Source: a virus. Taken from it: DNA of 44,005 bases. The notes beneath the pieces were generated by a model. It ran no database searches and had not been told where the DNA came from. It saw nothing but the letters and a program-made list of their open reading frames with translations. Location of the stretch: IMG/VR virus record IMGVR_UViG_3300037247_000653, positions 1-44,005 of that record. One strand, 5' to 3'. Below, piece after piece: positions 1 through 44,005 of this stretch (within the stretch, counting starts at the first letter, position 1; the number at the start of each line of letters is the position of its first letter). A program made the translations under genes and the position numbers.

Positions 1-127
1 TCAGCACATCCCACACGGCAGCCCATTCGGGCGCTAGGCCCGATCGCATCCAGCGAATGGCTTGGTCTGCTCGACCGGTAGGCACAAGCCCCAGCGTTTC
101 ATCGTAGCGACGTTCCGTCAGGATCCG
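1..127. repeat. Left copy of 127-bp terminal direct repeat
   Basis: The first 127 bases recur exactly as the last 127 bases of the window (43879-44005). The same reading frame crosses both copies, so the contig closes into a 43,878-bp circle. A length of 127 equals a common assembler k-mer, so this is more likely an assembly overlap of a circular or circularly permuted genome than a biological terminal repeat. Confidence 0.95.
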
Positions 128-2878
128 CGCCACTGTCCGCACTAGCGTCTGCTGTGAGCCCCAGAAGTTAAACCGCTGGTTACCTATCTTCATCCTGCCG
201 AAGTCGGTCGAGCGAGGGTCGATATTAACCTCGAACTGACCAGAAAGGGCAGCGAGAGAGAGCAAGCCCACGCCTGTCGTGACGAAGGCAACGAGGTTCT
301 TAGCCGCCTCGCCTCGCACCAGCGGGTCTCCCTGTTTTCCTAACTGGAGAACTGAAGCCCACGCTTGCGGTCCAGAGACTCGCAACTGAGGTGACCAGAA
401 AAGCACCTGCATAGCCTTCGTCAAAGCGGCATTACCCAGCGTACCTCGGCCACTAAACCGGTTGAGCATGTTGGAGAGCGTCCGTATTCGGTCGGGCGTG
501 ATTTCGACATCAGCCTTAATCCACTTCGTCACGATGTCCTTGGCCACATCGTTGCGGAGTTTGTTACCGTAGGTCGTGAACGAGCGGTTAGAGGCGCGAA
601 TACCCTTACTGAGCAATGTCCCAGGGGGACCAAACCACTTGCCGAGATTCTCAGCCAGACGCCCTCGAAACACCTCCTCTGCGGACTCAAGGGCAGGGTC
701 GAGAGACCGGTAAAGCCCGTGCTCGTCAAACAGTTCGCCGAAGTTGACAAGCGTTGTGTTTCCGTTCGCTTCCTTGACGGGAACCTTGAACGCATCGTCC
801 AGCATTGACGCTTGGAGGCGCTGCGCCCTCGCTTCACTCCCCCACACCCGGAACATCTCCGGCATGTTGCCGAAGAACTCTTTCGGGTGAGCAGGGCCGA
901 GCATGATGCCCTGCCGGAAGGGATAAGACACATCAAAGGCGGAAAGTACGGCCTTGGGCAGAACGGCGATATCGTAAAGGTAGTCGCCAATCCCCAGCTT
1001 GGTTCCCCCGGCCTTCTGAAGCACGTCCGCCATGCCGTCACCGTAGACCTTGCGGATAAGGTTGATTTCGTTCAGTTGAAGAGGCTCTACGCCCTCGTCG
1101 AGCTTGGCCAGGGCCTTCACTACCCGCTTCAGCTCGAAGTTCCCAATCTGTCCTTCCGCATTGACCTCGCTAGCGCGGCGGAACAGAGCCAGCCGTTGCT
1201 CCTCTGGAAGCTCAACCTTGAGCGGTGCTGGCGCTGGGAGCTTGCCAGCGAGGAACTTGCTAGCGCGTTTGTCCGCCTCTACGGGGTCGACGCCAGACCT
1301 AACGAGGCGGTTGTACTCATCGACATAAGAGCTACTACGTTGTGCCCTTACGGGGGTGCGCGCTGTCTCGGCCAGCGTCACTTCTCGCTTGGCGGTGGGT
1401 AGGGTTTCCTCGATGTTACGAGCCGCGACCTTCCAGAGCGGGTCGCCAGGTGCGGCTTCAGGGATGCGAACGCTCGGCTTGACCGCCTGCTTCGCGCCTG
1501 CCTCGACAACCTCCTCCGCTACCTCTCGCCCAGCGCCACTGCTAGGGAAGAGTCCAGACGCCTTACCCGCAGGAAGCTCCAGCAAGTCCGGTTCAATCTC
1601 AGAGAACCCAAATCTCGTGTATATCCCTTTCAACCTCTCCGATGCAGGATTAGCCAGAATCCTATGGGTGGGATTTACGTCTCTTAAATGCTGGATGAAA
1701 TCTCCTACCTGTCGCATTTCTGCAAGGGTCGAAGGCGTATCAGAGATTCGGTCTATATCCACCCATATGTTTTTTATACCCGGCGAACTCACCGAAAGGC
1801 GCACATTCATGTTGCCTACAACATAATCACCAGAGGCACCCAGCCGTGTACTAGGAAAGAGCTGCTTTGGAACTACCTCTAGGTTGTCTGTAATCCCAGC
1901 AGAAAAGTTAGTGGTGAACTTTGGCAACCTACCTGACACCTCACGAACGCCCGTAACCGCTTCCGGCACCCTTGCACCGAACGGCTCCGTCGCAGCCTGG
2001 CCCGCCACTCTCGCCGCCTCAGTATCAACCAAACCTGGCACTTTACGGAGGGCCGCGCCTCCGCTACGGGCTACGGCGCGACCACCCCGAGCAATTTCCG
2101 GCGCGAAACCAATGCCGGGGGCTAGATTTAGGGGGTCGAGACCAAAGGACAGGATTTCCTCAGCCGTTTCCTCTGGGATTACATTTACCCCTCGTGAACG
2201 AAGGATATCCCCGCCCGTTGCCCCAGGGGCTCCCAGCAAGTTCAGGGCTGGCACAGGCACATCCCCCGAAATCAGCTTACGGGCAGCAGGAACGCCGACA
2301 AGCTGTCGTGGCTCATCCAATAGCTTCAGCGCCGTCCCTCCGAGGTTCAGCGCTGCCTGCCCAGGGCTCACCCCACCTTGTCGCCGCTCCGTAAGGATCT
2401 GCTGCACCATCGGCGGTAAGGCCTTGAACTGCTCGCTCTCGAACTGGCCTGGCGCAAGGACAGCCGCGTTTAGTTGGTCAATGTTCTCCCGCATCCACTG
2501 GGACGCGCCCTGCCGCGTGTTCGGCGCAATCGCCTCACCAAGCCCCGCCTGCGGACCGGTCGGCGCGACTGCCGCGTCGAACTTCGCCACCTCTGCCTGG
2601 GCGTCCGTCTGACGCTGCGTCTGGACGCCCTGACGCGCCTCCTGCTGCGCCTGGATAGTGGCGTCGAACCTCTGCGCCTCCTCTTCCCGTATCGCCTGCT
2701 GTGACAGCCCTGGGCTCTGCATCTGGGCTATAATGTCGTCGAAGGCACGCACATCCGCCTCAATCTTTAGCTGACGCTCCTCTTTGTCCTGAGCGATACG
2801 GTCATCGAACGCCTGAGCGTTACGCTCACGGCGCTTCTGGACCGTCTCGAAGGTGCCGGGAGGCGCGAATCGTGCCAT
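1..2878 (-). CDS. Large polyvalent virion protein, N-terminal part (gene continues at 43295-43878)
   Basis: The ATG at 2878 opens a frame with no stop to base 1. It continues in phase through the circle junction to the stop at 43295, giving 1,153 residues in total. Residues about 12-105 are charged and Gln/Ala-rich, likely coiled coil. Residues about 350-430 look like a GNAT acetyltransferase core, ending in NPASERLKGIYTRFGF, the usual N-x-x-a-x-x-lY-x-x-xGF signature. Around residues 640-700 lies a segment (VSYPFRQGIMLG, then KEFFGNMPEMF) resembling the large-polyvalent-protein-associated domains near the C-terminus of phage polyvalent proteins. It sits between portal and scaffold genes, so I infer an internal protein ejected with the DNA. 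The acetyltransferase and LPD assignments are from motif reading only. Confidence 0.8.
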   Translation of the reverse strand, partial: MARFAPPGTFETVQKRRERNAQAFDDRIAQDKEERQLKIEADVRAFDDIIAQMQSPGLSQQAIREEEAQRFDATIQAQQEARQGVQTQRQTDAQAEVAKFDAAVAPTGPQAGLGEAIAPNTRQGASQWMRENIDQLNAAVLAPGQFESEQFKALPPMVQQILTERRQGGVSPGQAALNLGGTALKLLDEPRQLVGVPAARKLISGDVPVPALNLLGAPGATGGDILRSRGVNVIPEETAEEILSFGLDPLNLAPGIGFAPEIARGGRAVARSGGAALRKVPGLVDTEAARVAGQAATEPFGARVPEAVTGVREVSGRLPKFTTNFSAGITDNLEVVPKQLFPSTRLGASGDYVVGNMNVRLSVSSPGIKNIWVDIDRISDTPSTLAEMRQVGDFIQHLRDVNPTHRILANPASERLKGIYTRFGFSEIEPDLLELPAGKASGLFPSSGAGREVAEEVVEAGAKQAVKPSVRIPEAAPGDPLWKVAARNIEETLPTAKREVTLAETARTPVRAQRSSSYVDEYNRLVRSGVDPVEADKRASKFLAGKLPAPAPLKVELPEEQRLALFRRASEVNAEGQIGNFELKRVVKALAKLDEGVEPLQLNEINLIRKVYGDGMADVLQKAGGTKLGIGDYLYDIAVLPKAVLSAFDVSYPFRQGIMLGPAHPKEFFGNMPEMFRVWGSEARAQRLQASMLDDAFKVPVKEANGNTTLVNFGELFDEHGLYRSLDPALESAEEVFRGRLAENLGKWFGPPGTLLSKGIRASNRSFTTYGNKLRNDVAKDIVTKWIKADVEITPDRIRTLSNMLNRFSGRGTLGNAALTKAMQVLFWSPQLRVSGPQAWASVLQLGKQGDPLVRGEAAKNLVAFVTTGVGLLSLAALSGQFEVNIDPRSTDFGRMKIGNQRFNFWGSQQTLVRTVARILTERRYDETLGLVPTGRADQAIRWMRSGLAPEWAAVWDVL

Positions 2879-2881
2879 TAC

Positions 2882-3043
2882 TTATTTACCCACCGTGAAC
2901 CAGTATTTGATGTAGCCATTTTCTGGGTACTGATCCCATAGGTGTGTGAACAGGCAGAGGTCCACCGCCCAGCGCCGAAATCGGATTTGGCCGAAACCGA
3001 ACCATAGCCCATATCGGTAGAAGCCGAAGCCGTAACCTGTCAT
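2882..3043 (-). CDS. Small hypothetical protein (53 aa), aromatic-rich
   Basis: ATG at 3043, TAA at 2882-2884. The N-terminus is Gly/Tyr/Phe/Trp-rich (MTGYGFGFYRYGLWFGFG), followed by a basic stretch and a C-terminal tyrosine/tryptophan-rich end. It begins 4 nt after the stop of the 26-aa gene and ends 3 nt before the polyvalent protein start, so it fits the leftward virion operon. There is no good Shine-Dalgarno of its own and translational coupling is likely. Function unknown. Confidence 0.55.
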   Translation of the reverse strand: MTGYGFGFYRYGLWFGFGQIRFRRWAVDLCLFTHLWDQYPENGYIKYWFTVGK

Positions 3044-3047
3044 CTAG

Positions 3048-3128
3048 CTACATACGCCTCACTGCACGAAAGGCAAGGGAGGCCACCTTCTTGAGGCCAT
3101 CAATTATCCGCTGGTCGTAGGTCGTCAT
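3048..3128 (-). CDS. 26-aa cationic micropeptide
   Basis: ATG at 3128 is preceded by a strong Shine-Dalgarno (AGGAGGAAGT). The peptide runs to TAG at 3048-3050. The C-terminal part (DGLKKVASLAFRAVRRM) would form a cationic amphipathic helix. It is placed between the 624-aa virion protein and the 53-aa protein. The strong ribosome-binding site and close packing argue that it is translated. Its role is unknown; a virion-associated or membrane-active helix is possible. Confidence 0.5.
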   Translation of the reverse strand: MTTYDQRIIDGLKKVASLAFRAVRRM

Positions 3129-3136
3129 ACTTCCTC

Positions 3137-5011
3137 CTATACGAAGCTGAACCTTGTCTGCGGCACTCGTAGACCCGGAGTGGCGGCCGCCATCATCGCC
3201 AGCACCGTCTCCCGCGGGAAGCCCGCAATCTCGTACGCCACCAGCACGTCATCCCGCTGCTGCGCCGTGGGCAGGGCCATGAAGTCGGACACGATGGTAG
3301 AGGGGTGCGGTAACACACCTGCCCCGAAGCCGATATCGATTGGCCCCTGGAGGTTAGGGATGGGGTTCAACCGCTGTCCTGTACGAATGGCCTGAAGCGC
3401 TGGAAGATCATTGAAGAAAGCCAACGCGTCATCCGGTAGAGTCGGCGTGGTTGGTGTAGTCGGCGTGGTCGGTGTGACAGGAGGTATTGGAGTCGGGCCT
3501 ACTGGCACCGTTGTCCCCGGCGCAGGCGGAACGGTCAACACGTCCGGAGGCGGAGGTGCGGCTGCCGGTGCGGTTGCGCCGCCCGACGTACCACTGACAA
3601 GGCCGGGGCTGGGCCCGAAGCCACCTGCTGGTGTAGGGGCAGGTGTTGGTGTTGGCGTGGGAGCGGGCGCAGCAGGAGCCGTGGCAGTGGGAGCGGGCGA
3701 CACAGGCCCATGTACCAACTCATACCTCTGTCCCTCTATAATGACCTGCCCTGGCCCTCCAGAGGTGGTGGCGGGCCGGTACATACTGCCCTGCCACATA
3801 AACACTCCTGGAAAGCCGGGAACACCAATCGCGCCTGTGGGCCAGTTGGATTGAGCGGCTGCAAACGGAACTCGTTCTGGTGTCGGCTCAGGCGGTGGCG
3901 GCTCGTGTGGAGCTATACTTGGTGTCGGTTCAGGTACCGGCGGTGGGGGGCCAGCAAGTGTGCTGAGGGGCCTAGATGGCCCAAAGCCACCCAGCGGACG
4001 GTTAATCAACGTGGAACCGCTGTCACGACTGAACGCCCCCTCCCCGACTGTACGGCTAGGCGAAAGGCGTTGCAGTAAGGAACTACCCAGGAGACCGCCA
4101 GCTTGGAAGCCGCCCACCAGCGGGATTACCTCTTGCTGCCCATCTGGGCGTTGCACTATTACCTCTGCCGTTGGAGGAACGTTAGCATTAGGCCCCTCGC
4201 CGACAAGGCGAGCGACACCCGACCCAGGTGTGCCGCCTGCTAGACCCGTTTGGGGAACAAAGCTGCTTGAGAAAACCTGACGCAGGTCCATCGCCGAGCC
4301 TGTAGGCGCAGCCACCGCAGGACGGGGCGCTGGGGCTGGGGCAAACCCACCCCTGGACCCGCCCGACGACCCACCGCCGAGACCCGACACCTCTGCGAAG
4401 TTGGTACTGACGTTCGGCACGCCAGTCGGCACTGGAACCGTAGGGGCGGTTATCTCCTCAAAGGGCCCCTGGAGAGCGGAGCCTAGAGCGGGCTGCGAGC
4501 CGAAGCCGCCCGTGAACAGCCTAGCCTGCACCGCGTCCCTCAGCCCTGTAGAGGCGAACATCGCCGCCAACTCCATCCGCTGCGTGTTCCGGGCGATTTG
4601 AGCCGCCATCTCGAGTTCGGACTGAAGCCTCTGGGCCGCGCCTTGCTCCCCCAGGAGGACGCTCCGCAGGGTGCCCTCAATCTGGTCACGAACAGCCTGA
4701 AGCTGCGCCCTGGCGCTGGCCAGGGTGCCCTGGAGCCGAAGCCTGGCGGACTCTACGGTGCCAGCGGCGCTCGCTCTCGCGGCGCCAACCATCCCAGAGG
4801 CACTAATGTTCGCCCGCTGGATGCCGGCATCGATTTGTGCCTGGGCGGTCGGGCCTACCGGACCAAATGATTGTAGGAAGGGGAGAATGGAGTCGAGAAC
4901 ATCGATGCCGACAAGGCCGATACCCGGAATGTTAACACCCGATATGCCCCCGGTGTTATCCCGGACGACTGTCCCCCCTAGTCCTGTAGGGTCAGCTTGC
5001 TGAACCATCAT
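3137..5011 (-). CDS. Pro-rich virion-associated protein (624 aa)
   Basis: Starts at tandem ATGs (5011/5008) after GGAGA. Residues about 55-170 are an Ala/Gln/Arg-rich, likely coiled-coil helical region. Residues about 225-530 are low-complexity, dominated by Pro, Gly, Ala and Thr, including PTPTPTPAPTP and repeated PTT triplets. The last 70 residues look folded. It lies between portal and the polyvalent protein, the position where internal or connector-associated virion proteins are expected. No enzyme motif was recognised. The 4992-5011 overlap with the upstream gene indicates coupled translation. Confidence 0.75.
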   Translation of the reverse strand: MMVQQADPTGLGGTVVRDNTGGISGVNIPGIGLVGIDVLDSILPFLQSFGPVGPTAQAQIDAGIQRANISASGMVGAARASAAGTVESARLRLQGTLASARAQLQAVRDQIEGTLRSVLLGEQGAAQRLQSELEMAAQIARNTQRMELAAMFASTGLRDAVQARLFTGGFGSQPALGSALQGPFEEITAPTVPVPTGVPNVSTNFAEVSGLGGGSSGGSRGGFAPAPAPRPAVAAPTGSAMDLRQVFSSSFVPQTGLAGGTPGSGVARLVGEGPNANVPPTAEVIVQRPDGQQEVIPLVGGFQAGGLLGSSLLQRLSPSRTVGEGAFSRDSGSTLINRPLGGFGPSRPLSTLAGPPPPVPEPTPSIAPHEPPPPEPTPERVPFAAAQSNWPTGAIGVPGFPGVFMWQGSMYRPATTSGGPGQVIIEGQRYELVHGPVSPAPTATAPAAPAPTPTPTPAPTPAGGFGPSPGLVSGTSGGATAPAAAPPPPDVLTVPPAPGTTVPVGPTPIPPVTPTTPTTPTTPTLPDDALAFFNDLPALQAIRTGQRLNPIPNLQGPIDIGFGAGVLPHPSTIVSDFMALPTAQQRDDVLVAYEIAGFPRETVLAMMAAATPGLRVPQTRFSFV

Positions 5012-5306
5012 TCTCCAGGTGCTTCTCAGCCCATTTCACGAACTCGGAATCGCCCATATCGTCTCCGTACTGCTGTCGGAACTGCATAATCTTCTCCTGA
5101 AGGGCAGGAACATCGAACCTGATGCGCTCGAAGTCCTCCTGCTGCGCCTCTTTCGACACCGGCACCGTCCCCAGTGGACGGTTTATCATCTCTGGCAACT
5201 TCACTCGCACCGTTTCCATGAACTTCTCTTTTGCCTTTTCAAGACGGCCCTCGATGAGAGCGGTAGCATCGTTCAACTGCGGCGAGCCGAAGACTGGAGT
5301 GCTCAC
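4992..5306 (-). CDS. Hypothetical protein (104 aa) downstream of portal
   Basis: GTG start at 5306 overlaps the portal stop (GTGA). The protein is charged and mostly helical, with a Glu/Lys-rich N-terminal helix and an acidic C-terminus (MGDSEFVKWAEKHLEND). Small helical proteins next to portal genes are often head-completion or scaffolding-like factors, but I see no diagnostic motif. Confidence 0.7.
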   Translation of the reverse strand: MSTPVFGSPQLNDATALIEGRLEKAKEKFMETVRVKLPEMINRPLGTVPVSKEAQQEDFERIRFDVPALQEKIMQFRQQYGDDMGDSEFVKWAEKHLENDGSAS

Positions 5307-7195
5307 AGTACGCCCAGCCCCTCTAGCTCGGACGGCTGCTGTAGGTTTCCAGGCCGCCTAGAGTTCCCCGCCGTCTGTCGGGCCGCCGACATCTGCGCGT
5401 CGGCGTTACCGCTGTTAGCCAGCGCCTGCTGAATCTCAGGCGGTAGGCCCGCGATGCGCTCCGCCGTGGCAGCCGTGCCACCCGTCTGATTAAGCAGCAT
5501 CCCCGCGAACTGTGGCGCCATCTGTGCCAGCAATTCATTGAGCACCACCTCCACCTCCCACTCCTTCCGATGCTCAACCAGTTTCTGGGCGTTCTCGGCG
5601 TCCATCCCGATCTCCAGAGCGTCCGCAGGATGGAGAATGTTCATCAGTCCCAGCACGATGTCCACCTGCTGCCCCCTGGACAGCGGGTTGACGCTCTTGA
5701 TGCGCGGCATGACGAACGGCTCCTGCCCCTCGACGTCTTTCGGCTCAGCCCCCAGCCGACCGAACCTCTCATCCACCACGACAACCGGCTCCGCCGATGC
5801 GGGGAACACCTTGTGGAGCTGTTCCACCGAACGGAACGCGAGGGCCGATATCTGCCTGAGGGCGTCCACAAACGTCTTCTCGTAGGGCAGCAGGTTCTCT
5901 TTAGCTGCCTGCTGGAGGCCAAAGAACCCCGTAGCCGACTGGCCCGACTTCATCTGGGGGAGAGTGGCGGGGTTCAGGACGAGCTGGAAGACGAGATTAT
6001 GCAGAAAGTTCAGAAGTTCTAGCGAGGTGTCGGCGATACCGACACTCGGCGCCGCCTCCATCTTTTCGTTGAGTCCCAGATGGACAACCATATTATTGTC
6101 CGGTGTGATATCGACATTGTTCAGGTTGCCCGCCACCTTTGGGTCAAGGCTCCGCATCTCCATGTCCAGCTTGACCTGTAGCGGCGTCTCCGCCCCCCGG
6201 CGGTGGATGTTCCTCATGTCGGTAAGGATTTCGTTGAACGCCTCCAGCACGTCCTTAAAGTCATGTAGCGGCGACTTCCAGTAGATGCCGAGGTCGTTAT
6301 CCGGCTGGGTGTTGACCTCCGGGAAAACGTAGGGGCTCATCCCTAGGTCGTGCTCCCACTCACGGAGAAGGGCCCCCTCCGCCACGTCAGCGCCCGTGTG
6401 CGACACGACAGTGCCGCTCCACGCATGGTTCGCGTACTCTATAACCTTCAGCTTGATCGAATCCTCCAAGGCGTAATCCGCTGGCATCTTGCCCGGATAT
6501 TCGGAATCTATCTCCCGCTTCGTCATCTCGCGGATCTCCACCACTTCAGGGTGTCTGCGCTCGTGCGAGATGACGGGCCAAGTTGACCTCGGACTCGCGA
6601 TTTTCCAGCGAAGAGGGAAGTTACGCTCCTTGAACTTCGCGATGGCCCGCACCACCTCGTCTATCTCCTCGGTCAGTTTCTTGTCCACTCCCTCTTCAGA
6701 GCTGACAAGATTCTCCTCCGTGAGCTGTTGTAGTTCCTCAACGAGCTTTCGGTACTCGCTGCCATCGGCCCATAGATAAGGAAGGGGAAAGAAGTTAGTG
6801 GGCGCCCTAGAGAAGATGAACAGGTTCCTCTTCATGGGGGTGAGCACGTCCTCGACCTGGGAGCGGGTTATCACGCCCCCCAGCCAGGGCTCTAGGAACT
6901 CGTCAGCGTGTTTCGCCGTTTCCACCTTGTCGTCCCTGGGCACCACCTTCAGGATGTAGGCGCTGGCGAGGGCGGCGGCGTTTCGGTCCACCACCATGCC
7001 GGCCAGCCCCACCCGGAGGGGTTTTATCCGGGTGACGTCGCCTGGCTTCTTCTGTGTGTCCTGCTTCTCAATCTTGAGATAGAGGTCGAACGCCCCGTCG
7101 TCGTGAGTCCTCTGCCGTCTGTACCTGGTCTCCTGCGACCTGGCCAATTCGAGGATGTAGTGTTCGGGGTCGTCGGGCCTACGGTCGTAGGGCAT
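5303..7195 (-). CDS. Portal protein
   Basis: 630 residues immediately downstream of the large terminase, starting at ATG 7195 behind GGAGGGTGCGGTAG. Portal proteins form the dodecameric ring through which DNA is packaged and ejected. The length, mixed alpha/beta N-terminal region, long central helical segment (about residues 390-450, with GFFGLQQAAKENLLPYEKTF) and Gln/Ala-rich C-terminal tail are typical. The assignment rests mainly on position after TerL and overall character rather than a catalytic motif. An acidic helical stretch at about 150-190 may be the clip or wing. Confidence 0.8.
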   Translation of the reverse strand: MPYDRRPDDPEHYILELARSQETRYRRQRTHDDGAFDLYLKIEKQDTQKKPGDVTRIKPLRVGLAGMVVDRNAAALASAYILKVVPRDDKVETAKHADEFLEPWLGGVITRSQVEDVLTPMKRNLFIFSRAPTNFFPLPYLWADGSEYRKLVEELQQLTEENLVSSEEGVDKKLTEEIDEVVRAIAKFKERNFPLRWKIASPRSTWPVISHERRHPEVVEIREMTKREIDSEYPGKMPADYALEDSIKLKVIEYANHAWSGTVVSHTGADVAEGALLREWEHDLGMSPYVFPEVNTQPDNDLGIYWKSPLHDFKDVLEAFNEILTDMRNIHRRGAETPLQVKLDMEMRSLDPKVAGNLNNVDITPDNNMVVHLGLNEKMEAAPSVGIADTSLELLNFLHNLVFQLVLNPATLPQMKSGQSATGFFGLQQAAKENLLPYEKTFVDALRQISALAFRSVEQLHKVFPASAEPVVVVDERFGRLGAEPKDVEGQEPFVMPRIKSVNPLSRGQQVDIVLGLMNILHPADALEIGMDAENAQKLVEHRKEWEVEVVLNELLAQMAPQFAGMLLNQTGGTAATAERIAGLPPEIQQALANSGNADAQMSAARQTAGNSRRPGNLQQPSELEGLGVL

Positions 7196-8503
7196 CTACC
7201 GCACCCTCCACGGGAAGCCAATCTTCACCTTGGGCGGGTGCGGCATCCCGCCGTAGTCAAACTCCATGAGGCCGTAGGCTGCCGCGTCATAGGCGTGATC
7301 CATCAATCCCTGCTCCCACTTGTCTAAGAGGATGTCCTGCCCCCTGGGCTTGGCCAGGGCCAAGTTCTGAAGTTCAGCGATGAGGTTGGGGCACTCAGGC
7401 GAGATGTACATGCCCGGCTGACCGTCTCCCTTGATGGTCAGACGGGAGAACAGCAGCCGGAACCGCTGCTGGAAGTTGTTAGTTCGCGCCGCCCGAATAG
7501 GTAAGCCAGTCTGGCGCTGGTAGCTCTCTATCTGCGCCCCGCTCGTCTGGGGATCGCAGCGAATGTTCATCGAGCCCCACTCGCCCAGCGTGCTTACCCA
7601 CTCCTCGTCGGTGCAGTTCCGCTTATAGAACTCTCGTATCGCCCACACCCTGTTCTGCTCCGTGATGCCCAGCTCGATAGCCGCAGTCGGGCTTGATGCG
7701 CCGAAGTCCAGCCCCACGACCTTCCGCACAAACTTCGTATCCCCGGGAAGCCGCACATGAACCATCTCGGAGAACTGCGGGAAGGCCGCACCCTCGACCC
7801 TGATGAACTCGCCCCTCCCCTCTTGTGCCCACAGAGGGGTATCGCCATACGATTCCTTTAAGCGTTCTATCTGGCCTTCGGGAAGGTGGTGGTTATCTTG
7901 CGACCAGAGCGTGAAGCGAGGGTAGTCCGCGGCGGTCAGCGGCTCCCCAGTCCGTGGGTTAGCCTTGTCCACCCACCTCTGTCTCAGCCAGGGGCTCTGC
8001 CAGTGGGGAGTCGAGCTGACCCACCCCTGAACGGGATACCCCTCCTGTCGCAGGGCGGGCTGAAGAATCATAAACGCTTCATGCTGATACCCCTCCGCAA
8101 TCTCATCCATAGCGAAGAAGGCGAGGGTCAGACCGCGGAGCCGACCGTACTCTTCGGCGGGACGTAGCATGATAGTGCTCTTGAGGGCGGAGAACACAAT
8201 TTGCATGTCGCCCCGCTTGAACTCCCATCCCGCGCCCACCGACAGCCCCTCAAGGTGTCCCGCTACAGTTCGGAAGGCTGGAACGAGAATGTCCCGGACC
8301 ATCGGGAAGGTCGGCTCCGTCATTACCCCCTGTGCGCCTGGGTGCTCGGTGACATACTTGATGGCCTTTACCACCGTCGCAACGGTCTTGCCACCACCCC
8401 GGCCGCTGAACAGCCCGGGGTACATCGCGTCGGACATAACGAAGTCCCACTGGGCGCCCGGCATCACCTCAAACTCTGGGGGGGCCTGAATCTCTGTGAC
8501 CAC
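7196..8503 (-). CDS. terL: Terminase large subunit (ATPase-nuclease)
   Basis: 435 residues, GTG start at 8503 directly after the previous stop. It drives DNA packaging into proheads and cuts the concatemer. Walker A is SGRGGGKT (33-40), Walker B ends in LAFFAMDE (acid pair D133/E134), and the coupling motif is SST (163-165). The C-terminal RNase H-like nuclease shows VVGLDFG (D266), a second acidic residue in NIRCDP (D317) and DHAYDA (D402/D406). The length is normal for the family. The next gene downstream is portal, with adjacent ends. Confidence 0.95.
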   Translation of the reverse strand: MVTEIQAPPEFEVMPGAQWDFVMSDAMYPGLFSGRGGGKTVATVVKAIKYVTEHPGAQGVMTEPTFPMVRDILVPAFRTVAGHLEGLSVGAGWEFKRGDMQIVFSALKSTIMLRPAEEYGRLRGLTLAFFAMDEIAEGYQHEAFMILQPALRQEGYPVQGWVSSTPHWQSPWLRQRWVDKANPRTGEPLTAADYPRFTLWSQDNHHLPEGQIERLKESYGDTPLWAQEGRGEFIRVEGAAFPQFSEMVHVRLPGDTKFVRKVVGLDFGASSPTAAIELGITEQNRVWAIREFYKRNCTDEEWVSTLGEWGSMNIRCDPQTSGAQIESYQRQTGLPIRAARTNNFQQRFRLLFSRLTIKGDGQPGMYISPECPNLIAELQNLALAKPRGQDILLDKWEQGLMDHAYDAAAYGLMEFDYGGMPHPPKVKIGFPWRVR

Positions 8504-8761
8504 TTATTCGCCCCACCGCTCGCACTCGTAGGGTTCAGGCTCGTTACCAACAGCACCGCAGGGACCACACCAGATGAACGTCGTTGGGCAGTAGTGCTTA
8601 TTGTCATCGCCGAGATGGTGCATAACCTCGATTTCGTGGGGGCAATCGAGCATTTCTAGAGACCCGTAGCCCTGCGGATGCGAAATCATTACGTAGGTGC
8701 CGCGCCAAGGAAGAATGGCAGCGTAGATTGTGTCGCCATTAGATGATGTCTCTGTGACCAC
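8504..8761 (-). CDS. Hypothetical protein (85 aa)
   Basis: The open frame extends upstream to 8845, but that part translates a terminator hairpin and Shine-Dalgarno. The GTG at 8761, preceded by GGAGGAAAA, is the likely start. Cys/His content in the C-terminal half (CPHE, CPTTFIWCGPC) suggests a metal-binding fold. The first 13 coding bases are identical to those of terL (8491-8503), an odd local duplication. Function unknown. Confidence 0.7.
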   Translation of the reverse strand: MVTETSSNGDTIYAAILPWRGTYVMISHPQGYGSLEMLDCPHEIEVMHHLGDDNKHYCPTTFIWCGPCGAVGNEPEPYECERWGE

Positions 8762-8776
8762 TTTTCCTCCATAATG

Positions 8777-8800
8777 AAAAAGCCCCCCGAAAAGGGGGAC
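8777..8800 (-). terminator. Intrinsic terminator before the 85-aa gene and terL
   Basis: Read on the minus strand: five C, loop TTTTC, five G, then GCTTTTT. It is followed within 20 nt by ATTATGGAGGAAAA and a GTG start, so the terminator sits directly in front of a strong ribosome-binding site inside an otherwise continuous leftward gene array. Confidence 0.85.
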
Positions 8801-8805
8801 GGGTT

Positions 8806-8819
8806 TCTCCGCGGGGAGT
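8806..8819 (-). repeat. 14-bp dispersed element (reads ACTCCCCGCGGAGA on minus)
   Basis: A 13/14 match to the dispersed element, between the 56-aa gene stop (8823) and the terminator. Unlike most copies it is oriented CTCCCCGCG along the coding strand. Confidence 0.8.
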
Positions 8820-8822
8820 CTC

Positions 8823-8993
8823 CTAGCCTTTCTCCTCCATGTCATGCCACTCCTCTAGCTCCTTCAACTGGTACAGCGTCCTGACCTTCTCCCGCACGGT
8901 CGCCACGTACACCTCACGCCGTTGAAACCCCTGATGTTCAACTAGGAGGTCATCAAAGTCTGCGAGTACAGCCTTGATGTCGCGGTCAGGCAC
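8823..8993 (-). CDS. Small helical protein (56 aa)
   Basis: GTG start at 8993 with GGAGG seven bases upstream, stop TAG at 8823-8825. It overlaps the metallopeptidase gene by 8 nt. The sequence is acidic/basic helical (VREKVRTLYQLKELEEWHD), coiled-coil-like. Function unknown. It ends just before a dispersed element and a terminator. Confidence 0.65.
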   Translation of the reverse strand: MPDRDIKAVLADFDDLLVEHQGFQRREVYVATVREKVRTLYQLKELEEWHDMEEKG

Positions 8994-9378
8994 GCGTTAT
9001 CCTCCACATCACACTCGTGAGTTCGTCCACGACGGTCTCCTGCGCGTTCGCATACTGCTTCCAGATAGACCCCCCGCTCAGCTCGTCGTCCCAGAAGTCG
9101 CGAACCGGTGCTAGGAGAAGGTGGATTAGCTCATGGAGCATCGTCTGTTCTAACAGCTTCCCTGTTAATTGTGCTTTGAGGTTCCAAGAATTCTTTGGCG
9201 TCAGGTCGATCGTGATTCGTGCCTTCCGGTAGTGAGAGGGATGGATACATTCTGCGATGCTGCCCGAGCCAGCCTTTTCTGCCGTGACGATAATTCGCCA
9301 GTTCTGAAGCCCCAGAACCTCCTGCCAGTGGGCTACGTACCCCTCCGCCTCGGAAACTACCTTCGCAGCCTTAGCCAT
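8986..9378 (-). CDS. HELIH zinc metallopeptidase-like protein
   Basis: 130 residues with HELIH at 82-86 in a hydrophobic helix (MLHELIHLLLAPV), the HExxH zinc-binding/catalytic motif of gluzincin or SprT-like peptidases. A later conserved-looking glutamate (VVDEL, E119) could be the third ligand. An N-terminal beta-rich part (NWRIIVTAEKA, ARITIDLTP) fits the small single-domain phage peptidase families. It lies upstream of terL among small zinc proteins. The substrate is unknown; roles in head maturation or against host proteins are speculation. Confidence 0.75.
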   Translation of the reverse strand: MAKAAKVVSEAEGYVAHWQEVLGLQNWRIIVTAEKAGSGSIAECIHPSHYRKARITIDLTPKNSWNLKAQLTGKLLEQTMLHELIHLLLAPVRDFWDDELSGGSIWKQYANAQETVVDELTSVMWRITRA

Positions 9379-9574
9379 GCCGCTCCCTGTACGCCCTTTG
9401 CCGCTCCGCGTTCGAGCCGTGAATGCGCTTCCCCCGCCCGCCTCGGTGCGTTACAGTTTCGGGAAGCGTTACGGTTTGAGCCTCGAGCGTTACAGTATTC
9501 TTGGATTTCGTAACACCGCACGGCTGCGTGCTCCAGTGCCGCTTCTCGCACGCCCGACACTTAGGCGCGTCCAT
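9371..9574 (-). CDS. Small Cys-containing basic protein (67 aa)
   Basis: The frame is open upstream to 9667, but ATG 9574 (after GGCGGGGCAGT) leaves a normal 14-nt gap to the preceding gene. N-terminal KCRACEKRHWSTQPC looks like a partial zinc knuckle. The C-terminus ends in NAERQRAYRERHG, a basic helix recurrent in small phage proteins. Its 3' end overlaps the metallopeptidase start by 8 nt. Function unknown. Confidence 0.6.
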   Translation of the reverse strand: MDAPKCRACEKRHWSTQPCGVTKSKNTVTLEAQTVTLPETVTHRGGRGKRIHGSNAERQRAYRERHG

Positions 9575-9588
9575 ACTGCCCCGCCAGG

Positions 9589-9783
9589 CTAGACAGCACG
9601 AGTCTGCCACAGTGAGTATTTCGTGTCTGGCTGAGTCCCCCAGTGGGGCAATCTCTCGCCCCAGCACCAGACACGATCACATAGATAACAATGCGTCAGG
9701 AGCCCCACGCATCCAGGCTTCTCAGCATACTTCCGCAGATGTTCCCGTGCCTCATCGCACGCGCAAACCGCTAGACTAGACAT
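9589..9783 (-). CDS. Cys-rich small protein (64 aa)
   Basis: ATG 9783 behind GGTGGG. Cysteines at CACDE and CYLCDRVWCW suggest a zinc ribbon. It overlaps the upstream 54-aa gene by 13 nt. No function can be assigned. Confidence 0.6.
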   Translation of the reverse strand: MSSLAVCACDEAREHLRKYAEKPGCVGLLTHCYLCDRVWCWGERLPHWGTQPDTKYSLWQTRAV

Positions 9784-9935
9784 TCAGATACCCACCTCTC
9801 CCCGTTCCAGTAGGAAAAACGCACCGTACCTAGTTCCTTGTCGAAAGAGAGCTGTGGCGGAGGCGCTATGGTGATAGTGGGCTCCAGTACGTAGGCTGTG
9901 TCGTTCGGGCCCACCGCCCATGTCTTTTTAGCCAT
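9771..9935 (-). CDS. Hypothetical protein (54 aa)
   Basis: ATG 9935 overlaps the preceding stop by 8 nt; TAG at 9771-9773. The sequence is beta-prone (AYVLEPTITIAPPPQLSF, then VRFSYWNGERWVSE). Kept because it exactly fills the gap between two neighbouring genes with the overlap style of this genome. Confidence 0.55.
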   Translation of the reverse strand: MAKKTWAVGPNDTAYVLEPTITIAPPPQLSFDKELGTVRFSYWNGERWVSECLV

Positions 9936-10083
9936 CAGGCCACTCCAACATAGCCCATGCCGTCTGCTCCCGTGGTGTCATTTTCCGCTCCTGCCAGTGT
10001 AGGTAGTCCTCGTCATCCTGGAGTTCCTCGCCGCAGATAGCGCAGGTACGAATAGGAGTCGCCGGATATCCCTTTTTAAGCAC
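9928..10083 (-). CDS. Zinc-finger-like small protein (51 aa)
   Basis: The frame extends to a GTG at 10116. The GTG at 10083, with GGAG nine bases upstream and an 8-nt overlap with the preceding gene, is preferred. CAICGEEL followed by a His (DYLHW) resembles half of a zinc-binding knuckle. Acidic central segment, C-terminal Trp-containing helix. Unknown function. Confidence 0.55.
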   Translation of the reverse strand: MLKKGYPATPIRTCAICGEELQDDEDYLHWQERKMTPREQTAWAMLEWPDG

Positions 10084-10276
10084 CCTCAGTAACTCCGGGA
10101 AGGCTCGCCTCCCCACTGGGGAAGGTTGCGCTGTTGATGATCAATGCTCCGCCAGTGAACTCACTATCACCCCAGTAGAGAACGGCATCGCCATTGATAA
10201 TCCTTCGGCAAGCGCTCTTCTCTTCCTCTGTCTCTGGCTTCAGCTCAATCCTTTCGGGAAGACCAACTAACTTCAT
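10076..10276 (-). CDS. Hypothetical protein (66 aa)
   Basis: ATG 10276 preceded by GGGGGAGATT. The first gene after an AT-rich spacer (10277-10497). Beta-rich centre (NGDAVLYWGDSEFTGGALIIN). Unknown function. Confidence 0.6.
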   Translation of the reverse strand: MKLVGLPERIELKPETEEEKSACRRIINGDAVLYWGDSEFTGGALIINSATFPSGEASLPGVTEGA

Positions 10277-10497
10277 AATCTCCCCCTTTTTAGAGCGTTT
10301 TTCCTTCTCGTGGAATGTTTACAGCAACTATATACGGTAGTGTACGGGCCCCCGTCGTGGGTTCCCGTCGACCAATACGAACATATGAGTCTACGCACTA
10401 TATCCTATATGTAAAGTAAATCAGATACAGAACAACCACCGTGGCCGTGCCACCCCCATCAATGCCCATGCTTTGTATCTGGGCGGGGACGCCAACC
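10277..10497. other. AT-rich spacer with possible promoter
   Basis: The most AT-rich stretch of the leftward packaging block. The minus strand carries TATAGT (10397-10402) as a possible -10, with only a weak -35 (CTGATT) 17 bases upstream. The repeated CCCGTCG and a TATATA run are also here. It may hold an internal promoter; a 23-codon frame inside it is listed separately. Confidence 0.4.
10398..10469 (-). CDS. Possible 23-aa membrane micropeptide
   Basis: ATG 10469 to TAG 10398-10400 encodes a peptide whose C-terminal two thirds is hydrophobic (TATVVVLYLIYFTYRI). No Shine-Dalgarno is visible, so translation is uncertain; it may only be open frame in an AT-rich spacer. Confidence 0.25.
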   Translation of the reverse strand: MGIDGGGTATVVVLYLIYFTYRI

Positions 10498-10692
10498 CTA
10501 CTCCGTGCCGTCGTGGGCTACAGGTCGCGCCTCGTGCCTTTTAGGCGTGGACGTGCGCGGGACAAAATAAGTTTCCGTGCCTGCCAAGCGGCGCTCGCTC
10601 TCAGCGCGCTCACGTTCCCTAAGCACATACATCGCCACGTCTCTAGCCTCTAATAGGTCACGCAAGAAGGACGGAGCACAGTGCCAGCGCAT
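10498..10692 (-). CDS. Charged small protein (64 aa)
   Basis: ATG 10692 overlaps the upstream TGA (TGATG), with AAGAAGG as ribosome-binding site. Arg/Glu-rich helix (LRERERAESERRLAG) with a basic tail. Unknown function; cotranscribed with the small-terminase candidate. Confidence 0.6.
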   Translation of the reverse strand: MRWHCAPSFLRDLLEARDVAMYVLRERERAESERRLAGTETYFVPRTSTPKRHEARPVAHDGTE

Positions 10693-11096
10693 CAGTCGCC
10701 CTTCTTGATAATGAACACGGCCTGGTCGACGTGGATGTCGCCCTTGAACCTGTGGTCTACCTCACGGCCCTTGAACAGCTTGTCACGCTGCACGCCATCA
10801 TCCATGATGACGCCATGATATTCGCCAGTGGTTAGAGGGCCGCTCTCTACCTTCTCAGCGTAGTGTTCTAGCTGGCGTATCTCAATGCCCTGTGCGAGCC
10901 TGATAATCTCTACTGCCCGCTCATCTATCTGGGCCTGTATTTCCTTTGCCATCTCTGGCCAACCGTCACGCCAGTTGTAGACTGTACGGCAGGGTATTCC
11001 CAGCTCCGTCTCAATGTGGGGTCCAGACCATCCCTGAACTAGCAGAGCACGAACCTGAACCTTATCCTCTTCCGTATAGCTACGATGTGCTGTCAT
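10692..11096 (-). CDS. HTH protein, candidate terminase small subunit
   Basis: 134 residues from ATG 11096. The frame is open upstream, but GCGGGGAGA of a dispersed element lies right before this ATG and supplies the Shine-Dalgarno. Residues 22-44 form a helix-turn-helix (GWSGPHIETELGIPCRTVYNW), followed by a helical segment (about 50-85) and a short beta-rich C-terminus (DIHVDQAVFIIKK). This order (HTH, oligomerising helices, C-terminal strand) is that of many phage small terminase subunits, which recognise DNA and load TerL. It is the first gene of the leftward packaging block. A transcription regulator is the alternative. Confidence 0.6.
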   Translation of the reverse strand: MTAHRSYTEEDKVQVRALLVQGWSGPHIETELGIPCRTVYNWRDGWPEMAKEIQAQIDERAVEIIRLAQGIEIRQLEHYAEKVESGPLTTGEYHGVIMDDGVQRDKLFKGREVDHRFKGDIHVDQAVFIIKKGD

Positions 11097-11098
11097 AT

Positions 11099-11112
11099 TC
11101 TCCCCGCGTAGA
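11099..11112 (+). repeat. 14-bp dispersed element at the TerS-candidate start
   Basis: Exact TCTCCCCGCGTAGA. On the minus strand its GGGGAGA ends 2 nt before ATG 11096 and is the only plausible ribosome-binding site. Confidence 0.9.
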
Positions 11113-11206
11113 AAAGCCCGCGGTGACCAAGTGACCCTGGCTCCTACTGAACTCTCTACCTTCCCTGCTAAAGACAACCGGAGCGCCGACGCCCCAGCCT
11201 GCTACA

Positions 11207-11236
11207 CTTCTATCACCTTAGCTATCCAGGTGTCAA
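11207..11236 (-). promoter_or_regulatory. Leftward promoter candidate of packaging operon
   Basis: Perfect -35 TTGACA at 11236-11231 and -10 TAGAAG at 11212-11207 (18-bp spacer; 4/6). A second TTGACA lies 20 bp upstream (11256-11251), and both are followed by an nCTG, forming a direct repeat that may be an operator or tandem promoter. Confidence 0.6.
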
Positions 11237-11293
11237 CCCCCCTTAGCAGTTGTCAAGCCCGGAAATCTTCACAGAAATAGCCCGTGTACCCCC

Positions 11294-11323
11294 TTGACGC
11301 ATACCTAATGGTGGTGGTAGTGT
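11294..11323 (+). promoter_or_regulatory. Rightward promoter candidate
   Basis: TTGACG at 11294-11299, an 18-bp spacer and TAGTGT at 11318-11323, 24 bp before the first rightward gene. The -10 is weak (3/6), but it is the only -35-like site facing this gene set. Confidence 0.5.
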
Positions 11324-11347
11324 CGGTGATAGAGAAAGGAGAGAACG

Positions 11348-11578
11348 ATGAACACAGCAGTTGAGGCCAAGAATCTAGAGGGGGCCCTAGCCCACATAGC
11401 GAACGGTGGTCGCCTTGCGATACCGACACACATTCGCTGCACCATCATCGACCAAGGGGTGATAGCACGGTTTGAGAAGGCAGGCCAGTGGCTACTCAAG
11501 GAAGAAGGCGATGGCTACCGCCTACGCACGGGCAAAACCAGCGTCTACGTCCTTCCTGGTCAGCTTAAGTATGCCTAG
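11348..11578 (+). CDS. Small conserved-type phage protein (76 aa)
   Basis: First rightward gene, ATG behind AAAGGAGAGAACG. Sequence such as NGGRLAIPTHIRCTIID and EEGDGYRLRTGKTSVYVLPGQL looks like a compact beta-rich fold that I have seen among small phage early proteins. No catalytic motif. Likely an early function given the promoter immediately upstream. Confidence 0.7.
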   Translation: MNTAVEAKNLEGALAHIANGGRLAIPTHIRCTIIDQGVIARFEKAGQWLLKEEGDGYRLRTGKTSVYVLPGQLKYA

Positions 11579-11600
11579 AGCAAGCGAGAGGAGAGGAACG

Positions 11601-11723
11601 ATGTACAACAACGAGCAATGCCCCAAGTGTGATCCTGACCGCATCTGTGAATGCAAACCATGTGCCGGATGCCGCAAGATGGGCTGCACCTATGTTACGT
11701 GTGGGTGTACCTGGCACAGCTAG
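11601..11723 (+). CDS. Cys-rich 40-aa protein
   Basis: ATG 11601 behind GGAGAGGAACG. Nine cysteines in 40 residues (CPKC, CECKPCAGCRKMGC, CGC) indicate a metal-binding knuckle protein. It sits between two rightward genes on the same transcript. Role unknown; zinc micro-proteins of this kind are abundant in this genome. Confidence 0.7.
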   Translation: MYNNEQCPKCDPDRICECKPCAGCRKMGCTYVTCGCTWHS

Positions 11724-11784
11724 ACCCGCCAGCGCTGGGCCTGGACAGCTGGGCCTAGTGCCGGAAGGTTTAGCAGCGGGGGAC

Positions 11785-11798
11785 TCTCCCCGCGTAGA
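11785..11798 (+). repeat. 14-bp dispersed element before gene at 11808
   Basis: Exact TCTCCCCGCGTAGA on the coding strand, followed by AAGGAGCGA and ATG. Here the Shine-Dalgarno lies after the element rather than inside it. Confidence 0.9.
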
Positions 11799-11807
11799 AA
11801 GGAGCGA

Positions 11808-12014
11808 ATGATGCACACGCCATGGACAGTACAGTTCCTCCCGGCGCTTGACGGCCCCACGGCACAGACGTTCGGCCCCGAGGCGGAGGCCAACGCCCAC
11901 CTGATAGCCGCTACCCCTGCCCTGCTAGAAGCGCTGGAGGCGATCGCGAAGGGGAATACTGTTAGGCACATGCAGGCGACGGCCCGCGCTGCTATCGCCC
12001 AGGCTAAGGCATGA
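11808..12014 (+). CDS. Small phage protein of the AAPxLLEALE type (68 aa)
   Basis: Tandem ATGs at 11808/11811 behind AAGGAG. The C-terminal half (ANAHLIAATPALLEALEAI then ARAAIAQA) matches a motif widespread in small proteins of phages and prophages, function unknown. A paralogous C-terminus appears at 12353-12574. Stop overlaps the next start (ATGA). Confidence 0.75.
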   Translation: MMHTPWTVQFLPALDGPTAQTFGPEAEANAHLIAATPALLEALEAIAKGNTVRHMQATARAAIAQAKA

Positions 12015-12226
12015 GCAACCTAGCCAGAGAACTAGAACGCACGGCTGATTACCTACAAGAGACACGGCTAATCCTGACCGGGTACTATATGGAGGCACTC
12101 AAGCAGGGCATCCCCACAATAATGACAGCAGACCAGTTAAGGGCCTACGAGGACCAAGAGAACAAAGCTCGGAAGATAGCGAGAGAAGAAGCGCTGAAAG
12201 AGATAGGGGGAGAATCCTGTGGCTAA
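12011..12226 (+). CDS. Helical small protein (71 aa)
   Basis: ATG overlaps the previous TGA. Entirely helical and charged (ENKARKIAREEALKEIGGE). Unknown function; coupled to its neighbours by overlaps at both ends. Confidence 0.65.
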   Translation: MSNLARELERTADYLQETRLILTGYYMEALKQGIPTIMTADQLRAYEDQENKARKIAREEALKEIGGESCG

Positions 12227-12356
12227 CACCTACACCTGTAAACGATGCGGCTACGAATGGACCCCACGTAAGCCCACGATGGGACGCGCTAAGCCCGTTG
12301 CCTGCCCCAACTGTACCAGTAGGCAATGGGATAGCGTAGAAAGGAGCAAGAAATGA
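12219..12356 (+). CDS. Zinc-ribbon protein (45 aa)
   Basis: GTG at 12219 behind GGGGGAGAATCCT; overlaps the preceding stop by 8 nt and the next ATG by 4. Two CxxC pairs (CKRCGYEW and CPNC) about 25 residues apart form a classical zinc ribbon. Nucleic-acid or protein binding is the general role of such folds; the target is unknown. Confidence 0.75.
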   Translation: MANTYTCKRCGYEWTPRKPTMGRAKPVACPNCTSRQWDSVERSKK

Positions 12357-12574
12357 GCACAACAATGACACCGGACGAGGAGTTCATCGCAGACTTAGAG
12401 CGCGTCAACGCCGCCCTGCTAGAAGCGCTGGAGGATGCGGTACTGTCGATGGAGCGAGCATCACTAGTGATTGGCCTCAGCCACCCTGGACTAGCTGTCC
12501 AATTAGGGTTTTCTGCGATGAAGGCCCGCGCTGCTATCGCCCAGGCTAGTACCCCCGACCCCTCGGAACGCTGA
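12353..12574 (+). CDS. Small protein with LLEALE / ARAAIAQA motif (73 aa)
   Basis: ATG 12353 behind AAAGGAGCAAGAA. It shares NAALLEALED and KARAAIAQA with the protein at 11808-12014, probably an old duplication. The upstream junction keeps a partial copy of the dispersed element (AGCGTAGAAAGGAGC). Its last 29 nt overlap the 3' end of the convergent minus-strand gene. Last gene of the rightward operon. Confidence 0.7.
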   Translation: MSTTMTPDEEFIADLERVNAALLEALEDAVLSMERASLVIGLSHPGLAVQLGFSAMKARAAIAQASTPDPSER

Positions 12575-12914
12575 GCACCGTCTGCACCCTCTCCACCCCA
12601 TCCCTCACCCGGGCGTTCACCTCGCCCGGTGTCAGGCCCCACCACTCCGCCACCTGCCGGCGCCAGTCAAACTTGTTGAGCCCCCTGCTCCAGTCAGAGC
12701 TCCCCAAGCAGATGTCCATGAATACCATCAGCGCCATCTCGAACGGCAGCCCCCCCAGCGCTAGGTCCAGGTCCGCCTTCAGCGTGGCGGAGTTAGCCCA
12801 GGGTGCCTCTGCCAGCGGCGGCGGGCGGGATACCAGCACCTCTTCCCGCTTCGGCGGCCTCGCCCCCTGCGCTAGCCGCTGGTACTCTTTGAGAAGGTGG
12901 TAGGCGCTATCCAT
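12546..12914 (-). CDS. Hypothetical protein (122 aa), last gene of early leftward operon
   Basis: ATG 12914 adjoins the previous stop, with GGTGGAACTGA upstream. Mostly helical. The C-terminal part (WWGLTPGEVNARVRDGVERVQ) could be a helix-turn-helix of the sigma-region-4 kind used by late-gene activators, but this is a guess from shape and position. The 3' end overlaps the rightward operon by 29 nt, so the two transcripts are antisense there. Confidence 0.65.
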   Translation of the reverse strand: MDSAYHLLKEYQRLAQGARPPKREEVLVSRPPPLAEAPWANSATLKADLDLALGGLPFEMALMVFMDICLGSSDWSRGLNKFDWRRQVAEWWGLTPGEVNARVRDGVERVQTVLSVPRGRGY

Positions 12915-13127
12915 TCAGTTCCACCTCACCGCTATGCACCACTGCGCCTCCGCCGCACGCGCATATAGGGTCGATAACGCACACTCCACCGAATGCCCCC
13001 GAGTACAGATCCCCACAGGCTCAGGACGCCCGTAGTAGAACGCCCCCATCACCATCGCCTCGAGCAGGCCGGTGTCGCGGTCCGTCGTCGCCACGATGGC
13101 CAGTATGTCTAACCGAGGAGGGTTCAC
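12915..13127 (-). CDS. Hypothetical protein (70 aa)
   Basis: GTG at 13127, four bases after the GGGGAGA of a dispersed element that serves as ribosome-binding site; the longer upstream frame only translates that element. Begins NPPRLDILAIVATTDRDTG with an alpha/beta look and ends with a helix (ALSTLYARAAEAQW). Unknown function. Confidence 0.65.
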   Translation of the reverse strand: MNPPRLDILAIVATTDRDTGLLEAMVMGAFYYGRPEPVGICTRGHSVECALSTLYARAAEAQWCIAVRWN

Positions 13128-13351
13128 AGATTCTCCCCGCGGAGACGGTGCTCTTCCTTGTGCAGCCTCATCAAGAGCCGCATGGCTTCTATGGCACATG
13201 TGTTACACCACCGCTCCTTCAGACCCTCATCTGGTATGAGCTCCACACCTATCCGAAGCGCCCCATCCAAGACACCAACGCAGGCGCCGTCTGACGCTTC
13301 GTATCTTAGGGACGCGCCACAGGTCAGACATTCCTCTGAATCTGCCATCAC
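13124..13351 (-). CDS. Zinc-binding small protein (75 aa)
   Basis: Starts GTG-ATG (13351/13348) right after the dispersed element at 13356-13369. CLTCGASL near the N-terminus and CNTC near residue 50 make a zinc ribbon; His/Glu/Arg-rich C-terminal helix. The last codons (LRGEN) are encoded by the dispersed element that also provides the next gene's ribosome-binding site. Confidence 0.7.
   Translation of the reverse strand: MMADSEECLTCGASLRYEASDGACVGVLDGALRIGVELIPDEGLKERWCNTCAIEAMRLLMRLHKEEHRLRGENL
13132..13145 (+). repeat. 14-bp dispersed element (palindromic form)
   Basis: TCTCCCCGCGGAGA, with arms TCTCC/GGAGA fully complementary. It supplies the Shine-Dalgarno for the GTG at 13127, four bases away. 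Confidence 0.9.
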
Positions 13352-13355
13352 TCAC

Positions 13356-13369
13356 TCTCCCCGCGTAGA
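13356..13369 (+). repeat. 14-bp dispersed element at gene start
   Basis: Exact TCTCCCCGCGTAGA. On the minus strand its GGGGAGA lies four bases before the GTG at 13351. Confidence 0.9.
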
Positions 13370-13373
13370 CGCA

Positions 13374-13598
13374 TCAGTTATCCTCTCCCCGTCCCCATGC
13401 TGGGTCTGGAATCTCGCTACTGTGAATGTGACAACAATCTGTCTCCCCGCGGAGACGCTCCACCTCCGCTATCAGGGTAGGGATGTCGCGAGTGTAGGCC
13501 ACCCTCCAGCCAAGGCTTACTGGCCCCTCCGTGTATGCCATCCTGTCGCCGCGCATCGCCGCTGCCTCCCTTGCCTTGATAGGCTCTAGGTCAAGCAT
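13374..13598 (-). CDS. Small phage protein (74 aa)
   Basis: ATG 13598 overlaps the preceding TAA (TAATG). DIPTLIAEVERLRGE matches a motif common near the C-terminus of small phage proteins of unknown role. A dispersed element (13442-13455) lies inside the gene and encodes RLRGE. The first seven codons are duplicated upstream at 14110-14131. Confidence 0.65.
   Translation of the reverse strand: MLDLEPIKAREAAAMRGDRMAYTEGPVSLGWRVAYTRDIPTLIAEVERLRGETDCCHIHSSEIPDPAWGRGEDN
13442..13455 (+). repeat. 14-bp dispersed element inside coding sequence
   Basis: TCTCCCCGCGGAGA within the 74-aa gene, 143-156 bases from its start, with no start codon nearby in a useful frame. Confidence 0.85.
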
Positions 13599-13602
13599 TA
13601 GT
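13581..13602. repeat. 22-bp direct repeat, copy 1
   Basis: Identical to 14110-14131. It covers the start of the 74-aa gene; the two copies flank the DUF1643 gene. Confidence 0.9.
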
Positions 13603-14092
13603 GGCCTCCAAGATAAGGGAAACGTGTATCACGATGCCCCCTCTGTCGATGTAGCGGGTGAAAGGGTTCCCCACCCTTTGTCTGCCCCAAACAGACGGGC
13701 TGCACACCCGCCTCTTGTAAGAGGCTGTATACTTCGCGCCCGCGATTGTGGTATGTACCATGGTTGCCCCAACCCACTAGCACCTCATTTGCCTTAGTTG
13801 CCAAGCGTGCAATCCAACAATCATTCTCCTCACCCACTGGGTCTATCGCTAAGCGCAGCACAGACGGGTAAGGCGTACGGTAGGCGAAGATGTTGACTAT
13901 TGTTAGACGCTGATAGCCCCAACGCTGGGCGTAAGTGCAGCAACGCCGCACAGTAGGATCATCTTGATCTGCATTAGCTGTACTTGGGTTCAGTAGGATG
14001 AAGAGAATTTCACCTTGGCCACCTAACCATGCACGCGTTAGCCTATAGCGATATAAACCATTTGGCGAAAATGACGCCGTCCCGTATGCCAT
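13598..14092 (-). CDS. DUF1643 family protein
   Basis: 164 residues from ATG 14092 (GGGGGTGAGTAGG upstream; a GTG three codons earlier is possible). Family signatures are clear: ILFILLNPSTAN, DDPTVRRCCTYAQRWGY, VNIFAYRTPYPS, DPVGEENDCW, VGWGNHG and GQTKGGEPFHPL. DUF1643 proteins occur in phages and bacteria and their reaction is not established. The gene sits between a 22-bp direct repeat and a shared 23-bp upstream junction, and reads as an inserted cassette. Confidence 0.9.
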   Translation of the reverse strand: MAYGTASFSPNGLYRYRLTRAWLGGQGEILFILLNPSTANADQDDPTVRRCCTYAQRWGYQRLTIVNIFAYRTPYPSVLRLAIDPVGEENDCWIARLATKANEVLVGWGNHGTYHNRGREVYSLLQEAGVQPVCLGQTKGGEPFHPLHRQRGHRDTRFPYLGGH

Positions 14093-14109
14093 CCTACTCA
14101 CCCCCCTCG

Positions 14110-14131
14110 AGGCTCTAGGTCAAGCATTAGT
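14110..14131. repeat. 22-bp direct repeat, copy 2
   Basis: Identical to 13581-13602. Here the duplicated start codon leads only to a 9-codon stub (MLDLEPRGG) and the repeat also encodes the last residues of the upstream protein. Confidence 0.9.
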
Positions 14132-14434
14132 CAGCCCAACATCCAATTCCTCATCACTCCAAAAGCCGATGGCTGCTGCCTCATCATGTTCTAGTACCCG
14201 CTCATCTCCCTCAACCTCCACAACCGTCCCTCTGCCACCAAAGCCGCGCTCCTTGATGTTGTTCTCAGGCGGGAGATCCCTAAATGCTTCTACTCGCGCA
14301 TCGGTATATACATCATGGAGAAACTCGCCGCCATACCTGTTCCAACCAATAGCCTTCGCCCGTCGGGCCGTCTTAGCAGCTACAGGAATACATATCATGC
14401 CCGGCTCGCCATCATGCACTCCATAGACTCGCAT
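14120..14434 (-). CDS. Hypothetical protein (104 aa)
   Basis: ATG 14434, one base after the previous TAG, with GGTGAGTAGG upstream. The longer frame to 14533 would overlap the upstream gene and is rejected. N-terminal alpha/beta part (GMICIPVAAKTARRAKAIGW), acidic C-terminus (EHDEAAAIGFWSDEELD). Unknown function. Confidence 0.65.
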   Translation of the reverse strand: MRVYGVHDGEPGMICIPVAAKTARRAKAIGWNRYGGEFLHDVYTDARVEAFRDLPPENNIKERGFGGRGTVVEVEGDERVLEHDEAAAIGFWSDEELDVGLTNA

Positions 14435-14435
14435 C

Positions 14436-14738
14436 CTACTCACCCCCTTCGAGGAGAGCGCGTGGTTCTGTGAATTGCTGCTTTTCGTAGGGGCACTTAT
14501 CCCACGTATGTTCTGCGTAACAAGTTTCCGCATGATACCGCTCCATCGCCACTCGCAGCGCCGCCCGCGTCACCTGTAGGGCGGTGAGCGCTTGCCGCGC
14601 TACCTCGACTAGGTATCCTTCGGCGTCACTTATCAATACCCTGTCATCGGCCCGCTGTTCTACAGCTATTGCCGCTGCCCGCGCTAGCGCATCCTCAATC
14701 TCCCGATCGGTTAGCGGTTTCTCCCCGCGTAGTGTCAT
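14436..14738 (-). CDS. Helical small protein (100 aa), paralogue of 22167-22493
   Basis: ATG 14738 overlaps the upstream stop, Shine-Dalgarno GAGGTG. The dispersed element follows the start codon and encodes LRGE. After it, TDREIEDALARA parallels NDEEIEKALERA of the gene at 22167-22493, which has the same element in the same place. The rest is helical (ALTALQVTRAALRVAMERY) with two Cys and His residues near the end. Confidence 0.7.
   Translation of the reverse strand: MTLRGEKPLTDREIEDALARAAAIAVEQRADDRVLISDAEGYLVEVARQALTALQVTRAALRVAMERYHAETCYAEHTWDKCPYEKQQFTEPRALLEGGE
14720..14733 (+). repeat. 14-bp dispersed element just inside gene start
   Basis: TCTCCCCGCGTAGT, located immediately downstream of ATG 14738 on the minus strand. 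Confidence 0.9.
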
Positions 14739-15043
14739 CGCAGCACCTCCTCGATCTCAGGCCAGTCAGCAGGAAACCATGTGAACACCCGCACACGATG
14801 ATCTCGACGAGCAGTCCGGCACATCTCATCCAGCACCTCACGCTGGGCGTCCGATTCCTTCTGCCCGGGCATCTTGAGCTCAGCGAAGATAATGTTAGGG
14901 GCCCGAACCAGCGTGAAGTCCGGCCATCCCTCGTCGGCGCCCGTCTCCCTCCATGTGGGATCTCGGTGAACCTGCCAGCCCGTCATCAGCGCCAACTCCC
15001 GCACGGCATCACTGAAGACAGCCTCGTTCGGGAAGTCGCTCAT
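14735..15043 (-). CDS. VRR-NUC-type nuclease
   Basis: 102 residues. GWPDFTLV (D42) and IIFAELK (E55-x-K57), followed by Q67 in a helix, form the PD-(D/E)XK catalytic pattern of the VRR-NUC family of structure-specific or restriction-like nucleases. The C-terminus (VRVFTWFPADWPEIEEVL) matches the usual final strand and helix of small phage members. The start overlaps the next upstream stop (ATGA). Probably acts in recombination or replication intermediate processing. Confidence 0.85.
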   Translation of the reverse strand: MSDFPNEAVFSDAVRELALMTGWQVHRDPTWRETGADEGWPDFTLVRAPNIIFAELKMPGQKESDAQREVLDEMCRTARRDHRVRVFTWFPADWPEIEEVLR

Positions 15044-15369
15044 CCTAGTCTCCTATACTCCACCCAATTTCCATCCTTCCATGCCAGCAACGGGATAGCC
15101 CTCATCCTCCGCGCATCCTCCACCAACCACTGTTCCCGCTGAGTACTCAGACTAGGCCGAATCCGGCACACAATGAGGTACATGTGCGACATTCTACCAT
15201 ACAGGGTGCAAAGGGCATCCTGGCACTCCTCAAAGCTCATCACGTCCCAAACCTCAGCCTGACGGAGACGCGCAGCCCTGCGACCAAACCGTTCTTGGTC
15301 CTTCACCACCTTAACTTCAAAGGCATCGCCGCGGCGGCGCCTAGAAGCTAGTTCGCTCTTCACGCTCAC
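15040..15369 (-). CDS. Possible degenerate resolvase-like protein (109 aa)
   Basis: GTG 15369 overlaps the previous TGA. The order RGDAFEVKVVKDQERFGRRA, then VWDVMSF, then YLIVCRIRP and RRMRAIPLLAWKDGNW resembles archaeal-type Hjc Holliday-junction resolvases (GxxFE, D, beta strand, helix, final strand), but the usual E-x-K of the third motif is not present. It could be a non-catalytic relative or a diverged nuclease. Its position beside the VRR-NUC gene supports DNA-repair association. Confidence 0.5.
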   Translation of the reverse strand: MSVKSELASRRRRGDAFEVKVVKDQERFGRRAARLRQAEVWDVMSFEECQDALCTLYGRMSHMYLIVCRIRPSLSTQREQWLVEDARRMRAIPLLAWKDGNWVEYRRLG

Positions 15370-15536
15370 AGCTTCACCCTGTTGCTCTGAAGGTGGCGCG
15401 AAACGAGCGGCGCCGTCGACACCGGCTCGTCACGGTAGCCGCAGGTGAGGCAGTGCAGCGGCTCGTTCGGCCAGTCCCGCACCAGGAGGATGTTGTGCCG
15501 GCCGTAGCGGTCTTCACATCGTGGACAGTAGATCAT
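15366..15536 (-). CDS. Zinc-ribbon protein (56 aa)
   Basis: ATG 15536 overlaps the upstream TGA (ATGA); stop 15366-15368. CPRCEDRYGRHN and CLTCGY form a two-knuckle zinc ribbon. One of many small zinc proteins in the early operon, fitting exactly between two genes. Confidence 0.7.
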   Translation of the reverse strand: MIYCPRCEDRYGRHNILLVRDWPNEPLHCLTCGYRDEPVSTAPLVSRHLQSNRVKL

Positions 15537-15976
15537 GGCACAGCCTTCTCCCGCTCAAAGATCACACGAACCGTTCTGCCTGGGAAATGGAGAGCAAAAG
15601 ACGCGTCCAATAAAACAGACCAGCCCATTTCACTGATCCTCACAAGGTTTGCTAACCCTTCTGTAGTGACCCCATAAGGCTCAGAGACGTAAAGGGTTCG
15701 CCCAGACTCTTTGTTTACTGCCCGATATGGATGGTCAAACCAACCACGTATAAGACTCTCGTCCCATCCGTAGCCACCCCAGCCCTCTTTCTTTGCAGCT
15801 GGACCTTGCTTCGTAGGGCTCCAAGTCCGCGTCTGCCAACCAGCCTTTTTCAGAACTTGGCTATTATCAACAAGTTCAAGTGTCGCCCTCAGCCGAGAAG
15901 AATCCACTTCATGTTCCGGCTTATTACCACAGAGGCCTTGATATGCACTTTCGTATGATTGTATCCCCGTTGCCAT
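15533..15976 (-). CDS. Hypothetical protein (147 aa)
   Basis: ATG 15976 with GAGGGAGTG before it; the frame extends to 16171 but that part crosses two micro-ORFs and the dispersed element. Starts MATGIQSYESAYQGLCGN; contains GRTLYVSEPYGVTTEGLANL and a basic C-terminus (FPGRTVRVIFEREKAV). No recognised family. Confidence 0.7.
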   Translation of the reverse strand: MATGIQSYESAYQGLCGNKPEHEVDSSRLRATLELVDNSQVLKKAGWQTRTWSPTKQGPAAKKEGWGGYGWDESLIRGWFDHPYRAVNKESGRTLYVSEPYGVTTEGLANLVRISEMGWSVLLDASFALHFPGRTVRVIFEREKAVP

Positions 15977-16011
15977 CACTCCCTCACTTTCTCCCCGCGT
16001 AGTCGGCTCAT
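15976..16011 (-). CDS. Possible 11-codon leader peptide
   Basis: A strong ribosome-binding site (AGGGGAGGAAACG) precedes ATG 16011. The frame encodes MSRLRGEKVRE and ends in TGATG with the next gene's start. The dispersed element lies inside it. A translated leader that couples to the downstream gene is plausible, but the frame is very short. Confidence 0.4.
   Translation of the reverse strand: MSRLRGEKVRE
15990..16003 (+). repeat. 14-bp dispersed element
   Basis: TCTCCCCGCGTAGT, 13 bases upstream of ATG 15976 and within the 11-codon leader frame. Confidence 0.9.
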
Positions 16012-16100
16012 CGTTTCCTCCCCTCGGGGATGCCGCACCGATCGCAGACGCCCAGGGTACAGTGCCGCCTGTGCCACCAGTCCAGGAGACGAGATAGCAC
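16008..16100 (-). CDS. 30-aa Cys-containing micropeptide
   Basis: GTG 16100 directly after the upstream stop, with GGAGGGGAAGTAG upstream; TGA at 16008-16010 overlaps the leader-peptide ATG. HCTLGVCDRCGIP suggests metal binding, with a basic tail. The strong Shine-Dalgarno and perfect fit in the gap support translation. Confidence 0.5.
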   Translation of the reverse strand: MLSRLLDWWHRRHCTLGVCDRCGIPEGRKR

Positions 16101-16535
16101 CTACTTCCCCTCCTTGAAGCGGTCACGAAACTCCTTGCAGGGCCATCGGTCGCACTCAAAACGAGTGACATTCTGAACCTCGAAGGTATGAGAGTTGTGT
16201 ATCCGGTGAACCATGTAGAGCCCCAGCCGCAGGGCGTCGGCTAGGTCACGCTGGAGAGCGTCCCTCTTTTCAACTACTCGTTGCCACTCGTTAGTAGCTG
16301 CCACCACTCCGTCTCCCAACCTCGCGTTCTCGGCCTCTAGGGCAGCGATGACGTTACAGGCCGAACACACAGAGCCGTGCATCTTCCTACTAAGCGCGTG
16401 GCCTTCTGGACAGTACCAAATGTCGGCCAACTGCCCCTCTAGGGTGGCGACGCGGTCGCGTAACTCATTGGCGCGAGAGATAGGTATTGACACAAAGCCT
16501 TCATCTGGACGACCTGTTCGTTGCTCACTAGCCAT
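16101..16535 (-). CDS. Coiled-coil protein with zinc knuckle (144 aa)
   Basis: ATG 16535 overlaps the initiator gene stop (TGATG). Helical with heptad-like leucines (ANELRDRVATLEGQLADI), then CPEGHALSRKMHGSVCSAC as a zinc knuckle, then another coiled coil. Unknown role; encoded next to the replication initiator. Confidence 0.7.
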   Translation of the reverse strand: MASEQRTGRPDEGFVSIPISRANELRDRVATLEGQLADIWYCPEGHALSRKMHGSVCSACNVIAALEAENARLGDGVVAATNEWQRVVEKRDALQRDLADALRLGLYMVHRIHNSHTFEVQNVTRFECDRWPCKEFRDRFKEGK

Positions 16536-17338
16536 CACTTCCCCTCCTTCTCCTGCCGCGCCTTCTCCGCATTGTACCGACGTTCAGCCCAAGCTACCTC
16601 TGGGTCCGGCACTACACCCTCGATCTGCCAGTCGGTCGCCTTCACCCGCTCCAGAACCCGCCAAGCGTACTTCAAAGCCCTCGCATCCGCCTCCGCCATC
16701 TCCTCGAAGATGAACTTCGCTATCGCCGCCCCCTTTTCTCCTGGAGGTAGTTCCCGAGCCATCTTTTCCAGGGACCGTACCTGCATCGTCGTAGGAGACT
16801 TATCAGAAACTTCTTCATGTAGTTTCAGCAGCAGCGGCAGGTGGGCTGCTCCTGCTGCTTCAGCAGTGGGAGCAGGGGGAGACGGGTTACGGGAAGTACG
16901 GGATACGGGATACGGGATACGGGGCTTGGATTCTGCTTGAGCAGATTCCTCTTCTGCTGGGCTGTCTGCTTGAGCAGAATCCCGTTTTGCTTGGGCCGTT
17001 GCTAGGCCACCTGCTTGACCTGCGCGGCGTTTTGCTTCATGCTTGGCCTCACGCTTCGCTAGGATTTCGGCAGCAGAAGGGTTGTAATCAGCCCAGTCAT
17101 GCACCTCGTACCCCTGCCCGTTGGCAATCCACCTCCCGGCCTCAGCTAACTCCTTCACCGCAGAGGACCGCGCCCCGGACAGCGCCCTGCTCATCCTTAC
17201 TCCGACGGGGCTGAGATGGCCGTCAGTAAGCTGCTTGGCGCAGTAGGTTAGCCCCGCAAGGTACAGCAGTTGGGCGTCCTTGCTGAGATCCGCTATCACC
17301 GGGTTCTCGAAGAAGCCGTCATCTAGCTTAACCCACAT
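16535..17338 (-). CDS. Replication initiator-like protein (DnaD/phage replisome-organizer type)
   Basis: 267 residues from ATG 17338, which overlaps the upstream TGA; a longer frame to 17620 would cover the HTH gene and is rejected. The N-terminus (WVKLDDGFFENPVIADLSKDAQLLYLAGLTYCAKQLTDGHL) is typical of phage winged-helix replication organisers. A low-complexity linker (about 110-150) rich in Ala, Glu, Ser and Pro contains DNA repeats (see separate entries), and the C-terminal half is helical. I infer origin recognition and helicase loading; no helicase or polymerase is encoded here, so the host enzymes would be recruited. Confidence 0.75.
   Translation of the reverse strand: MWVKLDDGFFENPVIADLSKDAQLLYLAGLTYCAKQLTDGHLSPVGVRMSRALSGARSSAVKELAEAGRWIANGQGYEVHDWADYNPSAAEILAKREAKHEAKRRAGQAGGLATAQAKRDSAQADSPAEEESAQAESKPRIPYPVSRTSRNPSPPAPTAEAAGAAHLPLLLKLHEEVSDKSPTTMQVRSLEKMARELPPGEKGAAIAKFIFEEMAEADARALKYAWRVLERVKATDWQIEGVVPDPEVAWAERRYNAEKARQEKEGK
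16852..16978. repeat. Iteron-like repeats inside initiator gene (candidate origin)
   Basis: TCTGCTTGAGCAGA occurs at 16932-16945 and 16965-16978, 33 bp apart. A related palindrome CTGCTGCTTCAGCAG lies at 16852-16866, and further TGCTTG/TGCTTC steps run to about 17040. Phage origins are often located inside the initiator gene as iterons, so this is an origin candidate. Codon repetition (SAQAES) is the simpler explanation. Confidence 0.45.
16897..16924. repeat. Four tandem 7-bp repeats
   Basis: TACGGGA three times then TACGGGG, within the initiator linker. Seven is not a multiple of three, so copy-number change would shift the frame. Confidence 0.85.
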
Positions 17339-17592
17339 CACACGCGCATCTTCCACTCGTGCTGGCAGCCGTTGCGCACGTTGTAGTCGCCGCCACACTT
17401 CCGGCATTTGAACCAGCTGGCCGGCACGTAGACGTACTGGGGACCGGCGCAGCGGCAGTCTTCGTTCAGGTGGTAACGAACTGTTCTCTGGGTCACCCCC
17501 AACCTCTGGGCAATCTGCGCGACTTTCCAGTCGGCATGGAAGAGCTCCACCATGCCTGCATGAACCGCCCTGCTTTCCTCTGTCGCTATCAC
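17338..17592 (-). CDS. HTH plus zinc-ribbon DNA-binding protein (84 aa)
   Basis: GTG 17592 behind GAGAGGCGTC. Residues 23-43 (KVAQIAQRLGVTQRTVRYHLNE) form a clear helix-turn-helix. C63, C66, C76 and H78 (CRKCGGDYNVRNGCQH) form a zinc site, with another CRC at 46-48. A transcription regulator or replication accessory is likely; it is immediately upstream of and translationally coupled to the replication initiator. Confidence 0.75.
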   Translation of the reverse strand: MIATEESRAVHAGMVELFHADWKVAQIAQRLGVTQRTVRYHLNEDCRCAGPQYVYVPASWFKCRKCGGDYNVRNGCQHEWKMRV

Positions 17593-17642
17593 GACGCCTC
17601 TCTCTCCAAGAGTCGGTCACCCACGATGGCGAGCCGTGTCAT
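17589..17642 (-). CDS. 17-aa micropeptide between RNA ligase and HTH genes
   Basis: ATG 17642 overlaps the ligase stop (ATGA), and TGA at 17589-17591 overlaps the next GTG. It encodes MTRLAIVGDRLLEREAS; the EAS-stop end is shared with three other genes as part of a repeated junction module. Likely a coupling leader; translation not proven. Confidence 0.4.
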   Translation of the reverse strand: MTRLAIVGDRLLEREAS

Positions 17643-18319
17643 GGCTTTGCGTCCTTGAAGTCTTTAGTCTTCAGCTTCCACATCAGTCTCTGCCCGTGCT
17701 TGGTGTAGAGGGGGATAGGAGTTCGAACGACAACACCCTCTGCGGGAGAATCCGCAGTGCCCTCTAAAGCTGCTGTCACTGAACCTTGGCCTCCCTTAAC
17801 GGCATCAACGATACTTTGAGTAGTCCACAACTCGCCAAAGTCGGGCACCGTAGCGACCCCCACCCTCTCGGCCACGTCTAGTACGTCATCCCACCCTAGC
17901 CATGTGGTGTCGCTGACCATCACGTCGAACAGCCTGAAGCTGACATCGTTGTTCTTCCTATAGTTCCCGCCCTTCTGAATACCTGCGCCGTACCCTTCGC
18001 CGTACAAGGTTATAGGGTAGATGTCATCGCCTCTGCTAAGCGGGACGGACAGCATCTTGTCCAAGGTGAAGATGTCATATAGTATCTCGATTATGGTGCC
18101 GGGGAATTGCGTGTTGTCTCCCCGTCCGTAAAACTTCACTGCCCACTCGCCATCTTCTTGCTCAAGGGACACACGGATATTCATGCCGTTGATCTTCTCG
18201 GTGACTAGCCACCCGTCCACGTAGGTGAACTCGGGTAGGCGAAAACTAGTGCAGTCTACGCCGAAATCTTCCCTCCGGGTAAACAGCGTCTCAATCTTCG
18301 GATACTTCTGCACGCTCAT
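17639..18319 (-). CDS. RNA ligase (Rnl2-like nucleotidyltransferase)
   Basis: 226 residues from ATG 18319 (GTAGAAGGAGGGTGTGAA upstream). Motif I is EKINGMN (K42 is the lysine that would be adenylated), with YGRGDN at 64-69, motif III LYGEGYGAG (E108), motif IV EGVVVRT (194-200) and motif V KLKTKDF (215-221). This covers the adenylyltransferase core of Rnl2-type ligases; the C-terminal domain of T4 Rnl2 is missing, as in many short phage members. It could repair nicked RNA, such as host-cleaved tRNA. Confidence 0.85.
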   Translation of the reverse strand: MSVQKYPKIETLFTRREDFGVDCTSFRLPEFTYVDGWLVTEKINGMNIRVSLEQEDGEWAVKFYGRGDNTQFPGTIIEILYDIFTLDKMLSVPLSRGDDIYPITLYGEGYGAGIQKGGNYRKNNDVSFRLFDVMVSDTTWLGWDDVLDVAERVGVATVPDFGELWTTQSIVDAVKGGQGSVTAALEGTADSPAEGVVVRTPIPLYTKHGQRLMWKLKTKDFKDAKP

Positions 18320-18332
18320 TTCACACCCTCCT

Positions 18333-18346
18333 TCTACTCGCGGAGA
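18333..18346 (-). repeat. Variant of dispersed element (TCTCC-GCGA-GTAGA)
   Basis: The arms match the family but the central four bases differ. It lies 13 bases upstream of the ligase ATG with the Shine-Dalgarno following, as at 11785-11798, and encodes the end of the upstream gene. Confidence 0.6.
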
Positions 18347-18969
18347 ATGGCCACTTGATCTCCGACCTTTGCCAGCCACGCCATGCCGGCCGCCTCGTCC
18401 TCGAAGTAGACGTCGACCCAGGGTGTAAGGACTGAGGTGTCCGTCGGCCTCGTGATCTGCCTGTCAGGCCCCGCACCTCGATCCAGGCAAGTATACGTTC
18501 TGCCAGTGGGATCACCAACAAGGCGGAAGCGAACCCCAATATCAAGGCCCCACCAGCAAGCAGCAGCACCCTCATAAGGGTAAATACCTGAGTACATCGG
18601 GTTGCCAGTTGGGAGATAGAAGGTAACAACTACTTGTACCTCATGACGTGGCGCAGTCTCTCTGCGAAGTTGCGGGTCGAGATTACTTCCTGCTTGAAGT
18701 CCTGACATGTCTGGCAGTGGCGTCGGTGCCACCAATTCAGGAGGCCACGCAAAAGGCTCATCTAGCTCTCCTTCTTTGCTATCCGCTCGCAGCGTTGGCA
18801 GATGGGCCACTGGGTAGCGCTGGAATATTCGCCAAACCGTGCTGGTAGGCCACACAGTGTTCGTGGAGGATGCCCCAAGATATGGCGTCTCCTGCCGCAT
18901 CCCGTTAGCACGTAAACCATCACTACCTCCTATGAGCGCCAAGGCCAGCAGCGCTATTGCTAGACGCAT
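18334..18969 (-). CDS. Secreted protein with 3D/barwin-like domain
   Basis: 211 residues with an N-terminal signal peptide (MRLAIALLALALIGGSDGL). After a Pro-rich linker, the last 110 residues (MYSGIYPYEGAAAC, IGVRFRLVGDPTGRTYTCLDRG, WVDVYFEDEAAGMAWLAKVG) follow the order of double-psi beta-barrel 3D domains: G-x-A-A-C, C-x-DRG, then a D-V-x-F strand. Such domains can cleave or bind peptidoglycan. It is encoded far from the lysis genes, in the early operon, so an early cell-envelope role is worth considering. Confidence 0.65.
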   Translation of the reverse strand: MRLAIALLALALIGGSDGLRANGMRQETPYLGASSTNTVWPTSTVWRIFQRYPVAHLPTLRADSKEGELDEPFAWPPELVAPTPLPDMSGLQAGSNLDPQLRRETAPRHEVQVVVTFYLPTGNPMYSGIYPYEGAAACWWGLDIGVRFRLVGDPTGRTYTCLDRGAGPDRQITRPTDTSVLTPWVDVYFEDEAAGMAWLAKVGDQVAILRE

Positions 18970-19173
18970 TCACGACGCCTCCGCCGCGATTGCACAGCCT
19001 TCGCTGCAGTAGCCAACCAAGTCCCCGTCGACCAACTCGTCCATATGAATATGGGGAATGGTATCCATAAACCATTCGTGGCACTGATTGCATTGCCACC
19101 GGCTACTTAGGCTGTGCAACCCGTGTCTATAGCAGTCGTCGTCACACTCTTCCTTGGTCATGATCAGCTTCAC
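18970..19173 (-). CDS. Zinc-binding small protein (67 aa)
   Basis: GTG 19173 four bases after GGAGG (GGAGGCGTC); an ATG four codons later lacks suitable spacing. CNQCHEWFMD, H-x-H and CSEGC build a zinc site. It ends in AEAS-stop within a repeated junction sequence. Confidence 0.65.
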   Translation of the reverse strand: MKLIMTKEECDDDCYRHGLHSLSSRWQCNQCHEWFMDTIPHIHMDELVDGDLVGYCSEGCAIAAEAS

Positions 19174-19370
19174 GACGCCTCCCTGAACTCGTGCCAGCCG
19201 TTCCGTTCGGCATGCTCCGCTACCAGATCCCAGAACACCCGAGCAGCGACACGAACGTCCCCCGCTATCTCAATCCGGCGGTCACGGTGAAAGGTCACTA
19301 TAGGCTTGCCGTTGACCGCGAAGACCAGAGGGCCGGGCTCAATATTGCTTAGCAAATAGTCAGGATGCAT
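19170..19370 (-). CDS. Hypothetical protein (66 aa)
   Basis: ATG 19370 behind GGAGGCGTCGTGA. Beta-strand N-terminus (GPLVFAVNGKPIVTFHRDRRIEI) and C-terminal helix (ARVFWDLVAEHAERNGW). Unknown; ends REAS-stop in the repeated junction module. Confidence 0.65.
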   Translation of the reverse strand: MHPDYLLSNIEPGPLVFAVNGKPIVTFHRDRRIEIAGDVRVAARVFWDLVAEHAERNGWHEFREAS

Positions 19371-20327
19371 TCACGACGCCTCCCTCTCCTGGAGCCAGTC
19401 AAGGAAGCTAACGACTTGGGGTAACTCGCCCCAATGCGCTTGCCCCGCTATCTCCCGCAGTTCCGCCACGCTGTACCGCTTGGCCCGTGGCTCCGGTGGC
19501 CCCTTCACGATGTCCCGGAGCTCTCTCGTGGTCTTCCCCGTCTCCTGGGCATCGGTGAGTAGGGCAGCACGCTTCGGTTCAGGTAGGGCGGCCACTTCTC
19601 GGTGGTGAGTCCAAGACAGCACCTCTACGCGGGTAGAGGGCGGGAACTGCCGCGCTACCCAGGCGTAGTTGGCTAGTCTCTCCTGGCTCAGCCCCAGGGA
19701 ATCGTAGTGCTGGGATGCCTTTTCATTGAACAGAGTTTCGCCGGCGATAACCCAGTCGCCTATCGCCCAGGGAAGCCGCTGTACCGCCTGAGCCAACGCC
19801 TCGCCCTGCTGTACCCACGCATCCCACGTTAGACCAGCCCCCTCCCCTACCGAGGCCGTAGCCTCTCCCTGCTGGTCAATCTTGGGCGTGGGCGACCTAG
19901 TATCTCCCGCAGAAGGCATCACCTCCGTTCCTTGGGTGGACTCCCTAGCGGGACGGTCGAGGGCCATGCTGCTCGCGCCACGCTGGTCGTCTATTCGATT
20001 GTGCTCGACCGTCCCGCTAGAGGGTTCACCGTAGTCCACTATCCATTCGATCTTGCCGTTGCCCGCGTCACGCCAGTAGTACCGGACGCCACTCTCCTCG
20101 CGTAGTCCGTCCTTCCAGCCGCCCGTCGTGACTTGGTCATGGTGGGTGTGACACAGCAAGATGACATTCTTCTTGTCGTCCCGCCGCTTCTTGCTGCCGC
20201 CCATCTTGCGCGGTTCAACGTGGTGGTGCTCGGTTGCCGGCTGAAAACACACGATGCAGACGTGCTCGTGCGGCCGACGCTCAGGGCAGAAGCGCGAACG
20301 GCACAGCGAGGTGGAGGTGACGGTCAC
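19371..20327 (-). CDS. HNH endonuclease domain fused to a DNA-binding-type C-terminal domain
   Basis: 318 residues from GTG 20327 (overlaps previous stop). The HNH part: C24-x-x-C27, HHH at 34-36, RKMGG at 40-44, N54 and LCHTHH at 58-63. A disordered Ser/Thr-rich linker (about 105-160) follows. Residues about 165-280 (AIGDWVIAGETLF, GLSQERLANYAWVARQFP, LSWTHHREVAALP, ARELRDIV-type end) match a domain I know from phage and plasmid proteins that resembles ParB/KorB-like helical modules. The fusion suggests site-directed nicking or a homing-type nuclease with its own DNA reader. Confidence 0.75.
   Translation of the reverse strand: MTVTSTSLCRSRFCPERRPHEHVCIVCFQPATEHHHVEPRKMGGSKKRRDDKKNVILLCHTHHDQVTTGGWKDGLREESGVRYYWRDAGNGKIEWIVDYGEPSSGTVEHNRIDDQRGASSMALDRPARESTQGTEVMPSAGDTRSPTPKIDQQGEATASVGEGAGLTWDAWVQQGEALAQAVQRLPWAIGDWVIAGETLFNEKASQHYDSLGLSQERLANYAWVARQFPPSTRVEVLSWTHHREVAALPEPKRAALLTDAQETGKTTRELRDIVKGPPEPRAKRYSVAELREIAGQAHWGELPQVVSFLDWLQEREAS
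19624..19637 (+). repeat. Variant of dispersed element (TCTAC-GCGG-GTAGA)
   Basis: A perfect inverted repeat extended to 7-bp arms (CCTCTAC/GTAGAGG), inside the HNH fusion gene. Confidence 0.5.
20093..20106 (+). repeat. Variant of dispersed element (TCTCC-TCGC-GTAGT)
   Basis: One centre base and the last base differ from consensus; inside the HNH fusion gene, encoding LREES. Confidence 0.5.
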
Positions 20328-21079
20328 CTAGCCCCCGCCTTCTGGGCGAGCTCCCCCCTCATGGCGTCCACTACAACCTGTAGCGGCACCTTCCCTGAAA
20401 TTGCCCTCACCTCGGCGTAGTTCTTCAGCGCCTTCAGCTCTGGCGGAACCCCGAATAGCCGGTGAACCATAGCCCTGTCCAGCCCCAGCTCGTTAGCCTC
20501 CACCCATAGGCCAGACCAGTCCGCGGCGCCATCCCCTGAAGGCACGGCCTCAGCCTTTGGGGTAGCTCTCGTCTGGCGCGGCTTCGGCTGGGGTGAAGCA
20601 GGCGCATCCTCTTTGGGCATCTCCTCTGCGGGCGTGGGCTCGAAGCCCGACAGGTGCATGATGAATCCCAGGGGCATCCTCAACGCCTTGGAGCCTGCCC
20701 GGGTCTGCGCCATAGAGCGGATGGCGTAGTCGTCGGCCTTGGCCCATCGCGTCTCGTCTCGCGTACACTCAGCCTCTGCCGCTCCGACAACAGCGCCGCC
20801 CAAGGTCCGGGCTTCAACGCGGGCCTCCCAGCCGCCCTCAATGGCCCGTGTCCAGTCTGTAATCGGGAACACCCCCACCAGTGCGCCGAGGGTTGCCCAC
20901 CCCTCGTAGAGGACGTGGCGCTTGCCATTGATGTTGATGTAGAGTTTCCGTTGTTCGATAACCGGCGCCAGGGCGGTTGCGATCGCCGTGGCCTGCGCCA
21001 CCTTCTCCGCTGGCGAGCCCACGAGGAGGGCCGGTACGCTCTCCTCGCGTAGCACTACGTCGGTTCCTTCTTGGGTCAT
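20324..21079 (-). CDS. Conserved phage DNA-metabolism-type protein (251 aa)
   Basis: ATG 21079 behind GAGGTGCGTGC. The core (ININGKRHVLYEGWATLGALVGVFP, VGAAEAECTRDE, DDYAIRSMAQTRAGSKALRMPLGFIMHLSGFEPTPAEEMP, each read in separate blocks) belongs to a family found in many phages and often placed with recombination genes. I suspect a single-strand annealing or recombination function but cannot prove it. The C-terminal 60 residues after a Pro/Lys linker form a separate helical module. Confidence 0.7.
   Translation of the reverse strand: MTQEGTDVVLREESVPALLVGSPAEKVAQATAIATALAPVIEQRKLYININGKRHVLYEGWATLGALVGVFPITDWTRAIEGGWEARVEARTLGGAVVGAAEAECTRDETRWAKADDYAIRSMAQTRAGSKALRMPLGFIMHLSGFEPTPAEEMPKEDAPASPQPKPRQTRATPKAEAVPSGDGAADWSGLWVEANELGLDRAMVHRLFGVPPELKALKNYAEVRAISGKVPLQVVVDAMRGELAQKAGAR
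21040..21053 (+). repeat. Variant of dispersed element (TCTCC-TCGC-GTAGC)
   Basis: Near the 5' end of the 251-aa gene, 26-39 bases after its start; encodes LREES. Confidence 0.5.
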
Positions 21080-21336
21080 GCACGCACCTCGTTCCTTGCC
21101 CGCATATCTAGGGCGTTACGGACAGCCTCTTCTATGGCTTTGTTACATTCAGGACAGCGGTGCGGACTTGGGGGAAATAGGCTGCTTCCTATAGTTAACA
21201 CATTGGACCCGGCCCTCCCCACATATTCGTCAGCAGGGCGCGGGCCACTCCACCCGGGAGGAAGGCTAAGGTCGTGCCACACTTCCTCCTTCGGGCAGTT
21301 GTCGCAAAGGAATGTCAGCTTGACGTCTATACTCAT
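21076..21336 (-). CDS. Zinc-binding protein (86 aa)
   Basis: ATG 21336 overlaps the previous stop, with GAGAAGGTGGACGC upstream. LTFLCDNCPKEE and HRCPECNKAIEEA provide two CxxC pairs about 45 residues apart, a zinc ribbon with a long insert. C-terminal helix. Unknown target. Confidence 0.7.
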   Translation of the reverse strand: MSIDVKLTFLCDNCPKEEVWHDLSLPPGWSGPRPADEYVGRAGSNVLTIGSSLFPPSPHRCPECNKAIEEAVRNALDMRARNEVRA

Positions 21337-21761
21337 GCGTCCACCTTCTCTTTCTTGCGCTCCAGCGTCAGCTTGGGGCGCTGCCGCTCAGTGGTCCGCG
21401 CCCCGGTGATAATCTCCCCGACGCGCCCGCCCAGCTTCGCCAGTTCGTTCAGTTCCTTCTGATCCCAGCGCGGGGGCGGTGCCTTGGGCTGCACACGTAC
21501 CTTCCTCCACTGCTCCTGCGTTACCAGTTCTTCGAGCAGCAGCATGTGGGCATCCTCGATCGTGTGAACCATGACGCCCAGCGCCAGCTTCCCGCTCCAG
21601 TGCTCCTCGTCTAGGTGGGTGGCGCCGCGTGCCTCCATGCGGTTCACCAGCTCCCACTCGGCCTTGCCAGCCATTTCCAGTAGCTTTTGCCCTTCGGCCT
21701 TCATCCCCACGGCCATCTCCGCTAGGGCGTCGTCGCTGTACTCCATCAGTTCGGGATTCAT
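21333..21761 (-). CDS. Helical protein (142 aa)
   Basis: ATG 21761 overlaps the previous stop. The longer frame to 21869 would run across the upstream gene. Long acidic/amphipathic helices (AEGQKLLEMAGKAEWELVNRM, then LLLEELVTQEQWRKV) with a basic end (RPKLTLERKKEKVDA). Function unknown. It shares an 18-bp 3' end plus next start with the upstream gene. Confidence 0.65.
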   Translation of the reverse strand: MNPELMEYSDDALAEMAVGMKAEGQKLLEMAGKAEWELVNRMEARGATHLDEEHWSGKLALGVMVHTIEDAHMLLLEELVTQEQWRKVRVQPKAPPPRWDQKELNELAKLGGRVGEIITGARTTERQRPKLTLERKKEKVDA

Positions 21762-22093
21762 GCGTCCACCTTCTCGCTGAAGTCCTTGATGCGCTTTTCT
21801 AGCCATTCGCCTACCACTGGCCTTAGCTCGGCCTTGACATGGAGTGCTTCTTCCTGCAGGGTCCGCCATTCATCCTCGCCCGGGGCATCCCCCGCTGCCG
21901 CACGGCCACTGAGGCTTAATTTTCTAGATTCCAGAGCAAGAACGTGAGCGTACTGTGGCGCGTGTTCAACAAACTCTCCCCAGTCGCGCCGACATTCAGT
22001 GCAGAGGCGATATGGGAAAATCCCTAAAAGCAAAACTGTTTCAGGGTAACGACCCTCGTTCCAAGAGTCAGACCTACATGCTTCACAGTGCAT
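21758..22093 (-). CDS. Zinc-knuckle plus helical protein (111 aa)
   Basis: ATG 22093 behind TAGGAGGAGAAACC. CEAC at 3-6 and CTEC near 31-34 form a zinc ribbon; the remainder is helical and ends EKVDA-stop like its downstream neighbour. Unknown function. Confidence 0.7.
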   Translation of the reverse strand: MHCEACRSDSWNEGRYPETVLLLGIFPYRLCTECRRDWGEFVEHAPQYAHVLALESRKLSLSGRAAAGDAPGEDEWRTLQEEALHVKAELRPVVGEWLEKRIKDFSEKVDA

Positions 22094-22104
22094 GGTTTCT
22101 CCTC

Positions 22105-22170
22105 CTACGCTAAGAACATAACGGCTATCACGAAGCCAATGACGGTGAGGGCCCAGGCAGCGGGGGTCAC
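22105..22170 (-). CDS. 21-aa single-pass membrane micropeptide
   Basis: GTG 22170 with GGAG seven bases upstream and a GTGA overlap with the previous stop; TAG at 22105-22107. The peptide MTPAAWALTVIGFVIAVMFLA is one hydrophobic helix. It fills exactly the space between two genes, and its stop lies just before the next Shine-Dalgarno. Confidence 0.5.
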   Translation of the reverse strand: MTPAAWALTVIGFVIAVMFLA

Positions 22171-22493
22171 GGGGAATCTCCGAGGGCGGCGGTGGCCTTA
22201 ACTATTGCGGGATGCAGCACCCTCAGCGCTCCCCTGCGTGATCGCCCCTTCGGGCGAAAGTGGGCCAAACTCCCCGCCCAGACCATCGCCTCCCTCGCTT
22301 CCCGCAGCGCCGCCCGTGTCGCCCGTAGGGCGCGGTATGCCTGTGGTGCATCGACGCTGACAACATCGAATGGTAGGAAGCGGGCGCTGACATGGAGGTT
22401 TGCTATAGCCAACTGACTCTCCGCCTTTTTTGCCCGCTCTAGGGCCTTCTCAATTTCCTCGTCGTTCATCCCTTCGTCTCCCCGCGTAGTCAT
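22167..22493 (-). CDS. Helical small protein (108 aa), paralogue of 14436-14738
   Basis: ATG 22493 (GAGGTG upstream, ATGA overlap); an ATG at 22469 preceded by GGGGAG is an alternative start. The dispersed element lies between the two. NDEEIEKALERAKKAE parallels the 14436-14738 protein, as does ALRATRAALREAREAM. Unknown function. Confidence 0.7.
   Translation of the reverse strand: MTTRGDEGMNDEEIEKALERAKKAESQLAIANLHVSARFLPFDVVSVDAPQAYRALRATRAALREAREAMVWAGSLAHFRPKGRSRRGALRVLHPAIVKATAALGDSP
22477..22490 (+). repeat. 14-bp dispersed element between two start codons
   Basis: TCTCCCCGCGTAGT. On the minus strand it follows ATG 22493 and precedes ATG 22469 by seven bases. Confidence 0.9.
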
Positions 22494-22975
22494 GGCAGCA
22501 CCTCTATCGCCGCCTGCGTGGCCTGCCTTACTAGCCCGTCAATCTCGTTGCGGACGTAGGCTTCGTCCTTGTAGCTATCGCTAGAGTGATGAAGGGAGGA
22601 CAAGCCCGGCACTGAATCGCCACTGTGGGCGCAGTCAAAGCCGATCCACCACAGACCAAGCGCGGTATCGTGGGGGAATGCATCCTCTCGGCCGGTGGTC
22701 TCCTGCGCCGGCAGAGCATCGTACTCCTCCTGGCTCCACTTGTCCTCGAGGTTCGACATTAGATATTCCCTTCGCTGGCGACTGATCCCTATGTGGGCTT
22801 TCTCGGGGCCACAAAATGTCAGACCGCCGTGGACTTCGGCATCAATGTCGTCGTACCACTTGCCGTGCCAGGGATGAGCAGGCGGTAGGCCAATGTATCC
22901 GCAGAGGTGGCCCATATCCTGCTTCCAGATGCTGCACGCTATATCGCCAATGACGTAATACGCAATCTCGCTCAT
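22490..22975 (-). CDS. Conserved phage protein (161 aa)
   Basis: ATG 22975 overlaps the previous stop. Sequence blocks CGYIGLPPAHPWHGK, DDIDAEVHGGLTFCG and LGLWWIGFDCAHSGD belong to a phage/prophage family whose pattern (HGGLT, WWxGFDCAHxGD) I recognise, although no function is known to me. The invariant His/Asp/Cys residues could form a metal or active site. Confidence 0.75.
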   Translation of the reverse strand: MSEIAYYVIGDIACSIWKQDMGHLCGYIGLPPAHPWHGKWYDDIDAEVHGGLTFCGPEKAHIGISRQRREYLMSNLEDKWSQEEYDALPAQETTGREDAFPHDTALGLWWIGFDCAHSGDSVPGLSSLHHSSDSYKDEAYVRNEIDGLVRQATQAAIEVLP

Positions 22976-23184
22976 CGGTGTGGTCCTCCGTAGGTTCCGC
23001 CACCAAGAGGCTGCTCATCCCAGGGTAGGGGCGGCACATACACCAGCTTCGGCTTCGGACAGTTGGGGCAGAGAGCGAGGACGTGCGTCGCCCACGCCTT
23101 ATCACGCTTGGAGAAGTTTGCTACCGGCTTCCCGACTGCGTTGACCATGTGGCCGCACGTTTCGTAGAACGCGAGGTCGCTCAT
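22972..23184 (-). CDS. Small Cys-containing protein (70 aa)
   Basis: ATG 23184 (GAGGTGGCGCG upstream) overlaps the previous TGA; the frame open to 23220 is not needed. CGHMVN near the start and CPNCPKPK at about 40 suggest zinc binding; Pro/Gly-rich tail. Unknown. Confidence 0.65.
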   Translation of the reverse strand: MSDLAFYETCGHMVNAVGKPVANFSKRDKAWATHVLALCPNCPKPKLVYVPPLPWDEQPLGGGTYGGPHR

Positions 23185-23471
23185 CGCGCCACCTCGCAGG
23201 CACCTTTCCTCGCCCGGCACAACTCACAGGTGGGCGTCGCGCAGTACCGCCCCTGTTCCTTAGACGGAGCGCCATTGGAACACTTGCGTTCCCCGTCAGC
23301 GGCAAGGATGGCGAGGCGGGCTTCATCGAACTCGGAATTGTAGACGATATCGAATAGTTCAGCCTTCTTGATGAGCAGCCGAAGCGCGTCGTACAACGCT
23401 GGTGCCGCATCGTGGAGCGAGCAGTAGACGATGACCTGGCCATCTACAATGTGGCAACCGCAGTCGGTCAT
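23181..23471 (-). CDS. Zinc-binding protein with APxLxDALR motif (96 aa)
   Basis: ATG 23471. CGCH and YCSLH at the N-terminus, AAPALYDALRLL as in the AAPxLLEALE small phage proteins, then C-x-C-x-x-C clusters (CATPTCELCRARKGAC). A fusion of this common helical motif with zinc knuckles. Unknown function. Confidence 0.7.
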   Translation of the reverse strand: MTDCGCHIVDGQVIVYCSLHDAAPALYDALRLLIKKAELFDIVYNSEFDEARLAILAADGERKCSNGAPSKEQGRYCATPTCELCRARKGACEVAR

Positions 23472-23713
23472 GGCGACGCCTCGATTGGGTTCTCCATCAG
23501 GTACTCGCGCCAGAGGGGAACGAGTTCGGCGCGACCATCAGCCCGCTCTTCCTCGGTTGCCTGCTCGTCCACGGTATTCCAAAGAAGGTGGGATTCCTCT
23601 GGGAATTTGTGGGCAAACTCCATGCCGAGCATGAAACCCGCGCCGGCCTCAGCCGTTATGTTGTCGGGCATACCAGCCACAGACAGGAGTTGCATAACTC
23701 TGGCTACGCTCAC
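23468..23713 (-). CDS. Hypothetical protein (81 aa)
   Basis: GTG 23713 (AGAGGTGGCGTC upstream). Helical and acidic (NTVDEQATEEERADGRAELVPLW). Ends IEASP-stop, a near-match to the shared EAS junction. Unknown. Confidence 0.65.
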   Translation of the reverse strand: MSVARVMQLLSVAGMPDNITAEAGAGFMLGMEFAHKFPEESHLLWNTVDEQATEEERADGRAELVPLWREYLMENPIEASP

Positions 23714-23907
23714 GACGCCACCTCTCGGATCTGGTCGGCTAGCGGCCTACAGAGCAGGTCGCCCAGCGATTTCTCCCCGCGTAGTTCCAGCCACGGCGCT
23801 ACCTCAATGCGGCAGCGGCGATTAGGGCAGCGAGCCCGTACCCCCGCGCCACACTTTGGGCACGACACCGTGGTAGGATGGTTCTGGGATGGCGATGTCT
23901 TTGGCAT
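23710..23907 (-). CDS. Zinc-ribbon protein (65 aa)
   Basis: ATG 23907 behind AAAGGAGGAACG. CPKCGAGVRARCPNRRC is a compact zinc ribbon; LELRGEKSLGDLL is encoded across a dispersed element (23772-23785). Unknown. Confidence 0.7.
   Translation of the reverse strand: MPKTSPSQNHPTTVSCPKCGAGVRARCPNRRCRIEVAPWLELRGEKSLGDLLCRPLADQIREVAS
23772..23785 (+). repeat. 14-bp dispersed element inside coding sequence
   Basis: TCTCCCCGCGTAGT within the zinc-ribbon gene, encoding LRGE. Confidence 0.9.
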
Positions 23908-23920
23908 CGTTCCTCCTTTG

Positions 23921-23943
23921 GCCGAGGCCCAGTGAGCCTCGGC
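23921..23943 (-). terminator. Hairpin before zinc-ribbon gene
   Basis: On the minus strand GCCGAGGC, a 7-nt loop and GCCTCGGC, followed directly by CAAAGGAGGAACG and ATG. There is no T-run, so it is an attenuator, processing site or mRNA-stability hairpin rather than a standard terminator. Confidence 0.55.
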
Positions 23944-23952
23944 TATCTCTCG

Positions 23953-24195
23953 CTAGAGGGCACCTACGTGGTCCGCGATGTAGGTAGCCCGCATCAGTAA
24001 TGTTTCGGCCTCCGCCTCGCACTCCACTAGTGTGTATTCGCAGCGAGCTTCCGAAATCTGTTCTGCTTTAGCGTCATCATCTCCTGGAGAAATGCGCTCC
24101 AGTTGCTGGCGAGCCGCATTGAGCTTGGCATGCAACGCCGCAAGCCTATCCTGCATGGTCTCCACCTTCGGTTCTGTTGTCTGCCCCTCTGCCAT
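23953..24195 (-). CDS. Coiled-coil protein (80 aa)
   Basis: ATG 24195 behind AGAGGAGGAACG and 12 bases after a dispersed element. Heptad-rich (MQDRLAALHAKLNAARQQLERI) and acidic. Unknown function. Confidence 0.65.
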   Translation of the reverse strand: MAEGQTTEPKVETMQDRLAALHAKLNAARQQLERISPGDDDAKAEQISEARCEYTLVECEAEAETLLMRATYIADHVGAL

Positions 24196-24207
24196 CGTTC
24201 CTCCTCT

Positions 24208-24221
24208 TCTCCCCGCGGAGA
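24208..24221 (+). repeat. 14-bp dispersed element (palindromic form)
   Basis: TCTCCCCGCGGAGA in the 34-nt gap between two genes, upstream of a separate strong Shine-Dalgarno. Confidence 0.9.
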
Positions 24222-24229
24222 ATCGCGGG

Positions 24230-24532
24230 CTATCTCTCTACCAACCGCCAGACCTGTATTCGCCGAGCGTGACCTTCCGGACGACGGGTGTGCACGAACT
24301 CCCCCGTGGGGACGAACTGGGACGAGCGTAGGATCGCGCCCCAGATGTTGACGTGGGCCTCAAGCGGTCTGGTGAGACGCGCTTGCAAGTCATCTGTGGT
24401 GACGGTCCCACGCTCCAGGCAGATGAGGCGGGCCAGCATGCGGGCCCGCGCCAGGAACCCCGAGTGGCGTTCCAGCGAGGCGAGCCCCGCGTCGCGGCGG
24501 GTACGGCCCAGGTCGAACATCGTCGCCTGCAT
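24230..24532 (-). CDS. Small winged-helix-type phage protein (100 aa)
   Basis: ATG 24532 overlaps the previous TGA; GAGAGGAT upstream. RRDAGLASLERHSGFLARARMLA, TVTTDDLQARL and NIWGAILRSSQFVPTG follow a family of small phage early proteins with a winged-helix fold ending in a basic W-x-L strand. DNA binding is likely; exact role unknown. Confidence 0.7.
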   Translation of the reverse strand: MQATMFDLGRTRRDAGLASLERHSGFLARARMLARLICLERGTVTTDDLQARLTRPLEAHVNIWGAILRSSQFVPTGEFVHTRRPEGHARRIQVWRLVER

Positions 24533-24714
24533 CACGCCATCCTCTCCGGCGCAGGCGCAGACTCTTGACCGTCAGGCGTCAATAGACCTCGGCGCCGCAT
24601 TTCGGTTTCCAGCAGGATGGCACCGAAGTTACTCTTGGTACGCCGCTCCTTCTTGGCCGCAGCTACCAGCGCGTCTACCACCCCGTCCCTCAGCCAGATG
24701 CCTAACACCTTCAT
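24532..24714 (-). CDS. Ribbon-helix-helix DNA-binding protein, candidate phage repressor
   Basis: 60 residues. MKVLGIWLRDGVVDALVAAAKK, ERRTKSNFGAILLETEMRRRG gives the strand, helix A, turn (KSNFG), helix B order of Arc/CopG/MetJ regulators, which bind short repeated operator sites as dimers. It is the first gene after the strongest promoter in the window and its transcript would be almost leaderless. I infer an early regulator; it is the best candidate for the protein that reads the dispersed 14-bp element, but nothing in the sequence proves that. Confidence 0.7.
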   Translation of the reverse strand: MKVLGIWLRDGVVDALVAAAKKERRTKSNFGAILLETEMRRRGLLTPDGQESAPAPERMA

Positions 24715-24723
24715 CGTGGTGCT

Positions 24724-24752
24724 AGAATATACCTGTCCTTAAAGTATGTCAA
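24724..24752 (-). promoter_or_regulatory. Strong leftward early promoter
   Basis: Perfect -35 TTGACA (24752-24747), 17-bp spacer, -10 TATTCT (24729-24724). The expected start near 24717 leaves about three bases before ATG 24714, and no Shine-Dalgarno exists, so the first gene is probably read from a leaderless transcript. Confidence 0.8.
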
Positions 24753-24950
24753 GTGGTTTAGTCGGGAGAGTTGTGAAGATTGATCCCTATTTTCAGAGGC
24801 ATTTTCTACGAGTTGATACAGCTGAGAGGGTGGGGCATCTGGGGGGTGTGACGATACGAGGGCTACGCTATCGTGGGGGTGATGCTGGCTACATAGCAGA
24901 AGGGTGCCCTCCTGGGCACCCCTCGCGCCAGTACATGAACCTAGACGCTC
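24753..24950. other. Intergenic spacer between lysis and early blocks
   Basis: Roughly 200 bp without a convincing gene. It contains a hairpin near 24902-24921 and the upstream flank of the early promoter. A plus-strand frame through it lacks a ribosome-binding site. Confidence 0.6.
24902..24921 (-). terminator. Terminator at end of the late/lysis transcript
   Basis: GGGTGCCC, loop AGGA, GGGCACCC, then TTCT on the minus strand, about 30 bp after the stop of the last late gene. Strong stem, short T-run. Confidence 0.65.
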
Positions 24951-25145
24951 TTAGCATACCACACTTCGCGCCCGCTTCGCAGCCGCACGCCGCGCCGCAG
25001 CCCGCTTGCCCATGCGGGTCATCACGGTGGCCGTGGAGTCGTTACTGTTGACGAACTCACAGGTGGCGCCGCACAGTTTACAGCGTCCCTCCGAGACGGC
25101 TCCGTTGGGCCGGGGGATGAGCCAATGGTGAACGCAGTCAGTCAA
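24951..25145 (-). CDS. Zinc-ribbon protein of the HHWLI-CxxCG type (64 aa)
   Basis: TTG 25145 overlaps the holin stop (TTGA). HHWLIPRPNGAVSEG, CKLCGATCEFVNS is a pattern (HHW, P-x-G-x-x-S-x-G-x-C-x-x-C-G, F-x-N-S) that I associate with small Chloroflexota and actinobacterial proteins. C-terminal 20 residues are Arg/Ala-rich and basic. Last gene before the late terminator. Confidence 0.65.
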   Translation of the reverse strand: MTDCVHHWLIPRPNGAVSEGRCKLCGATCEFVNSNDSTATVMTRMGKRAAARRAAAKRARSVVC

Positions 25146-25543
25146 CGTATCGAGGTCTTTCCCAACGTGGGCGGCCGCTTGGCGCGGTCGAGGTGGTCAC
25201 GGATCGCCTCTAGTTCACGGATAGCCAACGCCGCTAGCGGTGCCGCCCAGCGGTACTCCACGGGGATATTGATTGTCGTTAGTCCTACCAGGAGCTCTTG
25301 GATACCAGCAACCACGGCGGCGATGACGACGCCACGAGCCAATCCCACGAGCGGCGCCGGTACGCCCAGTCCTCGCAACGCGTTGGTTATCCTCTCGATC
25401 ATATCGTCACCTCCTGTAGTCTCATCGTCCTTTAGCATCCGGAACCGTTCTCGGAGCGGCCACATCCTGCGCTTGAACCGCCTGTCCAGCTTGCTCGGCC
25501 ACCAGGCATAGCGTTCTCGCCGCAGCCAGCGGACTATCCACAC
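25142..25543 (-). CDS. Holin candidate with two possible starts
   Basis: The frame begins at GTG 25543 (GGAG five bases upstream, overlap with the amidase stop) giving 133 residues. An internal ATG at 25402 has an almost ideal Shine-Dalgarno (GGAGGTGACGAT) and would give 86 residues. The short form has a hydrophobic segment (LARGVVIAAVVAGIQELLVGL) and a second weaker one. The long form adds 47 very basic residues. Holin/antiholin pairs with dual starts are known in other phages; I infer, not prove, the same here. Confidence 0.6.
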   Translation of the reverse strand: MWIVRWLRRERYAWWPSKLDRRFKRRMWPLRERFRMLKDDETTGGDDMIERITNALRGLGVPAPLVGLARGVVIAAVVAGIQELLVGLTTINIPVEYRWAAPLAALAIRELEAIRDHLDRAKRPPTLGKTSIR

Positions 25544-26613
25544 GGAATCTCCAGCATTTGGCCTACGCTCAGCACGTAGGGCGACACCATGCCGTTCAGG
25601 CTGGCTATCTCCGGCCAGCGGTTCGTATCGCCCAGCTGCCGGCCAGCGATGCCGCTGAGCCCATCCCAGTCACTCGATATGACGGTGTAGAGGCACTCCT
25701 GCGGCGCTGGTGCGGGTGTCGCGCCGGGGGTAGGCGGCGGTGGTGCGGGTGTCGCGCCCTCCAACACCGTCAGCCGTGCCTCAATTGCATCCAGGCGCTC
25801 CAAGATAGCATCAAGGTCTGTAGCCGGAGCTGGTGCTAACCCTGCCACCCAAGCGTCCTGTGAACCAACGAGGCAATTCCAGTCCTGGCTCTTGTTGACG
25901 TTGTCAATGTCACCATGCTCTAGGACTGTAGCCCGTACAAGTGGGATACCCACAGTGTCCCTGAGCCACCCGTGGAGGAGACGGCTGCTCGCCGCCTGTC
26001 TGGGAAAGTCCTCGATGCGCTTGTTGTCTGAACACTTGCCCTCGTGCTCGATGGAGATGGACCGCAGGTTCGGGTTGATACCGCCGTAGATCGAAATGTA
26101 TTGACCTGGGTCTAGCACCAATCCTTGAGTCCAGGCTGCATCCTCCAGTTCTAGGAACTGTATGATCTTACCATCACGACAGACACCGAAGTGAGCACTA
26201 GCAAAAGCTACAGGGTTATCAAACCAGGACTTCATACCCTCGCAGGAGCCCTCAGCTATATGGTCTACGATGACAATAGGTTGATTCTGACCATGAAGGC
26301 AATTGACGCCGCTGGGACCGCAGTCAACGTAAGCTGGGTTGTAGCCGAAGTTGCGGACAGGCCAATACTCGAACTCAATGCCGTTAGCGGCGGCGAACTC
26401 ACCGAAGGTTGGATAATCAACGGCGGCTCCCCCTGTGAATTGGATGAAGGCAATATCGACTGGATTCAGCTCACCCTGCTGGTCGCGTTCTAGATTCTTC
26501 AGGTCAAGCCCCGGTGTCACTTGGTCAATCGGGGAGTAGGGCAGCAGCAGTAGAAGCGCGAGGGTGAAGATAACAGCAGTACCGATGCCAATGGCAGCGC
26601 CTCTGAACCTCAT
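25534..26613 (-). CDS. Endolysin: signal-anchored N-acetylmuramoyl-L-alanine amidase with LysM
   Basis: 359 residues. A signal-anchor helix (residues 4-26) precedes an Amidase_2 domain (about 100-250): the zinc ligands are probably H118 (VIVDHIA) and H233 (VLEHGDID) with D244 (KSQDW), plus IEHEG at 189-192. A short coiled coil (265-285) and Pro linker lead to a LysM domain (about 307-358: YTVISSDWDGLSGIAGRQ). It cuts the amide bond between muramic acid and the peptide stem. The signal anchor suggests secretion by the host Sec system, as in SAR-type endolysins. Confidence 0.9.
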   Translation of the reverse strand: MRFRGAAIGIGTAVIFTLALLLLLPYSPIDQVTPGLDLKNLERDQQGELNPVDIAFIQFTGGAAVDYPTFGEFAAANGIEFEYWPVRNFGYNPAYVDCGPSGVNCLHGQNQPIVIVDHIAEGSCEGMKSWFDNPVAFASAHFGVCRDGKIIQFLELEDAAWTQGLVLDPGQYISIYGGINPNLRSISIEHEGKCSDNKRIEDFPRQAASSRLLHGWLRDTVGIPLVRATVLEHGDIDNVNKSQDWNCLVGSQDAWVAGLAPAPATDLDAILERLDAIEARLTVLEGATPAPPPPTPGATPAPAPQECLYTVISSDWDGLSGIAGRQLGDTNRWPEIASLNGMVSPYVLSVGQMLEIPCG

Positions 26614-26855
26614 CGTCCTAACCCCAGGAGTACACCCACAAGCACCATGGCAGACGCTGATAGGACGAACGCCAGGATGGCAAATAGGAGCAGCCCGTGA
26701 AAGCGCTGGGTAGTCTCAATCTGACTGAGCCTGTGGGGGATATGGTTCGTGACTCGTCGGTACATGAGGGTGACCATCTTGCCCATCACCCCATGCTGCG
26801 CCGTGACCTGCGAGATCAGTTCTTCGTCTATCTCATCGCTCAGGTGATTATCCAT
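26610..26855 (-). CDS. Single-pass membrane protein, second holin/spanin-like candidate (81 aa)
   Basis: Start overlaps its neighbour's stop; ends in ATGA with the endolysin start. Residues 53-79 form one hydrophobic helix (LLLFAILAFVLSASAMVLVGVLLGL) after a charged N-terminal half, a one-helix topology typical of some holins. Immediately upstream of the endolysin gene. Confidence 0.65.
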   Translation of the reverse strand: MDNHLSDEIDEELISQVTAQHGVMGKMVTLMYRRVTNHIPHRLSQIETTQRFHGLLLFAILAFVLSASAMVLVGVLLGLGR

Positions 26856-27006
26856 CGTCTACCTCCTGGTTGTTCACTTCTGTTGCGCCACCGTCACAGG
26901 GGATGAGATATTCCACCTCTTCATTCTCCCAGAACCCCTCCATCACAATGAGAAGCTCACCCTCTTCAATGGCCATGCTTTTAACCACAGCACTGTACTC
27001 AACCAT
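26848..27006 (-). CDS. Acidic small protein (52 aa)
   Basis: ATG 27006 overlaps the previous TGA (TGATG); TAA at 26848-26850 overlaps the next start by 8 nt. Beta-prone and acidic (EGELLIVMEGFWENEEVEYLI). Unknown, fits the tail/lysis operon exactly. Confidence 0.6.
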   Translation of the reverse strand: MVEYSAVVKSMAIEEGELLIVMEGFWENEEVEYLIPCDGGATEVNNQEVDDG

Positions 27007-27326
27007 CAATGTGCCGCCGTTGCCTTGATGGTCAGGGTGCCTACGGTCAACACCGTCTCGCTGCCCGCGTTGGTCCGCTTGGCTGCCCAGTAATATACCC
27101 CCGGCGGAAGGTCGTCGGAGTCCGTATCAGCGAAGGTGAGGGTGAATACGCCATTGGCGGCGTCCGTGATGCTCCCCGCTACCGTCATCAGGGCAGGGCT
27201 GCGGTGTAGGCGGTTCTTACGAATATCCCCGATGAGCGTGTAGCCAGTGATGTTTACGCCTGTCACGGTGACGGTGATAACGATGTCTTCCCCGGCGAAA
27301 AAAGAGACGTTATGTGTATCTGCCAT
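27006..27326 (-). CDS. Beta-sandwich virion protein (BppU-like candidate, 106 aa)
   Basis: ATG 27326. The order of strands (DIVITVTVTGVNITGYTLIGDIRKN, then GVFTLTFADTDSDDLPPGVYYWAAKRT) resembles the N-terminal domain of phage baseplate upper proteins and tail-fibre adaptors. Likely a fibre-attachment or decoration protein. Confidence 0.65.
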   Translation of the reverse strand: MADTHNVSFFAGEDIVITVTVTGVNITGYTLIGDIRKNRLHRSPALMTVAGSITDAANGVFTLTFADTDSDDLPPGVYYWAAKRTNAGSETVLTVGTLTIKATAAH

Positions 27327-28445
27327 CTAGTTCACACTCCCTGTCACACCAATAGCTGTCTTCTCGCTGCCCGTGACGCCAACGGCTGTGTCATTGGCGC
27401 CGGTCACCCCGATTGCCGTATCGTCAGCACCCGTAACTCCGATGCCGGTGTCGTCTGAGGCCGTCACTGCTAGGACTATCGCTTCGCTACCTGTCACCCC
27501 AATCTGCTTGACGTTCCAGACTGGTATAAGCTCGCCAGTTGCGGTAGGTTGTGTCCCTGCCAGAGCTATTAGGTACTTGAGCGTGAGTACGCCCGTTGCG
27601 GTAGGCTGGTTTCCAGTCAGCGCTATCTTGTACAGAAGGCTGAGGGCAGCCGTGGAAGCGGGCTGCGAACCAGTGAGCGCTATCTTATATAGAAGGCTAA
27701 GTGCCCCGGTAGATGAGGGCTGGGCACCCGCCAGGGTACGGAAGAGAGACTGCTTGGCGCTGAGCGTGGCAGATGGTGCGGGCTCTGAGCCCGTGAGGGC
27801 AATCAGATACTTAATGGCCAGGGCACCAGTGGAGGCGGGCTGAGCCCCGGCGAGGGCAATGACGTCACCCGTGTCCGCCGCTATCGCCCCAGTTGAAGCA
27901 GGCTGAGCGCCGGCTAGCGCTATTAGATACTTGAGAGCGAGGGCTCCAGTGCTAGCAGGCTGACTACCAGCCAACGACCTACTAAGAGTCTGTTCTGCTG
28001 AGATCGCCCCAGTGCTAGCAGGTTGCGAACCAGCTAGGGCTACGGAGTATTTGACGGCCCCGAGCGCGCCCGTTGAGGCAGGCTGCGAACCCGCGAGGGA
28101 GATGCCATACTTCTGGGTAAGCGCCCCCACGCTTGCGGGTTGGGCACCAGCAAGAGCGATGTTGTACTTGGAGCTAATCACACCTGTGCTGGCGGGCTGG
28201 GCTCCTGTCTGTGTTCGCTTCAGGGTTTGCTTGGCAGCGATGGTGGCCGAGGAAGCAGGCTGATTTCCCGCCAGGACATAGCTGACACTAAGGGCTCCCG
28301 TGGAGGCAGGCTGGGCGCCGGCAAGAGCAACCTCTACGGCACCCACCTCCTTGTCCGCAGAGGAACGCAGGCGCAGGTCAGTATCAGGGGAGGTTTCCCC
28401 CTTGTCAGTATCTGACCGTAAAAATAGGTCTTCTTCTGTAGGCAT
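27327..28445 (-). CDS. Tandem-repeat virion protein (372 aa)
   Basis: A short charged N-terminus, then about fourteen repeats of 17-23 residues with core AGAQPASTGAL (residues 41-308), then six repeats of about 10 residues with core IGVTGSDDTA (314-372). Built for a repetitive beta fibre or decoration. Placed among fibre genes. No known family. Confidence 0.8.
   Translation of the reverse strand: MPTEEDLFLRSDTDKGETSPDTDLRLRSSADKEVGAVEVALAGAQPASTGALSVSYVLAGNQPASSATIAAKQTLKRTQTGAQPASTGVISSKYNIALAGAQPASVGALTQKYGISLAGSQPASTGALGAVKYSVALAGSQPASTGAISAEQTLSRSLAGSQPASTGALALKYLIALAGAQPASTGAIAADTGDVIALAGAQPASTGALAIKYLIALTGSEPAPSATLSAKQSLFRTLAGAQPSSTGALSLLYKIALTGSQPASTAALSLLYKIALTGNQPTATGVLTLKYLIALAGTQPTATGELIPVWNVKQIGVTGSEAIVLAVTASDDTGIGVTGADDTAIGVTGANDTAVGVTGSEKTAIGVTGSVN
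27330..28325. repeat. Coding tandem repeats (QPAS and GVTG types)
   Basis: The QPAS units occupy about 27522-28325 and the GVTG units about 27330-27506. Unit lengths vary and copies differ at many synonymous sites, so the array is old or under slippage and drift rather than freshly duplicated. Confidence 0.8.
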
Positions 28446-28648
28446 TAGGGTCCCTGGATTTTAATGGCGAACTCGTCAAAGTCTTCTTGGAGATGTTCCA
28501 AATCGTGTTCCATATTTGCGATCATCACCTTGAAATAGCTCAGTTCTTTTGCGTTATCTGATGTCAGGTCTAACGCCACCTTGCCAAATAGCTGACGCGC
28601 ATCTGACATCGCTTTCTTGCCCTTCTGGAATTCCTGTTTCGTTATCAT
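28445..28648 (-). CDS. Helical small protein (67 aa)
   Basis: ATG 28648; stop overlaps the start of the repeat protein. Predicted long helix (KVMIANMEHDLEHLQEDFDEF), coiled-coil-like, may assemble with fibre proteins. Unknown. Confidence 0.65.
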   Translation of the reverse strand: MITKQEFQKGKKAMSDARQLFGKVALDLTSDNAKELSYFKVMIANMEHDLEHLQEDFDEFAIKIQGP

Positions 28649-37233: not shown

Positions 37234-37802
37234 CAGTCCTCGTAGTAAGCGTGGATTCGCACGCAGGCTAGCGTTGTCGCAGATGCGACATTCTGTACCG
37301 TGAGTGTGAGCGAGTCGTTTTGCCCCAGGATCAGCGCCCCCTCATACTCTATGTTGCTGTGACCTATGTCATTGATGTGCTGGCTCATCCACTCCCCGCC
37401 GCTCCGCGTCTTACCAGCGGCGCTTGCGGCAAAGACATCAGCGTCCGCAACGTTGCTCGAGGCGAAGTTATGGTTCACCTCCACTCCCGCATTCGCGTCT
37501 GAGACGATGGTCCCGCCCGTGTCGTTCTTATATAGAATCCACTGCTGAACGACACTACCGCACGTTCTAATTTTGTGGATGTGAAGATGCTTGGTACTGG
37601 AGGTGTTCTTCAAATAGAAGACTGCGTGTTCAGTCGTACCCGTGGGTGCGACGAAGACTCCCGTCGCAAACTCATACGATTGTGCCACCTCCTGCGAATT
37701 GTCTTTGCAGTCACAGTTCGTGATCGCCTTCGTTAGTAGACGATTGTCGCTGTCTACAGCAGCCCTATACCCTCCCCCTGTTCCGTCTTCAATCTGTGGC
37801 AT
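37233..37802 (-). CDS. Beta-rich virion protein (189 aa)
   Basis: ATG 37802 behind GGAGAGTTAG. Strands around AVFYLKNTSSTKHLHIHKIRTC and SLTLTVQNVASATTLACVRIHAY suggest a jelly-roll. Related in style to the 143-aa neighbour. Structural role inferred from location. Confidence 0.65.
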   Translation of the reverse strand: MPQIEDGTGGGYRAAVDSDNRLLTKAITNCDCKDNSQEVAQSYEFATGVFVAPTGTTEHAVFYLKNTSSTKHLHIHKIRTCGSVVQQWILYKNDTGGTIVSDANAGVEVNHNFASSNVADADVFAASAAGKTRSGGEWMSQHINDIGHSNIEYEGALILGQNDSLTLTVQNVASATTLACVRIHAYYED

Positions 37803-38106
37803 CTAACTCTCCTAATTCTTCGCCTGTCACCATTGCAAGGTGAGCGTTCTGGATTTTCAGTTGCGTCAGTATCTCGCCCAAAAGGACGGACGTGGCCCGA
37901 ACCTCGTTCACCTCAACAACCCCTATTTGCTCCACCACTACCGTCTTGTCCCGAACCCAGTCCGCGCCGTCGTAGACGAACTCCTTCTGGGTGTCCGTCT
38001 CGGTGAAAGTCGAGCCGACCATCACGTTCGACGGCTTGGTATCCGTGGACAGGCCGTAGAAGCGGGGCAAGCGGCCTTGGTCGTGACTCTGATCCGTGAC
38101 GGTCAC
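37789..38106 (-). CDS. Hypothetical protein (105 aa)
   Basis: GTG 38106 overlaps the upstream stop. N-terminal GSTFTETDTQKEFVYDGADWVRD resembles the short beta module in fibre proteins; C-terminal helix (LGEILTQLKIQNAHLAMVTG). Unknown. Confidence 0.65.
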   Translation of the reverse strand: MTVTDQSHDQGRLPRFYGLSTDTKPSNVMVGSTFTETDTQKEFVYDGADWVRDKTVVVEQIGVVEVNEVRATSVLLGEILTQLKIQNAHLAMVTGEELGELDATD

Positions 38107-38375
38107 TCTCGCTCCTCGTAGAACACGTTGGCGATTAGCGTCCCGTCTCCGGTGCTCTCCACGGCCAGCCCGTTCGGGTACGGCTCATTCAGTCCGGAGA
38201 TGCTTCGCTCCTCGTCGGCAGGGATGACGATCATGCTCGCGGTTCTGTCACCGTCTTTGAACGTAACGTAGCGGAGTTCCGTACCTGTATTCGTTAACGA
38301 CCAGCCCGTTAGACGCGCAGCGCCTGCCGTCACCTCCACACGTTCGTTCAGGTCTTCGGACAGCCAAGAACTCAC
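38103..38375 (-). CDS. Hypothetical protein (90 aa)
   Basis: GTG 38375 behind GGAAAGGAAGATTC. Small beta fold (RLTGWSLTNTGTELRYVTFKDG, then ASMIVIPADEERSI). Possibly a tail or decoration subunit. Confidence 0.65.
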   Translation of the reverse strand: MSSWLSEDLNERVEVTAGAARLTGWSLTNTGTELRYVTFKDGDRTASMIVIPADEERSISGLNEPYPNGLAVESTGDGTLIANVFYEERE

Positions 38376-38394
38376 GAATCTTCCTTTCCAAGCA

Positions 38395-38418
38395 GGGGGG
38401 TGGTGGCCACCACCCCCC
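38395..38418. repeat. 24-bp perfect palindrome between virion genes
   Basis: Six G, TGGTGG, CCACCA, six C. Could form a 12-bp hairpin in the late transcript. No T-run follows on the minus strand; the Shine-Dalgarno of the 90-aa gene lies within 10 bases on the other side. Confidence 0.85.
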
Positions 38419-38424
38419 TAATGA

Positions 38425-39420
38425 CTATGCCGTCGCCGGAATGGCGTAAGTCCAACCGTTAGCCGCCTCGCCAGCAACGTCCTCAGCCATGTTGCCCGCC
38501 CAATCGTCACCTGAACCCGCTGCGTAACCACCGGCAATGGTGTACGCCCCACCGAACGAGTTGCCGTAGAAGTTGGTGTTCGAGCCGTTGGTGTTCTTGA
38601 GCTTCTGCGTCGGAGACTGGTTCGCACCCCCCGCAAGGAAGGTGTTGTTACGAACGATTCCCATCTTGAAGGACATATCCTTGATGAGGTTGTCGGAGTC
38701 CCCGAACCAACAATCCTCAACAGTCCAGAAGCTGGGTGCGTCGTGGCTAGTATCGGTACACTGCATACAGGCACCATCCGTCGAGCCGGAAGCGAACCCG
38801 TAGAACCTGCTGTTCCGAATAACACTCAACGCAGAGTTGGAGTTCGTGTTCGTCACCTGAATGCCGTAGAGCCCCTGGTTCTGACCCACGAACAGGCAGT
38901 TCTCCATTACCGTCCCAGGCGCGCTAGCGTTGGTGGTGACGCCGTCGAAGTACACGCACGCAGAGTCGGCCAGCGCATCGAACTCGAAGCCACTGATATA
39001 CCATCCCCTTGCCCTAATCGCAAGGGCAGGCGAACCCGCTGTGGATGCTGTGAGCCACGCCGCTCCGTAGGAGTCCGGCGTGGGGGAGACGGCGATAAGC
39101 CGCCCGAAGGGGCAGACGGTGTTGAGCGGCGTCTCAACGTCCTCGGCATACGCACCAGGGGCAACAAAGATGCTCACCCCGCCACGCCGGACGGAGCTAG
39201 CGCCGAGCGCGGCAGCCGCCGTCATCGCCAGGCTGATGGTTGAGTAGGCCGTTGCCCAAGACAAGCCTGCGCCCGTGGCCGACCCGTTAACAGAGTCAAC
39301 GTAGTAGCTCTGCCCAAACGGATACTGGAAAATCTCGTTGCCATTGCTGTAAGCCTCAAGCTGCTGCGTCTCCTGGTTCCAATGCCAGCCACGCTTGACC
39401 GAAGTTCTTGAGAAACCCAT
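38425..39420 (-). CDS. Right-handed beta-helix virion protein (331 aa)
   Basis: ATG 39420 behind GGAGATAAGAT. After GQSYYVDSVNGSATGAGLSWATAYSTI the protein shows the repeating pattern of pectate-lyase-like beta-helices (ISGFEFDALADSACVYFDGV, MENCLFVGQNQGLYGIQV, IRNSRFYGFA, VEDCWFGDSDNLIKDM, VRNNTFLAGGA). Such proteins act as phage fibres or surface depolymerases. No catalytic triad is obvious. Confidence 0.85.
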   Translation of the reverse strand: MGFSRTSVKRGWHWNQETQQLEAYSNGNEIFQYPFGQSYYVDSVNGSATGAGLSWATAYSTISLAMTAAAALGASSVRRGGVSIFVAPGAYAEDVETPLNTVCPFGRLIAVSPTPDSYGAAWLTASTAGSPALAIRARGWYISGFEFDALADSACVYFDGVTTNASAPGTVMENCLFVGQNQGLYGIQVTNTNSNSALSVIRNSRFYGFASGSTDGACMQCTDTSHDAPSFWTVEDCWFGDSDNLIKDMSFKMGIVRNNTFLAGGANQSPTQKLKNTNGSNTNFYGNSFGGAYTIAGGYAAGSGDDWAGNMAEDVAGEAANGWTYAIPATA

Positions 39421-39464
39421 ATCTTATCTCCTTTGCTGCAAAGGCAGCACTTGAAAAGGAAGGT

Positions 39465-39490
39465 GGAGGGGGTTTAAGGGCACCCCCTCC
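39465..39490 (-). terminator. Hairpin between 266-aa and beta-helix genes
   Basis: GGAGGGGGT and ACCCCCTCC form a 9-bp stem around an 8-nt loop. On the minus strand it is followed by ACCTTCCTTTTC, a poor T-run, so partial termination or mRNA stabilisation. Confidence 0.6.
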
Positions 39491-39504
39491 GAAAGCCCAC
39501 TATG

Positions 39505-40305
39505 TCAAGCGCTCCAATCGCGATTGCCCTTGGCCCAAATATAATCGCACTCCAACAGAGGGTCGCCCGTGGACCCGGCTGCGAGAATGAGAATCGGGTG
39601 GTACAGGGCGTCGACATCGAGCGTACCCGACTTCATGCGGGCTACCCTTGTCAGACCGTTCTGGTTAGCCATCCCTACGGCGCCAATCCAGCCCTCCGCA
39701 TTCCCTGCAACGTCGATCTCGACCCTGGCAATAACCCAGGAGTCGGCTGTGATGGTGGCAAGGGCCCTGACGCCTAACGCCCCCAGCGTGGTTTCGCCCT
39801 GGAGCGCGTCTGATAAGGCAGCCGCGGTGGTCTCTGTGCCGTCCAGTGAAGAGTGGAACCTGTAGTCGTCCGTGTCTGCCGACGTGTCGGTGTAGAAACC
39901 GACGGTGTTGCCGCCGTCAAGCGTCGTCAGGGCTGTGCCGCTCAGGGTGAACGGGTTAAGCGGCTCGGCAACCGCCACCGTCTCCTGCCACCCCACGAAC
40001 ACGCGGAGGTCAGTTGCCAAAGTTCCCTTGAACCGTGCCTCCATTCGCAAAGTGCCGTTACTGGACGGCACCATCGGTGCCCCCCAGAAAGCCATGCCAT
40101 TCCCTGCAGCACCCGCCCCGTTGGCCGAGACGACGCCACCGCTCTCATCCACGGTGAAGAAGAGTTCAGTCTGCCCGCCAAGGGCAGCAAAGGTAAGGTC
40201 ATTGTACCTCGTACCCGCCGTGCCGTCCGCAATGGAAGCCGTGGCGTTATATCCGTTGAAGTCCTCAGAGAATCCGATTCTCCCAAAGTCACTCTGGATT
40301 GGCAT
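39505..40305 (-). CDS. Lectin-like virion protein after capsid (266 aa)
   Basis: ATG 40305 behind GGAAAGGAACATT. Alternating strands such as GTLRMEARFKGTLATDLRVFVGW, NTVGFYTDTSADTDDYRF and SWVIARVEIDVAGNAEGWIGAV fit a concanavalin-like jelly-roll, probably a head decoration protein since it follows the capsid gene. No enzyme motif. Confidence 0.7.
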   Translation of the reverse strand: MPIQSDFGRIGFSEDFNGYNATASIADGTAGTRYNDLTFAALGGQTELFFTVDESGGVVSANGAGAAGNGMAFWGAPMVPSSNGTLRMEARFKGTLATDLRVFVGWQETVAVAEPLNPFTLSGTALTTLDGGNTVGFYTDTSADTDDYRFHSSLDGTETTAAALSDALQGETTLGALGVRALATITADSWVIARVEIDVAGNAEGWIGAVGMANQNGLTRVARMKSGTLDVDALYHPILILAAGSTGDPLLECDYIWAKGNRDWSA

Positions 40306-40338
40306 AATGTTCCTTTCCAGCGGGTCCTCCGCTGTATG

Positions 40339-40360
40339 AAAAAGCCCGCGTCCTGCGGGC
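40339..40360 (-). terminator. Intrinsic terminator after the major capsid gene
   Basis: GCCCGC, 5-nt loop, GCGGGC, then TTTTT on the minus strand; followed by CATACAGCGGAGG. Placed as expected to stop part of the transcripts after the most abundant product. Confidence 0.9.
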
Positions 40361-40392
40361 TGCTAGGTGTGTATTCAGTTGTTATTCAGTTG

Positions 40393-41280
40393 TCAGGAAG
40401 TTGGTGCTGTGGCGTCTGATTTGTGCAAGTACGCCCAGACCTGAGTCGAACCGCTCTTGCGCTCCACGAAGGCATACTCGTTCGTCATCGAGATGACGTC
40501 CGCACCGCCGCCGAAGTACATGTCGCGGTCGGTCTCCGTCTTGAGGTCCATGCCGATAGCGGCGACAACGCCTTCTCGGGAGTGCGTCGCCCCATTAGCG
40601 TTCGGCACGGAGTCCACGATGATGTTGCCATCCTCGAACACGTTGGAGCCCGCCACCGTCCCCGAGAAGCCCTTGCGGAAGGTGTCCGCCGTTATACCAT
40701 CAGGGATGGTGTAGGTTCCCACGCCAGCCAGCACCTCATCCTGTACGTCCTTGATCTGCCGACCGTGCAGGACGGTGTAGACCTCCGCCATGCTCGGCTC
40801 CGTCACGTTCGAGGTGACATTGGTCTTGGCCGAGGATATGTGGCCGAACGAGATGGGATTGCCCGAACCGGGCGAGTTGGTCGTGGCGAACGTGGAGAAT
40901 ATGGACAGGTAGTCCTCGTCCTCCTTACGGTTCATCGCGTTCCCTCCAAGGCCGCCCATCTTGTCCTTCACAACGCTGGCGATCTTCCTGAACGTCCTAT
41001 CCGTGATCTTGATGATGATTTGACTCATCGTCGGCTCAATGGACAGGAGCGTCCCTTGAAGCTGTTGGAAGTTCCGGTTGTCCACGGTTTCCGTGATGTC
41101 CTGACCTGACACCTGACTAAGCGCGAACTCAGTCCAGTTCAGGCCGGTATTGGGGGTCTGCTGCTTCACATCGCAGGTGCGGCGCCAAGTGCCCGCAAAC
41201 TCCTTGACGATGCGAGCCCCGCCAACGATATCTGGCAAGGCATCAGTCAGAGACCCGGTACTCGTCTCTCCTGTCGCCAT
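40393..41280 (-). CDS. Major capsid protein
   Basis: 295 residues, ATG 41280 behind GGAGGAATAAGAA. The layout (disordered N-terminus, then TWRRTCDVKQQTPNTGLNW, long helix MSQIIIKITDRTFRKIASVVKDKMGG, and a final strand with MTNEYAFVERKSGSTQVW) is that of an HK97-fold major capsid protein. It is flanked by a scaffold-like gene and a decoration-type gene, with a terminator after it. I did not recognise a specific subfamily. Confidence 0.8.
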   Translation of the reverse strand: MATGETSTGSLTDALPDIVGGARIVKEFAGTWRRTCDVKQQTPNTGLNWTEFALSQVSGQDITETVDNRNFQQLQGTLLSIEPTMSQIIIKITDRTFRKIASVVKDKMGGLGGNAMNRKEDEDYLSIFSTFATTNSPGSGNPISFGHISSAKTNVTSNVTEPSMAEVYTVLHGRQIKDVQDEVLAGVGTYTIPDGITADTFRKGFSGTVAGSNVFEDGNIIVDSVPNANGATHSREGVVAAIGMDLKTETDRDMYFGGGADVISMTNEYAFVERKSGSTQVWAYLHKSDATAPTS

Positions 41281-41292
41281 TTCTTATTCCTC

Positions 41293-42111
41293 CTAGCCCG
41301 CCCTCCGGCGGGCCCGTATTTCCTTAATCTGTTGGATAGGTGTACTCGGGTCAACGAGTAATTCCTCATCGCTACGCCCGCCGCCCGCCGAAGAGGTCGC
41401 CATACTAGGGCCTTGCCCCGAACGGGTTCCGCCCTTGGCCCCCTCTATCTGGGCTTCGAGCCTCTTGATCTTCGCCTGGTCGGTTGCCCTGACGTCCGCT
41501 ATGAGCGCTTCGACAATCTTCTTGGGCTCGCCTTCGGGCCGGCCGTTCTCATCCCACCTCTGGATGGCTGCGCGGTACCTAGCAGTAGCCCTTGAGCCAG
41601 CACTACCCGCGTAATCCCCAAAGAAGAGGGCCGTCTCGACCACGCCCTGTTGGAAGCCTGTCTGCCTACCGGCAGTCTCGCCAAACTCTTGCAGCCCCTT
41701 GAGTTGCCCAAGGAAACCCTGGACCACTTCGGCGCCTACCTCTTTGGTGAGAGTGCCTTCGCTGACATGCCGGTTGATGGCGTCGGTAAAGCCCTTGACG
41801 CCCGACACAACCTGCGTGGAGAGCTGTATGCTTCTCTCGCTTGACTTGACCGAGCGCTCGATGCTCGGCTGCAGCTCTCTCTGGGCTTGGCCGTAGCCCG
41901 CCTTGTGTGTGACATCCAGCCGGGCCTCGTCTGCGAGCTTCCAGTCCTCGTTCTGGCGTTGCCTCTCTATCGAAACCTCATAGGTTTCAGGCTCTTGCTC
42001 CTCCGTCACGGCTTCCGTTTCGGGCTCGACAGGCTTCGTCCCCAACTCTTCAGCTGGAGCCGAAGCGACCTCTTCCTCCTGGGTCGCCGCAGCAGCGGTT
42101 TCGGTTTCCAT
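41293..42111 (-). CDS. Scaffolding protein
   Basis: 272 residues from ATG 42111 (GGAGGTGACTTG upstream; a TTG one codon earlier is possible). Acidic Glu/Ala/Pro/Thr-rich N-terminus, helical centre, and basic C-terminal end (IQQIKEIRARRRAG), the usual profile of phage scaffolding proteins whose basic tail contacts the capsid. It sits immediately before the major capsid gene. Confidence 0.8.
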   Translation of the reverse strand: METETAAAATQEEEVASAPAEELGTKPVEPETEAVTEEQEPETYEVSIERQRQNEDWKLADEARLDVTHKAGYGQAQRELQPSIERSVKSSERSIQLSTQVVSGVKGFTDAINRHVSEGTLTKEVGAEVVQGFLGQLKGLQEFGETAGRQTGFQQGVVETALFFGDYAGSAGSRATARYRAAIQRWDENGRPEGEPKKIVEALIADVRATDQAKIKRLEAQIEGAKGGTRSGQGPSMATSSAGGGRSDEELLVDPSTPIQQIKEIRARRRAG

Positions 42112-42128
42112 CAAGTCACCTCCAAATG

Positions 42129-42149
42129 AAAAGTCCCCTCGAAAGGGGG
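42129..42149 (-). terminator. Intrinsic terminator with TTCG tetraloop before scaffold gene
   Basis: CCCCT-TTCG-AGGGG then ACTTTTC on the minus strand, directly followed by ATTTGGAGGTGACTTG and ATG. Same terminator-plus-GGAGG layout as other late operon sites. Confidence 0.85.
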
Positions 42150-42173
42150 CTGTATGCTAGTCCGCTAGTTGGC

Positions 42174-43292
42174 CTAAACAGGGACAGCGGATGCAGCAGG
42201 TGCTGCCTCGCTCATGAAGTCTGGTAGCATCTTCTTGATGTCGTTAATCAGATCCTCCGTCGTCGGCTGTGCCGGCGGCGTGGGCAGGGGCCCAGCCCCG
42301 GCCGCTATCTCATCCACGCTCGGCCCTGGGAAGATTGTCTTGAACAAGTCTTCCCGCGACTCGAACTGATGAACCGGCGCTGGGCCGATACCGCCATCTG
42401 GCCCGAGTCCAGGTAGCATCAGGCTGACACCGCCTGGGATGCTGGACTGCAAGGCTTTGAGCTTCGTTGGGCCACGCGCTGTGCTGACATCCGCCGCCTT
42501 CTCCACCCGTCCCTGCTCCTCCTTATAGATGTCCATAGCCTCTGTGAAACCGAGGTCTTTATTCAACATCGCGTTTCTCAAAGCCGCCTGTAGTTGCTGC
42601 AACATCGTCGCCTGTCGCGCCTCCCTGTCCGCCGTAGACTCGAACGTGGGGTCGCTGGTGTAGCCGATGATGTTGCCGTTCCCGTCGAAGATGCCCAGGA
42701 TGCCAGGGGCAATCTCACGGGATGAGCCGCCAGGGGTGCGGGTAGTGCCAGCACCCGTCAGGCCAAGTGCAGACCGGAGGTCAACCTTGTTACCATCCTT
42801 GTCCCAGAACATCCCAGGAATGACCGTCCCCGTTGTGGGGTCGTTCATTGGAGTCAAGCCTTGAGGTACTGACGGTTCGGCAGGTATATTGGCGTCGTTC
42901 AGTTCCTTAGTGGTAGCGTCACGGGATGCCGTGAGATTTCCACTATCGTCAACAATCACAGCTTTACCGCTGAACGTTACGTAGGTGCCCGCAGGAAGCA
43001 GGAACTGTTGCCCCGTGGAGTCCTGAATGATGAACCCAGCGGGTTTACCTTGCTGCTCAGCCGCTAGTGGGGAGCCAGGAATCGCAGTCCCAAGGCCAGC
43101 AGCAGCAGCACCGAGCTGGGCGATCTGCTGGCCTGTAACCTGGTAGCTTTGACCGTCAACGATGATGGTCTCACCAACGAGAGTGGTAAGCTCGCTGTCG
43201 CTCGGATTAGCTAGGGCCGCTGCTGCACGTGCCTTATCAGCCGCCGAAGCGTTGGGGTCAGCCAGAATCGCCAGTGCTTCTTCTCGCGTCAT
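42174..43292 (-). CDS. Virion protein (372 aa)
   Basis: ATG 43292 behind GGTGGAGAAGTAACG. Ala-rich N-terminus (LADPNASAADKARAAAALANP), a beta-rich middle (ETIIVDGQSYQVTGQQ, NGNIIGYTSDPTF), and a helical/Pro-rich end. Located between the polyvalent protein and scaffold. Likely an internal or ejected protein; no known family. Confidence 0.7.
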   Translation of the reverse strand: MTREEALAILADPNASAADKARAAAALANPSDSELTTLVGETIIVDGQSYQVTGQQIAQLGAAAAGLGTAIPGSPLAAEQQGKPAGFIIQDSTGQQFLLPAGTYVTFSGKAVIVDDSGNLTASRDATTKELNDANIPAEPSVPQGLTPMNDPTTGTVIPGMFWDKDGNKVDLRSALGLTGAGTTRTPGGSSREIAPGILGIFDGNGNIIGYTSDPTFESTADREARQATMLQQLQAALRNAMLNKDLGFTEAMDIYKEEQGRVEKAADVSTARGPTKLKALQSSIPGGVSLMLPGLGPDGGIGPAPVHQFESREDLFKTIFPGPSVDEIAAGAGPLPTPPAQPTTEDLINDIKKMLPDFMSEAAPAASAVPV

Positions 43293-43294
43293 CG

Positions 43295-44005
43295 TTACTT
43301 CTCCACCGGAGGTAGGCCCTTAGACGCACGAACAGCGTCCGTGATGTAATCCGTTCCCAAGAGGTCTTCCAGGCCAGCATTCTCAAGGTCATCCTGATTC
43401 TCAACCACAATCCCCACCCATTCCGGGTTGAGCAACCCGCCCTGTTCGGGGAAGTTCGTGCGCTGTTTGACACTCTGGAGTATCTGAGCCATGGTGATGA
43501 CGTGCTGGGGTAGACCCATCTGCCGCCCAACAACCTCAATGGCATCCTTCATCGGCACCTTCACGCCCAACTCCATCTCCCACTCGTTGCGTTGGTCGCG
43601 CACCCGCTCGTTGAGCGTTTTGATGTCGAATATCTCACGCGGAGTGAGTCCCACGTACTTCGGCGTCTCAAGAAGCTGCCGCCTGATGCCGGGGTCGTAG
43701 GTCTGCACACCACCACCGAGCAGCGCGATGGGAGCGGTCACACCCGCCGCTATCGCGCCCTCCTCCCGCACCGCGTCGATGATGTCCTGAGTCGCTAGCG
43801 GCACGAGACGGTTGAACGCTTCACGCTTTGCCGTCTCCGCATCCAACCTGAGGGGTTCACCGATAAATGTCTCCCCCTTCAGCACATCCCACACGGCAGC
43901 CCATTCGGGCGCTAGGCCCGATCGCATCCAGCGAATGGCTTGGTCTGCTCGACCGGTAGGCACAAGCCCCAGCGTTTCATCGTAGCGACGTTCCGTCAGG
44001 ATCCG
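43295..44005 (-). CDS. Polyvalent virion protein, C-terminal part
   Basis: Completes the 1,153-residue gene starting at 2878 (1-127 equal 43879-44005). The C-terminal segment contains a helical region (KTLNERVRDQRNEWEMELG, EVVGRQMGLPQHVITMAQIL), common in large phage internal proteins, and ends at 43295. Not a separate gene: an internal Met at 43963 is not a start. Confidence 0.8.
   Translation of the reverse strand, partial: RILTERRYDETLGLVPTGRADQAIRWMRSGLAPEWAAVWDVLKGETFIGEPLRLDAETAKREAFNRLVPLATQDIIDAVREEGAIAAGVTAPIALLGGGVQTYDPGIRRQLLETPKYVGLTPREIFDIKTLNERVRDQRNEWEMELGVKVPMKDAIEVVGRQMGLPQHVITMAQILQSVKQRTNFPEQGGLLNPEWVGIVVENQDDLENAGLEDLLGTDYITDAVRASKGLPPVEK
43879..44005. repeat. Right copy of 127-bp terminal direct repeat
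   Basis: Identical to bases 1-127; see that entry. Count its sequence once in the circular genome. Confidence 0.95.

Follow-up and report, generated by a model that had tools for sequence, protein, structure and literature searches.

This locus raises the question of how a small gene for an Arc-like ribbon-helix-helix (RHH) protein, located between the lysis and replication genes of a phage, might be expressed when its start codon is preceded by no Shine-Dalgarno (SD) sequence. The window, i.e., the whole stretch of DNA analyzed, comprises 44,005 bases; the virus record looks complete and has a direct terminal repeat of 127 nt, and the phage is unclassified. Nearly all genes of the window, as well as the promoter and the RHH gene considered here, are on the minus strand. 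An amidase/LysM gene lies 5′ of the promoter on the same strand, together with probable lysis genes that end at position 24951, and the RHH gene is followed, also on this strand, by small genes and then by an HNH gene, an RNA ligase gene, and the gene of a Rep replication initiator. The features of the junction are:

24900-24923, minus strand: strong 10-bp hairpin, AGGGGUGCCC-AGGA-GGGCACCCUU, past the lysis genes; terminator-like, without a U-run
24532-24714, minus strand: ORF of the 60-aa Arc-like RHH protein, ATG start without an SD
24230-24535, minus strand: second gene (101 aa) of what is presumed to be an operon; overlaps the stop codon of the RHH gene; no family match
23953-24195, minus strand: third gene (80 aa), with a strong SD and a copy of a 14-bp element (24208-24221) ahead of it

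The hairpin at 24900-24923 was absent from the list produced by the terminator scan. Judged by gene order, the promoter site is a late-to-early junction, and its location between the lysis and replication genes makes an early promoter plausible, a purely positional argument. Several other features of the gene map were recorded. Two small ORFs with AAGGAG (11808-12014 and 12353-12574) are on the plus strand, against the direction of nearly all genes, and have repeated flanks 542 nt apart (D13, D17). The RNA ligase (17639-18379, minus strand; PF09414, E = 3.8e-16) belongs to the early block and might serve RNA-repair counter-defence. Numerous degenerate repeats resembling LAGAQPASTGAL make up the ORF at 27327-28445 (minus strand).

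The original prediction held that the RHH gene is driven by the best promoter in the window. Read on the minus strand from 24752 to 24701, the region is TTGACA TACTTTAAGGACAGGTA TATTCT AGCACCACG ATG AAGGTGTTAGG, with the following elements:

24747-24752, minus strand: −35 hexamer TTGACA, from the sequence and a weight matrix
24724-24729, minus strand: −10 hexamer TATTCT after a 17-nt spacer, from the sequence and a weight matrix
24731-24726, minus strand: alternative −10 hexamer TATATT after a 15-nt spacer, overlapping TATTCT; 11 of 12 bases matched, the best-scoring −10
24717, minus strand: predicted transcription start A24717, 7 nt past the −10, from the sequence and a spacing rule

Consistent with that claim, TTGACA-17-TATTCT tops both strands of the whole window by weight matrix (13.26 bits versus 10.65 for the next site), the matrix being of the sigma-70 type and possibly not that of the host. 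The score is above chance, and the −35 and −10 hexamers lie within the 15 to 19 nt expected of a sigma-70-type promoter. The spacer of 17 nt is likewise as had been claimed, and 9 nt (AGCACCACG) separate the −10 from the ATG (24714). Sigma-70 promoters usually start 7 nt past the −10, which here would be A24717 and would give a 3-nt leader. With the TATATT/15 alternative, possible starts spread over about A24720 to A24714. Under either reading of the −10, transcription would start no more than approximately 6 nt from the ATG, with the commonest spacing pointing to A24717, so that the RHH mRNA probably has a leader of 0 to 6 nt, as predicted from the promoter position.

How much weight the hexamers deserve depends on how they are counted. 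By a plain match count, 2 sites of the window match 10 or more of the 12 bases at a spacing of 16 to 18, versus 2.4 expected, and the hexamer match alone is thus not significant genome-wide. By weight matrix, shuffled whole windows contain on average 0.2 sites scoring as high. Given the local, AT-richer composition, approximately 0.01 such sites are expected on one strand of the 200-nt gap, and the expectation falls to about 3e-4 when a distance suited to the ATG is also required. It is the placement of the promoter, rather than the bare hexamer match, that carries the weight. The chance-level count also fits a different reading, in which there is no promoter here and transcription of the RHH gene begins further upstream, with translation proceeding either without an SD or from an internal start; however, both the weight-matrix score and the position would then be improbable coincidences.

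The choice of the start codon bears on the same alternative. The best anti-SD pairing at ATG 24714 involves AGGU approximately 17 to 20 nt upstream and reaches −3.3 kcal/mol, which is also the median at random positions; the absence of an SD noted in the original prediction is thus borne out. Its companion statement, that almost every other gene has an SD, was slightly too strong: of the 61 minus-strand genes chosen mechanically, 50 pair at −5 kcal/mol or better (versus 34% of random positions), but about ten other listed starts are weak, some of them because the listed start is probably wrong. The main threat to a leaderless reading is the GTG at codon 12, the sole alternative start with a usable SD (−6.1 kcal/mol), from which translation could proceed in the absence of a local promoter. 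Yet the homology to RHH proteins described below spans residues 4 to 47 and thus includes strand residues ahead of codon 12, so that a start at this codon would drop the beta strand of the homologous domain. Because the homology begins 5′ of GTG codon 12 and an in-frame TAA lies just 5′ of ATG 24714, the start has to be ATG1 or, less likely, GTG3, neither of which is preceded by an SD. Taken together, we consider a gene without its own promoter an unlikely reading. With ATG 24714 fixed by homology and a promoter 9 nt ahead of it, we infer, with good support, a leaderless start at this codon.

The start codon is also part of a predicted RNA hairpin, the letters of which form a dyad in the DNA:

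24701-24726, minus strand: 9-bp RNA hairpin, UCUAGCACC-ACGAUGAA-GGUGUUAGG, with the AUG inside an 8-nt loop; predicted fold
24725-24702, minus strand: DNA dyad, CTAGCACC-N8-GGTGTTAG, 7 of 8 pairs matched; same letters as the RNA hairpin

At −11.8 kcal/mol (z = −3.5, with no shuffle as stable), this hairpin ranks first in stability among 57 gene starts (p = 0.0055 by local shuffling). Its loop begins precisely at A24717, the predicted start, and RNA begun at the promoter would therefore be without the entire 5′ arm. This predicted arrangement, with the start codon in a loop that would be opened by the choice of promoter, is an unusual, new feature of the locus. It suggests an addition that is compatible with the main reading, namely that the AUG might be accessible only on RNA begun at the gene's own promoter: read-through RNA from the lysis operon would keep the whole 9-bp hairpin and, having no SD, could not be translated, so that the regulator would be made from its own promoter only. 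The upstream hairpin (24923-24900) has no U-run, which makes such read-through plausible, and the T4 genes e, soc, 49, and I-TevI provide a precedent (PMC3014915). However, the hairpin was spotted after the fact, folds of longer RNA around the RHH start are unexceptional (z from −1.25 to +0.24), and several non-start ATGs elsewhere in the window are held in more stable loops. For these reasons, we regard the gate as a lead, and such an origin-dependent start as a tentative possibility; the full combination, in which a leaderless early regulator is coupled to a gate of the T4 gene e type, with the promoter start at the first loop base and late read-through RNA silenced, appears improbable to us. 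As a DNA palindrome, the dyad is not significant (p = 0.44), and it was rejected as a repeated operator, occurring only once in the window.

The description of the product as an Arc/CopG-type protein is supported by homology. In ungapped alignments with Arc-like proteins of Rhizobium phages, the 60-aa protein scores 69 to 79 against three such proteins, with shuffle maxima of 53 to 58 in 20,000 shuffles (best score 79, versus 53 for the best of 20,000 shuffles). Among the 627 open frames of the window, it is the best match to these proteins, the other 626 reaching at most 40. None of the Pfam RHH models passed its cut-off for the 60-aa protein (RHH_5, E = 0.097); its Arc-like homologues match the RHH families TacA1, HicB, RHH_1, Arc, and NikA, mostly just below the cut-offs, with TacA1 as the best. 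Matches of the 60-aa protein to RxLR effectors and to tubulin chaperone models were dismissed as chance-level helix matches.

Structure prediction, proposed as a check, gave a divided answer. AlphaFold modeled the single sequence with helices at residues 3-23 and 30-41 and no strand, and a Foldseek search with this model returned no match. With two homologues, the model contains two short strand pieces (2-3 and 6-7) and two helices (10-22 and 27-41), with a pLDDT of 62, and nearly all of its PDB neighbors are RHH proteins at E of about 1, to which the two aligned homologues may have contributed. These neighbors include MazE, PutA, CopG, CopASO antitoxin, Arc, CdbA, AmrZ, ParG, RelB, and SvtR, as well as the TacA and VapB antitoxins. 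Homology together with this low-confidence fold, the neighbors of which are almost exclusively RHH proteins, indicates that the 60-aa protein is most likely a real RHH protein.

Whether it reads DNA is less clear. Polar residues on the DNA-facing strand are typical of DNA-binding RHH members, although they do not strictly define the fold. In Arc, these residues are Q, N, and R. The corresponding residues of RelB are S3, N5, and R7 (PMC2812701). Alignment with Arc and RelB would place V3, G5, and W7 at these positions of the 60-aa protein, which are thus not the polar residues expected; this unusual set argues against specific DNA binding and against a standard DNA reader. It would suit an RHH-fold adaptor or antitoxin instead of a DNA-binding regulator, as would the presence of MazE, TacA, and VapB antitoxins among the PDB neighbors and the top Pfam match of the relatives, TacA1. 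On the other hand, comparison with Pfam, PHROGs, and NCBIfam linked the adjacent 101-aa gene to no toxin family, so that, as far as these three collections show, the locus lacks the neighboring toxin gene that marks a type II toxin-antitoxin system. We rate an adaptor or antitoxin as rather unlikely, while the role of a DNA-binding immediate-early regulator is one that we only infer.

No close relatives of the 60-aa protein were found in viral contigs, phages, or plasmids, the Arc-like relatives being reached only through the weak Rhizobium-phage match, and no close phage records were found by DNA. The protein encoded at 20324-21079 (minus strand; phrog_19042) has relatives in 29 otherwise dissimilar viral contigs, with 46% to 76% identity over the core, but, apart from scattered single matches, the other genes of the window have no counterparts in these contigs, and the RHH gene has none at all. 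When 20 records of those relatives were searched, 4 contained RHH_1 genes, which were set aside because their coordinates do not suggest the same operon. A scan for the host genome yielded no matches other than short contigs from metagenome assemblies, which belong to mixed phyla. Read on the gene strand as TCTACGCGGGGAGA, a 14-bp element has 37 matches with up to 3 mismatches in the window versus 10.6 expected, some of them being the same place on both strands:

8806-24221: copies of the 14-bp element (e.g., at 11099, 13132, 13356, 14720, 15990, 22477, 23772, and 24208)
30386 and 35861: further copies

Many copies are at gene starts, where some provide GGGGAG as an SD and others lie within codons 2 to 6. 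The suggested link between the RHH gene and this element found no support: no copy is near the promoter, where the best match, 10 of 14, is at background level.

The reading that we favor, and consider reasonably probable as a whole, is that a host sigma-70-type promoter abuts the gene of an Arc-like RHH regulator, the first gene of an early operon, and gives rise to a leaderless mRNA. The promoter adjoining the ATG would yield an mRNA with a leader of 0 to 6 nt, most likely beginning ACG-AUG, which would be translated by the leaderless route. The RHH protein would most likely be a dimeric transcriptional regulator and probably an autorepressor, turning down its own early promoter as it accumulates, with the dyad over the −10/start region as a candidate operator. 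In a phage that is otherwise an orphan, the RHH gene offers a clean and easily tested leaderless candidate. Were the hairpin gate real, one reason for a leaderless start would be explained, translation occurring from the gene's own promoter only, and the early regulator would be kept silent during late read-through.

The closest comparison is with the Arc-like proteins of the Rhizobium phages RHph_Y3_1 and RHph_Y3_56_1 and of the IMG/VR loci L067 and L068, which align with the 60-aa protein without gaps over approximately 44 residues at 32% to 36% identity and, like it, carry RGLL past the second helix. The residues of their DNA-facing strand are A-G-R, as opposed to V-G-W here. A leader precedes the ATG of their genes and contains GGAG in 2 of 3 (RHph_Y3_1 and L068), unlike the RHH gene of this phage, which has no SD; the predicted leaderlessness is thus particular to this phage rather than a family trait. 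A near-palindrome lies just 5′ of the start of the Rhizobium-phage Arc-like genes and is a candidate operator there:

L063, 2930-2980; L067, 2515-2545; L068, 995-1025: near-palindrome TGTTTGCATGCTGCGAACA

RHH regulators are already known in phages, as exemplified by Arc. Like the P22 Arc repressor, the 60-aa protein is a small phage RHH protein of similar length and layout, but the two have no direct significant sequence match and differ in their operator/promoter context. Only a few leaderless mRNAs of phage regulators have been mapped. Among them are those of PY54 cI and cro and of lambda cI, in which a strong promoter likewise puts the start of the regulator mRNA at or next to the AUG; these regulators, however, come from different repressor families and have mapped starts, whereas the approximately 3-nt leader described here is only predicted (PMC4488713). 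In T4 gene e, the start site is covered by a fold of the longer early transcripts, and in e and soc the sequence for the 5′ arm of the hairpin lies at or upstream of the position where transcription from the promoter begins, so that only the longer RNA could fold, as would be the case here (PMC3014915). T4 gene e, however, is a late gene shielded from early RNA, whereas the RHH gene is the presumed first early gene, has no SD, and owes its hairpin to prediction from sequence. The arrangement of a promoter set against a regulator's ATG is thus already known from phage regulators, and the present locus is plausibly a new example of it and a new member of two known kinds, leaderless phage regulators and phage RHH proteins.
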